From positions 36,881-100,880 of the IMG/VR virus record IMGVR_UViG_3300044981_000021: a stretch of DNA of 64,000 bases. One strand, written 5' to 3'. Below the pieces are notes generated by a model, which was given only the letters and a program-made list of their open reading frames with translations, ran no database searches and was not told where the DNA came from. Each line of letters opens with the position of its first letter. The stretch's first letter is position 1. Source of the stretch: a virus. The position numbers and the translations under genes were made by a program. Below are positions 1-64,000 of the stretch, piece by piece.

Positions 1-940
1 GAGAAGCTGTGGTTGCCCCTGTCCACGTAGCAAACTGAGTCGTATTTCCTGTTACGGTTCCTGTTGATGGATTGGCCCCTGCCCCACCGCCAATTAGAGG
101 CAGATTTAACGTAAACGTTGGAACGGTAGGAACCCCCGCTCCAGTGGTATTCGATATAAGCCCTGTAGCCAGACCTGATAGCGATGTTCCGTTAAGACCC
201 GTGTTGGTCATCACCCCGGCGTTGGTTATCGAAGAATCACCACTAAGTGCGACACATTTAGCGAGGTTAGAACCGTTACCTACAACCAAAAACGCAGAAG
301 TACAAGCAGCGGCAATGGCTTGTGAACTACCGTTGGTAGCAAGAAAAGTTGCAGAAGCAGGAACGGCGGCACCATTGATTCCAGTATTGGTCCATACCCC
401 TCCCGCCGTAACTGAAGCATCTTGTGAAATCGCCTGCGCTACGGGAAGATTACCAGCGCTTCCAATGTAAATATCTGTATTTGGCAACGCTGCGGCTACA
501 GGTTGGTTGCTACTATTGGTCCCCACGATTAGGGCAGAAGCAGGGAACGTTCCGCCATTGGCTTCGTTGGCGTTAACTACTCCTGTACCAGAAAATGTAA
601 GCGTTCCCCCTGTTGGGACCGTGCTAGTTCCACCGAGAGAAAGAATGCTGGTGCTGCTTCCAGTCAGGGTCGTTGTTCCGTTGGTTGTCCACTGCGTAAT
701 ACCACCAAACACCGTAGCGTTATTCCACTGTATTTGTCCGTTTGAACCACCCGGGTTTGACCCTGCCCCACCGCAAGCTCCGCCTGAGTCTTGAATCGTA
801 TTAGAATTTAAAAACGATACGCAGTGCCCCGCAGTAACCGCCCCATTAACCGATACGGTACCTCCACCAGAAATTTGGGCTAGAGCAGCGCACTGAAGCA
901 GCAGCAGAACACAAACTACATTTAATGTACGTTTTACCAT
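1..940 (-). CDS. tail-fibre-like protein with N-terminal signal peptide (partial)
   Basis: The frame starts with ATG at 940 (its A is shared with the TAA of the upstream gene, TAATG) and stays open to the window edge, so the C-terminus is missing. It begins MVKRTLNVV, then a Leu-rich hydrophobic stretch ending CAALAQ, which reads as a Sec signal peptide. The rest is Gly/Thr/Ser/Asn-rich repeat sequence of the kind seen in phage fibre and adhesin proteins, e.g. GGAGANPSTGTVTG near the edge. One copy of the 13-bp palindrome is encoded at codons 5-9. Family by composition only. Confidence 0.7.
   Translation of the reverse strand, partial: MVKRTLNVVCVLLLLQCAALAQISGGGTVSVNGAVTAGHCVSFLNSNTIQDSGGACGGAGSNPGGSNGQIQWNNATVFGGITQWTTNGTTTLTGSSTSILSLGGTSTVPTGGTLTFSGTGVVNANEANGGTFPASALIVGTNSSNQPVAAALPNTDIYIGSAGNLPVAQAISQDASVTAGGVWTNTGINGAAVPASATFLATNGSSQAIAAACTSAFLVVGNGSNLAKCVALSGDSSITNAGVMTNTGLNGTSLSGLATGLISNTTGAGVPTVPTFTLNLPLIGGGAGANPSTGTVTGNTTQFATWTGATTAS
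917..929. repeat. 13-bp palindrome copy
   Basis: TACATTTAATGTA at codons 5-8 of the fibre-like gene starting at 940. Confidence 0.8.
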
Positions 941-1344
941 TATCCGGCAACCCTACCCGGTGCCCATGAAACCGAATACTCAACAAATACCTGACAAACT
1001 TGCTGAGCGTTGCAATTCAAGGTTAGATCGAATCCTGCCCCGCTAGACGTATTGCGGGTAGTCTCAAATAAGAATCCGGGCGGGCTAGCGCGTTCTGTCC
1101 AGTTTCCCGTACCGCCCGCCGATGGAATCAAGAACGGACCAGCAATATTAGAAAAGTTGGAGTCCTGCCACGTAACAAGCACCGGATTGCTAACATTTTG
1201 ATTCTGAACGTTGTAACTGTGAATACGAACTACGGCTCCGCGCTGTTGGCCGTGGACAGGTCCAGTCTTGTAGGGGTTTGTAACTATCGTAGACGAGTTA
1301 CTTGAGTTGATCGTAACGTTCGCCGTTTGGATGAAAGGAGCCAT
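940..1344 (-). CDS. small virion-type protein, function unknown
   Basis: A 134-residue protein rich in Asn, Ser, Thr and Val, with alternating beta-strand-like segments and no signal peptide. It sits directly upstream of the fibre-like gene (TAATG overlap), which suggests a structural or fibre-associated part. It resembles in style, not clearly in sequence, the two small proteins at 60.3-61.0 kb. Start ATG follows a GGTAATT spacer after the previous TAG TGA. Confidence 0.6.
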   Translation of the reverse strand: MAPFIQTANVTINSSNSSTIVTNPYKTGPVHGQQRGAVVRIHSYNVQNQNVSNPVLVTWQDSNFSNIAGPFLIPSAGGTGNWTERASPPGFLFETTRNTSSGAGFDLTLNCNAQQVCQVFVEYSVSWAPGRVAG

Positions 1345-1354
1345 AATTACCTCA

Positions 1355-1780
1355 CTACATCAATTGGTTTGACGATTGGAGCCATGGCTCATCGTTTGGT
1401 GCGTTGTCCTCTTTTTCATAATCGCGCTGGATAGTTAAAGTTAGCAGGCTTACCGCAAGCATTAACTTCCCGAACTTTTCTTCCACGTTGCCGCGAAACT
1501 CATCGGTCCCCGCCTGTAGGGCCGGTAGCCTAAATCCTTCGTCGAACACGGTTAATCTTTTGAGGACTTCCCAGCAGTCATCAATTCGCATTCCCATCCA
1601 TGCCGCGTTATAGGCTTGTTGGGCGATTTCTTTCTGTTCCTTGGTTAGCTCGCGATCCTTGGCCCACTTTTCAAAACTGCCGACGCGACTGATCTGCAAC
1701 TTTGCCAGCCGCCTAAATCTTTCGAGGCGATCATCCGTGGGAAGTGCTTCAGCTATAACGGTTTCTAGTATTTTTGTCAT
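1355..1780 (-). CDS. hypothetical helical protein
   Basis: A 141-residue, charged and largely helical protein without recognised motifs. It ends in tandem stop codons TAG TGA, and starts overlapping the TAA of the gene upstream (TAATG). It is part of the early minus-strand operon that continues to the left fibre genes. Confidence 0.55.
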   Translation of the reverse strand: MTKILETVIAEALPTDDRLERFRRLAKLQISRVGSFEKWAKDRELTKEQKEIAQQAYNAAWMGMRIDDCWEVLKRLTVFDEGFRLPALQAGTDEFRGNVEEKFGKLMLAVSLLTLTIQRDYEKEDNAPNDEPWLQSSNQLM

Positions 1781-2169
1781 TAGTTAACGATCCATTCCGA
1801 CATAAGGTTCGACACGGGAAGCAAAATACTCGACTGGGCTTCGGAATCATAGAAATGCGTGCGGCAGTGATTGTCTTTGAATGATGGGAACGGGCACCCC
1901 TTGGTGCTGCATCTCCCGTCAATCACGATTTCCACGCGCCGCTCTGGCTTGAACTGGCTGCGGAAGGAACATAAGCCGGAATGGCCGAATGGGCGTTTGC
2001 AGGGACACGGGGGCAACTTCATCTTGCCGACTGATCGCCGGATAGATTCTGCGCAAAGGTTAAATTCAACGGAAGCGTCGGCAAAGGTGTTTCCAGGTAT
2101 GGAAACAAAGGCTCTTATTGCCGAACGTTGAGCATCGGTGAGTGCGTGCGCGATATAACTACCTCGCAC
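1780..2169 (-). CDS. small HTH/zinc-finger-like protein
   Basis: A 129-residue protein with GTG start. Residues about 8-50 look like a helix-turn-helix (LTDAQRSAIRAF...SIRRSVGKM). Two Cys/His clusters follow: CPCKRPFGHSGLC near residue 55 and CSTKGCPF...CRTHF near residue 90, typical of small phage zinc-binding proteins. A DNA-binding regulator is plausible, not proven. Confidence 0.5.
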   Translation of the reverse strand: MRGSYIAHALTDAQRSAIRAFVSIPGNTFADASVEFNLCAESIRRSVGKMKLPPCPCKRPFGHSGLCSFRSQFKPERRVEIVIDGRCSTKGCPFPSFKDNHCRTHFYDSEAQSSILLPVSNLMSEWIVN

Positions 2170-2199
2170 GTAATATTAAAGGTTATAGGGGAAAACTTA

Positions 2200-2373
2200 C
2201 TAGGCAGTACGGCCTTGATAGAATCCAGCGCGGGATTTTAAAACGTGGTCGTCGTGGAAGTGTTCTTGCAGTTCTTCTAGGGAGAGAAAAGGACGCCCGC
2301 CGTCAGGGCACAAATGGCAAAACGCTTTATAGGGCGGCGGGATTATAAATTCAGTTTTTGGTTCTTCGCTCAC
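2200..2373 (-). CDS. small C2H2-type zinc-finger protein
   Basis: A 57-codon gene whose GTG start overlaps the TGA of the preceding gene (GTGA). The protein contains FCHLCPDGG then EELQEHFHDDH, i.e. a Cys-x2-Cys / His-x2-3-His finger. It ends at TAG. Function unknown; a nucleic-acid-binding role is inferred. Confidence 0.55.
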   Translation of the reverse strand: MSEEPKTEFIIPPPYKAFCHLCPDGGRPFLSLEELQEHFHDDHVLKSRAGFYQGRTA

Positions 2374-2648
2374 GCGGCTTCTTCGTCTTCTTTGGCCTTC
2401 TTGATTTTTACCTTGACCTTGATATCTTCGGGAACAAGGTCAATCGTTATTCCGTTGTGCTCGTAGTGCTCTCTCTTGTACTTGGTCATCAGGGCAAGTA
2501 TTGCCGCCTTCTGCTCTACTTCCTCGACTAGTAGCGCTTGGCGTTGGTCGCGAGTTTCGGCATATTCTTCGGCTGCCGCCTCTAGTTCCTAAATAGCCGC
2601 ATCTTCGGTACCAGGTAAACGATCTTGCTTAGGCTTTGACTTCGACAT
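2370..2648 (-). pseudogene. charged helical protein interrupted by an in-frame TAG at codon 20
   Basis: ATG 2648 opens MSKSKPKQDRLPGTEDAAI, then TAG at 2589-2591, then the frame continues without a break as ELEAAAEEYAETRDQR and on to TGA at 2370. Sequence character is the same on both sides, and Gln would fit (CAG to TAG). The start lies in good context (GGAGGTTACACAAA before ATG) and the stop is coupled to the next gene. This is either a nonsense mutation, a sequence error or amber readthrough; no tRNA with a CTA anticodon was found in the array. Confidence 0.6.
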
Positions 2649-3052
2649 TTTGTGTAACCTCCTGCTCGCAAATTAGTTCTTCGTCTTGGTCTACTGTTGG
2701 GTCGATAGACCTGATCCAATCCGCAAGTTTTTCCATGGTCCACGGCTCAGCATCGGGAAAACCGTGCAATTGTAATCCCATTGGACCAAGCCTATCTTTA
2801 CAAACATGTTCATTGAATAGGTGGGTAATCACGGTTGCAACTTGCCATATGCACCGTCTGTCTAGATTACAACTGCACGGCGAAACCGCTTCCCGTAAAA
2901 GCCATGGATATAAATTCTCGGCAGCTTTTCGTTGTTACGCTCGGCCCTTCTATCATCCCCAGCGCACAGCCAACGCCAACCCCGTAGTGCCGCAAGAATG
3001 GTTCCGCTTGCATCAACTTGCTATTCAGCAACATCTTTTCGTGTGCTCGCAT
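2629..3052 (-). pseudogene. frameshifted third paralogue of the genes at 4.63 and 5.00 kb
   Basis: Two frames together give one protein. From ATG 3052 (SD AGAGGAAAG) the frame reads MRAHEKMLLNSKLMQ...IEGPSVTTK. Skipping one A in the AAAA run near 2945 continues as AAENLYPWLLREAVSPC and then HLFNEHVCKDR...MEKLADWIRSIDP. This matches the layout of the two intact neighbours (QRQFPWMDD, HPFDRHVCKG, IEELADFVSTIEP). So the gene carries a +1 indel in a homopolymer, either an assembly error or a true lesion. Confidence 0.6.
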
Positions 3053-3150
3053 TACTTTCCTCTCGTCGCAAAATAAATTCCGATTATCCAAAGTACGACA
3101 TACGCCAATATGTCTAGGTGTATGCCATAGTCGGATAGCCGCTTGTTCAC
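3052..3150 (-). CDS. small single-pass membrane protein (start/frame uncertain)
   Basis: A 32-codon frame from GTG 3150 (GGAG five bases upstream) encodes VNKRLSDYGIHLDILAYVV then a hydrophobic segment and a basic end, stopping at TAA that overlaps ATG 3052. A stronger ribosome site (AAGGAGAGAGAACA) precedes ATG 3172 in another frame; removing one base after the third codon would join MAQ to YGEEVNKRL. I cannot tell whether the gene starts at 3150 or is a frameshifted gene from 3172. Confidence 0.4.
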   Translation of the reverse strand: MNKRLSDYGIHLDILAYVVLWIIGIYFATRGK

Positions 3151-3195
3151 TTCTTCTCCGTAGTTGCGCCATTGTTCTCTCTCCTTGGAAATTAG

Positions 3196-3224
3196 ATGCT
3201 AGGACACAGCTAAAGGATTGTCAA
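3196..3224 (-). promoter_or_regulatory. sigma70-like promoter
   Basis: On the minus strand TTGACA (3219-3224), a 17-base spacer, then TAGCAT (3196-3201). The -10 overlaps the TAG stop of the gene ending at 3199. It is followed by a strong ribosome site and ATG at 3172, so it should drive the small genes to its left. Confidence 0.6.
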
Positions 3225-3426
3225 GATTTTTTTCTTTACGGAAGTCCTTAGCGTTCGGGCAACTACTCCAGTGAGCAATCAACGTACCTGAGTCGAGCGG
3301 AACGAATTTCCCCGTTGGCGTCCTCCAAAATTCGATCTCGGCTCCGCATCCCGTACGTTTAGTGGACTTCTTGGGCGGTTCGTAGCCCGCTCTTACTAAT
3401 CCGTCTTCAGTGGTCGGAAATGGCAT
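3199..3426 (-). CDS. small zinc-ribbon-like protein
   Basis: A 75-residue protein with GCGAEIEFWRTPTGKFVPLD followed by HWSSCPNAKDFRK, a Cys/His pattern common in short phage proteins. Ends at TAG inside the promoter for the next transcript. Function unknown. Confidence 0.55.
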   Translation of the reverse strand: MPFPTTEDGLVRAGYEPPKKSTKRTGCGAEIEFWRTPTGKFVPLDSGTLIAHWSSCPNAKDFRKEKNLDNPLAVS

Positions 3427-3841
3427 ATAAACTCCAATACGGCACGATTTTCATGTTCTTTAGGTGATGATCTGAATGGCATTTAGCGTCTAGGCACGCG
3501 ACATTCTGTAAAACGTCAGACCCACCAAGGCTGCGATGTTGTAAATGGTGTAGTTCAAACGTTAGGTAATGAAATGGTTTACCACAACGTTTGCCTTGTT
3601 TTACGCTCTCGCACCTGCCACCGCTGCGTTGGTAGGCGGCCAGCCTTAAATCCTCCATCCCCCTAGCGTCCAACCTAATCTTGCCGCTTCGCCAAGAAGT
3701 CTTAGCCTTCTTTGGTTTTTTCTTGATCCAACTTCTTTTAAGCGGTTTTTTGGGCTTTTTCACGAAGTTTACTCGCTTGTTTCTCGGCTGTTTTCTTTCG
3801 CCTATCCGCAGCCTGTAATTCTTCCGCGTTGCCAGCTTCAA
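3407..3841 (-). CDS. HNH endonuclease
   Basis: The C-terminal half holds an HNH core: two Cys pairs (GRCESVKQGKRCGK), ELHHLQHRSLGGSD, then NVACLDAKCHSDHH. The N-terminus is very Lys/Arg-rich. The frame overlaps the upstream gene by 104 bases; a GTG start inside this overlap (VKKPKKPLKRSW) is an alternative. Homing or host-DNA nicking role inferred from family. Confidence 0.75.
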   Translation of the reverse strand: MKLATRKNYRLRIGERKQPRNKRVNFVKKPKKPLKRSWIKKKPKKAKTSWRSGKIRLDARGMEDLRLAAYQRSGGRCESVKQGKRCGKPFHYLTFELHHLQHRSLGGSDVLQNVACLDAKCHSDHHLKNMKIVPYWSLYAISDH

Positions 3842-4463
3842 AGAAAATCACCAAGGCATAGAGAAACTTAGCTTCCGCCGATATTGATTTATCCGCATCG
3901 TGGAACTGCTCCATGTAAAGCGCCCGAGATTCCAAATCCTTGAACCTTACAACTAGGCTTACGGGGTAGTTCCTCGCAAACAGTACCGTCGCTTCTTTTT
4001 GTTCTTCGGGTGGAAGATGTTTGTTTTTGGCTTCTTGTAAGTCGGTTTTCCACTGTTCTGGACTTGAATCTAGTGCCGACTTTACTAAGTTGATTCGTTC
4101 CTTTGGTGGTACGCTAGCTAGCTCCGCTGCCCGCGTATGGCCGATAGCGTCAATCATGTTTTCAGGGATCGCATATTCGCCTTCGGCTAGACTGCCAATC
4201 AAGGCTAAATTGAACAATTTTGTGTGCGAAATGCTGCCCATGTTCGCCTTAGCGTAAGCTTCCCACGTCCGAAACTCTTTCCCCGTAACAGGATCAGTCA
4301 ACACCCGCCATAGAGATTTATCCTTCATCCGACAAACGCATTTACTAAGCGCAGAGATGTTCTTCTTGAAAGATGAGATTAAGTCTTTGATTTCTGCGTC
4401 TAGTATCTTCGCTTCGGCAACTAGTAATACTTGCTCGGACGGTAGAACTAACTCAGCCTTCAA
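3738..4463 (-). CDS. hypothetical helical protein, possible DNA-binding
   Basis: A 241-residue, almost wholly helical protein starting at TTG that overlaps the TGA of the upstream gene. A central segment (FRTWEAYAKANMGSISHTKL, then IGHTRAAELASVPPKERIN) is reminiscent of ParB/KorB-like helix-turn-helix regions; the C-terminus is a Lys/Ala coiled tail. No catalytic motif seen. Assignment is weak. Confidence 0.5.
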   Translation of the reverse strand: MKAELVLPSEQVLLVAEAKILDAEIKDLISSFKKNISALSKCVCRMKDKSLWRVLTDPVTGKEFRTWEAYAKANMGSISHTKLFNLALIGSLAEGEYAIPENMIDAIGHTRAAELASVPPKERINLVKSALDSSPEQWKTDLQEAKNKHLPPEEQKEATVLFARNYPVSLVVRFKDLESRALYMEQFHDADKSISAEAKFLYALVIFFEAGNAEELQAADRRKKTAEKQASKLREKAQKTA

Positions 4464-4630
4464 CCATTAACCCGCCTTGATGAAATGTTTACTACAGATT
4501 GTTTTTCAATACCGCTAGGTTCGCGTTGTACAAACGGCGTGGGGTCGTGATTATCCTTTGACCGATGGAGAAACGCTGCGCGGCCAGAATCCCCACTCCA
4601 GCCGCATTTACAGCGCCATAACACCGTCAC
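4460..4630 (-). CDS. small zinc-ribbon protein
   Basis: A 56-residue protein from GTG 4630, overlapping the upstream TGA (GTGA), with RCKCGWSGDSGR near the N-terminus. Stops at 4460 next to the TTG of the downstream gene. Position in the overlapping chain supports it as real; function unknown. Confidence 0.5.
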   Translation of the reverse strand: MTVLWRCKCGWSGDSGRAAFLHRSKDNHDPTPFVQREPSGIEKQSVVNISSRRVNG

Positions 4631-5016
4631 TGCTTCACCAAGTTTTCGCAGAAAATCTCTACCGCTTCGCGCGTCTCCTTAGAGGTTTCCTTTGGTTCAA
4701 TTGTGGACACGAAATCAGCCAACTCTTCGATTGTCATTTCGCCCTTGCAAACATGCCGATCAAATGGATGCCAAACAATTTCTTGGAAACGTACCGAATG
4801 TAAACACTTTGGACATGTGGCACTAGCAATATTTACATCGTCCATCCATGGGAATTGTCTTTGAAATGCAAACCAAGCATTCGTGTCCCTTTCATCTTCG
4901 GCCAAATAGCCATTGGTGGCGAGGTTTGCCATCGCCATACCGCACGTCCGCAGATCGCCACTTTTGGGCTTGCCAACCAAAAAACTCCCAAGACGGATAG
5001 CTTCACTGAGTAACAT
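4627..5016 (-). CDS. conserved hypothetical, member of a local paralogue family
   Basis: A 129-residue protein starting MLLSEAIRLGSFLVGK. It has two Cys pairs (CPKCLHSV..., HVCKG) and a C-terminal segment MTIEELADFVSTIEP. The gene at 5003 (MKLSEAIMLGS..., MTLEQAVDWIRENEP) and the broken gene at 2629-3052 share the same plan. Overlaps its upstream neighbour by 14 bases. Function unknown. Confidence 0.6.
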   Translation of the reverse strand: MLLSEAIRLGSFLVGKPKSGDLRTCGMAMANLATNGYLAEDERDTNAWFAFQRQFPWMDDVNIASATCPKCLHSVRFQEIVWHPFDRHVCKGEMTIEELADFVSTIEPKETSKETREAVEIFCENLVKQ

Positions 5017-5464
5017 GGATATCGACCTCCGTTTCCGTTTTAACTTCGGGTTGAATTTCTGCTTCTTGTGGCTCGTTCTCGCGAATCCAGTCCACGGCTT
5101 GTTCGAGAGTCATATTTCCAAGTTTTATTTGCACGGCCATGATGGAAATAATCCCCTTAGCAAAGTAAGGTGATTGGCAATTTTGCGTTACATATCCAAA
5201 TGGATGAGTGTCGTCGTAAGGCGGAAGGTCTTTCAGGAATTTCGGTATCTCAAACTTATCGTTTATCCATGGCCAGATAGCGGTTATTTGACCTATTTCG
5301 TCTACGTGCTCATCTAGAATGCGCTTGTTGTAGTCAGCTTCATATCTTACGCCAAGAGCGTAACCACCAAGCCCCAGCAAACAGCCGCCATCTTCGCACA
5401 TCCAATACTTTGGCTCAAATCGCAATTGGGTTGAACCCAACATAATCGCTTCTGAAAGTTTCAT
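5003..5464 (-). CDS. conserved hypothetical, paralogue of the 4.63-kb gene
   Basis: A 153-residue protein with start MKLSEAIMLGSTQLRFEP and end MTLEQAVDWIRENEP. SD TAGGAGAGAGAAA precedes ATG. It shares N- and C-terminal signatures with the downstream paralogue, suggesting tandem duplication. Function unknown. Confidence 0.6.
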   Translation of the reverse strand: MKLSEAIMLGSTQLRFEPKYWMCEDGGCLLGLGGYALGVRYEADYNKRILDEHVDEIGQITAIWPWINDKFEIPKFLKDLPPYDDTHPFGYVTQNCQSPYFAKGIISIMAVQIKLGNMTLEQAVDWIRENEPQEAEIQPEVKTETEVDIHVTQ

Positions 5465-5475
5465 TTTTCTCTCTC

Positions 5476-7122
5476 CTAAAATGGTGTCTGGTCGTTAACC
5501 GCATTTCGTTTCCGCCCATTACTAGGCGGGGTGTACTCGATACGCTCTAGTTTAATCGCTCCATCGGCTGTGTCAAGAACTTTAAAAAAGAATTTCTCCG
5601 GAGCCATCGCGGCCTTGATTTCGCAAAGGAACTCTCGTGTCCACGTGTCCTCATCCTCAACCCTGATTCCCAATACGAATTCTGCATATCCAGCGATTGA
5701 TCCCGCCCCGCGTATGCTTTCTGTCAGTGTGGCGTCGGCAGTTTTGTTGCTGTGGTGAATCACGCATATAGATGCCCCGGTTTCGTTTTGGATGTGATTT
5801 AACACATCAATTACGCCTTTTTGCATGTCGGTCGGGGAATTCTCGTCTTGTCCATGCAAGACCCGCATAACGTCTAAGATGAGAAATTCGGCTTGATGAT
5901 GCTTTAAATCTGCAATCAATTTGGTTACGTCTTCGGGATAATCGAGCATTATTTTAGGACGTAACCCCTTAGCGTTTACAAATAACCAACCATCTAGATC
6001 GGCGGCAGTCAATTGGCGATGAGCGCGGAGTTTCTTGAGTCTCCACTGAGTTAATGCGGCATTATCCTCGCGGCTCACTAGCGCGACCTTGGCTCGCTTA
6101 GGAACGAAGAAATCTAGCCATTTCTGCCCACTCGCGATAGCCAACGCCATGTCTAGTGAAACGATAGACTTTCCAGCCTTAGGACGAGCCACAAAAATTC
6201 CATTGGAGCCGCGTTGAATAACGCCTTCGATAAGCCAATCAATATATTCCGCCGACCGTTCCTCGAATTGAGTAATAGTCATAAACAGCGTGGCCGTTGG
6301 TTCTTCTGGTTTCCATGTCGGCGTATTCTTGACCAATTGAATCAGTTCTTGAACGGTATGCGCGGCGAGATAGTCCGACACGTCTTTTACGTCAGGACAG
6401 GAAACAATCTTCACACCATTGGCATACCGATAGACGGAGTTAGCTACTTGGAGGGCGTGGGCACGACCGGGATCGTCGTTGTCCTGAAAGATGATGACTT
6501 TTTTGCCCGTAAAAAATGGAGAAAAGCGGTCCTGCCATTTTCCTGCCCCTCGCGGCGAAGTCGTCGCCGTAAACTTCCCGCTTTGATTGCGGAGTATAGT
6601 TCGCAAATTATCGGCATCGCGTTCCCCTTCCGCGCAAGCTACCTCGCTCGCGCATATAATTTCATCCAAGTGATAGGGCACCATCGGAATGTCTTGCGTT
6701 TTATATTCCCACGTCCCATCGTCTTTTTTGTGGCGCTGCGTAAATCGCTTGCCTGGGTATCGAACGACTTGGAAGATTTCTTTGCCATTGGCGTCTACAT
6801 AGGAATAGATTGCTTCGGGTTCTTTCCCGGTCGATAGGAACAACTGCGGTTGGCCGACAATCTCGGCTATCTGCTTCAATGCCGCCTGTTTGTCGCATGA
6901 GGAAAATTTTTGCTCGAAATCTAAAATTCCACCCTTACCACACCCCGCATGACAAAACCATACCCCGGATTGCATGTTGACAGAAAATGCTGGAGTGTTA
7001 GTGTTGTCGTGGAATGGACATAGCGCCATCCATCCGCGTCCAGACCTGCGCAGCCTTCGATCTTGAAGTCTTGCTTCAAAAAAGCGAGTGAATTCCTGTT
7101 CTGATAGCTCGCTTATTCGCAA
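5476..7122 (-). CDS. bifunctional primase / RepA-type ATPase (helicase)
   Basis: A 548-residue replication protein. Residues about 30-75 form a CHC2 zinc finger (CPFHDNTNTPAFSV...WFCHAGCGKGG). A TOPRIM-like part follows (CAEGERDADNL, FQDNDDPGRAHA). The C-terminal half is a RecA-fold ATPase of the RepA/AAA_25 type: Walker A ARPKAGKSIVS, Walker B FLILDVMR, and ICVIHHSNKT. It probably primes and unwinds phage DNA. ATG is preceded by the overlapping 3' end of the HNH gene. Confidence 0.88.
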   Translation of the reverse strand: MRISELSEQEFTRFFEARLQDRRLRRSGRGWMALCPFHDNTNTPAFSVNMQSGVWFCHAGCGKGGILDFEQKFSSCDKQAALKQIAEIVGQPQLFLSTGKEPEAIYSYVDANGKEIFQVVRYPGKRFTQRHKKDDGTWEYKTQDIPMVPYHLDEIICASEVACAEGERDADNLRTILRNQSGKFTATTSPRGAGKWQDRFSPFFTGKKVIIFQDNDDPGRAHALQVANSVYRYANGVKIVSCPDVKDVSDYLAAHTVQELIQLVKNTPTWKPEEPTATLFMTITQFEERSAEYIDWLIEGVIQRGSNGIFVARPKAGKSIVSLDMALAIASGQKWLDFFVPKRAKVALVSREDNAALTQWRLKKLRAHRQLTAADLDGWLFVNAKGLRPKIMLDYPEDVTKLIADLKHHQAEFLILDVMRVLHGQDENSPTDMQKGVIDVLNHIQNETGASICVIHHSNKTADATLTESIRGAGSIAGYAEFVLGIRVEDEDTWTREFLCEIKAAMAPEKFFFKVLDTADGAIKLERIEYTPPSNGRKRNAVNDQTPF

Positions 7123-7580
7123 AAAAATTCTCCGTGGTATGCGAGCGCATATTTCCTGTAAGCGTCGGCGGCTTCGCGTTCGTCGCTAAACGATCCGAGG
7201 TAGTGACTTTTCCCATCAACCCTGATGTTAGCAATCCATTTTTGGGCCTTTTTGTTCCACGCAACACCCTTAAATTTTGAACTGCTAGGATGTTCTCGGT
7301 GCAAGTTGAATTGATTTTGCTGGCGGGTGGCGATTCGTAGATTCTCTCTTCTGCAATTTAACCCATTGTGGTCCTTGTGGTCTACGACTAACTTTTTATC
7401 AGCAACCCCCATAATCACGCGATGCAACATGTGTAATTTTAAACTAGGCCAATCGGGGCGATAGGCGTATTTATGCTTGTTCCTCACAACAAGCAGGGAC
7501 CATTTCCATTGAGATAAATATTGGTAATCTTCGTCGTCTACTATGGCAACCAAACCACGACTGAGGGGAAGTTCTTTCAT
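7113..7580 (-). CDS. HNH endonuclease with AP2 DNA-binding domain
   Basis: A 155-residue protein: HNH_3-type core (LHRVIMGVADKKLVVDHKD, NGLNCRRENLRIAT) followed by an AP2-like domain (KGVAWNKKAQKWIANIRV...YLGSFSDEREAADAY). This is the usual architecture of free-standing phage homing endonucleases. It sits between the LuxR-type HTH gene and the primase. Confidence 0.88.
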   Translation of the reverse strand: MKELPLSRGLVAIVDDEDYQYLSQWKWSLLVVRNKHKYAYRPDWPSLKLHMLHRVIMGVADKKLVVDHKDHNGLNCRRENLRIATRQQNQFNLHREHPSSSKFKGVAWNKKAQKWIANIRVDGKSHYLGSFSDEREAADAYRKYALAYHGEFFCE

Positions 7581-7606
7581 GGGGAATGAGACAATCTACC
7601 ACGAGT

Positions 7607-7822
7607 TCACAAAGAAGCAACAGAATTATTTTTCACGAACCACATGGCCAACTCCACGCGATTTGAGTGGCCCGTTTTGTCTAGGATGCGGCGAACGTAG
7701 TTCTTGATGACATGTCTGGTTGTACCCAAGATGTTGGCGATGTCTTTGTTGTTCTCGCCTGCCGCTATCAGCCGAAGAACTGCCAATTCTTTGGGCTGAA
7801 AATGAATGTCGCCTAGTCGCAT
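7607..7822 (-). CDS. stand-alone LuxR/GerE-type helix-turn-helix protein
   Basis: A 71-residue protein that is just the LuxR C-terminal HTH: PKELAVLRLIAAGENNKDIA then ILGTTRHVIKNYVRRIL and LDKTGHSNRVELAMW. There is no receiver or sensor domain. It may regulate phage or host promoters. Start overlaps the upstream gene's end. Confidence 0.8.
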   Translation of the reverse strand: MRLGDIHFQPKELAVLRLIAAGENNKDIANILGTTRHVIKNYVRRILDKTGHSNRVELAMWFVKNNSVASL

Positions 7823-8067
7823 GTGTCCTGGATAGCCCGCATGGCCATGGCCGCAATCTTAATCAACTCGCGCTTCATCCGTTCTTTATCGCGGACACCC
7901 GGTTTTTGCATAACTTCCTTCCAATATTCGTCCATTTTTTCAAGGATGACCGCGTAGGCTTCATGTGGACTAGTCATTGGACCGTAACGCTTGACGGCGG
8001 TTTCTAGTTCGTTGGCTACGGCAGACAGGATGTACTCGGTGGATAGCGTAGTGCGGGATTTAATCAT
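7813..8067 (-). CDS. small helical protein, possibly MazG-like
   Basis: ATG 8067 (MIKSRTTLSTEYILSAV) is preferred over upstream codons because GGAGATGAA directly precedes it. The 84-residue product is helical with EAYAVILEKMDEYWKEVMQK and RELIKIAAMAMRAIQD, resembling small phage all-alpha NTP-pyrophosphatase-like proteins. The palindrome at 8080-8092 lies just upstream of its ribosome site. Confidence 0.5.
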   Translation of the reverse strand: MIKSRTTLSTEYILSAVANELETAVKRYGPMTSPHEAYAVILEKMDEYWKEVMQKPGVRDKERMKRELIKIAAMAMRAIQDTCD

Positions 8068-8079
8068 TTCATCTCCAGA

Positions 8080-8092
8080 TACATTTAATGTA
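8080..8092. repeat. 13-bp palindrome copy
   Basis: TACATTTAATGTA. It contains the TAA of the gene ending at 8085 and lies just before the ribosome site of the gene starting at 8067. Confidence 0.8.
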
Positions 8093-8285
8093 TTTTCGAC
8101 TTTTTCTGTTTGGCTTCCTTGGCGGTTGGGATTTGCTTCTTCAACCGCCACGTCGCAACTTGAGATTCCACGAGTTCCGTCAAAAACCTATCGGGTTCAA
8201 TGTCGAGACTCTGGGCTACCAATTTCGCATCTCTTAATAAGACCGGGTTTATATGCAGGGTTACGGTCGCAATCTTTTCGGACAT
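8085..8285 (-). CDS. ribbon-helix-helix-like protein
   Basis: A 66-residue protein: a strand-like start (IATVTLHINPVLLRDAK), two helices (LVAQSLDIEPDRFLTELVES) and a Lys-rich tail. This is the layout of CopG/Arc-type repressors. Its stop is embedded in a copy of the palindrome, so autoregulation is conceivable. Confidence 0.55.
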   Translation of the reverse strand: MSEKIATVTLHINPVLLRDAKLVAQSLDIEPDRFLTELVESQVATWRLKKQIPTAKEAKQKKSKIH

Positions 8286-8297
8286 GCGGCGATTCTA

Positions 8298-8492
8298 TCA
8301 GTGCATCGTGCAAGTTAATAGCGGAAAATTAATTCCATGCTTTTCTGATAGGTGATTGAAGATCATCCACTCCCGCTTGAAGTTTTCTTCGGGAACCATT
8401 AGCACGATTTCCCAACCACATTCACACGATATGGTTTCTATTCCCGCAACTCCTGTCGGCGGATTTTTCTCTAAATCGCCAAGAAGTGTCAC
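8298..8492 (-). CDS. small C2H2-like zinc protein
   Basis: A 64-residue protein with ISCECGWEIVLMVPEENF and MIFNHLSEKHG, a Cys-x-Cys / His-x4-His arrangement. Overlaps the upstream gene by four bases. Function unknown. Confidence 0.55.
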   Translation of the reverse strand: MTLLGDLEKNPPTGVAGIETISCECGWEIVLMVPEENFKREWMIFNHLSEKHGINFPLLTCTMH

Positions 8493-8962
8493 AGTATCCT
8501 CCGCTTCTGCACGACTAGCGGCTTGCCGTACTTGTCTAATGGACCATTAGCATAGCTCGTTATATTTGGCAAGAACTTTCTTGGTCGATCAGGAAAATTC
8601 ACATTTTGTGAATCCATGTAGTTCAGCAGCCATTCCCGAAATTCTTCCTTTGTCAATTCGGGTCGTGCCTTGAGCAGATTGTTCAACTGCTTCGCATCTC
8701 CCGCATCCCAAACTGGGGCTTTACCGAAGTTGATGTGTTTGTAAAACTTTACTAGCATTTCTTTGAATTGCTCAAATCGCGACCTAACATCAGTCGGCGG
8801 CGGTAGTAGTTCTAGATTCACTAGCTTTGGGGTTAGGGCTTCAATCTTCTTGTTGGCTTCTTTTAGGGCTTGTTTGGTTGCTAGTAGCCTTTGCCTTAGT
8901 TCGTGAATCTCTTTATCTTTACCAACCGTTTCCGAAATCATAAAGTCTTCAAATGTACTCAT
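8489..8962 (-). CDS. putative replication accessory protein (helicase-loader-like)
   Basis: A 157-residue protein with an N-terminal coiled coil (residues 15-50) and a C-terminal domain APVWDAGDAKQLNNLLKARP...NITSYANGPLDKYG, similar in style to phage replication/helicase-loader proteins. It lies in the replication operon. Family placement is tentative. Confidence 0.5.
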   Translation of the reverse strand: MSTFEDFMISETVGKDKEIHELRQRLLATKQALKEANKKIEALTPKLVNLELLPPPTDVRSRFEQFKEMLVKFYKHINFGKAPVWDAGDAKQLNNLLKARPELTKEEFREWLLNYMDSQNVNFPDRPRKFLPNITSYANGPLDKYGKPLVVQKRRIL

Positions 8963-8988
8963 TGCACCCTCCTAGACTAAATAGATGC

Positions 8989-9225
8989 TCAGTAATGCCC
9001 GATTGGCTCAGATTTGAGGCACACGAGAACCATAGCCATGATTCCCGTGATTATGCCGTCTTGGACGAGTCCTCGGCTTTCAACGTGTACAGTTCTGGTG
9101 TAATTTCCGTTCTCAGAGAGAACTAGGCTTAACGACACACACCAACGCTTCTGCAATCTTATTATCGCCTCGGTCATGTTCCCAAGGAAGGTTCGGAAAG
9201 CTCTTGTTTTGGCTTCGTACAGCAT
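8989..9225 (-). CDS. hypothetical protein
   Basis: ATG 9225 has AAGGG eight bases upstream. The 78-residue product starts MLYEAKTRAFRTFLGNMTEA and ends with LVQDGIITGIMAMVLVCLKS. A second open frame (9113-9349, TTG start) overlaps it by 113 bases, and upstream in its own frame there is an in-frame TAG after ATGGCGCTG. The reading-frame choice here is uncertain. Confidence 0.45.
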   Translation of the reverse strand: MLYEAKTRAFRTFLGNMTEAIIRLQKRWCVSLSLVLSENGNYTRTVHVESRGLVQDGIITGIMAMVLVCLKSEPIGHY

Positions 9226-9342
9226 AAGATTGGCCCTTGCGGACTACAGCGCCATAGCTGCCGCCACCCCTCGCGAGATGGCTTAATAGCATCAAATTTT
9301 GGTCTTTCTCTTGTATGAAGATACCGAAATCTGAATTTTGGG

Positions 9343-9462
9343 TTAGCAAAATACGGTGGTCGTGGCGGGTGCGGATTTCGGTACGCGAAGCCCGCCAGCG
9401 ACCAAGGATTTTACTGAATCCCTAAAAGAACTATAAAACGACAGACCAAGAAATGCAAGCAC
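9343..9462 (-). CDS. small membrane protein
   Basis: A 39-residue protein from GTG 9462, coupled to the upstream TAG (TAGTG). It begins with a short hydrophobic stretch (VLAFLGLSFYSSF). The hairpin at 9358-9403 lies within its 3' end. Support is from gene coupling. Confidence 0.4.
   Translation of the reverse strand: MLAFLGLSFYSSFRDSVKSLVAGGLRVPKSAPATTTVFC
9358..9403 (-). other. GC-rich hairpin inside a coding frame
   Basis: A 12-bp stem, GGTCG + TGGCGGG pairing CCCGCCA + CGACC with one bulged C, loop of about 21 bases that can add a GCG/CGC extension. No U-tract follows on either strand, so it is not a standard terminator; an RNA-processing or translational element is possible. Confidence 0.45.
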
Positions 9463-9596
9463 TAGTCTGGCGGAAATATGGGTTTAATGAACCCTATTAC
9501 GTGCTTGGCCAATTCACCGCCAAGCCAAAGCGCAATTCCTAGCGAGAAAACGATAACGACAAAGCGGACTGTCGGGCTATTTTTTAGCACGTTCAT
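9462..9596 (-). CDS. small single-pass membrane protein
   Basis: A 44-residue protein from ATG 9596, overlapping the upstream stop (ATGA), with one membrane segment (FVVIVFSLGIALWLGG). It follows a lipoprotein gene; a lysis-related role (holin or spanin partner) is possible but only inferred. Confidence 0.5.
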   Translation of the reverse strand: MNVLKNSPTVRFVVIVFSLGIALWLGGELAKHVIGFIKPIFPPD

Positions 9597-9790
9597 TCAC
9601 AAACTCCAACTACTTGTTTCGTAACCGCATTGATTTCTTCGTGGAACTTCTTAGGATCGCATTCGCACACCATTCGCCCAAAGTTGTGGGTGCAGGTTTT
9701 AAACACCAGCACCCCATAGGGCACCGTCTTGGGTTTTTGGTGGGCACAGCCAACCATAACTATCAGCGAGAAGATGAGTAAACGCCGCAC
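9593..9790 (-). CDS. small lipoprotein
   Basis: GTG 9790 gives MRRLLIFSLIVMVGCAHQKP with a lipobox VMVGC at residue 14, so a 65-residue mature-type lipoprotein with three further Cys. It overlaps the RecB-like gene by 28 bases. A spanin-like or exclusion role is possible; nothing specific is seen. Confidence 0.6.
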   Translation of the reverse strand: MRRLLIFSLIVMVGCAHQKPKTVPYGVLVFKTCTHNFGRMVCECDPKKFHEEINAVTKQVVGVCE

Positions 9791-10374
9791 TTGATAAATT
9801 CTTCGTATTCTTTGGCTAGACGAGCACAATCTTCGGCTAATCCGGGGTACCGCTTCTGAATCAGTGTATGGTGTTGCGTTACCTCAAAGCAATGTTCGCC
9901 CCGTTCTGCGATCACAAACACTTCGTACTTGAAAGTATCGCATTCCAGGATGTCGAGATACAGCCGCCACTGATAGCTCGCCATAAACCGATCCGCGTCG
10001 AATTGCGAGGTTGTTTTGTAGTCGGTTACTTCTTTTCCGTTCAGCCCATCCACCCTACCGCGAACCAAGATATTCCCGTATTGTTTTTCAATTGGCAACT
10101 CGTGAATCTCCAACTTTTCGATATTGGCATCGCAATTGAAGTCAAAACGGTAATCTCCCAATGCCAACGTCCCTAATTCTCCCTCGCTAGCGCGTTCTAG
10201 GGCCTCGTGGAACGCATTTCCCGCCTTCATGGCGTCTGTCTGCTCATCGGTACCCAAAAGTCGCGCCAGGAACACGGAAAGTGGCATATCCTCGTCGGTT
10301 TGCCACGTCCTAAAGAAGTCGAGATTAGAAACACTGATCCGTTCACCCAAAGATGGCTTCTGTAGTTGGGACAT
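9763..10374 (-). CDS. RecB/Cas4-type PD-(D/E)XK exonuclease
   Basis: A 203-residue nuclease with the family's motifs in order: SVSNLDFFRTWQ, AGNAFHEALE (His/Glu), GRVDGLNG...EVTDYKTTSQFD (D and E/D-x-K) and SYQWRLYLDIL (motif IV). It lies next to the Sak4-type ATPase, the usual pairing of exonuclease and annealing/recombination protein in phages. Confidence 0.82.
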   Translation of the reverse strand: MSQLQKPSLGERISVSNLDFFRTWQTDEDMPLSVFLARLLGTDEQTDAMKAGNAFHEALERASEGELGTLALGDYRFDFNCDANIEKLEIHELPIEKQYGNILVRGRVDGLNGKEVTDYKTTSQFDADRFMASYQWRLYLDILECDTFKYEVFVIAERGEHCFEVTQHHTLIQKRYPGLAEDCARLAKEYEEFIKCGVYSSSR

Positions 10375-11269
10375 GGGCGGCTATTTTCCCTTCTTTTATC
10401 TCGTACAGGTTGCTTGTTTTGTTGTAGATGAAATCCAAATCCTTGGCTCGCTTGGCAGCTATGGCCTGAATGCTCTTTGGAGCCTTGCGAAGTTCGGCCA
10501 ATAGACTATTGAAATCGGCTACGGTTTTCAGCCCAGCAATTGTTTCTGCCCACTCAGTAAGCAGGCTTTGTGCTTCTTTCTGTTCCGCCGATTGATGGTT
10601 TATCCTTTCCTTCATTAAACGTATCGTAACCCCTAGTAAATCATGGTCATTTAAGGTGAAAGAAATTGGATCAAAACCACAGGGATTCTTACCAAAGGCG
10701 TTCTCGCGGGGAGAGAAATCAATGATGCGATCTTTGCCCCTGATAAAGATGCGGCCCATAGCATCTACCGACTTGTAAATCTCAGCTTTTGACCCACCTT
10801 GAACATCGAGCCGCTCGACAATATCATCTCCCGAACGCTGTTCGTCCATGTGGGCAATTAAAACAACGTCTTTACCGAACGTATTCAACATCTTAAGCCA
10901 TGCGGCGAAGCGAGATTTAAGTGCCCCGAAACCTTGTAAAGTCAACGCCCCGCCACGACCCAGCTTGGGATTGTCCGCGATAATATCGGCAGTCAGGTAA
11001 TCCAAGGTTCGTCCTGCGGTATCAACGATAATGGTCTTGTAGGGGGCTAGGTCGGCAGCCACGGGATCGGCAATGTCTGACCACGAAGAAACTTTAACCG
11101 TATCCTTGCGGTTAGATGCACGATGGGAACCGTGATCGGTATCAAGCAACAGCGGGTCATCGGCAGTATAGGCTAGGGTAGTTTTACCTAGTCCCGGCCC
11201 CGAATATATGCAGACGTTGACATGTTCAATTAACAGCGGTTCGGAAGATTTGGTGATTTTTAGCGTCAT
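10343..11269 (-). CDS. Sak4-like RecA-fold ATPase (recombination)
   Basis: A 308-residue AAA_24/Sak4-like protein: Walker A YSGPGLGKTTLA at residue 23, LLLDTDHGSHR, Walker B TIIVDTAGRT, then VVLIAHMDEQ. The C-terminal third is helical. Sak4 proteins promote single-strand annealing with a phage SSB. Overlaps the nuclease by 32 bases. Confidence 0.82.
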   Translation of the reverse strand: MTLKITKSSEPLLIEHVNVCIYSGPGLGKTTLAYTADDPLLLDTDHGSHRASNRKDTVKVSSWSDIADPVAADLAPYKTIIVDTAGRTLDYLTADIIADNPKLGRGGALTLQGFGALKSRFAAWLKMLNTFGKDVVLIAHMDEQRSGDDIVERLDVQGGSKAEIYKSVDAMGRIFIRGKDRIIDFSPRENAFGKNPCGFDPISFTLNDHDLLGVTIRLMKERINHQSAEQKEAQSLLTEWAETIAGLKTVADFNSLLAELRKAPKSIQAIAAKRAKDLDFIYNKTSNLYEIKEGKIAAHVPTTEAIFG

Positions 11270-11271
11270 TT

Positions 11272-11763
11272 TTATTCTCCAGTCTCGATAAAATGGTCGA
11301 TGCGTTCACATGCGCGTTCAACTTGTTTTTGTGGCGATAGACGCTCAAACCCCGAAGCGAACTTACCCCAACCATCAATATAGAAAAGCAGGTTCGTGTC
11401 TTCGTAGTCTAGGCCAAGATATTCGGCTGCTATTTCTGGGGTGTCGTCACTAAAATTAAACACGGCTACTTCTCCGTCTTCAACGTCGTCCGAGAATATT
11501 GGTTCTATGAGTTTGCCCATTATTAGCGCCGACCCGGCCAAACATGCCATGGTATTACATGGCGGCTTTAATTTAAGAAATCGTTTTACGTTAAGATCGT
11601 AGTTTAGCGAATCGTCTTGGTCGATTAAGTCACAATGCGCAGTTAGCGCTTCCAGGTTTTTTACTACCGTTCCCCACCGTGACATATCAAACCTACGCGG
11701 CTCTTTGTGGATAAAAGTTTGTAGTTTGCGAAGTTTCTTGATTGTTTCTTTTGATGGTTTCAT
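11272..11763 (-). CDS. conserved phage protein, paralogue of the 41.7-kb gene
   Basis: A 163-residue protein with a KLRKLQTFIHKEPRRFDMSRW start, LKPPCNTMACLAGSAL in the middle, a LGLDYEDTNLLFY segment and RIDHFIETGE at the end. The gene at 41702 has the same landmarks (PPCNTVGCIAGWTA, RIDYFIEHVA). A recurrent phage family of unknown role. Confidence 0.65.
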   Translation of the reverse strand: MKPSKETIKKLRKLQTFIHKEPRRFDMSRWGTVVKNLEALTAHCDLIDQDDSLNYDLNVKRFLKLKPPCNTMACLAGSALIMGKLIEPIFSDDVEDGEVAVFNFSDDTPEIAAEYLGLDYEDTNLLFYIDGWGKFASGFERLSPQKQVERACERIDHFIETGE

Positions 11764-12323
11764 GCGACTCTCCTTTGTTTTCTTTCAAGTTGTTCCCACG
11801 CATTCAGGTAATTGATATAGTCGTGGCGCTTGGAATATGCCCCAGGTTTACGCCTATCCCGTAACGCGATGCACGTAGAGTCTTTCGGTTGCTTGTTCTT
11901 GGGGATGATTAAGAATCCTACAGGGGTAGACCAAATATAGAAATCTACCGCACTAGCCGGGGATCGCCTGATTGTCCAATAGGTATTCTTACCCAAAACC
12001 CGGCGAGAACTTGTAAACAACCCGCAGCGAAATCCGTTAATCAAAATTCGGCACTTCGATGGACGGAGATTGCCAAGGGCTACAGCTTCTACCTTGTATC
12101 CACGTTCTTGTGCCAAGGTAACAAACGGATGCGATGGTGGAATTTTTGATTCCTCAACCCGCCGCATCTTGCACCGTTCGCGACCCGTAAGACCAAAATA
12201 CTTGAAGTCGAGTTGCCTGATTCTCTCCCGCGAGCAGCCCATTATCCTAGCTACTTCGGTTGGCTTCACGCCATCATCGAGTAAACTCTTGATTCGTTCG
12301 TGGTCAAATTGTTTGTTGCTCAC
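11760..12323 (-). CDS. HTH protein with putative nuclease-like C-terminal domain
   Basis: GTG 12323 with GGAGG five bases upstream. Residues 5-35 are a helix-turn-helix (IKSLLDDGVKPTEVARIMGC, SRERIRQLD). The C-terminal part has VDFYIWSTPVGFLIIPKN, a motif seen in phage HTH-nuclease-like proteins. Catalysis is not demonstrated by clear residues. Confidence 0.55.
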   Translation of the reverse strand: MSNKQFDHERIKSLLDDGVKPTEVARIMGCSRERIRQLDFKYFGLTGRERCKMRRVEESKIPPSHPFVTLAQERGYKVEAVALGNLRPSKCRILINGFRCGLFTSSRRVLGKNTYWTIRRSPASAVDFYIWSTPVGFLIIPKNKQPKDSTCIALRDRRKPGAYSKRHDYINYLNAWEQLERKQRRVA

Positions 12324-12373
12324 ATGTCCTCCAGTTTTAACATTCCGTAATTATGGCGAATTATTTCTTGCAC

Positions 12374-12541
12374 TCACACCCACCAAACTTCATCACTAAG
12401 CGTTTCTAAACGGTTCTTGTCTAAACCATAGGTTTTCAATCTACGGTCGGCATGATCGCCAAGTATCCCCGTAGACCAAAGGAAAAACAGGCGCTCCCTA
12501 TAGCGTTGTGAGACGTTTGAGGAATGCTTTGGCAGTACCAT
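12374..12541 (-). CDS. small hypothetical protein
   Basis: A 55-residue gene from ATG 12541 with GGAGAGATACTAA as ribosome site, overlapping the 3' end of the nuclease-like gene by 44 bases. Product MVLPKHSSNVSQRYRERLFF, ...TGILGDHADRRLKTYG. Function unknown. Confidence 0.55.
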   Translation of the reverse strand: MVLPKHSSNVSQRYRERLFFLWSTGILGDHADRRLKTYGLDKNRLETLSDEVWWV

Positions 12542-12812
12542 TTAGTATCTCTCCTGTACTGAAACGATACACATTGAATCCTAGAATTGTAGCTTCGCGG
12601 TACTTTTCTAGGTCTTTCTCGTAGCCAGCACCCCTAGTATGCCTTCCGCGAGCGTAGATTCCACCTTCAATCTCGACAGCAACCAACGGCAAGATCAAGT
12701 AATCAAATCGCCACTTACGGGTCGGATGAAACTTGAACTCGGGTACAAAGTTATCAAATCCTAGTTCGCGAAGATGAATTTCTAATAATGTGTGCGCGGG
12801 CTGTTTACTCAT
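12498..12812 (-). CDS. Vsr/DUF559-like endonuclease
   Basis: A 104-residue protein with WRFDYLILPLVAVEIEGGIY (D...E-x-E/G pattern of the PD-(D/E)XK fold), then RGRHTRGAGYEKDLEKYREA and GFNVYRFSTGEI. Short phage nucleases of this type may act in repair or resolve DNA branches. Stop is TAG. Confidence 0.65.
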   Translation of the reverse strand: MSKQPAHTLLEIHLRELGFDNFVPEFKFHPTRKWRFDYLILPLVAVEIEGGIYARGRHTRGAGYEKDLEKYREATILGFNVYRFSTGEILNGTAKAFLKRLTTL

Positions 12813-13014
12813 GCTTCGAGCATACTAGCATTTCTTTGCTAATAGCCCAACCTACGCCACCGGGGTCATCTTTAACCTTCCACGCCCCTTCTTCGTTTTG
12901 GTAATGGTGGGCATTGGGAATGCGAGGATAGGCAATCTCCCGCCACTCCGTCACGATCCGTCTAGCCTTTTCCTTGGACCTGCTCGACTTCTTGCATATC
13001 CCGCAGATGAACAT
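12805..13014 (-). CDS. small zinc-ribbon protein
   Basis: ATG 13014 gives MFICGICKKSSRS..., with ARRIVTEWREIAYPRIPNAH and a final CSKHE; two Cys pairs form a likely zinc ribbon. This 69-residue form is a common short phage protein of unknown function. Confidence 0.6.
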   Translation of the reverse strand: MFICGICKKSSRSKEKARRIVTEWREIAYPRIPNAHHYQNEEGAWKVKDDPGGVGWAISKEMLVCSKHE

Positions 13015-13028
13015 CGTAAAAATCCCCC

Positions 13029-13433
13029 TTATGTAGACATTTCTACGAGTTCTTGTTTCCACTCGGATTGTTGACGGATGCGATCACGGCGGCGGAATTC
13101 TGCACGAATCATGGGTATCATAATGCGACGGCGAGTAGCGTCATCATCGGCAAGATACAGATAAGCATTTTCGGCCTCGTTGGCACCGATTAAATCTTTG
13201 GCGTGGTCGTAATGTGGAACCTCTCCATGCTTTAAAATGTCCATGTTTAGAACATTCTTTACTTCGTTTTTCAGGCTACGAGATTTTAGCGCATGATCGG
13301 CGGTAGAAATGCCAATAAAACAGCAGCAACTAAAATACGCCAATTTGCCGTCTTGGGCATGTACCAAGAGTTGAGCTAGGCGTTCATCAGTATAATGTCT
13401 TTGCATGAAATCTCTGATTGGTTGTTTGTTCAT
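13029..13433 (-). CDS. hypothetical protein
   Basis: ATG 13433 follows GGGAGAAGGAAA. The 134-residue product MNKQPIRDFMQRHYTDERLA is helical with a Cys cluster (AYFSCCCFIG) and a basic region RAEFRRRDRIRQQ. No recognised family. Confidence 0.55.
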   Translation of the reverse strand: MNKQPIRDFMQRHYTDERLAQLLVHAQDGKLAYFSCCCFIGISTADHALKSRSLKNEVKNVLNMDILKHGEVPHYDHAKDLIGANEAENAYLYLADDDATRRRIMIPMIRAEFRRRDRIRQQSEWKQELVEMST

Positions 13434-13485
13434 TTTCCTTCTCCCTTCGGAAAAATTGGGGCGAGCATTGCACTCGCCCGCAGGC

Positions 13486-13944
13486 TTATGCAACTTCTTG
13501 AAATGAATGAGTGGGTATGTCGGTACTGGTTTCTGTAACGACATTGCGGAACCGCTCCAAAAAGGCGATGCTTTGGTTGAGTTCGCTGATTTGGGATTGA
13601 AGGTTCTCAACTTCCGTCTTTTTGCCGTAAATCATGGTATCGAGCTTGGTGGCAAATTGCGATGGGTTGTTGAGCAGTTCGATGAGCGGGTTGACCTTCG
13701 CTTTGTTGTACGGTCCACGAGAAGTACGTTTAACGTAGGTCCGCGACTTTGCGACGGTTTCTTTGTGGGATACCTTGCCGAGCCTGTATGCCTTAGACCC
13801 TGTGCTTGTTCCTGAGACGCCGTGTTGCAATCGGTGAGTGCCCAATTTGGGACGCTTGTCGAAAGTCGTGCGCTTCCCGTCTGCGGCACATTCAGGACAT
13901 GGAAACGGCGGTCCCTGAATTTCGTTGGTTGAAATGTGATTCAT
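13486..13944 (-). CDS. zinc-finger / coiled-coil protein
   Basis: First gene after the operator region, ATG 13944 with AGGAGAGAGAAAATCA. A C2H2-like finger (FPCPECAADGKRTTFDKR...LGTHRLQH) is followed by a basic linker and a C-terminal coiled coil (residues 105-135). A copy of the palindrome is encoded at TYVKRT. Possibly a DNA-binding regulator. Confidence 0.6.
   Translation of the reverse strand: MNHISTNEIQGPPFPCPECAADGKRTTFDKRPKLGTHRLQHGVSGTSTGSKAYRLGKVSHKETVAKSRTYVKRTSRGPYNKAKVNPLIELLNNPSQFATKLDTMIYGKKTEVENLQSQISELNQSIAFLERFRNVVTETSTDIPTHSFQEVA
13725..13737. repeat. 13-bp palindrome copy
   Basis: TACGTTTAACGTA, inside the coding region of the zinc-finger gene. Confidence 0.75.
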
Positions 13945-13959
13945 TGATTTTCTCTCTCC

Positions 13960-14020
13960 TGTGCAAGTTGCACATTAACTCAGATGAAGAGAGATTAAAC
14001 AGCGATTCATTATTTGTCAA
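13960..14020 (-). promoter_or_regulatory. promoter plus 15-bp palindromic operator
   Basis: On the minus strand TTGACA (14015-14020), 17 bases, then TAATCT, followed by the perfect palindrome TGTGCAAGTTGCACA at 13960-13974 and a strong ribosome site. It should start the early operon at 13944. The dyad between promoter and start codon is a likely repressor site. Confidence 0.6.
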
Positions 14021-14026
14021 GAGATT

Positions 14027-14113
14027 TGGTCCTGGCAGCAGGAGTTCAACCCGCACGCCCATTACGAGCACTGCATCCTAAGTGCAGCGTGTCTAGCATT
14101 CCACCATGCCGGG
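14027..14113 (-). tRNA. tRNA-Leu (TAG)
   Basis: Class II cloverleaf, anticodon loop CTTAGGA in a CTGCA/TGCAG stem, encoded CCA. Acceptor stem has one C-A mismatch. T-loop is TTGAACT, i.e. G in place of the usual C56. Confidence 0.9.
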
Positions 14114-14116
14114 ACT

Positions 14117-14199
14117 GGTGCCCATGGAGCGATTTGCACGCTCACGCCTTGCGGCAGCGGGTCTTAAATCCGCCGTGTATCCTATTCCACCACATGGGC
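14117..14199 (-). tRNA. tRNA-Leu (TAA)
   Basis: Acceptor GCCCATG/CATGGGC, loop TTTAAGA, long variable arm, encoded CCA. T-loop TGCAAAT is non-canonical. Confidence 0.9.
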
Positions 14200-14205
14200 A
14201 AAATC

Positions 14206-14294
14206 TGGTGCATTGGGAGAGATTTCAACTCTCATTACCCGTAGGGTAGATCGTTTTACAGACGATTGCGACCAAGCGTATTCGCCTCCAATGC
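14206..14294 (-). tRNA. tRNA-Tyr (GTA)
   Basis: Acceptor GCATTGG/CCAATGC, anticodon stem ATCGT/ACGAT with loop CTGTAAA, long variable arm as in bacterial tRNA-Tyr, encoded CCA. T-loop TTGAAAT. Confidence 0.9.
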
Positions 14295-14295
14295 A

Positions 14296-14391
14296 TGGAG
14301 GAAGGTAGAGGAGTTTAACCCCCATCCCCGTAGGGAGCGACTGGGTTCAGGCCAGTTTGACACACGGTGTCCGTACCTTCCATGGCGGAGA
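14296..14391 (-). tRNA. tRNA-Ser (TGA)
   Basis: Acceptor GGAAGGT/ACCTTCC, anticodon loop CCTGAAC in ACTGG/CCAGT, long variable arm, encoded CCA. Confidence 0.9.
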
Positions 14392-14392
14392 A

Positions 14393-14470
14393 TATGCGAG
14401 TCGAACGCATTCGCCCCTTGCGGGTGCTCTTGTTTAGCAGACAAGCCCCTTGCCGTCCGGGTCATTCTCC
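14393..14470 (-). tRNA. tRNA-Ser (GCT)
   Basis: Acceptor GGAGAAT/ATTCTCC, loop CTGCTAA in CTTGT/ACAAG, encoded CCA. Its first nine bases include the stop codon of the nuclease gene ending at 14462 (GGA GAA TGA). Confidence 0.92.
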
Positions 14471-14872
14471 GATAATAAATTCTTTATATTTATTGCCTAC
14501 AACAATCATCCATTTGTTGCCCTTTAATTTACCGTAGGGAATTTCATAACAGTCGCCATCGTTGGTGACCACAAACAACACGTCCGCCGCGTTTACGTTA
14601 AACGTGGCATATCTAGCCTTACCGTCGGCCCGCATTGATGTTGAGCACAAACGAACAACCCACTTAATTCCACGCTTGCCAATTTTCTTTTGGCAGGTAA
14701 CTCGTACTTGTATTCGAGAAAATTTTCCATGCGCAAAAACCACAAGATCGAACGGCTGACTATCGGTCAACGGTATGCATACGGTATGGCCTAGCGATGT
14801 ATAGTGGGCGATGGCCACACCTATACCGTGGTCGCCTTTTTGTTTCGAGCCTCGATGTTCATTTGGCTTCAT
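14462..14872 (-). CDS. PD-(D/E)XK homing-type endonuclease
   Basis: A 136-residue protein with KGDHGIGVAIAHYTSLGHTV, PLTDSQPFDLVVFAHGKFSRIQVRVTCQKK: the E/D...D...Q-x-R/K layout of the group I intron-associated nuclease family that includes I-Ssp6803I. It lies inside the tRNA array and its stop is within tRNA-Ser(GCT), as expected of a tRNA-targeted homing nuclease. Confidence 0.75.
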   Translation of the reverse strand: MKPNEHRGSKQKGDHGIGVAIAHYTSLGHTVCIPLTDSQPFDLVVFAHGKFSRIQVRVTCQKKIGKRGIKWVVRLCSTSMRADGKARYATFNVNAADVLFVVTNDGDCYEIPYGKLKGNKWMIVVGNKYKEFIIGE

Positions 14873-14895
14873 ATCGTTAATCTAACATCTAATCT

Positions 14896-14983
14896 TGGTC
14901 CGGCCTCTCGGACTCGAACCGAGAATGCTTTTTAGGGCGGATGATCTTGAGCCATCTGCGGCTTCCAGTTTCGCCAAGGCCGG
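14896..14983 (-). tRNA. tRNA-Leu (CAA)
   Basis: Acceptor CCGGCCT/AGGCCGG, anticodon loop CTCAAGA, variable arm, canonical T-loop TTCGAGT, encoded CCA. Confidence 0.9.
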
Positions 14984-14991
14984 ATAAATTG

Positions 14992-15198
14992 TTATAGGGA
15001 TAAACTATACGACAGCCATGAACGGCTGAGGTTCGAGAGTCGCAATGAGCGTAGAAGAGTCATTGGGGTTACTATGACCGCGCCGATTGCTGTCATGTGA
15101 ATCAGCGCAGACCGTGCATCATTGGCGATTGACCTATCCTCGCGAAAGCCATCTGAGACTTGAATTCCCGTTTCGCTTAACTCAATGTGACAGCCCAT
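14992..15198 (-). CDS. possible small membrane protein
   Basis: A 68-codon frame starting MGCHIELSETGIQVSDGF with a hydrophobic middle (MTAIGAVIVTPMTLL). No clear ribosome site upstream. It fills the gap between two tRNAs; support is limited to frame length and composition. Confidence 0.35.
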   Translation of the reverse strand: MGCHIELSETGIQVSDGFREDRSIANDARSALIHMTAIGAVIVTPMTLLRSLRLSNLSRSWLSYSLSL

Positions 15199-15327
15199 TA
15201 TAGAGTTAATGTCGGCACCCTTTACTCTCAGCCGCCTCGGGTGCGAAATGTCCGGTGAAGCAATCGTTCGGTCGTACAGGTCTTTCTATTGGGTGGAATG
15301 TCTATCGCGACGTTCCGCGTTTAAAAT

Positions 15328-15402
15328 TGGGAGCAGGTACCGGATTTGCACCGGGTCTAAGCGTTATGAGCGCTTCGTATTGTCCTGCGCTACTAACCTG
15401 CT
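15328..15402 (-). tRNA. tRNA-Met (CAT)
   Basis: Acceptor AGCAGGT/ACCTGCT, anticodon stem AAGCG/CGCTT with loop CTCATAA, encoded CCA. An isoleucine (k2C34) identity cannot be excluded, but a separate tRNA-Ile(TAT) is present. Confidence 0.85.
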
Positions 15403-15408
15403 TCGATG

Positions 15409-15438
15409 ATTAAAGCATGAGCGCGGGACGCGAGTCAA
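15409..15438 (-). promoter_or_regulatory. promoter for tRNA-Met
   Basis: Minus strand TTGACT (15433-15438), 18 bases, TTTAAT (15409-15414), immediately upstream of the tRNA 5' end at 15402. Confidence 0.6.
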
Positions 15439-15441
15439 GTT

Positions 15442-16005
15442 TTATTCCGTGTCGAACTCAACCATTTCTTCGCCCTTGAATTTTACTTGTTGAAGAATTT
15501 CTAGTGGAATCAATCCATTCCTATATGCGACGATTACGCGATATTCTTCGAGTTTCAACTGACCCTTGAGTTTGTTGCACTCTAGGCAACAAGGAACTTT
15601 GAGTTTTCCGCCAAGACTTCGGGGCGTAACGTGGTCCTTGGTCCTAATAGCGTCCTTGGTGCAGTCTGTCATGTCCCGTCCGCAGTAAAAGCAACTGCTG
15701 TAATACTGCCGTGGCGTGATATTCGGGAAAAGCTTAATTCCAGGAATTTTGGGGGCCGATAACTGTATCGACTTAGGTTTTTTATCAGGAGCTAGGCGAA
15801 TAAGGTGTTTTTCGCCAACGGTATGCGGAAGTACACAGGTTCCGTTCGGAGCAACACATTCTACTGGTTCTACCGAAATACCGCCACGGGGAACATTTCC
15901 AAAATGATATTGGAAGCGTTGATCGGCTTCTGTGATATCTTCGGCATCACAGGCAAGAATAATCTTGCCCCCGCTATAGCGGTCGCGATAGATGTAGTGC
16001 TTCAT
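15442..16005 (-). CDS. HNH endonuclease
   Basis: A 187-residue protein. The C-terminal half has CFYCGRDMTDCT, RTKDHVTPRSLGGK, PCCLECNKLKG, a classical HNH with two Cys pairs. The N-terminus is unassigned. Free-standing in the tRNA array. Confidence 0.85.
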   Translation of the reverse strand: MKHYIYRDRYSGGKIILACDAEDITEADQRFQYHFGNVPRGGISVEPVECVAPNGTCVLPHTVGEKHLIRLAPDKKPKSIQLSAPKIPGIKLFPNITPRQYYSSCFYCGRDMTDCTKDAIRTKDHVTPRSLGGKLKVPCCLECNKLKGQLKLEEYRVIVAYRNGLIPLEILQQVKFKGEEMVEFDTE

Positions 16006-16014
16006 GGTTGGGCT

Positions 16015-16043
16015 AGGTTAATTTATGGTCAGCGGCAAGTCAA
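16015..16043 (-). promoter_or_regulatory. promoter for the HNH gene
   Basis: Minus strand TTGACT (16038-16043), 17 bases, TAACCT (16015-16020), ending about ten bases before ATG 16005. Confidence 0.5.
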
Positions 16044-16102
16044 GTTTCTCGCTTTAACATTTTAGTTATAACGCCATCGTTATTTTTACAACCTGAGCTA
16101 TT

Positions 16103-16132
16103 TTGCTCAGTATTGGCTCCCCAAACTTTATA
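16103..16132 (+). promoter_or_regulatory. plus-strand promoter
   Basis: TTGCTC (16103-16108), 18 bases, TTTATA (16127-16132), upstream of the gene at 16178. A CTGAGC/GCTCAG hairpin overlaps the -35. Confidence 0.45.
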
Positions 16133-16177
16133 GCCTTGTCACAGATCGTGACATTCCAACCAAGAGAGGAAAACACA

Positions 16178-16447
16178 ATGAACGTGCAAACACTGGCTGA
16201 AATCATCGAAAACCTGAGAGCGCAAGGCAAAGCATTCAACGAAGCCGCCGATACGCTTCAGGACAACAGGGGAAACCAGCAGAACGGAAATGGCCGCGCT
16301 AACGGCTTTTTAAGGCTGCCTCCACACGGAAACGCTGGGCGGCACATGAGCGCGGAGACTCGCAAGAAAATGTCGGCATCGCAGAAGGCGCGACATGCTT
16401 CCAAGCATATCCCTGCGATAGTGTCGGTTGATGATATGGTTGCCTAG
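16178..16447 (+). CDS. small protein with NUMOD3-like motif
   Basis: ATG 16178 follows AGAGAGGAAAACACA. The 89-residue product has a helical start and a basic segment MSAETRKKMSASQKARH that resembles the NUMOD3 DNA-binding motif of homing nucleases. It ends VA-stop, convergent with the gene at 16444. Confidence 0.6.
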   Translation: MNVQTLAEIIENLRAQGKAFNEAADTLQDNRGNQQNGNGRANGFLRLPPHGNAGRHMSAETRKKMSASQKARHASKHIPAIVSVDDMVA

Positions 16448-16593
16448 GCAACTAATTCATCTTCGGGTTCTGGCGTAGGTATGTATTCATCGTATCCGCC
16501 CCAGAACCCGTCGTCCTTTGCGACAGGGGGTGCGTAGGACCACAGGATGATCCACGCTAGGATTAGGGCAACGGTGATTAGGTAGGCAAGCAT
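16444..16593 (-). CDS. small membrane protein
   Basis: A 49-residue protein, MLAYLITVALILAWIILW then an acidic tail. Its TAG stop shares CTAG with the convergent plus-strand gene; the junction is the palindrome GTTGCCTAGGCAAC. Confidence 0.5.
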   Translation of the reverse strand: MLAYLITVALILAWIILWSYAPPVAKDDGFWGGYDEYIPTPEPEDELVA

Positions 16594-16597
16594 AAAA

Positions 16598-16672
16598 TGG
16601 TCGGGGTAGCTGATTCTGCCACAGCAACCCCTCGGTCCCAGGCCGAGTGCTCTGCTTTTGAGCTATACCCCG
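16598..16672 (-). tRNA. tRNA-Pro (TGG)
   Basis: Acceptor CGGGGTA/TACCCCG, anticodon stem CTCGG/CCGAG with loop CCTGGGA, encoded CCA. T-arm is degenerate (loop around TGGCAGAAT). Confidence 0.85.
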
Positions 16673-16677
16673 AAATT

Positions 16678-16753
16678 TGGTGGGACGGGCCAGAATCGGA
16701 CTGGCTACCACATGGGCTTCAGCCATGCACTCTACCGGCGAGTTCCACGTCCC
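16678..16753 (-). tRNA. tRNA-Phe (GAA)
   Basis: Anticodon stem CATGG/CCATG with loop CTGAAGC, T-arm GCCAG/CTGGC, acceptor GGGACG/CGTCCC, encoded CCA. Confidence 0.88.
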
Positions 16754-16770
16754 AAAATATTTTAGTGCGC

Positions 16771-16800
16771 TTGATAAAGTTTACGCAACCACGTCATAAT
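16771..16800 (+). promoter_or_regulatory. promoter for plus-strand HNH gene
   Basis: TTGATA (16771-16776), 18 bases, CATAAT (16795-16800); ATG follows eight bases later, so the message is nearly leaderless. Confidence 0.5.
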
Positions 16801-16807
16801 AACACTT

Positions 16808-17347
16808 ATGAAGATAGCCATCCATCATGGTAAACGCCGCAAACTTTATGAAACAAATTGCCAACACTGCAAGATATCGTTTTATACGCCAAAACATAAA
16901 CTAGACAAACAGTTGTCAAAGTATTGCTCCTTGCCGTGTTTCCACGCGGCCTCACGAACGGCAACAATAAAACCGTGCGCCATATGCGAAAAACAAATCA
17001 CGAGAACTCTAACGGCCTTGTCGCGATGCAAAAGTGGCCTATTTTTCTGCTCACGTAAATGTAAATCCATAGGCCAAAGATTTGAAAATACAACCATGGC
17101 CGCCTGCCATCCTGCGCATTACAAGGATGGTTCTTCGGCCTACGGTAGAATTGCGATTCGCCACCACGGTAATCACTGCAATCGTTGTGGCTACAAAGAA
17201 CATATTGAAATACTCCGCACTCACCATAAAGACAGAAATAGCGAAAACAACTTGCCGGATAACCTTGAGCGCTTATGCCCAAATTGTCACGAAACTGAAC
17301 ATTTTTTAGCGGGCGATGGTGTTTATACTGGACACAAACGCCACTAG
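16808..17347 (+). CDS. HNH endonuclease with zinc ribbons
   Basis: A 179-residue plus-strand gene in a minus-strand tRNA array, indicating insertion. N-terminal Cys pairs (NCQHCK, YCSLPCF, CAICEK, FCSRKCK) are followed by the HNH core CNRCGYKEHIEILRTHHKDR and RLCPNCHETEH. Confidence 0.88.
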   Translation: MKIAIHHGKRRKLYETNCQHCKISFYTPKHKLDKQLSKYCSLPCFHAASRTATIKPCAICEKQITRTLTALSRCKSGLFFCSRKCKSIGQRFENTTMAACHPAHYKDGSSAYGRIAIRHHGNHCNRCGYKEHIEILRTHHKDRNSENNLPDNLERLCPNCHETEHFLAGDGVYTGHKRH

Positions 17348-17363
17348 CTCACTGCTCAAAATT

Positions 17364-17438
17364 TGGTGGAGGCGCGGAGAGTCGAACTCCGGATACTTGG
17401 TTGCAGGCCAAGTGTGTTCCCGCTAGCACTACGCCCCC
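17364..17438 (-). tRNA. tRNA-Ala (TGC)
   Basis: Acceptor GGGGGCG/CGCCTCC, anticodon stem ACTTGG/CCAAGT with loop CCTGCAA, T-loop TTCGACT, encoded CCA. Confidence 0.9.
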
Positions 17439-17440
17439 AT

Positions 17441-17516
17441 TGGGGTATACGAGGAGGGTCGAACTCCCTAAAGACTGTTCCACAGACAGTCGCCGCACCG
17501 TTTGGCTTCGCATACC
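17441..17516 (-). tRNA. tRNA-His (GTG)
   Basis: Acceptor GGTATGC/GTATACC, anticodon stem GACTGT/ACAGTC with loop CTGTGGA, C73 and encoded CCA. Confidence 0.88.
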
Positions 17517-17522
17517 ATAACT

Positions 17523-17597
17523 TGGAGCTGAACGTCAGGCTTCAACTGACATCTCCGAATTCACAAGATTCGTGTTCTGGTTTTGAACTAGTTCAGC
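17523..17597 (-). tRNA. tRNA-Thr (TGT), embedded in an HNH reading frame
   Basis: Acceptor GCTGAAC/GTTCAGC, D-stem GTTC/GAAC, anticodon stem CGAAT/ATTCG with loop CTTGTGA, T-arm GTCAG/CTGAC, T73 and CCA. All arms pair. About 63 of its 75 bases are also the last codons of the HNH gene ending at 17535 on the same strand. Confidence 0.88.
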
Positions 17598-18293
17598 AAT
17601 TTCTCTAAATTCTCTTGTCCGTCTTTTCTTTCGCCTAGAAGCACTTGCTTGTTTATTTCGTGATCGAAACGTGGGCGTCAAGGCGTGGCAATTAGGGCAT
17701 AGCAATTTCAGGTTTTCGTCCTTATTGTTGTCGGCGTCTCCGTTGATATGTTCTATTTCTAGGGGTATTGGTTTTTGCAGCCACTCGGTCAAGCCGCAAC
17801 TTTCGCACCGATACCCACGAGTTCTAAATAAATATCCACGTAATGCATGACTAGTCCTAGCCGTTTCGGGAGAAGTGGTTAGACAATAAATCCGCATTCC
17901 GTAACACGAATTACAGAATTTCCTATGCGTCGAGCACGGCGTTCCACAATGTTCACACTGTCCGGACGTGAGTGCTCGCTTGCGGCGATGTTTTAAGTAA
18001 CACGCCCGACTACACGACCGCTGCTTTCGCTTCTCGTATGACATCTTTTCGCCACAATAAATACAACGCTTATTAGCAGCTTTTTCTCTAGCCGCCAAGG
18101 AAATCCCAACTCTAAATGCAGTCAATTTGTCTTTGGCTGCCAACCATCCGATGCGCCCAACATCTTCCCTCGACATTATCGGCTGTTCCCGTGGATCGTT
18201 TGTGTATATTCTTCGTGTTGTTTTTAAGGTGCGATCCCGATTCTTGTAATACCACCTGCGACGAGCCGCACGCCTTTTATCTTGGTTGCGCAT
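17535..18293 (-). CDS. HNH endonuclease whose 3' end overlaps tRNA-Thr
   Basis: A 252-residue protein. Several zinc ribbons (CIYCGEKMSYEK, CEHCGTPCSTH, FCNSCYG) precede the HNH core YRCESCGLTEWLQKPIPLEIEHINGD and KLLCPNCHALT. The final residues (about QNQNTNLVNSEMSVEA) are encoded by tRNA-Thr, indicating insertion at the tRNA with the frame running on into it. Confidence 0.85.
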   Translation of the reverse strand: MRNQDKRRAARRRWYYKNRDRTLKTTRRIYTNDPREQPIMSREDVGRIGWLAAKDKLTAFRVGISLAAREKAANKRCIYCGEKMSYEKRKQRSCSRACYLKHRRKRALTSGQCEHCGTPCSTHRKFCNSCYGMRIYCLTTSPETARTSHALRGYLFRTRGYRCESCGLTEWLQKPIPLEIEHINGDADNNKDENLKLLCPNCHALTPTFRSRNKQASASRRKKRRTREFREIAELVQNQNTNLVNSEMSVEA

Positions 18294-18301
18294 ATAAATG
18301 T

Positions 18302-18375
18302 TGGAGCCAAGAATACGAATCGGACGTATGCTTCGGTCGTACCAGGACCGCGTACTGCCACTATACGATCAAGGC
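18302..18375 (-). tRNA. tRNA-Thr (GGT)
   Basis: D-stem GTA/TAC, anticodon stem CGGTC/GACCG with loop CTGGTAC, T-arm ATACG/CGTAT, encoded CCA. The acceptor stem has two T-T mismatches in the middle. Confidence 0.75.
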
Positions 18376-18377
18376 TC

Positions 18378-18452
18378 TGGAGCCGAGACGGCGAATCGAG
18401 CGCCGATAACGAGTTTACGAATCTCGCATTCTTCCACTTGAATTATCCCGGC
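18378..18452 (-). tRNA. tRNA-Thr (CGT)
   Basis: Acceptor GCCGGGA/TCTCGGC, D-stem ATTC/GAAT, loop TTCGTAA, T-stem CGGCG/CGCCG, encoded CCA. Confidence 0.82.
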
Positions 18453-18458
18453 CAAACT

Positions 18459-18533
18459 TGGACTGCCGTGAGCGAATCGGACGCTCGTATAAGGTTTTGC
18501 AGACCTCAGCCTAAACCACTCGGCCAACGGCAG
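18459..18533 (-). tRNA. tRNA-Cys (GCA)
   Basis: Acceptor CTGCCGT/ACGGCAG, anticodon loop CTGCAAA in GAGGT/ACCTT, T-arm GAGCG/CGCTC, encoded CCA. Confidence 0.9.
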
Positions 18534-18539
18534 TAAAAT

Positions 18540-18640
18540 CTAGGTGTACGGTCCAAGAATCGCCGCGTTCCCGAATCGAACGGACCAACGCCACTGCTGC
18601 CTTGCAAGCGACCAGCGCCTTGTTGCGCACATACACCTAG
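18540..18640 (-). other. tRNA-like element with extra sequence, unresolved
   Basis: Ends form a 10-bp inverted repeat (CTAGGTGTAT / GTACACCTAG). Inside are a D-arm-like GCGC/GCGC hairpin, an anticodon-arm-like GTCGC-TTGCAAG-GCAGC and a T-arm-like stretch with TTCGATT, but about 19 extra bases separate the T-arm from the 3' acceptor strand and no CCA follows. A decayed or interrupted tRNA is the best guess. Confidence 0.4.
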
Positions 18641-18644
18641 AACT

Positions 18645-18718
18645 TGGAGCGGGATGCCGTAATCGAAACGGCGTCTGGAGTTTGGAAGACTCCGGCCTTG
18701 CCACTAGACGAATCCCGC
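18645..18718 (-). tRNA. tRNA-Gly (TCC)
   Basis: Acceptor GCGGGAT/ATCCCGC, anticodon stem GGAGT/ACTCC with loop CTTCCAA, T-loop TTCGATT, encoded CCA. Confidence 0.92.
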
Positions 18719-18964
18719 TTACTCAACGCATACACCGTTCATGTTTGTGGCGGTGCATTCTAAACAAAATTCTACCGCATGTTTAACGCATGGATACTGC
18801 TTCCAGCCATGCCTAGCCATGTAATGATCCCAATGGCTAGCGACCCAATAGCGGGGTCGCGAACTGGCACCAGCGCCGTGAGTCGGACACGGTACATCTG
18901 TTTTGGAGACAGATCGAGCACCCTTTTCGTCTTCGCTGGCAAAAATCTTCTTGAACAACTTCAT
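18719..18964 (-). CDS. small Cys/His protein spanning tRNA-Trp
   Basis: ATG 18964 has GGAAG upstream; the 81-codon frame MKLFKKIFASEDEKGARS passes through the whole tRNA-Trp gene and ends HGWKQYPCVKHAVEFCLECT...GVCVE at TAA beside tRNA-Gly. A shorter gene from an internal ATG (MARHGWKQYPC) downstream of the tRNA is an alternative. Confidence 0.35.
   Translation of the reverse strand: MKLFKKIFASEDEKGARSVSKTDVPCPTHGAGASSRPRYWVASHWDHYMARHGWKQYPCVKHAVEFCLECTATNMNGVCVE
18865..18940 (-). tRNA. tRNA-Trp (CCA)
   Basis: Acceptor GCCAGCG/CGCTGGT, anticodon stem ATCTGT/ACAGAT with loop CTCCAAA, T-loop TCCGACT, G73, encoded CCA. Confidence 0.9.
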
Positions 18965-18987
18965 TAAACGAACTTCCTTTCGTAATC

Positions 18988-19066
18988 TGGCGGTCGCAGC
19001 GGAATTTGAATCCGCGATCTGTTCCGTGACAGGGAACTGGGGACGGCCTGACTCCCCTATGCGACC
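18988..19066 (-). tRNA. tRNA-Asp (GTC)
   Basis: Acceptor GGTCGCA/TGCGACC, D-stem GGGG/CCCC, anticodon stem GTTCC/GGAAC with loop CTGTCAC, T-loop TTCAAAT, G73, CCA. Overlaps the stop of the gene at 19057. Confidence 0.92.
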
Positions 19067-19248
19067 GAATCTTTACAATGCGTACAGATGCATCCCCTGC
19101 CATGCAATTTAGAGATGCACTTACTGCACCAAAGTTGCGCCCAACCACCACAAAGTTTCTCGCCAATCACGTGCTCCTTTGCGTCCATGACGGTCATAAC
19201 TGCCCCGCTGCACCTGTGGCAAAACCCGATATGTTTCACGTGCGACAT
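19057..19248 (-). CDS. small zinc-ribbon protein ending inside tRNA-Asp
   Basis: A 63-residue protein with CHRCSGAVMTV, LWCSKCISKLHG and CICTHCKDSVA: three Cys pairs. The last codons and TAG stop are the first bases of tRNA-Asp. Confidence 0.55.
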   Translation of the reverse strand: MSHVKHIGFCHRCSGAVMTVMDAKEHVIGEKLCGGWAQLWCSKCISKLHGRGCICTHCKDSVA

Positions 19249-19253
19249 AAAAA

Positions 19254-19327
19254 TGGCCCCGAGTAGTTGAATCGAACAACTGTTGGCTGATCCAGAGTCA
19301 GCAGTCTTGCCACTAAACGAACTCGGA
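19254..19327 (-). tRNA. tRNA-Gln (CTG)
   Basis: Acceptor TCCGAGT/ACTCGGG, anticodon stem GCTGA/TCAGC with loop CTCTGGA, T-arm AGTTG/CAACT, encoded CCA. Confidence 0.9.
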
Positions 19328-19332
19328 AATCT

Positions 19333-19366
19333 TGGAGCCGGGAGTATTTTAATGAGCTATCCCGGC
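19333..19366 (-). other. tRNA remnant reduced to an acceptor stem with CCA
   Basis: GCCGGGA, then TAGCTCATTAAAATAC, then TCCCGGC-T-CCA: a perfect 7-bp acceptor stem, discriminator and CCA with only the first D-arm bases left. Looks like an internally deleted tRNA gene. Confidence 0.55.
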
Positions 19367-19428
19367 GCGCTCACTCGCGGAGCGTTGTCTGAAAAGGCGA
19401 TCAACCCTCCAGTCGCAACGACGCAAAA

Positions 19429-19502
19429 TGGAAGGGAGTCTGAGAATCGGACTCAGGTCTGATGATCCAAAGTCATCGGCATTGCCATTATGCGAACTCC
19501 CT
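19429..19502 (-). tRNA. tRNA-Gln (TTG)
   Basis: Acceptor AGGGAGT/ACTCCCT, anticodon stem GATGA/TCATC with loop CTTTGGA, encoded CCA. First bases overlap the TAG of the gene ending at 19501. Confidence 0.9.
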
Positions 19503-19686
19503 AACTCTTCAACGGAATTGCGCGTACGCATCTCGCGCAAATCACAAAACTTGAATCTACATCTTTTTCTAGTTTGCGCCGCGCCTCGCGACATTCTTCC
19601 ACTAGGGCACGATGGTCTGATAGCCCCATGCGGCAGTAATCTATCGTCCCGGGCATTACAATCGCGCCTAGAAGTTCATGCTTCAT
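19501..19686 (-). CDS. small hypothetical protein
   Basis: A 61-residue protein with a helical REARRKLEKDVD stretch and FVICARCVRAIP near the C-terminus. Start ATG overlaps the upstream gene's 3' end; the TAG stop touches tRNA-Gln(TTG). Confidence 0.55.
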   Translation of the reverse strand: MKHELLGAIVMPGTIDYCRMGLSDHRALVEECREARRKLEKDVDSSFVICARCVRAIPLKS

Positions 19687-19831
19687 AAATCCTTAACTCA
19701 AATGGCCCAAAGCGGTAACTTGTGTACGGGCTATATCCCCACATAAGCGTCCCGTTCATGCGTAACGTCTTGCCAAAACTCCATGCATCCCAATATGCGT
19801 GCCACGTTACGAGTTTGGAGCCGATAGTCAT
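19676..19831 (-). CDS. small aromatic-rich protein
   Basis: A 51-residue gene from ATG 19831, MTIGSKLVTWHAYWDAWSFG..., overlapping the next start. It begins eight bases after tRNA-Glu's CCA. Function unknown. Confidence 0.5.
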   Translation of the reverse strand: MTIGSKLVTWHAYWDAWSFGKTLRMNGTLMWGYSPYTSYRFGPFELRIYEA

Positions 19832-19838
19832 AAATCCT

Positions 19839-19913
19839 TGGTAGGGCCAACGGAAGTCGAATCCGTATTCACGCCTTGAAAGAGCGTTTACCTAGCCGTT
19901 AGTAGATGGCCCC
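19839..19913 (-). tRNA. tRNA-Glu (TTC)
   Basis: Acceptor GGGGCCA/TGGCCCT, anticodon stem ACGCT/GGCGT with loop CTTTCAA, T-arm ACGGA/TCCGT, encoded CCA. Confidence 0.9.
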
Positions 19914-19919
19914 AAAACT

Positions 19920-20264
19920 TTATACGGTCGCAGAATTGGCTATCACGGCCTCCGCGTATTCCACTAAGGGGCCATAACGCCTGCTATATCTCTTGTTTTT
20001 GCTTTGCTCCTTTGGCGTTGCCCAACGAACATTGCCACGTTCGTAATGACCGTTATTGTTTATCCTTTCTAGTGTTGAACCCTCCGGCCTCGGGCCTAAT
20101 TCTTACATGAATTCGCCAAACGAAACAAATCTAAATTCTATCCCCCTGCCGCCGTAGTACCTGAAATCTTCGCAATTACTATTCATGCAACGGTATCGCG
20201 CATGGTCGAAAGATTTATATTCCCGCTTAAATTGTTTCGTTAAGCCACTTCCCGAAAATCTCAC
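19920..20264 (-). pseudogene. HNH endonuclease interrupted by in-frame TAA
   Basis: GTG 20264 (TAGGAG upstream) opens VRFSGSGLTKQFKREYKSF, then YYGGRGIEFRFVSFGEFM, a TAA at 20103-20105, and the frame continues ELGPRPEGSTLERINNNGHY, RGNVRWATPKEQSKNKR to TAA 19920. The HNH at 47598 aligns across the stop (SFEQFYDELGARP), so the TAA replaces a sense codon. Confidence 0.75.
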
Positions 20265-20276
20265 CGTTAATCTCCT

Positions 20277-20311
20277 AAAAAACGTTTAGCCCCGCATTGT
20301 TTTTCGGGGCT
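20277..20311 (-). terminator. Rho-independent terminator
   Basis: Minus strand AGCCCCG, ten-base loop, CGGGGCT, then AAACGTTTTTT. It lies nine bases downstream of a palindrome copy and just upstream of the broken HNH gene. Confidence 0.7.
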
Positions 20312-20319
20312 AATTGAAC

Positions 20320-20332
20320 TACGTTAAATGTA
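20320..20332. repeat. 13-bp palindrome copy
   Basis: TACGTTAAATGTA in non-coding DNA, directly before a terminator. Confidence 0.8.
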
Positions 20333-20434
20333 CTTTCCCCGATTGTTTATGGCGTACCTTCCCCCGCCTGCCATTGGGCTGGTGTCGGGAAGCAATCGGC
20401 ATGAAATTGAACATTCATTGGTTAATGAAACAAG

Positions 20435-20462
20435 CCTAAAGCATGTCTGCTTGTTCTGTCAA
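20435..20462 (-). promoter_or_regulatory. promoter downstream of tRNA-Arg(CCG)
   Basis: Minus strand TTGACA (20457-20462), 16 bases, TTTAGG (20435-20440). Perfect -35, weak -10. Confidence 0.4.
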
Positions 20463-20470
20463 GAAAAAAG

Positions 20471-20547
20471 TGGAAGGCCGGATCGGACTTGAACCGACAA
20501 CCTCAAGATTCGGAATCTTGCGCGAGTTCCCTTTTCGCTTCCGGCCC
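20471..20547 (-). tRNA. tRNA-Arg (CCG)
   Basis: Acceptor GGGCCGG/CCGGCCT, D-stem GCGA/TCGC, anticodon stem CAAGA/TCTTG with loop TTCCGAA, T-loop TTCAAGT, encoded CCA. Confidence 0.9.
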
Positions 20548-20550
20548 AAA

Positions 20551-20627
20551 TGGTCCTAGCGACAGGATTCAAACCTGCATTCAACTGTTTAGGAAACAGT
20601 GCCGTTGTTCAGTTACGGAACGCTAGG
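20551..20627 (-). tRNA. tRNA-Arg (CCT)
   Basis: Acceptor CCTAGCG/CGCTAGG, anticodon stem ACTGT/ACAGT with loop TTCCTAA, encoded CCA. Confidence 0.9.
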
Positions 20628-20953
20628 AAAATCGGCCACAAGTCAAACTGCAAACTTTCGCTAGCTACTTCGTCCTTCTGCGCTGGGCCACTCACGACGG
20701 TTAAGCTCTATCTATCCCAGCCTTCGGTCGGCTCTTTCCTCCGATTAGGGGCGTCATCTTCCAGACTTTTTGCCAACTTCGTTGGTTCCACTAGAACCAT
20801 TACTGGATTGCATCTAACTTCGCCAACGCGACACTAGATCGACTTTCGGGAGCGGGTTAGATACCCGTTGCTTGGCCAAGCATCCCCTCGGCTAGTCGTC
20901 CAACCGGCAAGCGGCAGTTTTTTCGTGGCCGAAATAAATATAACACGGGAAAA
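20628..20953. other. gap without a confident gene
   Basis: About 325 bases between tRNAs. On the minus strand there is a frame MVLVEPTKLAKSLEDDAPN...EGWDR ending at TAG that stays open after it, and a tRNA-like stretch at 20855-20920 (ACGGG/CCCGC arm, palindrome TGCTTGGCCAAGCA) that does not fold as a full cloverleaf. I assign neither. Confidence 0.4.
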
Positions 20954-21031
20954 TGGTGCAGGATAGTGGACTCGAACCACTCGCCTCGGCTTTCGTAGAA
21001 CCGCGCTCTAGTCCTGATGAGCTAATCCTGC
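20954..21031 (-). tRNA. tRNA-Arg (ACG)
   Basis: Acceptor GCAGGAT/ATCCTGC, anticodon stem CGGTT/AGCCG with loop CTACGAA, T-loop TTCGAGT, encoded CCA. Confidence 0.92.
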
Positions 21032-21036
21032 AAACT

Positions 21037-21111
21037 TGGGAGCGCATAACCGGGTCGAACGGTTGTCTCTTAGGTAGAAGCCAAGGCTCTGTCCTGTTGA
21101 GCTAATGCGCC
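21037..21111 (-). tRNA. tRNA-Arg (TCT)
   Basis: Acceptor GGCGCAT/ATGCGCT, anticodon loop CTTCTAC in CTTGG/CTAAG, T-loop TTCGACC, encoded CCA. Confidence 0.88.
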
Positions 21112-21118
21112 ACAATTC

Positions 21119-21194
21119 TGGTGGAAGTGAGACGATTCAAACGTCCATCGGCCTACTTAAAAGGTAGGGGTCTTAATCGTTAGACGACACTTCC
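21119..21194 (-). tRNA. tRNA-Lys (TTT)
   Basis: Acceptor GGAAGTG/CACTTCC, anticodon stem CCTAC/GTAGG with loop CTTTTAA, encoded CCA. Confidence 0.9.
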
Positions 21195-21199
21195 AAAAC

Positions 21200-21274
21200 T
21201 GGTGGAGCGCAATGGACTCGAACCATTGTTTCCCGAGTAAGGGTCGGGTTGCCTAGCCACTGACGGAGCGCTCC
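21200..21274 (-). tRNA. tRNA-Lys (CTT) with C33
   Basis: Acceptor GGAGCGC/GCGCTCC, anticodon stem CCCGA/TCGGG with loop CCCTTAC: position 33 is C, not the near-universal T. Encoded CCA. Confidence 0.85.
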
Positions 21275-21280
21275 TAAAAA

Positions 21281-21358
21281 TGGTGCGGAATATTGGAATT
21301 GAACCAATGGCCTCGTCCTTATCAGAGACGCGCTCTAAGCCAACTGAGCTAATTCCGC
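21281..21358 (-). tRNA. tRNA-Ile (GAT)
   Basis: Acceptor GCGGAAT/ATTCCGC, anticodon stem CGTCT/GGACG with loop CTGATAA, encoded CCA. Confidence 0.92.
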
Positions 21359-21359
21359 A

Positions 21360-21435
21360 TGGTGCCGGAGCCAAGACTCGAACTTGGGACTTCCTGCTTG
21401 TAGGGCAGGCACTCTGGCCGCTGAGTTAATCCGGC
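21360..21435 (-). tRNA. tRNA-Val (TAC)
   Basis: Anticodon stem CCTGC/GCAGG with loop CCTACAA, T-arm CCAAG/CTTGG, acceptor GCCGGA/TCCGGC, encoded CCA. Confidence 0.9.
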
Positions 21436-21437
21436 AC

Positions 21438-21512
21438 TGGTTGAGGGCGATGGAATCGAACCATCCCGAAACAGTGTTTATAAGACGCCGCAGCGCTCCA
21501 GTGCTGCCCTCA
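21438..21512 (-). tRNA. tRNA-Ile (TAT)
   Basis: Acceptor TGAGGGC/GCCCTCA, T-arm GATGG/CCATC, anticodon loop CTTATAA in a stem with one C-A mismatch, encoded CCA. UAU anticodons are uncommon in bacteria. Confidence 0.82.
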
Positions 21513-21517
21513 AAATC

Positions 21518-21593
21518 TGGTACGAGTGGGAGGAATCGAACCTTCCGACACCGTGGTTATGGGCCACGTAATCTACCACTGATCTACACTCGC
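21518..21593 (-). tRNA. tRNA-Met (CAT) with C33
   Basis: Acceptor GCGAGTG/CACTCGT, anticodon stem CGTGG/CCACG with loop CCCATAA (C33), encoded CCA. Lacks the GGG/CCC anticodon-stem pairs of bacterial initiators. Confidence 0.85.
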
Positions 21594-21818
21594 TCAACTT
21601 AAACCGCCTACGCGCCATTTATCGTTGATTTGCGCGTATTCCTGCTCAATCTTTCCAACCCGAACCACGGTCCAACGGCGTTCATTCATAAGCGATTCTT
21701 CGTGGTCGAAGGTTACGACGTTACCGCGCTTTAATCTCCACGATGCATCTACCCATGCAGTCGTATGGCGAACACCGCCATTTACTTTACGCTCGAATTG
21801 GACTTGAACCATCCTCAT
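21594..21818 (-). CDS. small beta-rich protein
   Basis: A 74-residue protein, MVQVQFERKVNGGVRHTTAW..., ERRWTVVRVGKIEQEYAQI, compact and beta-rich. ATG at 21818 or three codons later. Its TGA stop directly abuts the 5' end of tRNA-Met. Confidence 0.6.
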   Translation of the reverse strand: MRMVQVQFERKVNGGVRHTTAWVDASWRLKRGNVVTFDHEESLMNERRWTVVRVGKIEQEYAQINDKWRVGGLS

Positions 21819-21825
21819 AAAAATA

Positions 21826-21913
21826 TGGCTGGCACGAGAGGACTCGAACCTCCAGAGGGTTGCCCCACTTCATTAACAGTGAAGCCCGCTACCAAATTAC
21901 GGTTTACATGCCA
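21826..21913 (-). tRNA. tRNA-Asn (GTT) with enlarged variable loop
   Basis: Acceptor TGGCATG/CGTGCCA, anticodon stem CTTCA/TGAAG with loop CTGTTAA, T-arm GGAGG/CCTCT, encoded CCA. The variable region holds an extra mini-hairpin GGG-GCAA-CCC, unusual for tRNA-Asn. Confidence 0.85.
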
Positions 21914-21932
21914 ACGTTGTCTCCAAAACCAA

Positions 21933-21964
21933 ATGGGCCTTCAGGTTAAGTTTTGAAGGCCCAT
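21933..21964 (-). terminator. strong hairpin upstream of the tRNA array
   Basis: Perfect 11-bp stem ATGGGCCTTCA/TGAAGGCCCAT with a ten-base loop, followed on the minus strand by TTGGTTTTGG. May terminate or process the transcript of the 22-26-kb operon before the tRNAs. Confidence 0.45.
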
Positions 21965-22107
21965 CAGGAAAGGAGGATGCAATGAAAATGAACTCTTATC
22001 CCGAACGCGCCCGCACGACTCGCATTCTAATGCGATTTCGCTTTTCGCGTTTAGGTATCAAGCTCATTGGTCTAATCTACATCAGCGATTTGGGAAAAGC
22101 AAGAAGA

Positions 22108-22362
22108 TTATTGAACACCATTCCAAGACTGCAATCCTCGCAATCCAGATTGGATATTACTAAATCCTCCGGTAATGGTTGGCGGCCAATATGGCGAAGT
22201 ATTTGGATAGCCGAACGGATATGGCTGAATCGTTGGCTGGGTTCTGTAGCGGCCACAAGTAGGACAATAACCACAATTAGGACAGACGCTCCCAAAATGT
22301 TGTGCATAATCTGGGTTGATTCCTTGGGGTTGATAATTTGCTGATTGAAAATCGTTGTACAT
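22108..22362 (-). CDS. small Pro/Tyr-rich zinc-ribbon protein
   Basis: An 84-residue protein with VCPNCGYCPTCGRYRTQP and a Pro/Tyr/Gly-rich remainder, a style frequent in small phage proteins. An overlapping antisense frame with a strong ribosome site starts at 21982. Confidence 0.65.
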   Translation of the reverse strand: MYNDFQSANYQPQGINPDYAQHFGSVCPNCGYCPTCGRYRTQPTIQPYPFGYPNTSPYWPPTITGGFSNIQSGLRGLQSWNGVQ

Positions 22363-22374
22363 GCCGTAATTATA

Positions 22375-23163
22375 CTATTTCCAGGGTGACCCAGAGTGGA
22401 TAATCTTCAAATCGGTTTGCGGATCATCGAGAACTTGCAATGGCATCCAAAAGAACCCCGATAAGCCCCATCCCGAACCCCACGAATTTTGAATCAATAC
22501 GGCGGGAGGGCAACCAACGGGTCGAAGCGTGGGCGTTTCTCCAACGTCGCATCCAACCATTAAAACTTCGTGCCCTCCCATGACTTCTTCCCCTTGGGCG
22601 GGAATGGGCATAATCCCCGTTTGCGCTAGTTCGTCACTCTCGAAAGATGCATAAACCGTGAATCCAACCTCGATTGGCCATGGAGTTGGGTCGCCAATAA
22701 CACTTAACGCTGTTTGCGATCCCGTTAGGCCATGATAAGCGCCAAGTCTAAATTGTGCGGCATTGGCATCCTGCGAAGTTGTTGGCTTTTCGATATCCCC
22801 AGCGATATATGGGTAGACGGATAATTCGCAGCACCCACTGACGATCATAGTATTACAGAGCGTTGTACCATCTGCTCCAACGTCGTTTGGAAAGTTGCCT
22901 TGGGCGATTAATTCCTTGGCGTAGGTATATTGCGGAGAGAAAATTGGGGATGCGTTGAGATATTTGCGATGAATTAATTCATTGGCCGATGTCCCGGCAT
23001 GGCCCGTACACGAACCCTCTTGGCCTTGGTCTTTTATGGGGCCACACCAAATTCTTAGATCGACCACGGGAGAAGCAATCGTGGCACGAGAAAGCATTCT
23101 ATGGGCGGGAAGCGGCGCGGGGATATTGCGTCCGTAGCGCCGCCCAATTGTGCTGATAGCCAT
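22375..23163 (-). CDS. papain-like (C1A) cysteine peptidase
   Basis: A 262-residue protein with the family's catalytic landmarks: GPIKDQGQEGSCTGHA (oxyanion Gln and catalytic Cys near residues 47-52), GGHEVLMVGCD (His) and IQNSWGSGWGLSGFFWMP (Asn). No signal peptide or pro-domain is evident. Substrate unknown; virion entry or host-protein cleavage are options. Confidence 0.85.
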   Translation of the reverse strand: MAISTIGRRYGRNIPAPLPAHRMLSRATIASPVVDLRIWCGPIKDQGQEGSCTGHAGTSANELIHRKYLNASPIFSPQYTYAKELIAQGNFPNDVGADGTTLCNTMIVSGCCELSVYPYIAGDIEKPTTSQDANAAQFRLGAYHGLTGSQTALSVIGDPTPWPIEVGFTVYASFESDELAQTGIMPIPAQGEEVMGGHEVLMVGCDVGETPTLRPVGCPPAVLIQNSWGSGWGLSGFFWMPLQVLDDPQTDLKIIHSGSPWK

Positions 23164-23766
23164 TTACTTCGCTATCCCAAGGGTAACGATGCGGGTGAAC
23201 TTGCTGTGCTGATGATAAACCACCAATTTGGAGCACTTTGCCTCGCCGCCACAAACTTCACTCGTCCAACGAGCCTGAATTCCTTCAGGGGTTAATGGCA
23301 CGGGAGAGCTAGCCGCAATCTTAGCCTTTTCCTTTAGGCTTGAAGCGCTAGTTAGTTGTGGCAGGAGGGCCAAAACCGCGCTAAGCGTAGAAGTGATGAC
23401 GGCATCCCAAGCAGTTACGGTTTTGACCGCTGCGGGGCTTTGGACGTGTACCGCTGCTAGTTCTGCGGGAAGGTTGGCGTTGAATGTAGTGATGGCCGCC
23501 TGCAACTTCTGTAGGTCGGTAGTAGAGTTGCTAGCTTTCCAGGTGTCGTAATCCTGCTTGATTACGTTCAGCCCTGCGGTAGCAGTTGCCACAAACGCAC
23601 CTAAAAGAACGGCGTCGGGTGGACTGACAAGCGCCACGGCGGGGGCTAGAGCGTTGGCCATTTGTAGGACGACGTTAATATCTGCCAGCGCCTGATCTAC
23701 CGTACACGCGACCATGGCAAAGCAAAGACTGACTGCGAGGATTGACGAAAGAATTTTGTTCTTCAT
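23164..23766 (-). CDS. 200-residue lipoprotein
   Basis: Starts MKNKILSSILAVSLCFAMVAC with a lipobox (AMVAC). The remainder is Ala/Thr-rich and helical with two Cys near the C-terminus (EVCGGEAKC). Sits between the peptidase and a small membrane-protein gene; could be a lysis or exclusion lipoprotein. Confidence 0.7.
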   Translation of the reverse strand: MKNKILSSILAVSLCFAMVACTVDQALADINVVLQMANALAPAVALVSPPDAVLLGAFVATATAGLNVIKQDYDTWKASNSTTDLQKLQAAITTFNANLPAELAAVHVQSPAAVKTVTAWDAVITSTLSAVLALLPQLTSASSLKEKAKIAASSPVPLTPEGIQARWTSEVCGGEAKCSKLVVYHQHSKFTRIVTLGIAK

Positions 23767-23770
23767 AGAT

Positions 23771-24043
23771 TTATATTTTACCTACATTGATTGGGGTTGT
23801 GTTGGACTTTTCGCTAACTGCTGCAATAGCAGAACTTGGCGGCTTCATATAAAGCGCCTTCAGGGTCACTAACGCCGTAACGATGGCAGTCCTGGCATAG
23901 TGCCTGAGACAAATAGCCGTAAAACACCCGCCTTCGTCAACCGCGTGGGCGAAGGTTGCTAGAAACGTGGCCCCAAACGTGGTGATGGCAGCCTGCCATG
24001 GGGCGGGAAGTGAAGCCCAAAACTTTTTAATCTTAGCGATCAT
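23771..24043 (-). CDS. small membrane protein (holin-like)
   Basis: A 90-residue protein with two hydrophobic segments (PWQAAITTFGATFLATF and TAIVTALVTLKALY) around a Cys-containing loop. Its place near a cell-wall hydrolase gene suggests a holin, but no family was recognised. Confidence 0.55.
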   Translation of the reverse strand: MIAKIKKFWASLPAPWQAAITTFGATFLATFAHAVDEGGCFTAICLRHYARTAIVTALVTLKALYMKPPSSAIAAVSEKSNTTPINVGKI

Positions 24044-24064
24044 TTCCCAAGACTAGCGGAGTTA

Positions 24065-24307
24065 TTAGAGCCAATTCGAGTAGCGCCTGTTGCACGCATC
24101 CTGCCAATAATCCCAACCGAAGTAAAGGCTAATTTTGTCGTTGATGCAATTACTGTTAACCCACAATTCTTCCACGTATGGATCAAGTTCGGGGCCAAAA
24201 AGAATCTTAGTGTCTTGAAATGTGGTGATTTCTATTTGCGAAGGCGATTCTTTAAGGATGATTACCGCTAGCAGCGCGAGGATGATAAAACTGCAAAACC
24301 AGCGCAT
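24065..24307 (-). CDS. small secreted or membrane-anchored protein
   Basis: An 80-residue protein with one N-terminal membrane segment (FCSFIILALLAVIIL) and an acidic, aromatic-rich outer part with two Cys. Function unknown. Confidence 0.5.
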   Translation of the reverse strand: MRWFCSFIILALLAVIILKESPSQIEITTFQDTKILFGPELDPYVEELWVNSNCINDKISLYFGWDYWQDACNRRYSNWL

Positions 24308-24398
24308 ATAGAGAGGCGGGCTAGGTGGAGGGTTTTTGGTTCGAGAGAGAGCCTAGCCCGCTTGCCTTGTCGGCGTTGTGATAATAACAGAATGGCAA

Positions 24399-24824
24399 TC
24401 ATGGATGAGTTGATGCAAGTCGATAAAAGTGCAGACGCCCCAAATCGCAGGTTTTAACCTGACTGCCATCTTCGGCCCATTTCGGGGGATTTAAATCCAG
24501 ACTCATATCGAAATAAGAAGTCGCACCATTTGTTGGATCAGATACGCTAGGCATATCACCGCCAACGTCTCCTGCCACGGCTACACATTCTAGCCACGAT
24601 GGGTCGTTTTCCATGGGCCACTTGGTTGCGTTTGGGTCATTGTGATTGAAGGAAGAAAACTGGTATGGCATCAGGATGACCGTCCAGTACGACCTACCCC
24701 ACCACCCGGGATTGTTCACACGATTGCGGATCGTCCACGCTACGGCTTGCTTGGTTAGCAATAATTCTCCCCTAGCTTCTCGCCAGAGACATAGCGCAAG
24801 TAAACATTGATCTTGTGGGGTCAT
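24399..24824 (-). CDS. SleB-like cell-wall hydrolase (endolysin)
   Basis: A 141-residue protein matching the Hydrolase_2 layout: LLALCLWREARGE (catalytic Glu), AVAWTIRNRVNNPGWWG, MPYQFSSFNHNDPN, DPTNGATSYFD. No signal peptide, so export would need a holin. Confidence 0.82.
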   Translation of the reverse strand: MTPQDQCLLALCLWREARGELLLTKQAVAWTIRNRVNNPGWWGRSYWTVILMPYQFSSFNHNDPNATKWPMENDPSWLECVAVAGDVGGDMPSVSDPTNGATSYFDMSLDLNPPKWAEDGSQVKTCDLGRLHFYRLASTHP

Positions 24825-25045
24825 GCACCCTTTCGTCTTACCCTATCCCAGAATACTTGGCTGAATCCACAGGTACATTCTTCCCTAGGTGATGGACATG
24901 ATCTATCGTGCCCCGAGCAGGGGATTTCACAAACTGGACGGGAAAAATCATCTAGTTGGTATGACTGCCTTTTTTGAATTGGTTCGCCACAATTGGCGCA
25001 TTTTAGGGTGTTTACTGCCTTTAAACTTGGACCTGAATTGAACAT
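24821..25045 (-). CDS. small zinc-binding protein
   Basis: A 74-residue protein with LKCANCGEPIQKR, PVCEIPCSGHD and CPSPREECTCGF. Overlaps the hydrolase start by four bases. Function unknown. Confidence 0.55.
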   Translation of the reverse strand: MFNSGPSLKAVNTLKCANCGEPIQKRQSYQLDDFSRPVCEIPCSGHDRSCPSPREECTCGFSQVFWDRVRRKGA

Positions 25046-25190
25046 TATGAAACCACCATGAACAGCTACGATCTTCGTCTGTGTCGATCCAAGGAAGAGA
25101 AACCGCCATATCGGACCTCCGCGAGCGAGATAAGGATTTTCTCGCTAATCGAAGGACTTTTCAAGCATTATTTTATAAGTCGTTGAGCGA

Positions 25191-26384
25191 CTAGCCAATT
25201 TTGCTAAGGATGGAATATACGCTAGTGCCAATAAGCCCTTCAGTCTTATTCCACACGTAAGCCTCCGCAGACCGAATCGAGCCGACATAGTTATATTCGG
25301 AACTCCATGCATCGGGCGGGCGAAGAGACGGTAGTATTCTTATGGTTACCCCAGGGAACTCGATTGTTCTCTTGTGGTGTTTATCTCCCGTGTGTGCCTC
25401 CCGCCATTTCGTTCTTCCCCACATCGCGGGTTGCTCCGCAGCCATGGTTTTTCCGTAGTCTTCGATCTTCCCTGCATGGCCATGGGTAAAGAGAAGCATA
25501 TTAGTACCGAATTCATAATATTTTCTGAACGACGGTTCATTGTTCACATTAACAGCGTTGCAGTTTCTATACCACGACTTCAGGCTGTCGCCCAAATGCC
25601 ACGCAGATAATGGGTCGTGGTTTCCGGCCACCAAGACAACATCTACGCTTTTATATTGACCAAGCAGTGCATCAATAGCCCAAATAGAACAATCGCGAGA
25701 TACGCTGAAAACCTTTTGATACCGACCATCCATGTTCTGCGGTGTTCCTCGTTCCGTGGTTCCAATGCGATTGTCTGCATTTTGCTGATCGTTGCCCAAT
25801 ACAAGTAGCGCTTTATCCGGCCTGTATCCTTCCGTCCGCGACACTAGCGCAGAAAGCGCGTTTTCCCAACACGTCTTAGCAATTTTCAGATCGTAGTCTT
25901 CGCCTCCGGTTTCTTTGCCCCAAATCAAGGCTCCGAAGTGGTGGTCGTTGATGGAGAACTCGGCTAGCGTTTCTGTTCCCTTGCCTTGTTTAGCTAGCGT
26001 CGGATATTTGGGGGAGAACTTCTCGGCCTTTTTGCGGAGTTCATTTAATTCGCCAAGTGCGGCAACGATTACGGTTTTTCTCCGCAAAAACGCCTTCACT
26101 TGGTATAACTCAACGATAACGGGATTGGTTTTTGTGCGAACCCATATAGGCTTTCCGTTGACGTATTCTGCGACCTTTGGTTGAGACATTCCCACATCCC
26201 ATTTATTGCAAATGAAGCGCTCGACTTCCCAAACGGCTAAATCAATTTTGCAATGCTCGATAAGTTGTTCGAGTGTGTGTATGCGAGTTTTGGGGAGAGA
26301 AATCGTCCACAAGTCTCCGGCTATTTCGCTCGTTTCTTTCGGTGTTTTTGTTTGTGGCACAGGACCAACTTCGGTAATCTTCAT
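25191..26384 (-). CDS. calcineurin-like metallophosphoesterase
   Basis: A 397-residue protein with metallophosphoesterase motifs: SINDHHFG (D-x-H), LGNDQQNADN (GND), VAGNHDPLS (GNHD), FTHGHAGK and HTGDKHHKR. The first 130 residues include a helix-turn-helix-like MSQPKVAEYVNGK. ATG overlaps the upstream TGA. Probably acts on nucleic acid or nucleotides. Confidence 0.8.
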   Translation of the reverse strand: MKITEVGPVPQTKTPKETSEIAGDLWTISLPKTRIHTLEQLIEHCKIDLAVWEVERFICNKWDVGMSQPKVAEYVNGKPIWVRTKTNPVIVELYQVKAFLRRKTVIVAALGELNELRKKAEKFSPKYPTLAKQGKGTETLAEFSINDHHFGALIWGKETGGEDYDLKIAKTCWENALSALVSRTEGYRPDKALLVLGNDQQNADNRIGTTERGTPQNMDGRYQKVFSVSRDCSIWAIDALLGQYKSVDVVLVAGNHDPLSAWHLGDSLKSWYRNCNAVNVNNEPSFRKYYEFGTNMLLFTHGHAGKIEDYGKTMAAEQPAMWGRTKWREAHTGDKHHKRTIEFPGVTIRILPSLRPPDAWSSEYNYVGSIRSAEAYVWNKTEGLIGTSVYSILSKIG

Positions 26385-26653
26385 TGATTCTCCAGTTGTT
26401 TTGAGTATTTACGGGCAGCAATAATACCGCGAGGATTACCGAAAACATAAAAACATTTACTGCCGCGATGGTCTAGAAAAGAATAAAAGGAAAGTCTGAC
26501 ATTATGCCGCGCCCAATCGTAGACCGTTTCCCTGCGACCTATTTGAAGAAGTTCCATAACATCCCAAATAGTCAATACTTCATCGTCGGGAAGGGAATCG
26601 AGAATTTCTATTAAGCGATCTATCTTCGTGGGCAACCTTTTAGTTGCACGCAT
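26381..26653 (-). CDS. small helix-turn-helix protein
   Basis: ATG 26653 (MRATKRLPTKIDRLIEILDS) with a WDVMELLQIGRRETVYDWAR helix-turn-helix-like segment. A promoter ends about ten bases upstream, so the message is nearly leaderless. Confidence 0.55.
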   Translation of the reverse strand: MRATKRLPTKIDRLIEILDSLPDDEVLTIWDVMELLQIGRRETVYDWARHNVRLSFYSFLDHRGSKCFYVFGNPRGIIAARKYSKQLENQ

Positions 26654-26662
26654 ACGGCGGAG

Positions 26663-26691
26663 TATAAAGCATGGCACACTATTTTGTGCAA
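26663..26691 (-). promoter_or_regulatory. promoter
   Basis: Minus strand TTGCAC (26686-26691), 17 bases, TTTATA (26663-26668), just upstream of ATG 26653. Confidence 0.5.
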
Positions 26692-26718
26692 GTTTATTTT
26701 TTCGATGGATCAGAAAAG

Positions 26719-26731
26719 TACATTTAACGTA
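26719..26731. repeat. 13-bp palindrome copy
   Basis: TACATTTAACGTA, containing the TAA stop of the gene ending at 26724. Confidence 0.8.
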
Positions 26732-26996
26732 GGTGCTGGCGCACTTCCTCTAGCGTGACCAGCTTCTTAACTTCATCTCTAATTTCTCTCAGCGTTTCGC
26801 CCATTCCTTGATTTGCTAGTTCCTCTCTTACGGCGATCCGGAATTCCGTTTTCCAATAATCCACCGACTTCTCCCCTGAATTACCGTTGCCATTCCTGCC
26901 GTTTCTAATCTTGGCTACAAACGTGAAGGTTTTGTCGAGGACGAGGACGCAGAAGGCGCAAGCCCCCGCTAGTTCTGGCATTGAGATATCGGGCAT
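26724..26996 (-). CDS. small membrane protein with cytoplasmic helix (holin-like)
   Basis: ATG 26996 has TTGGAG seven bases upstream. The 90-residue product MPDISMPELAGACAFCVLVL has one membrane segment, a Gly/Asn linker and a charged coiled region to LEEVRQHLR. Holin or accessory role is a guess. The stop is inside the palindrome. Confidence 0.5.
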   Translation of the reverse strand: MPDISMPELAGACAFCVLVLDKTFTFVAKIRNGRNGNGNSGEKSVDYWKTEFRIAVREELANQGMGETLREIRDEVKKLVTLEEVRQHLR

Positions 26997-27042
26997 GGCG
27001 AACTCCAATTTGGCGAAGTTTCTAAAACGCCAAGTAGATGCC

Positions 27043-27057
27043 ATTCTAGGGGAGTTG
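27043..27057 (-). repeat. 15-bp repeat CAACTCCCCTAGAAT
   Basis: Immediately follows the TAG stop of the gene ending at 27058. Two further copies at 52381 and 57074 also follow stop codons. Confidence 0.6.
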
Positions 27058-27420
27058 CTACTTGCGCCATTTGACGGTAACTTCTGGGCGTGGATATAGC
27101 ACTAGGAGACGTTCACACATCTCGCCAACCGAGCATGGCTCGAAATGGCTACTGCGAAGTTCGTTCGGGCTGAATTCTGGGCACCTGCAAATCGGGCAAT
27201 AAATCTGGTTGTCTCGAATCGAAAATAGCAGATCGCGCAATTTGCACATGTCGATATTTCCTACAACAAGCGGCGGGTCAGATTTTTCTTTGGATACGAA
27301 TATGCCAACCTGCTCGGCTAGCAATATTTCTGGATTGATGTCTAAATTGGCTAGCTGCGTTGGTTCGGGAGTGGTTACATCTAACGGAAATGGCGGATTG
27401 TGGTGTCCATGTTTGGTCAT
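27058..27420 (-). CDS. hypothetical protein with zinc ribbon
   Basis: ATG 27420 gives MTKHGHHNPPFPLDVTTPEP; the C-terminal half has YCPICRCPEFSPNELRSSHF and a later Cys pair. Placed two bases after the upstream TAA. Function unknown. Confidence 0.55.
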   Translation of the reverse strand: MTKHGHHNPPFPLDVTTPEPTQLANLDINPEILLAEQVGIFVSKEKSDPPLVVGNIDMCKLRDLLFSIRDNQIYCPICRCPEFSPNELRSSHFEPCSVGEMCERLLVLYPRPEVTVKWRK

Positions 27421-27421
27421 A

Positions 27422-27628
27422 TTATGCATTCCCGGCCACGTACAGATAGACGAGCGGTATCGGTGGCGCTTCCTGCATGGTCTTATAGATATCATCAGGA
27501 AGGCGATTTAGGGTTTCTGTGGTCAAGGTGGAATACCCGAGATGCGCGTTAGAAACGAAAAAATCGTGGGCGCTTTCGTATTTAATCAGCCGATCAGCGC
27601 CGACTAGGATGATGGTAACTTTATTCAT
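27422..27628 (-). CDS. small hypothetical protein
   Basis: ATG 27628 overlaps the upstream stop. The 68-residue product MNKVTIILVGADRLIKYESA looks like a compact alpha/beta domain. No family recognised. Confidence 0.5.
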   Translation of the reverse strand: MNKVTIILVGADRLIKYESAHDFFVSNAHLGYSTLTTETLNRLPDDIYKTMQEAPPIPLVYLYVAGNA

Positions 27629-28034
27629 TGTCTGGCCAGTTAATGTGATCTGGTCGTTCTTTCGGTTTCGTAATGACAACCTCCATGCTAGACTCTCCCG
27701 CTGGTACTACAAATCCTCTTGGGCCACGATGGCGAGCTTCTATCTTCCATGCGATTGCTTCCATTTGGTAACGGTCTAGGGAATTGATTTGAGTGTAGCT
27801 CGTGCATTCATAAACGCGGAACGGAACATTCCCGCGAAGATGAGAAAACATGTCGGCCCGACAATGAATTACCAATTCGCCGTTCTGCCCCTTAACGATA
27901 CCCGCATCTCGGCATGTCATACATAACGACTTCCCCGATTGCGGTGTGCCATCTTTTATTCGGACTCTCATTTTAGGCTTTACGCGCCGATTAAATATAG
28001 CATCAAGAAGTCGATCCTCGGGAGATTTTATCAT
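27621..28034 (-). CDS. hypothetical protein with Cys cluster
   Basis: A 137-residue protein with SLCMTCRDAGIVKGQNGEL and HCRADMF (zinc-binding type), then a segment PFRVYECTSYTQINSLDRYQ. Overlaps both neighbours by a few bases. Confidence 0.55.
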   Translation of the reverse strand: MIKSPEDRLLDAIFNRRVKPKMRVRIKDGTPQSGKSLCMTCRDAGIVKGQNGELVIHCRADMFSHLRGNVPFRVYECTSYTQINSLDRYQMEAIAWKIEARHRGPRGFVVPAGESSMEVVITKPKERPDHINWPDNE

Positions 28035-28312
28035 TTCTTCTTGCGGGGTCGCGTTTGTAAATCATGCGTCACAAAGGCGTGGCAGTTGCAGCACAGGACT
28101 TTACACTTGGCCAATTCTACCCGTAGCGAAACTTCGTCCAACCTCTTACCCTCGGTGCCAAGGTTAATAGATTTAGCTCCGAGATGATGAAGTTCGAGCA
28201 CGAAGAATGGGTACCGCGCCCCACACTGTTCGCAACCGCGAGATTCCTTGAAATCCCTTATTAGTTGCAGGGCAATCCGCTGTGTCCACTTCACATTCCC
28301 GACCCACGACAT
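28031..28312 (-). CDS. small HNH-type nuclease
   Basis: A 93-residue protein with RGCEQCGARYPFFVLELHHL (Cys pair and H-H) and CKVLCCNCHAFVTH (second Cys pair and H). Compact HNH fold; a homing or nicking function is likely from family. Confidence 0.75.
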   Translation of the reverse strand: MSWVGNVKWTQRIALQLIRDFKESRGCEQCGARYPFFVLELHHLGAKSINLGTEGKRLDEVSLRVELAKCKVLCCNCHAFVTHDLQTRPRKKK

Positions 28313-28560
28313 CTAGCACAAGCCGCCGTAGACCACAGTTTACACAATGGATTCATGTCCAAGAACCATATTTCTTGTTTGCTATATCGTGTTGGAGCGT
28401 AAATGGCGTTGGGGTTAGGCCAAACCGATGTCGGGTAGGCCGCCCGTGCAGGATATGTGCGACCACGCCAATCGTAGGCTTCGTACACGGGGCCGTGCTC
28501 CACGATGTCTCCCGTAACACCTGCGGAGACTTCGCCTCGGCCATGACATACTGGACACAT
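28291..28560 (-). CDS. DnaJ-type zinc-finger protein
   Basis: An 89-residue protein framed by CPVCHGRG at the start and CARCRGSG at the end, the CxxCxGxG knuckle of DnaJ zinc domains, with an aromatic-rich middle. Confidence 0.6.
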   Translation of the reverse strand: MCPVCHGRGEVSAGVTGDIVEHGPVYEAYDWRGRTYPARAAYPTSVWPNPNAIYAPTRYSKQEIWFLDMNPLCKLWSTAACARCRGSGM

Positions 28561-28563
28561 TTA

Positions 28564-28710
28564 CTAGCCTTTGACTTTTTTGAGATTCTTGTTCTTGGCC
28601 TTAGCTGCCGGGCTTGCCCGACGAGTTGCGGAGGCTAATTCTGCGCTAGCTCGTTCTTTGGATATGCCTTGTTTCTTGGCCATGCCCGATGCTACTGATT
28701 TAAAGCTCAT
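28564..28710 (-). CDS. small basic phage protein
   Basis: ATG 28710 has GGAGAAATACGAC upstream. The 48-residue product MSFKSVASGMAKKQGISKER is Ala/Lys-rich. The pattern is common in phages; function unknown. Confidence 0.6.
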   Translation of the reverse strand: MSFKSVASGMAKKQGISKERASAELASATRRASPAAKAKNKNLKKVKG

Positions 28711-28762
28711 GTCGTATTTCTCCACAATCGGAAGTTTCCGATGCGGCAATAATAACATGCTG

Positions 28763-29008
28763 TTAAGTTTTCGCAAGTAGGGTTTGTTTCTTCAACCAGA
28801 ACTGAGCGGAATCGGGCAGGTTTATGAGTTTGATATTGTTTTCCGAAAGCCATTCTAGGAACGTGAGTTTTGGCTTTTTGGATGATTGCAGGACTTTTTG
28901 CGTGAATTCTGTTATGGCCAAGGCTTCAGGAAGCAATCTCACTTCGCGATTGTAATTTAGCTTCAATAAGCTTTTCTCGTAGCTCTCGGCAGGCGTTACA
29001 ATTGGCAT
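28763..29008 (-). CDS. hypothetical protein, start uncertain
   Basis: Encodes ...VRLLPEALAITEFTQKVLQS and LTFLEWLSENNIKLINLPDS. The long form overlaps the upstream gene by 83 bases; a GTG start at VRLLPEALA within the overlap is equally possible. Confidence 0.45.
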   Translation of the reverse strand: MPIVTPAESYEKSLLKLNYNREVRLLPEALAITEFTQKVLQSSKKPKLTFLEWLSENNIKLINLPDSAQFWLKKQTLLAKT

Positions 29009-29150
29009 CGGGCTTTCCTTTGTGTGAAACGCGAATATGGTTGTCTAGTGCTATCTGCCACTGCTCCGCACAGCGAGCGTTGGTATTGCGAACCCCGTTG
29101 CGGGCTACGCGGGTACCGGGATAAATGTTCATCCAAACATAGTCTTTCAT
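28926..29150 (-). CDS. small hypothetical protein
   Basis: A 74-residue protein, MKDYVWMNIYPGTRVARNG..., CAEQWQIALDNHIR, with a central Cys pair (ANCNACREL). Start overlaps the upstream stop. Confidence 0.5.
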   Translation of the reverse strand: MKDYVWMNIYPGTRVARNGVRNTNARCAEQWQIALDNHIRVSHKGKPDANCNACRELREKLIEAKLQSRSEIAS

Positions 29151-29467
29151 GCGGCGTTGCTTTTCTTGGCTTTTGGCTTAGGCGGATTCTTGAGCCACAA
29201 CTTGGCCGCTTGGCGAGTGCGGGTCGGAAGAAACCTATTGGCCGCGACTTGTTGCAATATTCTCGCCTTGACGTTGTTGCCCGCGAGGATAACAGAATAT
29301 CGACAGGAGTATAGCCTGCCAACGGCCACGTCCCTAGCAATCTTCCTGCTAAAAGGATCAATCGGATTGTGGGTAGAAACAGTGAATCTAACTCCATCAA
29401 CCCCTAGGTCGCTAGCCACAAACGCGCATGGCCATTTCTTTTTGTCGTGCAGAAAAAAGCCTTTCAT
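29147..29467 (-). CDS. small basic hypothetical protein
   Basis: A 106-residue protein, MKGFFLHDKKKWPCAFVASD, with a Lys/Arg-rich C-terminus (RTRQAAKLWLKNPPKPKAKK). Overlaps both neighbours. No family recognised. Confidence 0.5.
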   Translation of the reverse strand: MKGFFLHDKKKWPCAFVASDLGVDGVRFTVSTHNPIDPFSRKIARDVAVGRLYSCRYSVILAGNNVKARILQQVAANRFLPTRTRQAAKLWLKNPPKPKAKKSNAA

Positions 29468-29580
29468 TCTTCCTCCATGATCTTGCGAACAATCTCGGCA
29501 ACCTCGTGGTCACTCAGCCGGGATAGGCTATTCTTCCACCACAGCCTAGACTTTAGCCACCACCACCACTTTCGGATCAT
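29464..29580 (-). CDS. tiny Trp-rich protein
   Basis: A 38-residue gene, MIRKWWWWLKSRLWWKNSLS then an acidic tail, overlapping the next ATG (ATGA). Amphipathic and possibly membrane-associated. Confidence 0.45.
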   Translation of the reverse strand: MIRKWWWWLKSRLWWKNSLSRLSDHEVAEIVRKIMEEE

Positions 29581-29644
29581 AACTATCTAGGTGCCGATTA
29601 TGGCGCTACGGGTTCAGGCTCGACGGGAACACTTACGGGTTCGT

Positions 29645-30424
29645 CTATGCGACTTGGTTCTCGCTCTGGTTCTGCGGGGACAGGAACGACAACAGGTTCG
29701 ACCGTAAAGACTCTTTTGATTTCTCCGATATCCACCTTGTGCCTCCATTTTTGAATTTACGTTTTTGCCACCAACTAAACTTCTGACATGGAATGCCGTA
29801 TCGTTCAGCAATCTCTCGAATCTCTTGTTCTTGCCCATCGACGATAAACAACTTGGCGGGATAGGCGAACTCTGCCCGATATCCATCGTCACCTTCAAGA
29901 ATATTACCCCATAAGTAGACTAAGCCTAGCACGCCGTTCAATCTGGGGAATATTCCAGCGGGGTCGGCAACGGACGGAGAACTACATTTGTTGATACGGT
30001 AGAAGATGGGGTCGATATTTTTCCTAGCGTATATCCCGCAACTGCAACTACGATGCGGCATTGGCAATGAACTAAACGTACAACTATAGCAAATGGCGGT
30101 CTTTTGCGTTTTAGGAAGCCACGGGCCACGATGATTAAAGTGCAGGCTGTCAAGGCTCTTGCCGTTAATGTTCCACATCCGCCACGCCAAGATGGGCTGT
30201 GTGTAAGTAGCGCCGTCGATTTGTTCGGCTTCAGGCTTAGGAAATGAAATGATTGGCCATTCGCGCGTGTTTACATAAGCGCCTAGTAGCACAACCCAAG
30301 CAACCGAGCCAACCGCTGCCCAAAACAAGGGACGACTAGATGGATGAAATACACCGCGAAGATTGACCGCCACGAGAAATAAATAGAACACATCAAGCCA
30401 AACCAAAGCCCACTTAACTCGCAT
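29645..30424 (-). CDS. membrane protein with Cys/His cluster
   Basis: A 259-residue protein: two N-terminal membrane segments (residues 5-50), then YSCTFSSLPMPHRSCSCGIY (zinc-type cluster) and a soluble tail. Overlaps the upstream gene's end by 11 bases. Function unknown. Confidence 0.6.
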   Translation of the reverse strand: MRVKWALVWLDVFYLFLVAVNLRGVFHPSSRPLFWAAVGSVAWVVLLGAYVNTREWPIISFPKPEAEQIDGATYTQPILAWRMWNINGKSLDSLHFNHRGPWLPKTQKTAICYSCTFSSLPMPHRSCSCGIYARKNIDPIFYRINKCSSPSVADPAGIFPRLNGVLGLVYLWGNILEGDDGYRAEFAYPAKLFIVDGQEQEIREIAERYGIPCQKFSWWQKRKFKNGGTRWISEKSKESLRSNLLSFLSPQNQSENQVA

Positions 30425-30758
30425 GTTCCCTCTTTTTGGTCATCTCCTCCGCGTACTCGATAGCGCAAAGGATGTATTCGTTGACGCTCAACTCTGACCT
30501 AGCGGCAGAAGTCTTGATCTGCTCGAACTGCTCCGTAGACCTGAAACGTAGTTGCATGACAGGGCGAAGTTTCATAAGAATTTCTGCATTCTCGCGTAGC
30601 ATCCCGGTTCCCACAATTTGCCTTGATCGGTACCTATAATCTACGGTGCAATTGCCGTTGGGGGCGTAGTAGTCGAAAAGGAAGGCGGGCATATCCTGCT
30701 TAGGCTTGTGGCACCCAAGATTAACGGCTAGCAAAAAACCAATAATCGCTCGCCTCAC
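30414..30758 (-). CDS. lipoprotein-like N-terminus fused to RHH-like C-terminus
   Basis: Residues 1-16 (MRRAIIGFLLAVNLGC) look like a lipoprotein signal. From about residue 68 the sequence (VMQLRFRSTEQFEQIKTSAA, SELSVNEYILCAIEYAEEM) looks like a ribbon-helix-helix repressor. One frame covers both; an internal ATG (MLRENAEILMK) preceded by GGGAACCGGG may start the second part separately. Confidence 0.5.
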   Translation of the reverse strand: MRRAIIGFLLAVNLGCHKPKQDMPAFLFDYYAPNGNCTVDYRYRSRQIVGTGMLRENAEILMKLRPVMQLRFRSTEQFEQIKTSAARSELSVNEYILCAIEYAEEMTKKREHAS

Positions 30759-30979
30759 GCCAACCCTCCATGGGTAGTGTCGGTTTGCAAGGCATCGTCA
30801 ATTCTGTAGATTAAGTCTTGTACGTCTTCGGCCCAGCAACTACATGGACCAGATTCTTCCGCATATTGGATGTAGTCAGGAGACTTCGGGCAGGTCGGCG
30901 CACCGTCGCCATTGTTGTGATTTCTGAACCGCAAGAGCATTTGGTACATCTCGGCTTGTAGGGCGGGAGGGATTTTCAT
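30755..30979 (-). CDS. small hypothetical protein
   Basis: ATG 30979 (MKIPPALQAEMYQMLLRFRN) overlaps the upstream stop. The 74-residue product has a CSCWAEDVQDLIYRIDDALQ segment. Function unknown. Confidence 0.5.
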   Translation of the reverse strand: MKIPPALQAEMYQMLLRFRNHNNGDGAPTCPKSPDYIQYAEESGPCSCWAEDVQDLIYRIDDALQTDTTHGGLA

Positions 30980-31167
30980 TTCTTCAACCTCTTGGCCTTG
31001 TTTAGCTGATTGGTGAACTTGGTGACTAACTTCTCCCAACCATCCGCCCGAACGTGACCCTTTAGTTCACCGCCGTAGATTTGGCGGTCGTTGATAAAGA
31101 CGCCGACATTGTAATCGGAAACATCGGCTAGTTTGCTCTTGTTTGTGAAAACCACGATTAGCGCCAT
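30976..31167 (-). CDS. small hypothetical protein with palindrome at its start
   Basis: ATG 31167 (MALIVVFTNKSKLADVSDYN) lies inside the palindrome end (ACGTATGG). No separate ribosome site is visible. 63 residues, alpha/beta-like. Confidence 0.55.
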   Translation of the reverse strand: MALIVVFTNKSKLADVSDYNVGVFINDRQIYGGELKGHVRADGWEKLVTKFTNQLNKAKRLKK

Positions 31168-31179
31168 ACGTTTAATGTA
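31167..31179. repeat. 13-bp palindrome copy
   Basis: TACGTTTAATGTA. On the minus strand it contains the TAA stop of the gene ending at 31172 and runs into the ATG at 31167. Confidence 0.85.
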
Positions 31180-31378
31180 CTTTCTTGGTCCACTGGTCAC
31201 AAACCCCTATCATCATCGGCCCGAGCGGCTCGTTATGTATCGCGGTACACTCCCATTCTGCATAATTAAGGATGATTGGTTGACGATCCAACTCGACCCT
31301 CGTGCGATAAATCGTCAACAGATATCCGCAGTAGAGACAAATTGATATCGCAACAACTGCCCACTGTTTCTTGAGCAT
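31172..31378 (-). CDS. small membrane-anchored protein
   Basis: A 68-residue protein, MLKKQWAVVAISICLYCGYL, one membrane segment and a short outer domain. ATG directly follows one palindrome and the stop lies in another. Confidence 0.55.
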   Translation of the reverse strand: MLKKQWAVVAISICLYCGYLLTIYRTRVELDRQPIILNYAEWECTAIHNEPLGPMMIGVCDQWTKKVH

Positions 31379-31390
31379 ACATTTAATGTA
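31378..31390. repeat. 13-bp palindrome copy
   Basis: TACATTTAATGTA, running into the ATG at 31378 on the minus strand. Confidence 0.85.
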
Positions 31391-31391
31391 C

Positions 31392-31544
31392 TTATTTCTT
31401 TTGTCGTTCGTTGAGGATTAGCATTTGTGACATTACGGCCCACGCGACTGCTAATGTTGCCTTAGCGGTAGCATCGTGGAAGTCGTACCAAAGCGCGAAT
31501 CCGAGATTTGTGGTGGTTACAACCGAAAGCAATAATATCCACAT
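31392..31544 (-). CDS. small two-segment membrane protein
   Basis: A 50-residue protein, MWILLLSVVTTNLGFALWY and LAVAWAVMSQMLIL, ending with a basic tail at TAA two bases before the palindrome. Start context is weak. Confidence 0.45.
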   Translation of the reverse strand: MWILLLSVVTTTNLGFALWYDFHDATAKATLAVAWAVMSQMLILNERQKK

Positions 31545-31560
31545 ACAACATGAGATGATA

Positions 31561-31743
31561 TCACTTCTTGGAAAGTTTCAGTTTATGAATGACGAACATG
31601 GCCACGGGAACGACAAAAAGCACAACGGTCCAAGGCTTGACAATAGTAGCGAACAATGCGGGAAAGTGTATACCTACAGTGATCCCGCCAATGGCCAGGA
31701 CGTACCAACTACAGCCGAGGATGATTTGCAGGCGGTAGAACAC
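31561..31743 (-). CDS. small two-segment membrane protein
   Basis: A 60-residue protein with segments IILGCSWYVLAIGGITVGI and WTVVLFVVPVAMFVI and a Lys-rich end. One of three adjacent small membrane proteins. Confidence 0.5.
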   Translation of the reverse strand: MFYRLQIILGCSWYVLAIGGITVGIHFPALFATIVKPWTVVLFVVPVAMFVIHKLKLSKK

Positions 31744-31745
31744 CC

Positions 31746-31943
31746 CTAGTCTCCCGTTTTACGCCAGTAGGACCAGTCAGAGAAAGAAGCGATTTTCTCT
31801 CCGTTGGGATTTTTATCTGTCGGGTAGGCAAAAATCATAAGAACCCTGCCATCGTCACAGTAAGTTACATTTTTGAAGGCGAAGGTTACTTTTCCGGTTG
31901 TGGTTGGAGTGGGCGGTTCAAAACAAACAACTTCAACTTGCAT
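31746..31943 (-). CDS. small hypothetical protein downstream of a structured leader
   Basis: ATG 31943 has ACGGAG nine bases upstream. The 65-residue product MQVEVVCFEPPTPTTTGKVT is beta-rich. It is the first gene after the structured RNA at 31965-32079 and could be controlled by it. Confidence 0.55.
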   Translation of the reverse strand: MQVEVVCFEPPTPTTTGKVTFAFKNVTYCDDGRVLMIFAYPTDKNPNGEKIASFSDWSYWRKTGD

Positions 31944-31964
31944 GGGTTTACTCCGTAAATTATT

Positions 31965-32079
31965 GAAACGCAGCCTATTCCACGCTCTTTTGGGCGGCAC
32001 GTGGTACCCGGAGTTCCCTAGACTTATGTCGATCTAAGCGGGATCGACTGCCGGTTGTGGGTGAAACCCGCTGCGTTTC
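31965..32079 (-). ncRNA. structured leader or small RNA, undescribed
   Basis: A perfect 10-bp closing stem (GAAACGCAGC with GCTGCGTTTC) encloses about 95 bases containing hairpins GGGT/ACCC, GTCGATC/GATCGAC (seven-base loop CCGCTTA) and CCACG/CGTGG. The CCGCT loop can also pair with AGCGG at the base of the closing stem, a possible pseudoknot or switch. The predicted start of the promoter at 32087-32115 coincides with the first base of the closing stem. Confidence 0.6.
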
Positions 32080-32086
32080 TTCCTCA

Positions 32087-32115
32087 CCTATACACTACGG
32101 CGGGGAAAGCGTCAA
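32087..32115 (-). promoter_or_regulatory. sigma70-like promoter for the structured RNA
   Basis: Minus strand TTGACG (32110-32115), 17 bases, TATAGG (32087-32092). Expected start about seven bases on, near 32080. Confidence 0.65.
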
Positions 32116-32198
32116 GAAATGTTTTTATTTTCACCAGAACACCCCGAAAGCGGGGGTTTCGTTACAAAGAATAGCAACTGTACCCTTATGTTGGTTGT

Positions 32199-32390
32199 TT
32201 AGTGGCTAAAGCTCCGCTGTATAGGTACTTCTTTTAATCCTAAAGCCTTACGGAGCATATTTGCATACCAATCGCATTCTTCTTTGTTTCCATCGTAATC
32301 AAGCTTAAAGGATTGAACTCCTGAAATAATCCATACCCTACACTTCTGGCTGCGGTAACGTCGAACTTCAATCTCTACTTTCTTCGCCAT
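32199..32390 (-). CDS. small basic protein
   Basis: ATG 32390 (MAKKVEIEVRRYRSQKCRVW) follows a palindrome copy by three bases and has no ribosome site. 63 residues. Confidence 0.5.
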   Translation of the reverse strand: MAKKVEIEVRRYRSQKCRVWIISGVQSFKLDYDGNKEECDWYANMLRKALGLKEVPIQRSFSH

Positions 32391-32393
32391 AAA

Positions 32394-32406
32394 TACATTA
32401 GATGTA
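32394..32406. repeat. 13-bp palindrome copy, one mismatch
   Basis: TACATTAGATGTA, three bases upstream of ATG 32390. Confidence 0.65.
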
Positions 32407-32488
32407 TTTTGAAAGAAAATTGTCGCAAACTTCTGACAAATTAACATATCGTTGACCATAAAGCACTTACGGTTAAATATATGACACC

Positions 32489-32695
32489 TTAAGAAAAACA
32501 TGGGGTGAGTAGTAAGCACTCGCACTTCCCTATCTTTGGGCACCTACCCCGCCCCCTAAAACCGATTACCACCCTACAGTCTCGCCTACTCTCTCGCGCA
32601 TTGCCTGGATTCGCCTTTTGTTCGCTCATTTTGGCGTAATGTTCGGAAGCTTTCGGGGGCAACTCTATGATTCTAATGGGTCCAGTGGTACGCAT
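32489..32695 (-). CDS. possible small protein
   Basis: A 68-codon frame MRTTGPIRIIELPPKASEHY with a basic C-terminus. No ribosome site is visible; the last third may be out of frame with the first. Confidence 0.35.
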   Translation of the reverse strand: MRTTGPIRIIELPPKASEHYAKMSEQKANPGNARESRRDCRVVIGFRGRGRCPKIGKCECLLLTPCFS

Positions 32696-32897
32696 TATTA
32701 CATACTGGGTAAGGATTGTGGCCGCATCGTGGCCGCTAGAATCCCGATGTAATCCCTACTAGATTAGTAGTGATTCGGCGCCAACTAATTAATTAATTGT
32801 GCGTCCTGCGGTGCAACGTTTTACTTGTGGTCCGCATCGGATGGTTTGGAGGTGAAAAATAGCAATAACGGTGATTCAGACTTGGAGCACTCGCGGG

Positions 32898-33128
32898 ATG
32901 CGGTATCAAGTGGAGCTAACTAAACAATTGGCCGACAACAATCAAGAATGGTATGAGGTACGGGAGTATACTCGCGGACGACTAGCGAGTTGTGCGGTAC
33001 TTAATACGCTAGAATCCGCCACAAATCGACTAGCATTGGCAATTGAACTAGGCAAGCTGGACGGTATCAATGCAACTAATCGCGGTGAATTGGCATCTGT
33101 GGTGATAGGAGGATTCGGCCATGAATAA
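32898..33128 (+). CDS. small hypothetical protein, plus strand
   Basis: ATG 32898 has TTGGAG ten bases upstream; product MRYQVELTKQLADNNQEWYE, 76 residues, alpha/beta-like. First gene of a short plus-strand cluster; overlaps the next ATG. Confidence 0.55.
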   Translation: MRYQVELTKQLADNNQEWYEVREYTRGRLASCAVLNTLESATNRLALAIELGKLDGINATNRGELASVVIGGFGHE

Positions 33129-33222
33129 AGCAGCATTAGAGATTAAGCGAGCTAACCCGACACTCACAGATGCGGACGCTATCTGGCAAGAAAAGCATAA
33201 TCGAGCCGGGCAGACCTGCTAG
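33121..33222 (+). CDS. tiny hypothetical protein
   Basis: ATG 33121 follows AGGAGGATTCGGCC; 33 residues, MNKAALEIKRANPTLTDADA. Strong ribosome site and overlap with the upstream stop. Confidence 0.5.
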   Translation: MNKAALEIKRANPTLTDADAIWQEKHNRAGQTC

Positions 33223-33232
33223 CTTGTCCTAT

Positions 33233-33325
33233 ATGGCCGCGCAAGCTGTAAGGATGAATCTGCTGGCAATTCACCGCGAATTAAGCTTTGTCCCACTAGA
33301 TGCGGCAGAATCCTTCCTCGACTGA
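33233..33325 (+). CDS. tiny hypothetical protein
   Basis: A 30-residue frame, MAAQAVRMNLLAIHRELSFV, between the previous stop and a terminator; a TTG start three codons earlier is possible. Confidence 0.4.
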   Translation: MAAQAVRMNLLAIHRELSFVPLDAAESFLD

Positions 33326-33345
33326 TCTCCCGCTATTCCCCTACT

Positions 33346-33372
33346 AGCCTAGCTAAATGCTGGGCTTTTTAT
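33346..33372 (+). terminator. Rho-independent terminator
   Basis: AGCCTAGC, loop TAAAT, GCTGGGCT (one G-U), then TTTTTATT; ends the small plus-strand cluster. Confidence 0.7.
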
Positions 33373-33436
33373 TGTCCTTCCGTAACCTTGCACTCGATAT
33401 CATCTCAGGCTAGCCTAGGTTCGGGAGGTTATTCCA

Positions 33437-33535
33437 ATGAGCGTTATATGGCAGTCGCATGAACGTGGCGAGTTAGAAACCTTTGTAGAGTGGACATTGC
33501 GCTGGCTAGGACGCTATTACAGAGCAAGAAAATAG
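33437..33535 (+). CDS. tiny hypothetical protein
   Basis: ATG 33437 has GGGAGG seven bases upstream; 32 residues, MSVIWQSHERGELETFVEWT. Its TAG lies in the stem of the convergent terminator. Confidence 0.45.
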   Translation: MSVIWQSHERGELETFVEWTLRWLGRYYRARK

Positions 33536-33560
33536 CCTAGGCTTGTTAGGACCTAGGCTA
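33526..33560 (-). terminator. Rho-independent terminator
   Basis: Minus strand TAGCCTAGG, ten-base loop, CCTAGGCTA, then TTTTCTT. Ends the 33.6-37.2-kb operon; a palindrome copy lies just upstream. Confidence 0.65.
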
Positions 33561-33565
33561 GCAGG

Positions 33566-33578
33566 TACATTTAATGTA
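33566..33578. repeat. 13-bp palindrome copy
   Basis: TACATTTAATGTA between the last stop of the minus operon and its terminator. Confidence 0.8.
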
Positions 33579-33585
33579 CTTCTCG

Positions 33586-33669
33586 TTAATCGTCCGTATC
33601 GAACCATTCCCCTAGCACGATTACAATCCCGACTAGGGTTAGCATTGCCACAAAGCCTAGCAGATTCAT
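33586..33669 (-). CDS. tiny membrane protein
   Basis: 27 residues, MNLLGFVAMLTLVGIVIVLG then an acidic tail, overlapping the upstream TGA (ATGA). Last gene of the operon. Confidence 0.45.
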   Translation of the reverse strand: MNLLGFVAMLTLVGIVIVLGEWFDTDD

Positions 33670-33896
33670 AGCGCGAATTGTCCCCCTTGCCTTGGTTTCG
33701 CTCGCATCTCTTGCTCTGTACGCGCTAGCGGGAATGGTAGTTCCTCAGTTTTTGGTTCGTCCTTACGCTTGCCAGCCCAGACTAGCCATTGCGGACCGTA
33801 AGCTAATTGATACTCGCCTACTAGGTACACACAATCCCGAGGCGAACAATGATCTATTACTTCCACTTGTCCGCGATACTTGCCGTAGATTTTCAA
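33666..33896 (-). CDS. small hypothetical protein
   Basis: TTG 33896 is preferred: AAGAGG lies eight bases upstream and TTGA overlaps the upstream stop. Product MKIYGKYRGQVEVIDHCSPR, 76 residues, beta-rich. Confidence 0.5.
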   Translation of the reverse strand: MKIYGKYRGQVEVIDHCSPRDCVYLVGEYQLAYGPQWLVWAGKRKDEPKTEELPFPLARTEQEMRAKPRQGGQFAL

Positions 33897-34315
33897 GATC
33901 GTACCTCTTGAACGTAGGACGAAGGAATAACACACTCACAAAAATATCCCGACCTATCCTCTAGTGGGTCCGGTACTAGCTTTCGCGTAATGGTTTGCGG
34001 TACGTCTAATTGGACAATCGCAGGCTTCGCGTTAGGCTCTACCCTATACGAAAGCTTGCGCGGTTTATCGTCCTTTCCGCCATCTATAGGTGTACCGTAT
34101 GGTGCACGTTCGTACTTAGTGCGAAACAAAGCATACATCCTTGCCAAGTCTAGGTCTGTAGTCAAATAGATGTATGGTTTTTGTTCGTTTGGTAGATCGT
34201 GCAATTTGATACCGCGATTGTCTACTAGTCGAAAACTTGTTTCCCGATGCGGAATCAATCCCTCTCGCTGAATTGCTCTAGCCGCATCTAGCGTAGTTCC
34301 ATGATAGAAAATCAC
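33893..34315 (-). CDS. ADP-ribosyltransferase-like protein
   Basis: A 140-residue protein with MIFYHGTTLDAARAIQREGL, IPHRETSFRLVD, YIYLTTDLDLARMYA: the H-G-T start and Y-L-T strand of ART/RNA 2'-phosphotransferase-like folds. A second such protein is encoded at 39729. Phage ARTs modify host RNA polymerase or translation in known cases; the target here is unknown. Confidence 0.65.
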   Translation of the reverse strand: MIFYHGTTLDAARAIQREGLIPHRETSFRLVDNRGIKLHDLPNEQKPYIYLTTDLDLARMYALFRTKYERAPYGTPIDGGKDDKPRKLSYRVEPNAKPAIVQLDVPQTITRKLVPDPLEDRSGYFCECVIPSSYVQEVRS

Positions 34316-34563
34316 AGATTCTCTCCTCTCCAGTTTGGCATGTATTGTCCCTCCGTAATCAAATTGTCTAACAGATCGGGAGTATTTGGTATGCCCGCTG
34401 TAGCTGTAAAGCTTTCCCTCTCGGGAGTATTCATTCCCAAGCCTAGCGCGTCCGCTACGTTTTGTACTGTAGCTTCCCAGGCTCCGTTTGTGTATGGAAT
34501 AGGCTTTGTTATGGCGAGCGCTCGTGCTATTGCATCGGGATTCGGTTTAGGTTCCCAGATCAT
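34312..34563 (-). CDS. small hypothetical protein
   Basis: 83 residues, MIWEPKPNPDAIARALAITK, overlapping both neighbours by four bases. No family recognised. Confidence 0.5.
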   Translation of the reverse strand: MIWEPKPNPDAIARALAITKPIPYTNGAWEATVQNVADALGLGMNTPERESFTATAGIPNTPDLLDNLITEGQYMPNWRGENL

Positions 34564-34790
34564 ATGCTAACTCCATTCTGTAAGAGATAGGCCGCGTAGA
34601 ACGTTTGCCAGTCCGCGTCCGGCTTCCCTTGCGATACCTCTAGCTTATGATGTTCGTTGTATGCTGCGGTAAGCTTGTCCGCTAGCGCCTGTATGCGCTC
34701 TAGGCATATGCTAGCCTCACTATCAGTAGAGGCTAGGTGACATGGTGCGGTATAGTTTGGCTCTTGATTCGATTCAAGTTTTCCGAACAT
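34560..34790 (-). CDS. small hypothetical protein
   Basis: 76 residues with a helical SICLERIQALADKLTAAYNE segment. TAATG-coupled to the upstream gene. Confidence 0.5.
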   Translation of the reverse strand: MFGKLESNQEPNYTAPCHLASTDSEASICLERIQALADKLTAAYNEHHKLEVSQGKPDADWQTFYAAYLLQNGVSI

Positions 34791-34954
34791 TATCGTTTAT
34801 CTCCCATGAGCGAATATTCGCGGATATCCTTTACGATATCGAATGCTAGCCATAATGGCTGGATTGTACGCTCTAGACTTTTACCTTTGGCCGATTGAAT
34901 AGCGCGGCCTAGCGCGACGTATGCTAGGTGTACGTGTTTTGTAGTTTCTTGCAT
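34790..34954 (-). CDS. small helical protein
   Basis: 54 residues, MQETTKHVHLAYVALGRAIQ, ATG with GAGGGAGCA upstream. Its leader contains the AGGCGGA/TCCGCCT hairpin near 35000-35025. Confidence 0.5.
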   Translation of the reverse strand: MQETTKHVHLAYVALGRAIQSAKGKSLERTIQPLWLAFDIVKDIREYSLMGDKR

Positions 34955-35033
34955 TGCTCCCTCTTTTTGCGATGCTAACGATTGCTAGTTGCATCAATAG
35001 GCGGACACTCATAATATCCGCCTAATGTCGCAA

Positions 35034-35243
35034 TTAGTTATCAATATCTCCTAGGAACGAACCACCGGGAAACAAACGATCTACAATTGTGGACATGGTT
35101 AATTCCCCCATAGTCCCGAGGATACCCGCTGTATACCCATGTTTCCGCAATAGCAATACTGCCATTGCAGCTATTACGAAAATTGAGATACGAATAAGAT
35201 GTTTTGAGCGCTTGGGAAGCTTTTTAAGTTTGTTCGTTTTCAT
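35034..35243 (-). CDS. small membrane protein
   Basis: 69 residues: basic N-terminus, one membrane segment (ISIFVIAAMAVLLL), short tail. TGA/ATG overlap with the upstream gene. Confidence 0.5.
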   Translation of the reverse strand: MKTNKLKKLPKRSKHLIRISIFVIAAMAVLLLRKHGYTAGILGTMGELTMSTIVDRLFPGGSFLGDIDN

Positions 35244-35371
35244 CGGCCAATACCTCCGAGAATGAGCGATAGAATAGACAAAGCAGCTACTAGGCTAGCT
35301 GCCATGTATAGGCGAATGAGCAATCCGCCTACAGTTTCAGGATTGAAAATCAGAGACAATTTAGTTTGCAT
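35240..35371 (-). CDS. small membrane protein
   Basis: 43 residues, MQTKLSLIFNPETVGGLLIR then a hydrophobic segment; overlaps both neighbours. Confidence 0.45.
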   Translation of the reverse strand: MQTKLSLIFNPETVGGLLIRLYMAASLVAALSILSLILGGIGR

Positions 35372-35534
35372 GATATCCCTCGGAGTTGAGTTGCATTAAC
35401 GTGAAAATCGCGGATTCGACGGCCACAATACCGTCTTTAATCTCATTCGACAGTCGCAATTCCACACGATTGCTACGCGCCATGACATAGGCTTCGCGTA
35501 ATTCAGTTTGTGCTTTGAGTAGTTTTTGTTTCAT
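35361..35534 (-). CDS. small helical protein
   Basis: ATG 35534, 57 residues, MKQKLLKAQTELREAYVMAR. Overlaps the HExxH gene's 3' end by four bases. Confidence 0.5.
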   Translation of the reverse strand: MKQKLLKAQTELREAYVMARSNRVELRLSNEIKDGIVAVESAIFTLMQLNSEGYHAN

Positions 35535-35872
35535 CGGTACGTCCCCATTGCAGCATCTTTCTGTTTTTTGTCTAGCTTTGGATAGGCGATTTCCGCAAGA
35601 TGCCAAGCTTCGCTTTCCGATGCTAGATCATTGTTTTTTTGTGCGGGAGAATTCAGCATCTCGCCTATTAGGTGTCCGAACTCGTGCGCGAGCGAACTAG
35701 CTGTATTCTGCATTCCCTTGTACGGAATCCCGCGATACTCTAATTCCTCTTTGTCTACTGCGGGAGTTAACAGAATCGTGTATTCTTTGTTTCCCTCCTT
35801 CTGAAGATGCGAGGATTCCGCGCGGTTTTCGCCATCTAGCCATACGCTTACTTTGCCTAACAGTTTTTTCAC
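35531..35872 (-). CDS. HExxH metallopeptidase-like protein
   Basis: GTG 35872 has AAGGAGG eight bases upstream. The 113-residue protein contains ASSLAHEFGHLIGEM (HExxH zinc motif) followed by SESEAWHLAEIAYPK (possible third ligand). It is a short relative of the plus-strand protein at 38397. Substrate unknown. Confidence 0.6.
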   Translation of the reverse strand: MKKLLGKVSVWLDGENRAESSHLQKEGNKEYTILLTPAVDKEELEYRGIPYKGMQNTASSLAHEFGHLIGEMLNSPAQKNNDLASESEAWHLAEIAYPKLDKKQKDAAMGTYR

Positions 35873-36240
35873 TGTGCATCCTCCTTGTTGCAGATTGCTT
35901 CTATCCAAGCACCATTGCTACCCTTGAGGCGAACCACTACGCTATAAATTGCGATTCCCTCTTTGAGTAGCATGGAGCACAATTCGCGGGCACTCGCAAG
36001 AGCCATTAACTCGCAACTAATGCCCGTCCAATGTGGCGCAAGCTTGCCAAAACGATTGTCAAAGTAGGTTTGAATCTCCTCGTTATTCATTACGAAACCA
36101 GACTTTGACAGATGCGAATCGTTAGCATTGATGCGGACAAAGTATTGATAGTTTTTGGTCCGCATGCTCGCACACTTACATGGTGTAGGCACCATGTTTG
36201 CAGCATGGAAACTGCCGGAACGTTCTAGGGATACGTGCAT
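35869..36240 (-). CDS. hypothetical protein
   Basis: A 123-residue protein; middle part NNEEIQTYFDNRFGKLAPHW. GTGA-coupled to the HExxH gene and TAATG-coupled upstream. Confidence 0.5.
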   Translation of the reverse strand: MHVSLERSGSFHAANMVPTPCKCASMRTKNYQYFVRINANDSHLSKSGFVMNNEEIQTYFDNRFGKLAPHWTGISCELMALASARELCSMLLKEGIAIYSVVVRLKGSNGAWIEAICNKEDAQ

Positions 36241-36389
36241 TAGCCCCTACCTCTCATTGCCCGCGCAATTTTCTTGCGTGCGGACATGGCCAGCGCTAGC
36301 GTTTCATAACTAGCGGTAGGCGTTTTTCCCTCTCGCCACAAAGAATAGGCTTCATCAAACGTGAGTCTTACGTTAACGTGTGCTTTCAT
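36240..36389 (-). CDS. small basic protein
   Basis: 49 residues, MKAHVNVRLTFDEAYSLWRE, ATG with AGAGGGAAA upstream. Its leader carries two hairpins (36404-36450). Confidence 0.5.
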   Translation of the reverse strand: MKAHVNVRLTFDEAYSLWREGKTPTASYETLALAMSARKKIARAMRGRG

Positions 36390-36403
36390 TTTCCCTCTTT
36401 TCT

Positions 36404-36450
36404 GATTAGGCTAGCTAATCAAACGATAGTCACGATGAATTGTGACTATC
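36404..36450. other. two tandem hairpins
   Basis: GATTAG-GCTAG-CTAATC, then GATAGTCAC with an eight-base loop and GTGACTATC. They lie between two minus-strand genes and could modulate transcription or RNA stability. Confidence 0.45.
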
Positions 36451-36460
36451 CTATGTCTAG

Positions 36461-36667
36461 TTAGCTGTGCAGTTCCCAGTACGCGCTAGGGTCCGATGCA
36501 TTCCCGCACGTTTCAAAATATGGATTACACAATTCCCGAGGGATTCTCAATTCGTCCTCGGGAATAACCACAACTCCCGGGATATCAACTCCGAATTGAG
36601 TAGCGGGAACAAGCTTTGCATTCCCTGTTTGGTAATCTCCGATGAAACAATCGTTACACGTTTGCAT
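36461..36667 (-). CDS. small hypothetical protein
   Basis: 68 residues, MQTCNDCFIGDYQTGNAKLV, with several Cys. Overlaps the upstream gene's end. Confidence 0.5.
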   Translation of the reverse strand: MQTCNDCFIGDYQTGNAKLVPATQFGVDIPGVVVIPEDELRIPRELCNPYFETCGNASDPSAYWELHS

Positions 36668-36833
36668 GTTTGAAAATCCTTCCCTCTGCTAAGAGTTGCA
36701 TGGCTCTACGTCCATACATTCCCTGTAACTGCCAAGCCATACCCGAATCAACTAATTCTTGGAAGAATGAATCCTCTCGGGTATCGTCCATTTCCCCATT
36801 CTCCCAGTCCGCGATATTGTTTACCAGGTCCAT
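36654..36833 (-). CDS. small hypothetical protein
   Basis: 59 residues, MDLVNNIADWENGEMDDTRE, TAATG-coupled to the upstream gene. Confidence 0.5.
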   Translation of the reverse strand: MDLVNNIADWENGEMDDTREDSFFQELVDSGMAWQLQGMYGRRAMQLLAEGRIFKHANV

Positions 36834-37018
36834 TAGCGCACCATCCCAAAACGTTTTGAAGCTTGGTGATCTAAAAACGCATCAAAGGAATGCCACGAAA
36901 CCATGGGCGCGTGAGTGCGGACAGTCTTAGATATGTCTGCTGCAATGGGGCGGAAATTCAACGCGCTATGCTGGGGTTTGTTGAGTGCTTCGCGGAGTCT
37001 TTGGCCGAAGTATGTCAT
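36833..37018 (-). CDS. small hypothetical protein
   Basis: 61 residues, MTYFGQRLREALNKPQHSAL, TAATG overlaps on both sides. Confidence 0.5.
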   Translation of the reverse strand: MTYFGQRLREALNKPQHSALNFRPIAADISKTVRTHAPMVSWHSFDAFLDHQASKRFGMVR

Positions 37019-37197
37019 TAGAGGATACCTCCGAGGAAATTTGACATACGGAATTTTCGGCCATCTTGAATAGTGAGTAATGTTGAGCTATTCGGGAAAA
37101 CCGCATAATAGGTGCGGCCATTTTCGTTAACGCTATCCAGTGCCACAGCAAAAACAGGATAGCTAGGCGGATTCGGATTTTTGTACGCTAGGTGCAT
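37018..37197 (-). CDS. small hypothetical protein, first of the operon
   Basis: 59 residues, MHLAYKNPNPPSYPVFAVAL, beta-rich. Follows the AT-rich non-coding zone that presumably carries the operon promoter. Confidence 0.5.
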   Translation of the reverse strand: MHLAYKNPNPPSYPVFAVALDSVNENGRTYYAVFPNSSTLLTIQDGRKFRMSNFLGGIL

Positions 37198-37653
37198 TGT
37201 TTCCCTCTGTTACGGCGAATTAGACACACTACTTTGTGCTATGAATCCAATGGCATAGAGTTAGGTTGCTTGCCTTGAATCTTTTTTCTGTGGAAAACAT
37301 CTAATCTTTATACAGCCGAAGATAGAGCGAATTACGTGAGTCACAGCAATATTCCCGAGAGGGAATAATTAGGTGTAACCGGGCGACGACATTCCCAAAA
37401 GACACCGAGCGGTAACATTTGGCGATCTGCCCTAAAGTAAGTCGATTTATATCGTATCCAATATAAAAATAATAATAAAACGCGAATTTTTTCTCGCGTG
37501 TGCGTGTGTGTGCGTACATGTCAAGTTTTAAAGCAGAAAAACTCCTCTTGTGCGGCATTTGGGGCCGCTTTTTGAGGCAAAATTTTTGGAATGGGTCAGG
37601 CGGCGGGTACAGGCCACCATTTTTTGTGGCATATTTTACATTGACGGGTTGGG
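37198..37653. other. AT-rich non-coding divergence zone
   Basis: No credible gene. Holds a GNRA-capped hairpin (ATTCCC-GAGA-GGGAAT, 37351-37366), CGCGA/TCGCG flanking a T-run, a TG/GT-rich tract near 37500, and many A/T runs between divergent operons. A regulatory region or origin would fit. Confidence 0.45.
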
Positions 37654-37929
37654 TTAGGACGGTTTTTTCTTGATGCGGTGCGCTTTTCGTTCACTACCAT
37701 AGCCACCACTAATTCTTCCGTAGCCGCGATACGTACTACCCATCCAAACCTAGCACTTTCCTAAATTTGGATCATGTTGTGGTACCGGGCCATTAAAATT
37801 TACCTTATTCCAAAACTTAATAGGCAATATCATATCGTCTAAATCTATCACGGATAACACACTTACGCAACCATTGGCCCCAAAAAGAATCCATTTCGAT
37901 TTGTCAAGCATCTTATGCTTTGTACGCAT
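37654..37929 (-). pseudogene. HNH endonuclease remnant with TAG at a conserved Trp
   Basis: ATG 37929 opens MRTKHKMLDKSKWILFGANG, ...GPVPQHDPNLGKC, then TAG (37750-37752), then VWMGSTYRGYGRI...KAHRIKKKPS to TAA. HNH proteins of this type usually read CW-x-W there, so TGG has become TAG; the C-terminal catalytic half is also missing. Confidence 0.65.
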
Positions 37930-37951
37930 TGCAAACTGAATGGAGGCTCGC

Positions 37952-38137
37952 ATGTCTAAGAAGCATTTCATCGCATTGGCGGACGCCATCAAGAAGTACG
38001 ACGAAACCAATTTTACTAAGTTACAACTCGAAATGTTGGCCGATTTCTGCAAATCGCAGAATCCACGCTTTAATCGTGAGCGCTGGCTTGGTTATATTGC
38101 TAGTTACAATGGCCCGAATGGGGGAGCAATCAAGTGA
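37952..38137 (+). CDS. small phage protein
   Basis: ATG 37952 with GGAGG five bases upstream; 61 residues, MSKKHFIALADAIKKYDETN, RFNRERWLGYIASYNG. Common in phages, function unknown. Confidence 0.6.
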   Translation: MSKKHFIALADAIKKYDETNFTKLQLEMLADFCKSQNPRFNRERWLGYIASYNGPNGGAIK

Positions 38138-38371
38138 AACGACTACTGTACGAAATCGCACGCGAGATTCGCAAGGATTGGACTAAGCCGTATTTTGGCG
38201 CGGTCCCATACCTTGAAGCCATGGAAACCCTGAAAGATATTAATCAGGATTACTAATGCGGATTCCGCAGAATCCATTGTGCTTTACTTCTTGTCCAATG
38301 CTCAAACATGGAAGGGCGAGACTGCGCGGCGCATCAAAAAAGAACTGAAAGAACTGACCAAAGTACGTTAA
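38134..38371 (+). pseudogene. conserved small protein broken by a one-base frameshift
   Basis: GTG 38134 opens VKRLLYEIAREIRKDWTKPY, ...PYLEAMETLKDINQDY, then TAA at 38254. In another frame the next bases read ADSAESIVLYFLSNAQTWKG...RRIKKELKEL to TAA 38371. The two halves look like one conserved phage protein split by an extra base near 38253. Confidence 0.6.
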
Positions 38372-38376
38372 ACGTA
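38364..38376. repeat. 13-bp palindrome copy, extended to 22 bp
   Basis: TACGTTAAACGTA within the perfect dyad AAAGTACGTT/AACGTACTTT; contains the TAA of the broken gene and precedes the ribosome site of the next. Confidence 0.85.
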
Positions 38377-38396
38377 CTTTCGGAGAGGGAAACACA

Positions 38397-38828
38397 ATGA
38401 AAAAGATCGAGATTGCTTCGCTGAAAGTGTATCTGACTGACTGCCAAGATATTCCTTCGCATTTGGTACAGACAGGACCAAAACAATTTGAACTCGGCAT
38501 CAATCCGCTTGTGGATGAAAAGATTCTTGAACTCTACAAGCGGGAAGGCAAGATTACGGGCAACACGACCGATTTAATGCAGAACATCATCGCACACGAA
38601 CTCGGTCACTTTGTCGCCTTTATGACGCGATGCCCAACTCATTCATTAACCAACGCCACTACGCGGCCAATTACGGTGAATGGTGAGACGGGCGTACAAG
38701 TAGTTAATCCGCAAGCCGAGATGCGGGCGTGGACGCTTGCAGGACGAATGATCGGGGATAAGCTGAATCCGCAATTGCGAGACGTAACCACGGCATCATA
38801 CGTCTTGGGAAAGCCGGTGACGATATGA
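38397..38828 (+). CDS. HExxH metallopeptidase-like protein
   Basis: ATG 38397 has GGAGAGGGAAACACA. A 143-residue protein with MQNIIAHELGHFVAFMTR (HExxH) and PQAEMRAWTLAGRMIG downstream; the same order as the minus-strand relative at 35531. Confidence 0.65.
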   Translation: MKKIEIASLKVYLTDCQDIPSHLVQTGPKQFELGINPLVDEKILELYKREGKITGNTTDLMQNIIAHELGHFVAFMTRCPTHSLTNATTRPITVNGETGVQVVNPQAEMRAWTLAGRMIGDKLNPQLRDVTTASYVLGKPVTI

Positions 38829-39136
38829 AAACAAAGGAGTTAATTTGTGACTTCTGCTTCAGCGACGAAGTAGTTTGCGGATTTGATGGCCCCGCTACGG
38901 CTGTTGTAATGGCAGGCGAAGGAAAAACCGCTACATGGCAGCAATCGGGCGGTTGGGCAGCATGTGAACCATGCGCCAAACTAATGGAAGCGGGAAAACT
39001 AGAAGAATTGGCTAATCGCGCCATTGATGCCCCGGGCAACGGCATGAATCCGCGCAACGAGAGCGACCGAATCCTGCTGGTGGCTTTGCTCTTGACTCAA
39101 TACAACAAAATCAGTCGAAAGAGGGAGGCAGCGTAA
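38825..39136 (+). CDS. zinc-ribbon phage protein
   Basis: A 103-residue protein with LICDFCFSDE and WAACEPCAKLMEAGKLEELA: two Cys pairs, a recurring small phage family. Overlaps the upstream stop (ATGA). Confidence 0.6.
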   Translation: MKTKELICDFCFSDEVVCGFDGPATAVVMAGEGKTATWQQSGGWAACEPCAKLMEAGKLEELANRAIDAPGNGMNPRNESDRILLVALLLTQYNKISRKREAA

Positions 39137-39138
39137 TT

Positions 39139-39432
39139 ATGGCAACCGTAATCAGGGCACACGATGGACAAGAATTTTCCGTCAGCCCAAAAAACAAAGA
39201 GACAGGCTTCGCGTTGCAGGAGTTGTACGATCTGATCGGCAACAATTGCGATTGCGTGGAACATATCACGCTAGCGGATGGTCGTTCGATGTGGCTAGAC
39301 GAAGAGGGCAAGTTTCGGACACCTGCACTACACAAAAATGCGAAGGCAACTCGCCTACTACACAAAGCTGGCGGGATGCCAGATGATTTCGTGGTTGGCA
39401 ATGTGGTAATCGAAAAGGGGGAAGTGCGATGA
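39139..39432 (+). CDS. DUF3846-like protein
   Basis: A 97-residue protein with GQEFSVSPKNKETGFALQEL, LADGRSMWLDEEGKF and FVVGNVVIEKGE, the landmarks of the phage DUF3846 family. Function unknown. Confidence 0.65.
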   Translation: MATVIRAHDGQEFSVSPKNKETGFALQELYDLIGNNCDCVEHITLADGRSMWLDEEGKFRTPALHKNAKATRLLHKAGGMPDDFVVGNVVIEKGEVR

Positions 39433-39728
39433 ATATCGAAAAAACCATTAGTGAGAAAGTGATCGGCGGTAGCGGAACTTCCATCCTCCGCGCCGCCGCG
39501 AAACAAATCCTCGAATCGCTTGAAAAGCATGAAGCGGTCGAGGGCGAAGAGGCAAGCATGGAAACTGCCATTGGCGATCTAGCCAAACAAGGGCAAATGG
39601 ATCGTAGTTTGGTATCGGCAATGCTGATCCATAGCGTAGCCGAAAGCTACGTGCAATCAAAAATGCAGCAGGCACGCCAACTAAACGGCATGGACGTGAG
39701 CCAAATGCAGAAAGTGGGGAATTGCTGA
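39429..39728 (+). CDS. small helical protein
   Basis: 99 residues, MNIEKTISEKVIGGSGTSIL, helical throughout; overlaps upstream, abuts the ART-like gene. Confidence 0.5.
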   Translation: MNIEKTISEKVIGGSGTSILRAAAKQILESLEKHEAVEGEEASMETAIGDLAKQGQMDRSLVSAMLIHSVAESYVQSKMQQARQLNGMDVSQMQKVGNC

Positions 39729-40433
39729 ATGAAACTCTATCATGGAACATCGGAGTGGGCCGCGAGGGAAGCCCTAAGCAAAGGCTTACATCCTCGCGGC
39801 GGCGGTAGCATAGACAATTGGAAGCATACCGTTAGCAGCAATCCCAACGGAGTGTACCTAACCGATACTTATGCTTGCCATTTCGCCATGCACGCAATGC
39901 AGAATCATCCGCGATTACCCAGCGAGGATGGCGGCATTCTTAAGCGGATAGCCGTGATCGAGATTGAAACTAGCAATCTAGTACAAGGCAAACTGAGGCC
40001 CGACGAGGACGCTATGGAGCAGATCGGGCGCGGGTTAGATGATATCGCGGGCGACATGAGGCAACGGACGATGTTCTATCGCGCCAAGGCCGCCAAACTG
40101 AATACGTGGGAAGCTAGCTTGAAAGCATTGGGAACCTGCGCCTATTACGGCCCTATTCATCCGCGTCACTTTACGCGCATCGCCTACTTTGAACCCAAAA
40201 AGAATCGAGACATGGCCTTAATGATGATGGATGGGTCGGTGTCCACTATAGCGTTTAGGATTTGTGGCCATTTTCATCGCAACTATACGCAATGGTTACT
40301 TGGGGCCGACATCAAACCGACCGACATTAGCCTAATTCCTGACGAAAAACAGCAGGAATGGCTCAAGGACGTACTTGACAATCGCAAAGGGGTTGAACTC
40401 GTAAACCTGAGAGAAAAACAAAAAGCAGCGTAA
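39729..40433 (+). CDS. ADP-ribosyltransferase-like protein
   Basis: A 234-residue protein with MKLYHGTSEWAAREALSKGL, ...NGVYLTDTYACHFAMHA and RIAVIEIETSNL: H-G-T motif and Y-L-T strand of the ART/2'-phosphotransferase-like fold, with a longer C-terminal part than the relative at 33893. Likely modifies a host target. Confidence 0.65.
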   Translation: MKLYHGTSEWAAREALSKGLHPRGGGSIDNWKHTVSSNPNGVYLTDTYACHFAMHAMQNHPRLPSEDGGILKRIAVIEIETSNLVQGKLRPDEDAMEQIGRGLDDIAGDMRQRTMFYRAKAAKLNTWEASLKALGTCAYYGPIHPRHFTRIAYFEPKKNRDMALMMMDGSVSTIAFRICGHFHRNYTQWLLGADIKPTDISLIPDEKQQEWLKDVLDNRKGVELVNLREKQKAA

Positions 40434-40471
40434 TCTTAACGCATTACATCTGATAAGCGAGAGGGAGAAAC

Positions 40472-41152
40472 ATGAAAACACTAAAGGTTTTATTCGCCGT
40501 AGCTCTACTGAGTGTCGGGCTAATGGCGCAACAGCATCAAGGGCAACATCAAACCGTTAATTCCAATAACACCGTCACCAATAGTCACAATGTCACGGCC
40601 ACGGGCGGCAACGCTTCGTCCTATAATGGCGGTAATTCTGCCACTATGGGCGTAACCACGTCTATGACAAGCGGGGGGACAGATGTATCTACCAACGTAC
40701 CGCGCCAAGCGCCTCCAGCCTTTGCTCCCGATGCCTATCCCTCGGCCCCTTGCCGAGTTTCAGGTAGCGCAGGTGGTTCTAGCCCATACTTTGGATTCTC
40801 CATCGGCGGTTCCAAGCTAGACAAAGACTGCGCCAAAAGGGAGTTGGCTAGGCTATTGCTAGCAGCAGGGCAGCGGCAGGCAGCAGTAGATGCTTTGTGT
40901 AGCACGCAAGCGGCTAAGGGCATTGCGAACTGCAATCAATTAGAGGTCGGGCCTGAACCAACACCGCCGCCTGTAGTCGTGCCACAACCGCAAGAAGTAA
41001 CGCTTTACGTTGAGCCGATTGACCTTAGGTTTAAACCTATGCGGGTCGAGCCTATCGTCGTTCAACCATTACCACCTGAGCGGCCCGTGCATGTGATTGT
41101 CGAGCAGCATCATGTGCGGAAGCATAAAGCGTGCCCGACAGGGGAGAAATAA
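40472..41152 (+). CDS. secreted phage protein
   Basis: A 226-residue protein with a Sec signal peptide (LKVLFAVALLSVGLMAQ), a Thr/Asn/Gly-rich stretch, a conserved-looking core PYFGFSIGGSKLDKDCAKRE...AVDALCST and a Pro/Val-rich tail. Possibly lysis- or envelope-related. Confidence 0.65.
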   Translation: MKTLKVLFAVALLSVGLMAQQHQGQHQTVNSNNTVTNSHNVTATGGNASSYNGGNSATMGVTTSMTSGGTDVSTNVPRQAPPAFAPDAYPSAPCRVSGSAGGSSPYFGFSIGGSKLDKDCAKRELARLLLAAGQRQAAVDALCSTQAAKGIANCNQLEVGPEPTPPPVVVPQPQEVTLYVEPIDLRFKPMRVEPIVVQPLPPERPVHVIVEQHHVRKHKACPTGEK

Positions 41153-41154
41153 GC

Positions 41155-41691
41155 GTGCGCTATCTCGATAAAACACAACTCCGCCGCCTACTCGAAGTAG
41201 CGCGGGAATATAGCGCCAAAGATCACCTGCTATTCTTGGTGACTTACGCCCACGCGCTCCGCGCTTCAGAAGCCGTGGCGATTAGGCGCTCAGATATTCA
41301 GGATGGATTTTTGACGGTGAAAAGGTTGAAAGGGAGCTTACGAACTTGTCAGCCACTAGTAACTTCTGGCGATCCGCTATTCAACGAGAAGCCATTACTT
41401 GAAGCTTGCGGACCGGGGTTATTGTTCCCCGGTTATACGCGCCACACCTTCAATAATAGGGTTCGGAAATACGGATCAATAGCTATGATTCCAAAGCATT
41501 TACGGTTTCCTCATTCGCTAAAGCATAGTCTTTTGTATCACGCCCTGAATGCGGACCCAGAGAAACGGGCGAAGATAAATGAATTGCAGACTTATGCCGG
41601 GCATAAATCAGGTAGTAGTACCATGAAATACTTAGTCTGCGACGAACAAACCGCATCTAAAGCAGTAATAGGTGCCATATTGGCAGCATAG
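41155..41691 (+). CDS. short tyrosine recombinase (integrase-like)
   Basis: GTG 41155 has GGGGAG upstream. A 178-residue catalytic-domain-only protein: HALRASEAVAIRRSDI (Arg box), FPHSLKHSLLYHAL (box II, usually H-x-x-R, here H-x-x-K) and AGHKSGSSTMKYL (G-H and Tyr). No N-terminal core-binding domain. May be active or decayed. Confidence 0.75.
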   Translation: MRYLDKTQLRRLLEVAREYSAKDHLLFLVTYAHALRASEAVAIRRSDIQDGFLTVKRLKGSLRTCQPLVTSGDPLFNEKPLLEACGPGLLFPGYTRHTFNNRVRKYGSIAMIPKHLRFPHSLKHSLLYHALNADPEKRAKINELQTYAGHKSGSSTMKYLVCDEQTASKAVIGAILAA

Positions 41692-41701
41692 GAGAGAATG
41701 A

Positions 41702-42208
41702 ATGAAAACCAAACTCAGCAAGAAAGCAATCGCCCTGCTCCGCAAGGTGCAGAAAACCATAACCGAAGAACCAAATCGTTTACTGATGGGATGGTGGACG
41801 CGGCAAGTTCTGGAGGGCACGGACACCATCTACGTAGCCGACTATGATCCAAGCGAGGAAGTTGAGCGGCCCGTGCCACCTTGCAACACGGTGGGTTGTA
41901 TTGCGGGATGGACGGCAATCCACGGCATGGCGGATTCCGCCCTACCGAAAGTTACATTCAACGGCATAGAAATGGTAGACGTTACCGAAATCCCCGACGT
42001 TGAACTCGAAGCGCGAGAACTGCTCGGTCTTGAAAAAGATCAAGCGCAAGCCCTTTTCTACCTACCAAATTGGTTGGTAGTGGAACATGGCGATTACAAA
42101 GCATGGCCAAAGAAGTTTGCCGACGCTTACGCCAAGGCAAAAACCGCCAAGCAACGCGCCAAAGTAACCTGCGAACGTATTGATTACTTCATTGAGCACG
42201 TAGCGTGA
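41702..42208 (+). CDS. conserved phage protein, paralogue of the 11.3-kb gene
   Basis: A 168-residue protein with LLRKVQKTITEEPNRLLMGW, PPCNTVGCIAGWTAIHGM, LLGLEKDQAQALFYLPNW and RIDYFIEHVA, matching the minus-strand gene at 11272. Convergent with the transglycosylase gene. Confidence 0.65.
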   Translation: MKTKLSKKAIALLRKVQKTITEEPNRLLMGWWTRQVLEGTDTIYVADYDPSEEVERPVPPCNTVGCIAGWTAIHGMADSALPKVTFNGIEMVDVTEIPDVELEARELLGLEKDQAQALFYLPNWLVVEHGDYKAWPKKFADAYAKAKTAKQRAKVTCERIDYFIEHVA

Positions 42209-42648
42209 TCTGCGGGCCGGAGAGCAAGAAACTGCTTGTACGGCCCTACTTTACTTTGTATCTGCGGAATCAAGCTAGCCACGCTGTACCCATAAGTAAC
42301 CAATAATGCCCGATCTGCATTGTTCCCACATTGTTCTAAGGACTTCTTGAGCAGTTTGCAACCCACAGATACATTTAACGCAGGTTCTAATAATTCTGCT
42401 TGCGATTGCTTAAATCCTAGCTCCTTGGCTGCTTCGGGATTGATCTGTAATAGCCCTAGGCGGCTATTAGGGACCGCTAGGCGCTGAATTGTGGGGTTAA
42501 AGGCCATTGGGTCGGGACTTTGCTCTACGCGCTCTGGGTGCCATTCTGAGAGCGTATCGACGATTGCCATAATGAATTCAGGCGGTAACCCTTCCGCAAT
42601 GGACGTATCCGCCACAATGGCTGCAAGTTCTGCTTTGCTATTAAGCAT
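42184..42648 (-). CDS. lytic-transglycosylase-like protein
   Basis: A 154-residue protein with EFIMAIVDTLSEWHPERVEQ (candidate catalytic Glu), SRLGLLQINPEAAKELGF and a helical end. Layout of SLT-type virion lysozymes. Shares 25 bases with the convergent plus gene. Confidence 0.65.
   Translation of the reverse strand: MLNSKAELAAIVADTSIAEGLPPEFIMAIVDTLSEWHPERVEQSPDPMAFNPTIQRLAVPNSRLGLLQINPEAAKELGFKQSQAELLEPALNVSVGCKLLKKSLEQCGNNADRALLVTYGYSVASLIPQIQSKVGPYKQFLALRPADHATCSMK
42370..42382. repeat. 13-bp palindrome copy, one mismatch
   Basis: TACATTTAACGCA inside the transglycosylase coding region. Confidence 0.5.
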
Positions 42649-42819
42649 TTAAGTCCGGAACGGGTCTATGGCGTCTCCCAATAGGTCGAGAGCGAGTTGG
42701 GAAAACTTGAGCACCTGAGAATCGCTGATAAAAACTTCTACTTCATCGTCCGAAATACGCATGGCGTAAATCATGTCTGGCATGATTTCAAATACGTCAA
42801 ATTGCTCGGAATCGTCCAT
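42649..42819 (-). CDS. small acidic protein
   Basis: 56 residues, MDDSEQFDVFEIMPDMIYAM, TGATG-coupled to the large virion gene upstream and abutting the transglycosylase. Confidence 0.55.
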   Translation of the reverse strand: MDDSEQFDVFEIMPDMIYAMRISDDEVEVFISDSQVLKFSQLALDLLGDAIDPFRT

Positions 42820-44567
42820 CACGGCTCACCCGTAGCATCGCTTACACCCCTGGGGCCATGAGATGCTTTATTCTGCTGAATCTTCTTGGCGGCTTCTTGG
42901 CGTGCGCCCTTAACAACATCAGCGCGACCTGTAATCTTGGCTTTCTGTGCGGCTATTTCTTTGGGTGTGGAACCTTCCCAAACAATATCGGTTGGCCTTG
43001 CGGGAATATTTACATAGCCCGGCGTCCGTTCTGCAAAAGCATTGGTATGCGGAGGAACGCTTGGCCCCTGAATAGATACGGGCAAACCATGGTCGCCACG
43101 TTCTTGTAACATTTTCCAGCCTGCCCTAATATCGCCATCCCGTGGGTCGCCTAGCATTGCCCGCTTTGCCCTAACCGCGCCTTGTTCTACGCCTTGATAA
43201 ATACTTCTAGCAGATTCCCCGAGTGGAGTGTTAGCCTTAGCTCTAGCTTGCTGCCAGCGACGTTCCATAGTATCTGCCACGTCGCGCAACTGACCATTTC
43301 TAGTTCGTACTTCAGCTACATTGACTCCTAATCTATCGCCAACGCGGTTCTGTAATTCGGAATAAAGAAGTTTGCGAATCCCGCGAGCTTCGGAAGTTAA
43401 TTCCGATGCCTCACCTATAGCGGCCTCAGACGGCAAACCGCCCTTGCCGCGCTCATAGCTCTTGTAAAGCATGTCGTTAATTTTGTCTAGGCGGTCATCC
43501 AACTGTTGCAAGGTAGCTTCGCCCGTCATGCTATCCATGGCACCTTTGTAATTTGGAATCTTGGCTTTGGCTCCCACTTGTACATCTTTGACGGGCTGCA
43601 ATATTTCTCGCTGATAAAGTGTATTGAACTTGTCGGCAGTTTGAACTGCTAAATCCGTCAAATCTCTGCGGCCCATTGGAGTTTTACCCTGCTCTTGGGC
43701 GGTGCCGATGATATAGGGCAAATTAGACTTTAATTCTTTGTCAAACTTGGCATATTCACGGGCTGCGCCTTCGCCTTCAGCCCCCGATAGCGTTACTTCT
43801 TCAGGTGGATTGACGGCTCGTATTAGAAGATCGGCTGGAGTCTTAACATATTTGTTCGCTTGGGCGGCGCTGATAGCATCCATAACTTCAGGTGTCCAAT
43901 GCGTAATCTGTCCCACGGGAACACCTAATACCGTTGCCATTCCTGCGGCTGTCAGTGCTTCGCTTGGGCTAGCGCCGTGAACTGCTGTAACGCCTCCCGT
44001 AACTGCGCCTTGGCGTATTGCCTGTATTCCTAGTTCCATTGCCCTTTGACTAGCGGGATGCATTTCTAATGCTTTGTGAATCTTTCCCACAAGATTGTAT
44101 TTGTCGCCAAGCGTTAACCCTTTCAAGGCCTCATCGCCCAAGATAAATTCCCCTAAGCTTTCTAACCCCGCGCCCGCCGCTTCACCCAAGCCTTCGGGCG
44201 TATTTATATCTTTACCGAAGCTTTCCATGGATTCGGCAGCCTGAATACCTTGGGATGGGGCTAGGGTTTCACCAATTCCGGGTATAGCATTCAATCCCTT
44301 GCTGATTGTATTTACGGTTTGACCAGCAGATTTAGCAATGCCGGTTGGAATACTAGTTAGAAATGATGGATCAGCCAAAGAATGAATACCAACTTCGGGT
44401 GGTTGAACGTCTTTAGATGGCCCAAGATTTAATGGCGCAGGTAGGGGGCGTTGTGCGGCCTGATCGAATACATCTCCGCTATCGGAAGGCGGTTCTGCCA
44501 CGGCAGCCGACGGTTGTTGGGATGCACCCTTGGCCGCAGCTTGATCGAATATATCTTCTCCTGCCAC
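42819..44567 (-). CDS. internal-virion-like protein
   Basis: A 582-residue, Ala/Gly-rich, helical protein starting MAGEDIFDQAAAKGASQQ. It forms a block with the next three genes, as do ejection proteins of podoviruses. No enzymatic motif seen. Confidence 0.6.
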   Translation of the reverse strand: MAGEDIFDQAAAKGASQQPSAAVAEPPSDSGDVFDQAAQRPLPAPLNLGPSKDVQPPEVGIHSLADPSFLTSIPTGIAKSAGQTVNTISKGLNAIPGIGETLAPSQGIQAAESMESFGKDINTPEGLGEAAGAGLESLGEFILGDEALKGLTLGDKYNLVGKIHKALEMHPASQRAMELGIQAIRQGAVTGGVTAVHGASPSEALTAAGMATVLGVPVGQITHWTPEVMDAISAAQANKYVKTPADLLIRAVNPPEEVTLSGAEGEGAAREYAKFDKELKSNLPYIIGTAQEQGKTPMGRRDLTDLAVQTADKFNTLYQREILQPVKDVQVGAKAKIPNYKGAMDSMTGEATLQQLDDRLDKINDMLYKSYERGKGGLPSEAAIGEASELTSEARGIRKLLYSELQNRVGDRLGVNVAEVRTRNGQLRDVADTMERRWQQARAKANTPLGESARSIYQGVEQGAVRAKRAMLGDPRDGDIRAGWKMLQERGDHGLPVSIQGPSVPPHTNAFAERTPGYVNIPARPTDIVWEGSTPKEIAAQKAKITGRADVVKGARQEAAKKIQQNKASHGPRGVSDATGEP

Positions 44568-44569
44568 GT

Positions 44570-46447
44570 TTAGAACGACTGTCCTTCTGCCGCTGCTAAT
44601 TGCTTAGCCTTGGCTTTTTGTTCATCTGTCGGCTTACCGCCCGTCCATCCCGCTTTTTGGAGATAGCTTTGCGCTCTAGTTAGTAGGCGGTCTTTCAGTT
44701 CTTGTTGGGCGCGTAGATAGTCGGCCTTGGACATCAATTTGTCGTCTTTTTGGTAAAGCTGTGCGGTATTACGCATAGATGAAATAGCCCCAAGCGCTTG
44801 TTCGGTATTCATCTTAGCGTTCAACATCGTTGTTGCTTTATCTAGAATCTCTTTCGAGAAACGACTAGTGTGCATCTTGGTAAAACCAGATTGAGCCGTC
44901 AGTAAGTCGTCATATAGCGATTGCGCATCCTTCTTGCCCATTCCGTAATGCGCCATGAATTCACCAACCGACCCACCAATAGGACCGATATAGGTTGGAT
45001 GAGATTTAATAACCTGCTCAATACGGTCTAGCTTTTCAAGCAATGTTCCCGCAGTGGCAGCAGTTTGTTGCTGCATCTGTCCCGGCTTATAGGCGGATAT
45101 CTCCTTTAATGGAATTGGATTACCATAGGCATCTACCGGCTGTGTATCCCCGGACTCATCTAAGGTCAGCTTGCCGCCGCGCTGGTCGCGCCCATCTTGA
45201 ATTCGCTGATCGAAAAGAACCTTTTCTTCGTTGAAGTCTGTTTTGCCTTCTTTGTTAGCCGCCGCTGCCTTGAGTTGTTTCTGATACTTATCGTCCCACG
45301 GTTTAGCCCTGTCAATGAGTTTCTGTGCTCGCTGTACTAACTCAGGCGATCCGCCGCCTTTATTGTCGATGATGGTCTTAGCATCTTCTATGGCCTGCCC
45401 TGCCAATTTGCCATTTTCTTCGGCAAAATTACTTTCTGCCTTATCTAGTGTCTTACGAAATTCCGCAGTCTTAGCCATTTGATCGGGCTTATAGTTGGGG
45501 CTGAAGTTGTGGATGTAATCGGTAGCGCGATCTTTACCAACCACAAACTCTCTTCCGTTACGCACAGACTTAGCAGGAATAGCCGTCTTTGGTTCTTGGC
45601 CTTGAGCGATGGCATATAAATCGTCAAAGTTATCGGGCACGGGAACCTTAATGCTTCGCATGTAGCCCTTAACTTGGTCGCTAGTTTCTTGTGGAGCATC
45701 TAGGCCGTCGCGAGGCGCAAGTTTGGATGTTTCGTTTTCAACTAACGCCTTACGTCCTGCATGAACCAGAAGTGATGTACCATCGGTCGAGTTAGTCCCA
45801 GCGGGAACAGAACCATTCATTGGCGGTATGCCAGCTTCTTCATGCCCGGGCAGCTTCCAATCGAAAGCCCCTTCCATGGAGTTATTTTTTACATGGAATA
45901 CGGCCTTGGTTGGATGCTCGTAGGTTGAAAACCCAGTGGGGGCAATCATTACTAAATCGTTTGGATATTGTTTCTTGGCCGACTGTAATTGGTCCGCTAG
46001 ATCGGCATCTTTATCGGAAGTTCCACCAACAATCTCGGCATTTCCTTCTTGGTAGAGATTGTCAAACCATCCTGCCATGGTGTCGTGGGCGGCTTTTTGC
46101 GAAGCCTCGTCGGCTTGCGCCAGTGCGTGCTTTGCTTGTAGATATTGAACCTGCGTCATCGCAATACGTTGTTGACGCATCGTAGCTTCATCTGCTTGTG
46201 CTTGTTGTTGCTGTTGCTTCTGCTGATTTACTTGCTGCGCATTAATCCCCGCAGCCATAGAGCGCGTATAGGGATTGCTCTGATTCTGTCCTAGCGCGGC
46301 TACTCCGCCTTGCACGGCCCCTCTTACTAGGGTCTGGACGAGATTCCCAAAGAATCCAGTCCCGCCCGAAATACCCATTTGGCCACCATTAATCATGCCG
46401 CCTTGTTGCTGTACGGGTTGCGAATTGTCAGTCTGCGGGTCGGGCAT
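44570..46447 (-). CDS. internal-virion-like protein
   Basis: A 625-residue protein: Gly-rich start (GGMINGGQMGISGGTGFFG), a Gln-rich coiled stretch (QQVNQQKQQQQQAQADEATM), long helical body and TLLEKLDRIEQVIKSHPTYI near the C-terminus. Likely an ejection or internal core component. Confidence 0.6.
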   Translation of the reverse strand: MPDPQTDNSQPVQQQGGMINGGQMGISGGTGFFGNLVQTLVRGAVQGGVAALGQNQSNPYTRSMAAGINAQQVNQQKQQQQQAQADEATMRQQRIAMTQVQYLQAKHALAQADEASQKAAHDTMAGWFDNLYQEGNAEIVGGTSDKDADLADQLQSAKKQYPNDLVMIAPTGFSTYEHPTKAVFHVKNNSMEGAFDWKLPGHEEAGIPPMNGSVPAGTNSTDGTSLLVHAGRKALVENETSKLAPRDGLDAPQETSDQVKGYMRSIKVPVPDNFDDLYAIAQGQEPKTAIPAKSVRNGREFVVGKDRATDYIHNFSPNYKPDQMAKTAEFRKTLDKAESNFAEENGKLAGQAIEDAKTIIDNKGGGSPELVQRAQKLIDRAKPWDDKYQKQLKAAAANKEGKTDFNEEKVLFDQRIQDGRDQRGGKLTLDESGDTQPVDAYGNPIPLKEISAYKPGQMQQQTAATAGTLLEKLDRIEQVIKSHPTYIGPIGGSVGEFMAHYGMGKKDAQSLYDDLLTAQSGFTKMHTSRFSKEILDKATTMLNAKMNTEQALGAISSMRNTAQLYQKDDKLMSKADYLRAQQELKDRLLTRAQSYLQKAGWTGGKPTDEQKAKAKQLAAAEGQSF

Positions 46448-46817
46448 TCTTCGCCTCTACGAAATAGTCTAGCTTGGTCTTGGTATTAATCTTTGGATCG
46501 CCAATGGCCTTATGAAGATATTTAACGATATATTCCTCTGTGCCTTGGTGAATGGAGTAAGTTCGCATCAAACTTGTTACCGTGTGGTCGCCTAAGTCGG
46601 CTCGCGACGCACCGTTACATTTCATTTCGAGGTCGAAAAGACAAGCCTTTTGCCCACTGTGTATAGAGCCAAATTGCCGCAAGCGAAATGTCGGCTTACC
46701 GTTTTCAAATACCTGTAAACGCAGCGGATTATTTGCGTTATATGCTGGGTCGCCGGGGATATTGGCTTTGTTGTAAGCAGCGATAGCGGACAGTAAGCAT
46801 TCAAGTCGGGAGCGCAT
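46428..46817 (-). CDS. virion-associated small protein
   Basis: A 129-residue protein with YNANNPLRLQVFENGKPTFR and IHSGQKACLFDLEMKCNG, a pattern seen in small phage peptidoglycan- or virion-associated proteins. Overlaps both neighbours. Confidence 0.55.
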   Translation of the reverse strand: MRSRLECLLSAIAAYNKANIPGDPAYNANNPLRLQVFENGKPTFRLRQFGSIHSGQKACLFDLEMKCNGASRADLGDHTVTSLMRTYSIHQGTEEYIVKYLHKAIGDPKINTKTKLDYFVEAKNARPAD

Positions 46818-47584
46818 TAAAATGGACCGCTTACCAGTGGAATTGAATCTGGGATTGGGGATGATGCTACGGGCGCTCCGGTAAAGCCGGGGTTGCCCAA
46901 ATTGGCATTGCCTTGACCGCCTCCAGCCATAGAGAACATGGTGCCACCAATTTGACCCATAGTAGTTAGCCCGCCCGTTAACGCCCCCGCTGCACCATTT
47001 ATCAAACCACCCAATAAGCCTTGCCCTAAATTACCCCAGAAGTCCCCAGCTATGGATTGCTGATTTATTGTATTGGCCTGATTGAAAGCGTTCTGATTGG
47101 CCCCGGTTAGCAATCCGCCTACCTGTGGAGATGCGCCTAGCATTGCTGGGATATTTTGCAATCCAGATAAAGCTGTCATTTGTTGCTGATTCTTGTATTG
47201 CTGATTGGCTAGGTTAATCTGGTTCTGTCCGGTCGCCACAGTATTGCCTGCGGCAGAATTGATCTGTGATTGGATAGCGGCGTTAACTCCAGACGGAAGT
47301 CCTGCCATGTTGTTAGTTGCGAAATTTGCGTTCTCGGCTTGTCTGGCGTTAGCTGCTTGTGCGCCCGTAGTGTTGATTAGACTTGCATCTAAGTCGGCAA
47401 GTGCCGCCGCCCCAAACCCAGTCGGATTGGTATAGAGCGATTCTAGTTGGGGTTTTAGGAAATTATTTACGAAAGAATTTTCTTGTCCGAATTGCTGCTG
47501 GTACTGAGTAAAAAGCGCTTGACTTTCCGCAGCGGCTTGTTGCTGCGCCGTTTGTTCCGCCTGAGATGGACCCGAACCACACAT
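46817..47584 (-). CDS. internal-virion-like protein
   Basis: A 255-residue Gln/Asn/Ala/Gly-rich protein (MCGSGPSQAEQTAQQQAAAE), with a hydrophobic Gly-rich segment near residue 190 (LLGGLINGAAGALTGG) that could insert in membranes. Fits a podovirus ejection protein. Confidence 0.6.
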   Translation of the reverse strand: MCGSGPSQAEQTAQQQAAAESQALFTQYQQQFGQENSFVNNFLKPQLESLYTNPTGFGAAALADLDASLINTTGAQAANARQAENANFATNNMAGLPSGVNAAIQSQINSAAGNTVATGQNQINLANQQYKNQQQMTALSGLQNIPAMLGASPQVGGLLTGANQNAFNQANTINQQSIAGDFWGNLGQGLLGGLINGAAGALTGGLTTMGQIGGTMFSMAGGGQGNANLGNPGFTGAPVASSPIPDSIPLVSGPF

Positions 47585-47597
47585 AGTTCGAGTCTAA

Positions 47598-48356
47598 TCA
47601 AGTTGTTACAAGACTCTCTAGTGACTGAAGTTTTAGTTCTAGTTGGCAGATTCGTTCTTTTAGTCTTGTGCAGTTATCGCATCTCTTATTTCTCGCTTGC
47701 TGCTTGCCTGTGGCCCACCGACAATTTCCCGGCCCGTAGTTGCCATCAACCTCTATGCGGTCGAGAGAATATTCCATAGATGGTCGCGCCCCTAATTCAT
47801 CGTAAAACTGCTCGAAACTGATGAAGTTAAATTTAATACCGCGTCCGCCATAGTTATTATATTGGTTGTTTTTGGGATTCACACAGCGGTTCATCGCGCC
47901 TTGATAAATCCTGTACTCTGTACTTCCAGACATGCCGTGAGTCATGTGGCGCGGCATTATTTTCATGGTTTCATATCTACGGCAGCCGCACGAGCCGGTA
48001 CCCCCGGAAGCAAGATTGCAGCCTTTTACGATGGTTTCTTTGCCGCAATCGCACTTACATCTCCACCATGCAGAAGATGTACCGATTGTCAATCTCTCTA
48101 GCACGGTTAATTTGCCGAAACGCATTCCGGTTAGAAATAGAAACCTAGTCACGCGCTTTGGTTTGCATCCACAAGATGTAACACTATGGCCAAGTAGGTT
48201 CTTTGCGGTTGATGTGTGCATATTTCCGCAATCGCACTTGCATGACCACGAATGTCTCTTCTCTTTGCCAAGTCTGCCGATATACTTCTCAGCTACTAGG
48301 CTTCCAAATCTCTGATTAGTCAGGTCTTGATGTATTGGTGGTAATAAGTTGTCCAT
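47598..48356 (-). CDS. HNH endonuclease with duplicated zinc ribbon
   Basis: Two tandem N-terminal units, each W-x-CKCDCG...SCGC, precede the HNH region (MNRCVNPKNNQYNNYGGRGI, FEQFYDELGARP, LDRIEVDGNYGPGNCRWAT). Inserted in the virion operon without a good ribosome site. Intact relative of the broken HNH at 19920. Confidence 0.88.
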   Translation of the reverse strand: MDNLLPPIHQDLTNQRFGSLVAEKYIGRLGKEKRHSWSCKCDCGNMHTSTAKNLLGHSVTSCGCKPKRVTRFLFLTGMRFGKLTVLERLTIGTSSAWWRCKCDCGKETIVKGCNLASGGTGSCGCRRYETMKIMPRHMTHGMSGSTEYRIYQGAMNRCVNPKNNQYNNYGGRGIKFNFISFEQFYDELGARPSMEYSLDRIEVDGNYGPGNCRWATGKQQARNKRCDNCTRLKERICQLELKLQSLESLVTT

Positions 48357-48396
48357 AATTACCAAATATACATGACGCGCTAAATGATTTGTTGAT

Positions 48397-48480
48397 TTAT
48401 TTTAGTTTCCGACAACCGAACACACTAGGGGCGAGTAACAGAAGCAGCCAAATAACGGGATGAGATAGAATGCGAATCAC
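48397..48480 (-). CDS. tiny lipoprotein
   Basis: 27 residues from GTG 48480 (GTGA overlap): VIRILSHPVIWLLLLLAPSV then FGCRKLK, a complete lipoprotein signal with lipobox and almost no mature part. May be an outer-membrane spanin-type peptide. Confidence 0.45.
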   Translation of the reverse strand: MIRILSHPVIWLLLLLAPSVFGCRKLK

Positions 48481-48917
48481 GGCGTTTTATCTGTTGGTAG
48501 GGTTGAAACTTGTTGCTCCAACCACAGAACTCGTTCGTCGGGACTATCGGTGAAGCCGAGGTAGCGGCGACAGAACCAAGCAAGCGGTTTCGAGATTGTT
48601 TCATACAGAATTTGAGCATAACCATTTCGCTTCGCGTTATGTACTACTTCTGGGAACTGCGTGACCAAACACTTCCGAATTTTTTCTTTTTCAACTCCAC
48701 AGAATTGGATATGAAGCCGGAGGGCATTCGACATACGCAGGAAAAGGATTGGTCCATCTTCGTCGAAATAAACACGTGACACCGTGTTGGGTTGCACGAA
48801 AAACGCGGGCTTCATCCAATCGGCGTGACAAGAATCTCTAGCGATTTCTTGTTCTATTTTAGGAAAATCTTCGGGGGTTATTGGCCGATGCGTAATCACA
48901 CCGCGAGTATAACTCAA
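48477..48917 (-). CDS. GNAT-like acetyltransferase
   Basis: A 146-residue protein, ITHRPITPEDFPKIEQEIAR..., strands VYFDEDGPILFLRMSNALRL and a C-terminal NGYAQILYETISKPLAWFCR. Fold suggestive of phage GNAT-like proteins in the virion operon; assignment moderate. Confidence 0.55.
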   Translation of the reverse strand: MSYTRGVITHRPITPEDFPKIEQEIARDSCHADWMKPAFFVQPNTVSRVYFDEDGPILFLRMSNALRLHIQFCGVEKEKIRKCLVTQFPEVVHNAKRNGYAQILYETISKPLAWFCRRYLGFTDSPDERVLWLEQQVSTLPTDKTP

Positions 48918-49591
48918 CTTGGGATAAGGCTATTCACAAATAAAGAACGACTGACGCCGGGGCTTGTAACATTGCCGTTGGTCGTAGCTTTCCAATAGAC
49001 GCTGTACGTTTCGAGGTTAAGTAACGAGTGACTAAGTGGAGCAGGATCGGTATAGGCGAGGCTCACAATGCTAGGCGTATTCGCGTTGCTTGACGTAGAT
49101 TGAGTGAATATCTGCGACATCAATTGGCCGCCCCGATAGATGGCGAACTGGACCTGATCGGCAGGATTCTGTGATTGCAACGGAATTGTGGCGGAAATCG
49201 TCGCGGGACCATTTACGACTAGCGATAACTCCATGTTTGGTACGGTACTCCACGACGTGCTCGCGTTTACGTTAGCCACGGCTCCTGATAGAACTTGCGT
49301 AGCTCCCGTGGTTCGCGGGACGGAACTAGACTTAATTGTAGTAATGGTATCATGCGTGATTGCTACGGGGGGAATCTGCCACATCTGCCGCCTAACCCCC
49401 GGCGATGCGTTCATAAACGGCGAGTCGTAACCTACACTGGTATCGTAGACATCCTGCGGAGAAGCATAGCCACGGGGCCGAATAGGGGCAGGAGAGCGGC
49501 TAGGACCGATGGTATTTATCTCGACAGACGCTTGTTGTTCTGCTGCGTCTTTGGCCTGTTCGAGAAGTACATTTAATGTAGGTCGCGTCAT
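48914..49591 (-). CDS. virion structural protein
   Basis: A 225-residue Ser/Thr/Asn-rich, beta-type protein starting MTRPTLNVLLEQAKDAAEQQ; a palindrome copy is encoded at codons 4-9. ATGA-coupled on both sides within the tail operon. Confidence 0.6.
   Translation of the reverse strand: MTRPTLNVLLEQAKDAAEQQASVEINTIGPSRSPAPIRPRGYASPQDVYDTSVGYDSPFMNASPGVRRQMWQIPPVAITHDTITTIKSSSVPRTTGATQVLSGAVANVNASTSWSTVPNMELSLVVNGPATISATIPLQSQNPADQVQFAIYRGGQLMSQIFTQSTSSNANTPSIVSLAYTDPAPLSHSLLNLETYSVYWKATTNGNVTSPGVSRSLFVNSLIPS
49568..49580. repeat. 13-bp palindrome copy
   Basis: TACATTTAATGTA at codons 4-8 of the virion gene starting at 49591. Confidence 0.75.
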
Positions 49592-49932
49592 TAGTGCCCC
49601 TCAAAATTCACAAATGTTTGCTTATTTTTATAAGGGCTGGTTGTCATAGAATACCACGCATCGCTTGTTCCGCGTACCGCTGAGCCGATGTATCTCTGAT
49701 TGGGTTGAGCGGGTACATAGAACCACGAATTCATCTGTGTGCTGTAAAGAATAAGCTGATTCTTTTCTGCTCCATAAGTCACAGCCCAAAGAATCTTCCC
49801 CGTAATTCCATTGGCGCGACAATAAATCGTATTGCTTGGTGGAGCGAGGTTCAACCATCCTACGCCGATACATTTTACGGTTTGACCAAAAGACGGTAGA
49901 GAGAGTAGTAAAAAGAACAACAATTTCTTCAT
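49591..49932 (-). CDS. small secreted protein in the tail operon
   Basis: A 113-residue protein with a clear Sec signal (MKKLLFFLLLSLPSFGQ) and a compact beta-rich mature part with two Cys. Its placement between virion genes is unusual for an exported protein. Confidence 0.6.
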   Translation of the reverse strand: MKKLLFFLLLSLPSFGQTVKCIGVGWLNLAPPSNTIYCRANGITGKILWAVTYGAEKNQLILYSTQMNSWFYVPAQPNQRYIGSAVRGTSDAWYSMTTSPYKNKQTFVNFEGH

Positions 49933-49933
49933 A

Positions 49934-52369
49934 TCAATGCCCCATCAAAACGGGAGCCGTAGCAACCGGATCGCCACTTTCTTGTTTACCAGACAAGCCT
50001 AGTCCTAGCACTTCGCTTTGTGCGGCTTCAGAAGCGAACTGAATTAGTATTTGCACATACTTTACCGCTGCCGCCGAACTTGGGTTGTAGATTTGGGTTG
50101 CGATGCTTTGCCAGTTATACCGAAGACTGCGATAGTTCACAGGATCGGCACCATAGGTTGGTGGGTCAGGAACAGGGTTGATAAGTTGTAAGAATTTACC
50201 CGTAATCTGCGAACCCGGAGGGTTGGTTAATGTAACCCCGGCATCGTTAGGGAGAATAGAAACACTAGGCACGCTGCCCGCGTTAGTCATCTCAAGATAC
50301 AGATTTTCCATCTTAGCTAATGTTCCTGGGTCGGCTTCTTGAATCGTTCCGACCACTACTTGCGGAGCATATGGCGTACCTAAATCAGTGAACGTAGCAA
50401 GATCGCGTTGTGCTATGGATTCTCCTGTTCCAATCAGATATTTCCAAACCCCAGGCCGTATCTCCACGGCTCCTGCGGCGGTAATGTTTGTGAACTTCAA
50501 TAGCGCGGGCAGGCACCATGCATTCTGTCTTATGTTGAATGGATAAAGAACCTGATTAGCTACGTCCAACAAGAACACCATCGCATCTAACCCCGAACGA
50601 TAGATGGTTACATAGGCTTGCGTTGGATCGACTTGTTGGAGTTGGTCTGCTATAACTCCTCCGCCAACTTCTTCCATTCCCGAAGCCGTTAAAGCAAAGA
50701 ATTGCCTGTCGGCGGTAAACATGTAGACGTTGGAACCATCCGTATCGGAAGCATTGTAGTTCCATAGTCCGGTATCGCGAATGAATTCATTGACAGTAAA
50801 TGAAACCGTAGACGTGCCACGAACTACTAGAATCTCGTCCAAGTCTTGAACCAACAAACCATTTGGGAGGGCGGTCAGACGAGTAATGGATGTTGGGATT
50901 ACAAACACATATACGGGATTCCAATTCGATTGCTGTAAACCTGAAAGAGAATCAGGACCGGTAGAGAAATAAAGCAGGTTTCCAACTATGCCCCAAAGTC
51001 TTCCCGCAAACCATTCCATACACGAAAGCCCCATGGGCGGAGGCGTGTTCTGAAAGTTGACAGCCGCTTGGCTGTTAACGTTAAGTGCCGTATCGAAAGC
51101 CGTGTCTTGTATGTTGGCTGTAGTATTCGGGAATGGCGAGTTTGGCAATTCGTAGAAGATCGACCCACCACCAGAATCGGTAGTTCGGTAAACGTGGATT
51201 TGGCTTACTTGTGTATCGGGAGATGCAGTCAGGGCAACTTGTACCGAAGTTTTACCGTTAAATGGTCCTGTATTGAGCGACGGTTGCGAGGCATTAGAGA
51301 TTTCCCCGCTAATTGGATTTCCGTAAGCCGTTACATATGTCCATCCATTTATAGCAAAAAAACTCCCCGATCCCGTAGGTGTAGCCGTAGGAGCGGTGTT
51401 GAAGAACAAATTGATGTTTACGTTGTCTACGGCAAACTGAATTGACGGTGATCCAACGGGAACTTGTACCGATATTCCTACTCCGAAAGTAGAGCTATTT
51501 ACGATGCTTGCAGGGATTCCATTAAACAGCCCCCAACTATCAGATGCAGAGCCAAAAGTAAATTGAGTTGAAGTCGTAGATGCGAAGCTAGAAGTCTTAG
51601 AATACAGATAAGCATGTCCATTGTAGAGCAAGGAAACCGTCAATTGATTTGGCGATATCTGACTCATTGACCCATTGAATGTTACCTGAACCCCAACGGC
51701 GGCAGCCGTAGCCCCGAATCCAAAGTTAGTAGCTTCCAGCGTACCCGAAAATCTGCTTGAACTGCTGCGGGTTGTCGTTGCATAGGCAACCGTAGATGTA
51801 ACGTTGCTAGGGTTGGCCCACGCTATTCCACCCGAACCCGTGGAAGCTCCTGCCCCGGCAATGGTTGCTCCCGTACTAGAAGCAATGGCTGAGATGCCCC
51901 AATTGGTTACCCCCTGTGATCCCGCAGGCCCGTCCCATTTGAACTGAACCTTGTTTCCGCCGACAAAAAGATAATTGCCAACGCCAAAGAAATAGCACTT
52001 CGTTCCAATCTGATCCCCAGTCTTGGTATAGACCACCGTAGGGGCGGTAGCATTGGGGGCGATGTATTCTATGTCGGCGGTTGTATCGAAGATTTGGAAT
52101 ATGCCTTGGCTCGCCGTCTTCCATGAGTAGGTATTCAGTAGCGTACCGTTCATTATTCCCGTTGAACAGTAGAGGAGATATCCGGGGCGGCGTTGGAGGG
52201 TTAGGCGGGGGGTTATCTCTAGGTCTTGACCGGAGAGCAATGAATCGTACAATTCGATCACTCTACGGCCCATTAACCGGATTGGGGTCGTAAGCTGGTT
52301 TCTTAAAGTTATCCAACCTGTATACCATCTTTGCCAGAAGATTAACGCGGCTTCGCTGAGGTAGGCCAT
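49934..52369 (-). CDS. large tail protein (nozzle/stabilisation-like)
   Basis: An 811-residue protein: MAYLSEAALIFWQRWYTGWI, IELYDSLLSGQDLEITPRLT, repeated beta segments, LFAGRL-type and VVRGTSTVSF motifs, reminiscent of podovirus tail tube/stabilisation proteins. No ribosome site; the 15-bp repeat ends 12 bases upstream of ATG. Confidence 0.65.
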   Translation of the reverse strand: MAYLSEAALIFWQRWYTGWITLRNQLTTPIRLMGRRVIELYDSLLSGQDLEITPRLTLQRRPGYLLYCSTGIMNGTLLNTYSWKTASQGIFQIFDTTADIEYIAPNATAPTVVYTKTGDQIGTKCYFFGVGNYLFVGGNKVQFKWDGPAGSQGVTNWGISAIASSTGATIAGAGASTGSGGIAWANPSNVTSTVAYATTTRSSSSRFSGTLEATNFGFGATAAAVGVQVTFNGSMSQISPNQLTVSLLYNGHAYLYSKTSSFASTTSTQFTFGSASDSWGLFNGIPASIVNSSTFGVGISVQVPVGSPSIQFAVDNVNINLFFNTAPTATPTGSGSFFAINGWTYVTAYGNPISGEISNASQPSLNTGPFNGKTSVQVALTASPDTQVSQIHVYRTTDSGGGSIFYELPNSPFPNTTANIQDTAFDTALNVNSQAAVNFQNTPPPMGLSCMEWFAGRLWGIVGNLLYFSTGPDSLSGLQQSNWNPVYVFVIPTSITRLTALPNGLLVQDLDEILVVRGTSTVSFTVNEFIRDTGLWNYNASDTDGSNVYMFTADRQFFALTASGMEEVGGGVIADQLQQVDPTQAYVTIYRSGLDAMVFLLDVANQVLYPFNIRQNAWCLPALLKFTNITAAGAVEIRPGVWKYLIGTGESIAQRDLATFTDLGTPYAPQVVVGTIQEADPGTLAKMENLYLEMTNAGSVPSVSILPNDAGVTLTNPPGSQITGKFLQLINPVPDPPTYGADPVNYRSLRYNWQSIATQIYNPSSAAAVKYVQILIQFASEAAQSEVLGLGLSGKQESGDPVATAPVLMGH

Positions 52370-52380
52370 TTACAACTAAG

Positions 52381-52395
52381 ATTTTAGGGGAGTTG
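52381..52395 (-). repeat. 15-bp repeat CAACTCCCCTAAAAT
   Basis: Directly after the TAG of the methyltransferase-like gene and 12 bases before ATG 52369. Confidence 0.6.
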
Positions 52396-53031
52396 CTATT
52401 GGGTTAAGTATTCAGCGTAGTCCACTACGCACTTAGCCAATTCAGGCGGGATAGTTGCAACCTTGGCGGCGGCTTTTGCCTTATCGCGATTCATCCATTC
52501 TGAATATGGGACACGATATTCTGTCAACTTACCTTGTGCTCTCGCCTTGCGGGCATCTTTTCCGTTGCCAATATCTATGCCTTTTTTTATTCCTTGCGGC
52601 ACCAGCGGCGGTACCGCATTGCCCCACAAATAAAATGGTCCACAATGATGAATCGCCCTACCCACAAAATCTTGCGCCGACCTGACGTTTTCCATGATAT
52701 ACGGGACGCCACTAGCTTCACAGATTGCACGGGTATGATTAAATAGTTGTATTCCTAATTCTGGATACGGTGGATTGGCATGAAACATCTTCATACCATG
52801 AACCGAGAATTGCTCACAAGGGGAGCTAACACAGATGAAATCAGCATTATCTGTTAATATTTTGAGCAATATTATTTCTTGTAAAATATCGCCTCGATAA
52901 AACTCGAAATGTGGCGGAATTTCTGGTGGGTCAATTAGATCGACGCCAACACATTCCCAACCCGCCGCCAAGAATGCTTTTGACCATCCTAGCCGACCGC
53001 AGAACAAGTCGAGCATCCGTTTGACTGCCAT
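52396..53031 (-). CDS. C5-type DNA methyltransferase-like protein
   Basis: A 211-residue protein with LDLFCGRLGWSKAF (motif I), CVGVDL, ICVSSPCEQFSV (Pro-Cys motif IV) and IMENVRSAQDF (E-N-V motif VI). It is shorter than usual C5 enzymes, with little room for a target-recognition domain. May protect phage DNA. Confidence 0.7.
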   Translation of the reverse strand: MAVKRMLDLFCGRLGWSKAFLAAGWECVGVDLIDPPEIPPHFEFYRGDILQEIILLKILTDNADFICVSSPCEQFSVHGMKMFHANPPYPELGIQLFNHTRAICEASGVPYIMENVRSAQDFVGRAIHHCGPFYLWGNAVPPLVPQGIKKGIDIGNGKDARKARAQGKLTEYRVPYSEWMNRDKAKAAAKVATIPPELAKCVVDYAEYLTQ

Positions 53032-53061
53032 AATCCTCTCTGTTCTACTGTACCACGCTGT

Positions 53062-53658
53062 TTATCCTGTCTCGCCTTTCGCGTTAATCCATTTGGTACG
53101 TTTAACGTATGCGATCATATTTTGGAGAATTTCTATGTCCTCTTTGATTCCACCCAAGGCCATATTGCATGTACTACACAGTAATCCGCGAACACAACGA
53201 CCACAGGATTTGCTTCCAGGGCAACAAGAATGGTCGTGATCTACGTGAAGCCTTCGCACCCTTCCAGTAGTCGGCTCCGTGGCTGGACAAGTGGCGCAAT
53301 GCCCATCTTGGGCATTAAGCATTCTCGCGTAATCTTCAATCGTTAAATTGTAGTTGTACCCAAGGAGATAATCTGAGCGATATTCGGGGTGTGCTTCGCG
53401 CCACCTTTTGTTTAGTACGCCACGTTGGACCTTGTTGGCGTTGTTCCATGCGCGATTATAAAAAGTAACTTTTTGGCGGTTATTGCGCTTCCAATTCTTG
53501 CAGCGCTCCTTGTTGTAATCGCGGTTTTCCTCGAAATAGGCGTCGTTATACTCTTTGACGTGTTCTTTGTTTTTTTCTTTCCACGCCCTCATGTACGCGG
53601 CCTTCTTGGCTTTGCGATCTGCTAGTTCTTGGTCCGTTAAAACTTTCTTTTTAGACAT
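53062..53658 (-). CDS. recombination endonuclease VII-type HNH nuclease
   Basis: ATG 53658 gives MSKKKVLTDQELADRKAKKA, a very basic N-terminus, then HCATCPATEP, RLHVDHDHSCCPG, CGRCVRGLLCSTCNMALGGI: the endonuclease VII pattern. Such genes are often homing insertions in phages. A palindrome copy lies near its 3' end. Confidence 0.85.
   Translation of the reverse strand: MSKKKVLTDQELADRKAKKAAYMRAWKEKNKEHVKEYNDAYFEENRDYNKERCKNWKRNNRQKVTFYNRAWNNANKVQRGVLNKRWREAHPEYRSDYLLGYNYNLTIEDYARMLNAQDGHCATCPATEPTTGRVRRLHVDHDHSCCPGSKSCGRCVRGLLCSTCNMALGGIKEDIEILQNMIAYVKRTKWINAKGETG
53097..53109. repeat. 13-bp palindrome copy
   Basis: TACGTTTAACGTA, encoding YVKRT near the end of the endonuclease VII-like gene. 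Confidence 0.75.
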
Positions 53659-53699
53659 GCAACTAGTATAGCACAAGCTGCCGCAAAGTGTTTATTTAT

Positions 53700-55046
53700 T
53701 TATCCTCCGCGCATTATTGCTAGGTCTGGGAAGTAACTTTCCGAGCGTAGTTCTTGGTCCTTGGAATCAAGCGCACGCAAGGTGTCGGCTTGTGCTTTAG
53801 CAAATTGAGTCGGGTAGCGAACGTCCTCAAAAAAATTGTAGCAAGCGGCAAGCACATTGCTTCGCAGCACGTATCCAAAGTTGTCCGGCCACGGTGCCCA
53901 CGTATTCTGAAGCGAAGTCTTGATCGGCGCTTTGAGTTGGTAGAAGATAAAAGCTTGCCAGATTTGAGTAGACGGTACGGGCCAAAATCGGAAGGTCAGC
54001 GTGGTTCCAAACGCCTGCCCGGTAGGCGATCCAATCGTTTCTAAGATACCGTTAGCAATGATAATTGGCGTATTGGCCGACACAAATAATACCTTGGGGT
54101 TAGATGAAAAGGTAGTCGATGTAGTAACTAGATTTTGGGCCGCATTTACGCTCAACCTCCATGTAGTGGCCGTCGTGGAATCGTTAAGCAAGTAAAAAGA
54201 CGATCCAACCAGGCTGGTTTGAGTAATGGTTATCTGTCCCGCCGAATTTACTCCTAGCAACCAATTCAGTCCGTTTGGGTCGGTCAGCACTACGGGCGTA
54301 ACCGTGGGCACGTTTTCTAGCAACATACATACCTTAAATGGCGGCTGAATGATGCTTTCGATATATAGCGTAGACACCACTTCTATGTCGTGTACGGGCC
54401 TCACAGTGGCCGTATTCATGTAATCCTGTAGGGTACAGTGGGAAACCCAATTTAAGTCGCCTATGCCTTGTCCACCGTCGTTTGCTAGCCCTGTCGTGGC
54501 TACATTAAATGTAATTCCTAGAACGCCTCCGTTGGCCCCGATGACCTGACCGGTAATGACTGCGTTGGTTACGTTGTAGGCCGACTGAAAGGCTCCCGTA
54601 ATAGTTACGGTCTGACCTGGCGTAGGAATGCTTGACCCCGTGGTTACGGGTTGCGACCCGGGAGGGCCATTCAATCCAAAGGTTCCATTGGGGGCGAAGT
54701 CTGAGAATAAGGCCGTAACAACGTTTCCCGACTGCGACAATCCCGGTCCATTCGTAGAAATTACCGAATTCAGGTGTACGCTGCACACGTTCACAAATCC
54801 TGCCGTAACACTCATTTGGCAGCCCGAGAGCACATAATCTTGCTGATATGGGATAGTTGTGAACGGTAGAATGGCTCCCTTGTTGAACTTCCAATCATAG
54901 GGAGAGGAAAGCAGAGATTGCAGAGTGTCGTTACAGATTGACAGCGCAGGCTCGTTAGCCACGCCTCCGGCATTGACTAAGGGACTCATCCTTACGTGAA
55001 CTTGTGCCCACGAGATTATGTCCTGAAGTAGTAGCGTTGATGACAT
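53700..55046 (-). CDS. tail tubular-A-like protein
   Basis: A 448-residue protein: MSSTLLLQDIISWAQVHVRM, DTLQSLLSSPYDWKFNKGAI, FTTIPYQQDYVLSGCQMSV, and a C-terminal helical LRALDSKDQELRSESYFP. Resembles head-tail/tail-tube adaptor proteins. A palindrome copy is encoded near residue 180. Confidence 0.6.
   Translation of the reverse strand: MSSTLLLQDIISWAQVHVRMSPLVNAGGVANEPALSICNDTLQSLLSSPYDWKFNKGAILPFTTIPYQQDYVLSGCQMSVTAGFVNVCSVHLNSVISTNGPGLSQSGNVVTALFSDFAPNGTFGLNGPPGSQPVTTGSSIPTPGQTVTITGAFQSAYNVTNAVITGQVIGANGGVLGITFNVATTGLANDGGQGIGDLNWVSHCTLQDYMNTATVRPVHDIEVVSTLYIESIIQPPFKVCMLLENVPTVTPVVLTDPNGLNWLLGVNSAGQITITQTSLVGSSFYLLNDSTTATTWRLSVNAAQNLVTTSTTFSSNPKVLFVSANTPIIIANGILETIGSPTGQAFGTTLTFRFWPVPSTQIWQAFIFYQLKAPIKTSLQNTWAPWPDNFGYVLRSNVLAACYNFFEDVRYPTQFAKAQADTLRALDSKDQELRSESYFPDLAIMRGG
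54501..54513. repeat. 13-bp palindrome copy
   Basis: TACATTAAATGTA in the coding region of the tail-tubular-like gene (ITFNVAT). Confidence 0.7.
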
Positions 55047-55049
55047 AGG

Positions 55050-56879
55050 TTAATTTTGGATACCCCAGCAATCTATCGCTGGCCACGATGCCGCTGCTGC
55101 TGTAATAGCAACATAGTTAACGGTCATACTTCCGGCTGATTTACTGACCACATAGGGTGTGCTTGGAAAATTTGTCGGCGCTCCTACGGGGCTACATCCC
55201 GCAGCATAGGAAGTGCTGGAAAACGTTCCCGGCCACGTAATCGTGATTGCCGTGCCGCAAGCATTCCCCGCAGAACTCCCCGTTGTGCAACCATTGGCAG
55301 AACCCTTCAACGATTGATATACCCCGGTTCCGGCATTAAGGGTCAGTCCAACCGTAGCATTTCCCCCGGCGTCGGGTACGCTGTAGGTCACAGATGCAGC
55401 AGGATTGCCGACAGATAAAACAGTATTGTGTGTATTGCCATTGAAATTGATTTGGTTGGATGTTCCATTATTTACCCACTGCCCTGGGCTAGCCGTCCCG
55501 TTTTGTAGAATCTGCATCCAGATATGATTTGCTCCGTCTTGAACTTCAAAAAACCCACTGGAGTCGGCCAACAATTGCCACTTGGGTACGCCTGCTTTAT
55601 ATATGGATAAACCACAAGAAGTGTTAGGGCAATCGACACCGATAGGTTGAGTTCCGCTTCCCGAAGCAGAAAACAAAAGAGTGTTTGTCCCCGTATCCAC
55701 GGAAGAATTCCACCATTTAACTTGACTATAGGTGTGGTTTTGGGGCCAATCTATTAACTGCCCTGTCGTATAAGTGAGGTTATAATCTGCCGAGATGTGA
55801 GTCGTAGAAGCATTATTGATCTGACAGTTAGTAATTGCATCTGTACCCGCCGACTGCGAAGCAAAAACTACTTGAGTTACCGTCTGCCCACCGCTAAACA
55901 CGCCCAAGTTAACACAGTTTAACAATCCGCCTTGATTAAGAATAAAGGCAGTAATGGTCCCGCTGGTTATATCGTCGGCCATTTTGCTGTTGGCAATATT
56001 GATTGAGCCGCCCGCGTTTACAATGTAGGTTGCCGTCGCTGTACCGCTGATGTTCTCGAAGTGACCACCGTTGATCTGAAATGTAGACGTACCATTGTTG
56101 ATGCATCCGCTGGTGTTGTCATCGCACGATACTCCTGCCATCCAAATATCTGTGCTATTGACCGGGACATTTAATCCGTAATTCAGGTTTTGGAAAATAT
56201 CGTCATTGACGTAGCGGATTAATTCTTCTCCGCCAAGATGGTTAGCCCCGTTCAGGCATCCATGAAGTTGAGATGTTTCGATAGTAATATTAAATGCCTT
56301 GTTGAAATTCAGACATTGACCACCGGGAAAACCCGAAACATTGACGCCCGAAAGAACCGCCTGATCTAATCCGTTTCCGGGCCCAATAGCAATTCCGCTT
56401 CCCGTTCCACTGCCCGGACCCGTGAGCGCAACATCGCGAATACCCGCCGCTCCTAGGTGGGATGTTCCCCAATCGAGTTGGATTGCGGTTGAGCTAGTTG
56501 GGATAAAGTTTAACGTTACAGGTCCGGCAGGATCGCCTTCTAACAACGCAGGCTTGTTGTTAACACCAACGGTAATTGTTGTCGAGAAATTATAGCTCCC
56601 TGCGGCTATTTTTATCCTACAACCGAGCGATGGACACGAGGCATAGGCTTTATTAATCTCGTCTCCGATATCTATCCCGCCCCGAGAAAGGCTAGAGTCA
56701 ACATACTGAACATTCTCTAGGGCTTGAACAAAAACCTTGGCAAAGGTTTGAATCCCCGTCCATGTGCAGTTTTGATCTAGGGCGCAAAAGATATGCGTTG
56801 TTTGCCCGGAAAGAACCTGTAGACCAATAGCCCAAGTCAAAACCAAAACGATTGGGATTCCAATTAAGTATTTCTTCAA
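55050..56879 (-). CDS. tailspike-like beta-helix protein with N-terminal signal
   Basis: A 609-residue protein. Residues 1-25 (MKKYLIGIPIVLVLTWAIGL) are a signal or anchor. The central part has GGIDIGDEINKAYASCPSLG and repeated Asn/Gly/Thr strands typical of right-handed beta-helices; the C-terminus is a beta domain. Probably recognises or degrades surface glycans. Confidence 0.65.
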   Translation of the reverse strand: MKKYLIGIPIVLVLTWAIGLQVLSGQTTHIFCALDQNCTWTGIQTFAKVFVQALENVQYVDSSLSRGGIDIGDEINKAYASCPSLGCRIKIAAGSYNFSTTITVGVNNKPALLEGDPAGPVTLNFIPTSSTAIQLDWGTSHLGAAGIRDVALTGPGSGTGSGIAIGPGNGLDQAVLSGVNVSGFPGGQCLNFNKAFNITIETSQLHGCLNGANHLGGEELIRYVNDDIFQNLNYGLNVPVNSTDIWMAGVSCDDNTSGCINNGTSTFQINGGHFENISGTATATYIVNAGGSINIANSKMADDITSGTITAFILNQGGLLNCVNLGVFSGGQTVTQVVFASQSAGTDAITNCQINNASTTHISADYNLTYTTGQLIDWPQNHTYSQVKWWNSSVDTGTNTLLFSASGSGTQPIGVDCPNTSCGLSIYKAGVPKWQLLADSSGFFEVQDGANHIWMQILQNGTASPGQWVNNGTSNQINFNGNTHNTVLSVGNPAASVTYSVPDAGGNATVGLTLNAGTGVYQSLKGSANGCTTGSSAGNACGTAITITWPGTFSSTSYAAGCSPVGAPTNFPSTPYVVSKSAGSMTVNYVAITAAAASWPAIDCWGIQN

Positions 56880-57067
56880 GCCGCTTTCTCCTTGGTAATT
56901 TCTATGGCGCGAGCACGCATGATGGCTTTGCCGATGTTATAGGCGTGTTGGTTGAGGCGTTCTTCCCAGAATAGGTTCAACTTGCGGCCAAAGGATTCTC
57001 GGTGAAGCCTATTGCGCCATTGGCGAATTAGCCAGTAGGTTGAGACGGTCTGGCGTAAATCTTGCAC
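56876..57067 (-). CDS. small basic protein
   Basis: 63 residues from GTG 57067, QDLRQTVSTYWLIRQWRNRL, Arg-rich and helical; overlaps the tailspike start by four bases. Confidence 0.5.
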   Translation of the reverse strand: MQDLRQTVSTYWLIRQWRNRLHRESFGRKLNLFWEERLNQHAYNIGKAIMRARAIEITKEKAA

Positions 57068-57073
57068 AGACCG

Positions 57074-57088
57074 ATTCTAGGGGAGTTG
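57074..57088 (-). repeat. 15-bp repeat CAACTCCCCTAGAAT
   Basis: Five bases after the TAA of the gene ending at 57094, upstream of GTG 57067. Confidence 0.6.
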
Positions 57089-57093
57089 TTAGA

Positions 57094-57609
57094 TTATATG
57101 TAGAGGACCGAGTTACCGGTTCTGGTTGGAAGTCGGATTACGTCCTTGTACTTCTCGAATACTTCTTGACTGCTGCATTCCCCGCGTATAGGGCTGAAGA
57201 CACAGTAGCAGTGAGGGCAATATCCTCTTTGCACATTGTCCGACTGAATGGCCCAGCAAATGCACGAGCTACCGTCGTCTCTTAAATGGCTGCACTGCAA
57301 GAATCGTGATTGCAATTGCCCCCAATGGGCTTCTTCGGCTTCTTTCTTAGTCTTCGCAGCGCGAGCCTTCTGTGCTTCTTTGATTGGATCAACGGGAACT
57401 TCGCGAGCAGCTTTAATGCTTTCCCTGATGCCTTCATTCATCTTTTCCGCAAACATAGCAAGCATCTGCGTGAAGAATTCTACGGGCACGGTTGGTTGAC
57501 CCGTAATTAGGGTTGCTGTTTCGATTGGTTTTTCGGTTTGAATTGGATCGCTAGGATCGGGTGGAAGTTCTACGGCAAACGGATTTTTACTACGCGGCAA
57601 ACGGTTCAC
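57094..57609 (-). CDS. hypothetical protein with C-terminal zinc cluster
   Basis: A 171-residue protein: Pro-rich start, coiled middle (IKEAQKARAAKTKKEAEEAH) and Cys-rich end (LQCSHLRDDGSSCICWAIQS, GYCPHCYCVF). Follows the Tat-signal protein gene. Confidence 0.55.
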   Translation of the reverse strand: MNRLPRSKNPFAVELPPDPSDPIQTEKPIETATLITGQPTVPVEFFTQMLAMFAEKMNEGIRESIKAAREVPVDPIKEAQKARAAKTKKEAEEAHWGQLQSRFLQCSHLRDDGSSCICWAIQSDNVQRGYCPHCYCVFSPIRGECSSQEVFEKYKDVIRLPTRTGNSVLYI

Positions 57610-57613
57610 GCTC

Positions 57614-58210
57614 CTAAGTGTTAAATGCTAAAGAAGTTGTTGGTAGCAAGTCTATCTTGCGGGTTTCCGTGTTGTAGACTGCCCGAACGGTCTTGCCGTT
57701 TTCGTCTTTGGTATAGCAAAGCCGTTGTTCATCGCAATGGTCTATCTTGCGTTGCGGTTTAGTGAATCCACTATAAAAACTAGCTAGTTCGGCGCGTGCA
57801 TCAGATGCGGCAATCTCTTCCCACGGGGAAACGCAATTTCGTGGAATATTGGTGCCATCCCAGCGTGATCGTGTCGTCCATCCACGACGCGCCAATTCGG
57901 GCAACATATCATCGTAGGGAATGGTGTGAATGCGGATATCATAGGCGGCACGATAGGCTAATTCTTTGGCGCATTGTTCTACGACCGGGTCAATGGCGGC
58001 TTCAAGTGAAAGGTCAGAAAATGAACGGTTATAACTATATTGCTGTATTACCGCAGTCTTGATGGCTACATTCTTCGGGATACTCCAAACGGGGCGGCGC
58101 TTCAGCCAAGAAGTAATCTCGGCAAACGCTCCCGCTTCGGCCATGGTTGCAGACGCAACCAAACCACCGCCCGTTAATCCTGCAAGTTGTAGGAATTTAC
58201 GACGATTCAC
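57614..58210 (-). CDS. exported protein with twin-arginine (Tat) signal peptide
   Basis: GTG 58210 overlaps the TGA of the TatA-like gene (GTGA). The N-terminus MNRRKFLQLAGLTGGGLVAS then ATMAEA has the RRxFLQ motif, a weakly hydrophobic Gly/Ala core and an A-x-A-type cleavage site. The mature part of about 170 residues has no family I recognise; it has DPVVEQCAKELAYRAAYDIR and three Cys. Pathway assignment rests on the signal plus its coupled TatA. Confidence 0.75.
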   Translation of the reverse strand: MNRRKFLQLAGLTGGGLVASATMAEAGAFAEITSWLKRRPVWSIPKNVAIKTAVIQQYSYNRSFSDLSLEAAIDPVVEQCAKELAYRAAYDIRIHTIPYDDMLPELARRGWTTRSRWDGTNIPRNCVSPWEEIAASDARAELASFYSGFTKPQRKIDHCDEQRLCYTKDENGKTVRAVYNTETRKIDLLPTTSLAFNT

Positions 58211-58374
58211 TTCTGGGGCTGATTATCTGTAATTTCTTTCATGGCCGATTTAAACGCTTTGATACTTTCACCAACACCCTTGCCCAATTCGGGCAGTTTC
58301 TTTGGACCAAAAATAAGCAAAGCGATACCGAAGATTACTAGCAGATGCATTGGTTGAAACAATCCTTCAAACAT
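58207..58374 (-). CDS. tatA: TatA/E-family twin-arginine translocase subunit
   Basis: A 55-residue protein: a short polar start, membrane helix (MHLLVIFGIALLIF), the hinge FGPKKLPELGKG, then an amphipathic helix with GESIKAFKSAMKE and a polar tail. This is the complete TatA plan: helix, FGP hinge and F-K motif. ATG lies just after the TAA of the glycosyltransferase-like gene, and the stop overlaps the start of the Tat-substrate gene, so the two should be co-translated. Small size matches minimal TatA/E. I recall no common phage occurrence. Confidence 0.88.
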   Translation of the reverse strand: MFEGLFQPMHLLVIFGIALLIFGPKKLPELGKGVGESIKAFKSAMKEITDNQPQK

Positions 58375-59265
58375 TTATTTTGCCTCTGCGGATACTGTAT
58401 CACGAATTGATTGTGGGCGACTAATTGCTTCGGTAACTTTAATGTCGGGATTAATAGCTAATTTTTCGTCTATTTCGGCTTGTGCTATCCCTGAGTCTGC
58501 AATCGCTACGAGGTTCCCTGCATAGCAATATGTTCCCCAATGCTTCAACTTTACAAACGGGGCCATCCAAACCTTGCCGCCAATCGACTTCCACAATCGG
58601 CTGAAATAGTAATCTTCGGACAGGTAGTAATCTGACGCGGGATCAACCTCGGCCCGAAAGAAGTCATATATCTTGGGACCATAGAAGGATTGCTCGTCCG
58701 ACATTGGGGTATAGGACTTAACCGCATTAGCGGCGATAAGCTTCTCGTATACCGAGCGATTCAAGAGCATGAAGCCCGTTCCCGCGTCGGTAATTTCATT
58801 TAATTCATCTAGGCGAATTGTGGTGATTTCAGGGCTAGTTCTAGTTCCGACGATATTGAAAACGAAGTCTCCACATAGAACTTCCAAATCTCTAGGTTCT
58901 ATCTCGGGATTCATCTTGATAGCTCGTTTAGCCCTAGCCCAATTCATCTGCTTCTTTGGATAAGCCCCGCAGACAAATTCTTCATTCATGCAAAGCAACT
59001 TAAGTACGTCGGCCCCATCAAACTCAATATCGCTGTCGATAAACATTTGGTGCGTAGATGAGGAAGACAGGAATAAGTCGGCTTGGCGGTTTCTAGCGCG
59101 AGTTACAAGGCTATCGTGGACGAAATTGATCTGTAACTGCACTTCGTATGCTCTACATAGGCTAGCAAGATTCAACAACCCATTCACGTAGTTCGTGTGG
59201 CATTGAAGATTGTAGACCGGGGTGGTTACAAAGAGGCTTTTGCCCACTAGTTCGTCTACTCGCAT
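58375..59265 (-). CDS. glycosyltransferase-like protein (GT-A fold)
   Basis: ATG 59265 lies at the end of a palindrome copy; upstream frame is rejected because the previous gene stops there. 296 residues: SLFVTTPVYNLQCHTNYVNG, NFVHDSLVTRARNRQADLFL, MFIDSDIEFDGADVLKLL (D-x-D), AGTGFMLLNRSVYEKL, DYYFSRLWKSIGGKVWM. Probably modifies surface or DNA glycans. Confidence 0.7.
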   Translation of the reverse strand: MRVDELVGKSLFVTTPVYNLQCHTNYVNGLLNLASLCRAYEVQLQINFVHDSLVTRARNRQADLFLSSSSTHQMFIDSDIEFDGADVLKLLCMNEEFVCGAYPKKQMNWARAKRAIKMNPEIEPRDLEVLCGDFVFNIVGTRTSPEITTIRLDELNEITDAGTGFMLLNRSVYEKLIAANAVKSYTPMSDEQSFYGPKIYDFFRAEVDPASDYYLSEDYYFSRLWKSIGGKVWMAPFVKLKHWGTYCYAGNLVAIADSGIAQAEIDEKLAINPDIKVTEAISRPQSIRDTVSAEAK

Positions 59266-59277
59266 ACGTTTAATGTA
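59265..59277. repeat. 13-bp palindrome copy
   Basis: TACGTTTAATGTA; contains the TAA of the methyltransferase gene and runs into the ATG at 59265 (ACGTATGCG). Confidence 0.85.
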
Positions 59278-59827
59278 TTTCCTTGTACCAGATTCTTGTA
59301 TTCGGTCCCACGGCAAAGCCCTCTAGGAGATTGTTGCAGGCCATTACGACGCCCGGCGAAGTAATGTCATAGTCGTGCCCACAGATTACCCCCCCCTGTT
59401 CAAGTACGGATAGACCGAATTGGATATCCCGATAGACGCTATCATAGTCGTGCTGGCCGTCTACGAATACCATGTCGATTCCGGTTGGCCTAACTTCTGC
59501 GGGCAGTGTAATGCTGCCAAAATTGTCGGCTATCACGTTGTTGAGTTGTTCCTTGGTTATTTCTTTGTGATTAGCTTTCCATGGAACTACTTTCTTGCTA
59601 GCGATATGTTCGCCCATGTTCTTGATAAACGCATCATAGACGGCTTCGCGGTCTTTCCAGCACATGATTACGTCGCTAGGTCCGTGGAAATGGTCACAGG
59701 CGATTACGAAGCCTTCGGTATTGTCGGCCATGGCGCGAGTAGAGCGGCCATAGTAACTGCCTAGCTCAAGAATCTTCTTGTGCTTAGAAGCTAGTTCGGC
59801 TAGGAACTCTAGTTCCTGATTAGCCAT
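59270..59827 (-). CDS. class I SAM-dependent methyltransferase
   Basis: A 185-residue protein with KILELGSYYGRSTRAMA (motif I), FVIACDHF, GIDMVFVDGQHDYDSVYRDI and GLSVLEQGGVICGHDY, the methyltransferase-24-like layout found beside glycan-modification genes. Stops inside the palindrome. Confidence 0.75.
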   Translation of the reverse strand: MANQELEFLAELASKHKKILELGSYYGRSTRAMADNTEGFVIACDHFHGPSDVIMCWKDREAVYDAFIKNMGEHIASKKVVPWKANHKEITKEQLNNVIADNFGSITLPAEVRPTGIDMVFVDGQHDYDSVYRDIQFGLSVLEQGGVICGHDYDITSPGVVMACNNLLEGFAVGPNTRIWYKEIH

Positions 59828-59895
59828 TAATCCTTTAAGATTCTTGGCGGGGGCTGTGTTAAATGGAGCTATGTACGGAACGGGCGGGAATTGGT

Positions 59896-60222
59896 CTACG
59901 GAGATATGTCCACCACCAAGCGCAAAGTCTTTCCTTTCAGGACATAGCTTAATATAGGAGCTTCGTTGCTTGCAATACCATCATTCTCGTAGGTGTATGC
60001 GCGAATAGAATAACCCGGAACTATAACTGCCTCGGGTTTAACTCCTGAACCGCCAAGACGACCATTGATGGTCAGCCACACTTCTCCCGCGCCGTTGATT
60101 TGAGTTCTTTTGATTGTTAATTGAGAACCGCTAGGGCTATTTAGCTCTACAATGTAATCCTGTGGATCGTTGCCTATGTCAAGCGGTACGGGCGGCTCGA
60201 AGGAATTCCAGTAAACTCTCAA
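59896..60222 (-). CDS. small beta-rich virion-type protein
   Basis: A 108-residue protein, MRVYWNSFEPPVPLDIGNDP, beta-strand-rich. The 68 bases downstream hold no gene. Structural role inferred from neighbours. Confidence 0.5.
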   Translation of the reverse strand: MRVYWNSFEPPVPLDIGNDPQDYIVELNSPSGSQLTIKRTQINGAGEVWLTINGRLGGSGVKPEAVIVPGYSIRAYTYENDGIASNEAPILSYVLKGKTLRLVVDISP

Positions 60223-60284
60223 GGGGTGGGTTCAATCCTATTTTTTTGATTCATAAATAGATTGCTGATTTGTTTATAGTACAG

Positions 60285-60644
60285 TCAATATTGCACGATC
60301 ACAAAATCACAGGCCTGTTGGAGATTCAAGTTTCCGTTGGTTGAATTGATAATCGGTACCTGTACTCGTGGGTGACTGCCCGTTGCGTAAGAAGTTCCGG
60401 TCGGTGCTAATAGTTGGACGGTCCCAAGAGAAATACCAGAGTTTACGTTAGCGTTCGAGAACGTTGCGGGGAGAGTCGCCTCGACCTGACCATTGCCCTG
60501 AAATTGCCAAGGTACAGTCACTGTCACTGTAGTCTGCCCACCATTCCCAGTCACATTCCCGGCAGCTATAGCATTAGGCGCGTAGACGCGAGAGTGTTCC
60601 GAGCTAGCGGTGCGAGTCCAATTAGATTTCTGAAATGTACCCAT
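60285..60644 (-). CDS. small virion-type protein
   Basis: A 119-residue Thr/Asn/Gly-rich beta protein with AAGNVTGNGGQTTVTVTVPW. SD AAGGAG before ATG. Possible decoration or fibre component. Confidence 0.55.
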   Translation of the reverse strand: MGTFQKSNWTRTASSEHSRVYAPNAIAAGNVTGNGGQTTVTVTVPWQFQGNGQVEATLPATFSNANVNSGISLGTVQLLAPTGTSYATGSHPRVQVPIINSTNGNLNLQQACDFVIVQY

Positions 60645-60659
60645 AGTGAACTCCTTTGC

Positions 60660-61046
60660 CTAGACCCCTTGGTTGAACACGAACAGCAGCCGCGAGTTGG
60701 TATTGATGTTGGCCGAGCTACCCATGCCATAGAACGTTACGTTGATTCCCGAGCTATTCTGAAACACGGACGAAATAGCCACATTGGTCGTGTTCAGGAA
60801 GTTGATGTTCGATTGCTGAATGTTTGGGGCGGGGGAATTGTAGTTCGTGTTGGCTAGAAGCGTAACCGCAATAGGCAACTGATAAGTGTTAGAAGTGAAA
60901 AATGATCCGCTGCCGTAAGCGGGGGCGACGAACGTTACGGTGGTGGCTGTATTGGCGGTCAACGCTATGTTCTGATTACAAACCGCCTCGCACCAGAGTC
61001 CCACGGTCGAAGATTGTGCGGATGTTAGGTTTCCTACGTTACTCAT
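60660..61046 (-). CDS. small virion-type protein
   Basis: A 128-residue Asn/Thr/Ser-rich protein, MSNVGNLTSAQSSTVGLWCE, ALTANTATTVTFVAPAYGSG, with SD GGAGATATC. First gene leftward from a divergent intergenic region (61047-61165) containing promoter-like sequence. Confidence 0.55.
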   Translation of the reverse strand: MSNVGNLTSAQSSTVGLWCEAVCNQNIALTANTATTVTFVAPAYGSGSFFTSNTYQLPIAVTLLANTNYNSPAPNIQQSNINFLNTTNVAISSVFQNSSGINVTFYGMGSSANINTNSRLLFVFNQGV

Positions 61047-61165
61047 GGAAGATATCTCCTTGGGCCATGGGCGTTTTGCGCGGCCCCATTAACAGTTAAA
61101 ATCGTAGAGAACATTTAGGAATAGACACAAGTGCTTCGCCGTGCTATATTTCCCCCTAGAGAGAA

Positions 61166-61540
61166 ATGGCCTATTCGCCCGCGTCAATACAATCAGGCAG
61201 CCTAAGCAGTTTAATGCCTAATTTTTTAGGAAATCCAATGTATAATGGGCCGCTGTCCAATCCCTGTAGCAACATGGGTCAGGCGTACTATTCTCAAGCA
61301 GACTTGCAAAATATCTACGCATCCGCACAGGCACAAATCGCATCTAAAACAGAGAGGAAAACAACCATGCTAGCCGACGCACGTAAATACGTTTCTGACA
61401 ACCGCGACCTGATCTATACGGTCATCTTCGTAGCCATCCTTGACCATCTTTTATTCGATGGCGCGTTCCGCGAGAAGATTAAAAGCCTCGTGGATGGGTT
61501 CCTGAATCGAGCACAAGCAAAACACGCAGCCACGGAGTAA
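61166..61540 (+). CDS. small membrane protein
   Basis: Either a 124-residue protein from ATG 61166 or, with a better ribosome site (GAGAGGAAAACAACC), a 57-residue protein from ATG 61367: MLADARKYVSDNRDLIYTVI, FVAILDHLLFDGAFREKIKS. The C-terminal part has one membrane segment and a charged helix (holin-like). Confidence 0.5.
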   Translation: MAYSPASIQSGSLSSLMPNFLGNPMYNGPLSNPCSNMGQAYYSQADLQNIYASAQAQIASKTERKTTMLADARKYVSDNRDLIYTVIFVAILDHLLFDGAFREKIKSLVDGFLNRAQAKHAATE

Positions 61541-61544
61541 TCCC

Positions 61545-61667
61545 ATGAAGAAAAACGTTCTCGCGTTTCTGTTTGGCATTATTGTCGCTGCCCAAATCAA
61601 TTGGGTATTGCTGTTTGGGTTTGGAGGGCTATGCTTTATTCTTGGATACGCCGTTCACCTAAAATAA
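61545..61667 (+). CDS. small membrane protein
   Basis: 40 residues, MKKNVLAFLFGIIVAAQINW, LLFGFGGLCFILGY: two hydrophobic segments. Overlaps the next gene. Confidence 0.5.
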   Translation: MKKNVLAFLFGIIVAAQINWVLLFGFGGLCFILGYAVHLK

Positions 61668-62032
61668 TCTTCTTGCTGTGGATTCCTGCGCTTATGCTAT
61701 GCCGCCCAGACGTAACATGGAAAGCTGTAACCTTCATACCGCGCCACGTTCGTTGCAGCGATCACCCAAGACCGTTAGTGGAAAGCACTCAACCAATTAA
61801 AATTAATAGCAATCAATTCCGTGGCTACGTTCGCGGCATGAAGGCAGTCGCGGATGGATGCGTGGATGTTTTGTTTGAGAAAGACGACAGAACAATCGTC
61901 AATTTCCATGTTTGGCGTGGTCAGCGATATGATGGATGGCCGCCACTTTGGGTCGGGATGTATGGAAACGTAAACTTAGAACTAAATCCAATATGTGGCT
62001 ACTCAGTTACCTCTTCGCAACAACTACATTAA
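61631..62032 (+). CDS. secreted or membrane-anchored protein
   Basis: ATG 61631 has TTTGGAGGG upstream. A 133-residue protein with an N-terminal hydrophobic helix (KIIFLLWIPALMLC) and a beta-rich outer domain. The stop is in a palindrome copy between convergent genes. Confidence 0.55.
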   Translation: MLYSWIRRSPKIIFLLWIPALMLCRPDVTWKAVTFIPRHVRCSDHPRPLVESTQPIKINSNQFRGYVRGMKAVADGCVDVLFEKDDRTIVNFHVWRGQRYDGWPPLWVGMYGNVNLELNPICGYSVTSSQQLH

Positions 62033-62037
62033 ATGTA
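62025..62037. repeat. 13-bp palindrome copy
   Basis: TACATTAAATGTA; contains the plus-strand TAA at 62030 and ends one base before the convergent stop at 62039. Confidence 0.8.
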
Positions 62038-62038
62038 C

Positions 62039-62911
62039 TTACTTCTGTGCGGCGACGGTATCTATGACGTAACGGGCCACAGATTCCGTGGTCAACCTCT
62101 CTCGTGTAACCTTCATCATCGGCTCAATCAATCTATTGTAAAGATCAATTGCCGTATACCGTCCTTCGGGACCATATTCAATCAATCGACGGAACAAATC
62201 GCATTCCTTTTTGGGATAGCGGTGCATTACCATATCAGGAATTGCTTCGACGCAGCGGAAGTACGGAATGCAGTAGTTAGCTAAAATCTCATAATGGCGA
62301 AGACAGTCGAAACCCATTTTTCGCATGGTGGGAGCGAAGTAACTACAAGCATAGCCCGCGTAGTAATCTTTTTCATTATCGTAGATGTAGTTGCGGTTGA
62401 TGAGCGGGTCGTACTCAGCCATGTATCTAGTCTTTGCCGGCGGTTCGGTTAGTATTTTCGACGATGGGATGCCGAAGTGGATGGGATAAATGTTGTCTAC
62501 GCTGCTGCAAAGTTCCCTTTTGAAAGAAATTGCGTGGTCCTGCAATACAAGCGTGTATGGCGAATCCTCCCCGTCAACCGTTACCACCTGATTCTTGGGG
62601 TAGACAGAAACAACGCCGCCGAAATAGAATTGACACCTTTGTATGCTGCCATAGATCACCAGATCGAAATATTTCTTCTGCAATTTGTTAACTATGTCGG
62701 TACGGTCTATGTTCGCATCGGAGCCAAGCATGTGAAACAACGTGAATCCCTTGCCGTGGTGTTCGGTGCCATCGTCTTTGTGGTCGGCATAAAGGTGATT
62801 GATTCGGTTGTAGTCCACCACGTCATCGCCTAGAAGTTGGCGAAGACCCAAAAATAGCGAATCGCACATGTAGTCGGCCAGGTTGCCATTTGATAGAAAC
62901 AAAATTTTCAT
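62039..62911 (-). CDS. glycosyltransferase-like protein
   Basis: A 290-residue protein starting MKILFLSNGNLADYMCDSLF; the C-terminal half has MRKMGFDCLRHYEILANYCI and PYFRCVEAIPDMVMHRYPKK, the conserved block of CgeB/exostosin-like glycosyltransferases. Overlaps the methyltransferase gene by four bases. Confidence 0.65.
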   Translation of the reverse strand: MKILFLSNGNLADYMCDSLFLGLRQLLGDDVVDYNRINHLYADHKDDGTEHHGKGFTLFHMLGSDANIDRTDIVNKLQKKYFDLVIYGSIQRCQFYFGGVVSVYPKNQVVTVDGEDSPYTLVLQDHAISFKRELCSSVDNIYPIHFGIPSSKILTEPPAKTRYMAEYDPLINRNYIYDNEKDYYAGYACSYFAPTMRKMGFDCLRHYEILANYCIPYFRCVEAIPDMVMHRYPKKECDLFRRLIEYGPEGRYTAIDLYNRLIEPMMKVTRERLTTESVARYVIDTVAAQK

Positions 62912-63537
62912 TTCCTAAACACCACAATCCAATCCTTCCACTGATCCCCGCTGATTACTTCTTCGCCTAACTTGAACTCATATTCGCTGATGTGGCTGTA
63001 GATTAGCTTTACGGGGTCGCCCATGCGTTCTGACCACTTCTCTAGTGCCGTTCCTGAGCCGGGATAGAATCGCCAACAATCTACCGGGCACGGATGGTAC
63101 GGTCCCGAACTAGGAGCTTGAATGTAGATTAAGCCGCCCTTCTTTGTGATGCGAACCATCTCCATAAATAGCAGCCAAAAGAATTCGACATGTTCTAACG
63201 TGGACGATGAAACTACAATATCGGCGTATTCGCTAGGTAGATCGACCTTGTATGGATCGCGGGCTACGATGTCTACGCCTTTCCCGGGGATACAGTCGAT
63301 ACCAACGAACTTGACACCTTCGGGAATCAGTTGGCGAATGGAGCCGTTTATGTCTTGGGAACCAAATTCAACCACGGTCGCGTCTTCAGGTGGAACTTCT
63401 ACGAATTTGTTGAAGAAAAACTTAGCGTTTTCTATTGAGGTTCCATGCATGTAAGCAATAATCCAATCAGCGATTTTGTCGGTTGTTTCCTTGTCGTATA
63501 CGGACGATTCGGCGGTTATGTTACCTGCGATGGCCAT
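62908..63537 (-). CDS. SAM-dependent methyltransferase
   Basis: A 209-residue class I enzyme: TVVEFGSQDINGSIRQLIP (motif I region), FVGIDCIPGKGVDIV, YADIVVSSSTLEHVEFFWLL, ITKKGGLIYIQAP. Part of the sugar-modification gene set. Confidence 0.75.
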   Translation of the reverse strand: MAIAGNITAESSVYDKETTDKIADWIIAYMHGTSIENAKFFFNKFVEVPPEDATVVEFGSQDINGSIRQLIPEGVKFVGIDCIPGKGVDIVARDPYKVDLPSEYADIVVSSSTLEHVEFFWLLFMEMVRITKKGGLIYIQAPSSGPYHPCPVDCWRFYPGSGTALEKWSERMGDPVKLIYSHISEYEFKLGEEVISGDQWKDWIVVFRK

Positions 63538-63542
63538 TTCAC

Positions 63543-63796
63543 CTATTCGTAAAACTTAAATCCTAAAGGATGGCAAAAACAGTCGGCCTTTCCCTTCCAG
63601 TCACAGTTTTGGCAGGTATTTTGTTGTAATAGTGGTTTCGCGAACAGCGATAGGATGTAATCCTGCAATTGTCATCGTGGTAATGGTAAACACCTTTTTC
63701 GTCATATCTAGGCGCGTATCCAAGCGAAGTTACGCTAGTTCCACCTTCGCATACCGTGGACGTTTTCCCTTCCTCTTGGCATTTTTTACAAATCAT
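63543..63796 (-). pseudogene. zinc-ribbon protein with one-base frameshift near 63630
   Basis: ATG 63796 opens MICKKCQEEGKTSTVCEGGT...ITSYRCSRNHYYNK. If one A is added to the AAAA run at about 63630, the frame continues NTCQNCDWKGKADCFCHPLG to TAG 63543, just before the ribosome site of the next gene. Without it the frame ends in unrelated sequence at 63563. Likely a homopolymer error or true lesion. Confidence 0.6.
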
Positions 63797-64000
63797 GGTA
63801 GCGGGCACCCATGCCAGCTAAGCTGTCTCCACGAAGGCGGCACGTTCCTCTCGATTTCGATGTTGGTAAACGGTTTGCCTTTTTGTGGTCCTAGTTTCTT
63901 AGCCCATGCAGCCATGCGGCTCAACCCATCTTCAAGCGTTACCTTGGGTTTATAGCCAAAAACCGACTCGCATTTACGATGATCGCTGATGGCGTGTGTG
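63793..64000 (-). CDS. NAD-dependent sugar epimerase/dehydratase, C-terminal part
   Basis: Open from the window edge to TGA 63793, overlapping ATG 63796. Encodes HAISDHRKCESVFGYKPKVT, LEDGLSRMAAWAKKLGPQKG, ending with a Pro/Trp-rich tail: the typical C-terminus of UDP-sugar epimerases. Supports a sugar-modification cluster running past the window. Confidence 0.65.
   Translation of the reverse strand, partial: THAISDHRKCESVFGYKPKVTLEDGLSRMAAWAKKLGPQKGKPFTNIEIERNVPPSWRQLSWHGCPLP

Follow-up and report, generated by a model that had tools for sequence, protein, structure and literature searches.

GOLLD and ROOL are phage-associated RNAs of unknown role that are often found near tRNA genes, and their structures have been reported (PMC12286853). 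Y RNAs combine an outer stem with an inner helix of conserved sequence, a plan that recurs in the element described here. The window analysed in this study is a 64,000-nucleotide stretch of a 100,880-nt virus record. On its minus strand, at 32079-31965, it carries an RNA gene of about 115 nt lying 3' of a plausible sigma-70-type promoter. By comparison with its relatives, the element consists of two stems of variable sequence, the closing stem P1 and the inner stem P3, the second of which can bear an apical hairpin, together with a near-fixed core. The outer-stem pairing persists through complete change of letters while the core letters stay nearly fixed, and the element is therefore a real functional RNA, although its job is not yet known.

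The boundaries of the element, P1 to P1' (31965..32079, minus strand), rest on a match to a covariance model, R1, and on covariation across the family. The window element scores 84.9 bits with R1 (E 1e-23), being itself one of the 23 sequences used to build that model. Its ends form a perfect 10-bp P1, in which GAAACGCAGC (32079-32070) pairs with GCTGCGTTTC (31974-31965). Taken alone, the window fold is only moderately unusual, at -47.2 kcal/mol against -35.9 +/- 3.8 for shuffled sequences (z = -3.0), and 2 of 200 shuffles equalled it. The promoter-like sequence TTGACG-17-TATAGG, read directly from the minus strand (32087..32115; TTGACG 32115-32110, TATAGG 32092-32087), agrees with the consensus at 9 of 12 positions and places the predicted +1 no more than one base from the start of P1. 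Some 1% of positions drawn at random from the locus score as high, and a stricter promoter scan omits this sequence, whose TATAGG lacks the final T. An ATG at 31943 on the minus strand, 21 nt past P1 and preceded by ACGGAG, opens a 65-aa ORF with a ribosome-binding site (31746..31943, minus strand). Homologues of this ORF occur in contigs G003 and G012, and it had no family match in PHROG or Pfam.

Several other features of the window were recorded in passing. An array of 25 tRNA genes occupies 14027-21913 on the minus strand, with an HNH-endonuclease-like ORF inside it (17535-18293). A papain-family cysteine protease lies at 22375-23163 (minus strand; PF00112, E 5e-9) and a C5-cytosine DNA methylase-like ORF at 52396-53031 (minus strand; PF00145, E 5e-7). 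Two ORFs, at 33893-34315 (minus) and 39729-40433 (plus), begin with a ...YHGT... stretch and have no Pfam match; judged by eye, they could possibly be phage ADP-ribosyltransferases or RNA phosphotransferases.

A search of isolate phages with the DNA itself found nothing, and close relatives sought through the downstream 65-aa protein were likewise not found. A 14-mer of P1 used as a search pattern gave chance matches only (this set was reused as an unselected control), and a DNA-repair exonuclease led to distant relatives only. Related contigs were reached through two window proteins that we take to be major-capsid-like and portal-like from their size and place, without a family search. A 22-nt similarity in G003 (102 kb) led to a full element, the first homologue, which lies between two tRNA-Arg genes; its P1 is unrelated to that of the window yet still pairs. 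Motifs common to these two elements then served as patterns for scanning viral contigs three times: GGTTTCACC-N60-90-AGAGCGTGG, CCGCC-N1-8-AAGAGCGTGGAATA, and GGTTTCACC-N38-68-CCGCC-N2-4-AAGAG. In every scan some of the core was left unspecified, and neither P1 nor P3 entered any of the three patterns. The family so assembled comprises at least 30 distinct elements in 28 contigs, window included (29 beyond the window). The contigs, most of them fragments, come from uncultured phages and span about 7-215 kb, and their tRNA complement ranges from none to about 30. Members are about 95-140 nt long, apart from one of about 200 nt. The covariance model was seeded with 23 of the 30; R1 matches all members at 42-93 bits except a degenerate copy in G012, and found no match at E <= 0.1 in 50 unselected viral contigs. 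Because exact patterns miss divergent members, all member counts are lower bounds.

Exact-pattern searching also inflates the apparent conservation of the letters searched. Each core block, however, also emerged from one or more scans whose patterns left it free: the 5' GGUUUCACC was present in every element of the second scan without being part of its pattern, members from the first scan carry CCGCC and GAAU, neither of which was asked for, and the third scan shows permitted variation in the 3' core (GCGGAA in L294, GUGAUU in L279).

Covariation provided the strongest support for the structure. In a MAFFT alignment of 23 sequences the letters of P1 (5' arm GAAACGCAGC, 32070..32079; 3' arm GCUGCGUUUC, 31965..31974, both minus strand) vary, with changes on both sides at all 10 pairs, and 92.6% of P1 cells remain paired. 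The covariation score of the whole structure in this alignment was 0.668, against 0.160 when shuffled and at most 0.149 when slid. We also compared the pairing of each sequence with its own partner to its pairing with partners taken from other sequences. Nearly all members retain a P1 that pairs: own partners formed 9.31 of 10 P1 pairs against 4.41 for swapped partners, and P3 gave 14.1 against 10.8 (window arms CCGG at 32051..32054 and CCGG at 32008..32011, minus strand); none of 100,000 permutations was as high in either case, nor any of 20,000 in a second test of P3. RNAalifold, run unguided, recovered P1, P3 and a further helix, P2. The same matched/mismatched pairing test gave no support to the window-type P4 hairpin (CCACGU/GCGUGG) or to other candidate helices. 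CCACGU/GCGUGG and GGGU/ACCC are alternative pairings of the window sequence, seen in its minimum-energy fold, whereas the alignment prefers UUUCAC/GUGGAA.

The family consensus reads 5'-P1-N-GG-UUUCAC-C-N-P3-[optional hairpin]-AGNGAA-P3'-N-CCGCC-N-AAGAGC-GUGGAA-UAN-P1', and the blocks GGUUUCACC, AGNGAA, CCGCC and AAGAGCGUGGAAU are nearly fixed throughout. GGUUUCACC and AAGAGCGUGGAAUA adjoin P1 at its base, the P3 loop holds AGNGAA, and CCGCC lies between P3 and the 3' core. At the window, all on the minus strand, the 5' core GGUUUCACC occupies 32060..32068 and is invariant in 23/23 sequences of alignment A2; AGNGAA (here AGGGAA, 32014..32019), on the 3' side of the P3 loop, is present in most members though it was not searched for; CCGCC (31993..31997) is conserved in members from the first scan, which left it free; and the 3' core AAGAGCGUGGAAUA (31976..31989) is invariant in A2 up to AAGAGCGUGGAAU. 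The N/N position beside P1 forms a Watson-Crick pair in none of the 28 elements in which both letters can be read. The apical hairpin P3a, GUCGAUC-CCGCUUA-GAUCGAC (32028..32048), a perfect 7-bp inverted repeat in the window, is an optional insertion, with a hairpin at this site in about 12 of 28 members. The proposed P2 pairs UUUCAC (32066-32061) with GUGGAA (31983-31978). Since both strands are invariant in the seed set and lend no covariation support, this helix is plausible and not proven; its exceptions, from the scan that left the 3' region free, are an A.C mismatch in L294 and the loss of two pairs in L279.

A divergent copy at L154:1832-1931 (G012:62641-62740, minus strand) keeps P1 and an inner helix, with P2 re-paired around a bulge, and lacks AGNGAA and the CCGCC...AAGAG core. 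This copy may be decaying or altered.

The first-pass annotation, made without homologues, fared well on the layout of the locus. Its 115-base element closed by a perfect 10-bp stem, its TTGACG-17-TATAGG promoter with a start at the first base of that element, and its gene start with a ribosome site just past it all held, the predicted start to within a base. Its three internal hairpins held only in part, as only the middle one (P3, with optional P3a) is conserved, and its possible pseudoknot of CCGCT with AGCGG found no support, falling in the loop of the optional, unconserved hairpin and lacking covariation support. The covariation check in homologues that it had put forward yielded compensatory changes in both P1 and P3, and these, together with the absence of an Rfam match, support its claim of an undescribed structured RNA.

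At the gathering threshold, Rfam 15 returned no family for the window and only tRNAs, none of them coincident with the element, at nine homologous loci. Relaxing the search to E <= 10 gave only sX8 on the opposite strand of the window (12.4 bits), and only sub-threshold matches at chance level at the L173 and L159 elements. A blastn search with two elements against 50,697 isolate phage records found no credible copy (one human-gut phage match, H25, was rejected for lack of the motif). Across 84,980 bacterial and archaeal genomes (257 Gb) the 3' motif occurred 15 times, exactly the number expected by chance in our own calculation (2 x 257 Gb x 8 / 4^19 = 15), and none of the 15 had the 5' motif beside it. 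With no credible isolate-phage copy and only chance-level bacterial and archaeal matches, the class belongs, as far as we have seen, to uncultured phages. Against E. coli rRNA, the conserved motifs matched nothing beyond 6-mers of ACCGCC and a 10-mer with one mismatch, which is the chance expectation. No description of the motif was found in the openly licensed literature searched, and an earlier listing among candidate phage RNAs elsewhere cannot be excluded. With that reservation, we consider that the elements likely constitute an undescribed class of small structured RNAs in diverse uncultured phages. They are new as an RNA class; newness of mechanism has not been shown.

The genomic setting of the elements varies. 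A tRNA gene lies 0-9 nt from the element in five contigs (G003, G026, G032, G037 and G040); for G026 and G032 the tRNA model detects no other tRNA in the contig. G026 and G046 each carry two copies of the element. Promoter-like sequence lies immediately upstream in three cases: the window, and two with near-consensus promoters just 5' of P1, namely the second G029/G046 copy (TTGACA-17-TATAAT) and G040/L190 (TTGACA-17-TATTAT). Family-wide, promoters were not enriched, the mean score being 6.3 at elements and 6.0 at random positions. When the ORFs lying up to 8 kb from 26 elements were compared all against all, no protein family recurred among the neighbours other than HNH-like genes, which occur sporadically, and the 65-aa gene, which close relatives share.

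The first-pass annotation had suggested either a riboswitch-like leader or a stable small RNA. The small RNA is favoured because elements adjoin tRNA genes in five phages and no downstream family recurs; the promoters in three cases and the paired copies in some genomes point the same way. On balance, then, we lean towards a free-standing, trans-acting stable RNA over a riboswitch, an inference made without transcript data and with function unproven; action in trans is itself only an inference, drawn because the elements share no target gene. Under this model the RNA would be a stable transcript from its own promoter in the window, the second G046 copy and G040, and would be cut out of tRNA transcripts in G003, G026, G032 and G037, its ends sealed by P1. 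The core would form one compact site, a UUUCAC/GUGGAA helix flanked by G.U and G.A pairs, to which CCGCC, AAGAG and AGNGAA would be brought. That site would be recognised by, or act on, a host or phage component in trans, with P1 and P3 serving as scaffolding only, and at the window any read-through into the small downstream gene would be incidental. Against the free-standing reading, a ribosome site and start follow soon after P1 in several members, as in a leader, and promoters are not found family-wide.

The main rival is a cis-acting leader, either a riboswitch or a protein-sensing element, in which opening and closing of P1 would control downstream translation. In its favour, four members (window, G028, G036 and G012) have a ribosome site and start codon some 20-30 nt past P1, and the 65-aa gene stands behind the element in both the window and its relative G012 (with a 52-aa ORF in between in G012). 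However, the homologue of that gene in G003 is 4.5 kb from the element, the class has no common downstream gene family, some elements lie inside or beside tRNA genes, other elements lack a start with a ribosome site on their own strand within 150 nt, and no expression platform is seen. We regard a leader as unlikely: disfavoured, not excluded. A self-cleaving ribozyme that trims tRNA-operon or other phage transcripts is also improbable, its cleavage being hypothetical. The size of the element and its variable stems around dense, fixed and partly unpaired letters do resemble small ribozymes, and free placement, two copies per genome and tRNA adjacency would fit as well. Nevertheless, no Rfam ribozyme family matches, both RNA ends are closed by P1, and beyond P1 there is no conserved position that would point to a cleavage site. 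That the element is merely an intergenic stretch that folds by chance can be all but ruled out: z = -3 on its own, for one of many stretches in a 64-kb record, would be weak evidence, but 30 elements with covarying stems and a fixed core exclude this explanation.

One further possibility is a phage Y RNA of a novel type, to which a Ro60/Rsr (TROVE) ring protein would bind, suggested in part by the contigs themselves. TROVE proteins exceeded the cut-off in 6 of 30 element-bearing contigs (L296, G100:46750-47694; L297, G003:63418-64344; G037:105002-105895; G033:57659-58603; G036:19007-19762; G028:55899-56621) and in 0 of 50 unselected contigs (Fisher p 0.002). This comparison is confounded by size and tRNA content, as the six are large tRNA-rich phages. 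The other 24 contigs, including the window's 100.9-kb record, have no TROVE, with the reservations that a host might supply one and that most records are fragments. Moreover, YrlA-like RNAs distinct from the element, all scoring below gathering, are found close to the TROVE gene in G100 (46083-46189), G037 (104509-104626) and G003 (about 1.2 kb away), and marginally in G036. The YrlA model (RF02553) does not match the window element; a weak G026 match (E 0.02) shares sequence with the adjacent tRNA and with part of an element. Because the window's phage lacks TROVE and separate YrlA-like RNAs occur elsewhere, we do not class the element as a Y RNA, a reading that is very unlikely and for which there are no binding data; the TROVE association stays open. 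As an observation in its own right, six uncultured tRNA-rich phages with TROVE, four of them with YrlA-like RNA, apparently encode Ro/Y RNA modules.

Beyond the free-standing RNA that we prefer, a bolder reading is that the class has a biochemical activity of its own, either as a new small ribozyme fold or as the RNA half of an unknown phage ribonucleoprotein; in the latter version it would be produced alongside phage tRNAs and would protect host translation or take it over. We hold this with less confidence, and would sooner bet against it than for it, if not by a wide margin. That the two main stems have been wholly replaced around an unchanging core implies a specific partner or chemistry. 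Few new RNA classes have so fixed a core, the members here are spread across unrelated-looking phage contigs, and with the covariance model and alignment in hand the class can be tested directly.

The element shares features with several known systems. Like riboswitch leaders it has a fixed core, a closing P1 and sometimes a ribosome site downstream, but it has no consistent downstream gene and several copies lie beside tRNA genes. Like the twister, twister-sister, pistol, hatchet, hammerhead and HDV-like ribozymes it is about 100 nt long with variable stems around a fixed core, but there is no evidence of cleavage. YrlA, the bacterial Y RNA, is likewise phage-borne, about 110 nt long, closed by a terminal stem, built on a conserved inner helix and found near tRNAs; it differs in showing no sequence or covariance match to the element, and a distinct YrlA-like RNA is present in several of the same phages. 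GOLLD and ROOL, also structured and phage-associated, are several hundred nucleotides long. The class may join these three, GOLLD, ROOL and YrlA, among the RNAs of phage tRNA arrays, whose roles are still debated.
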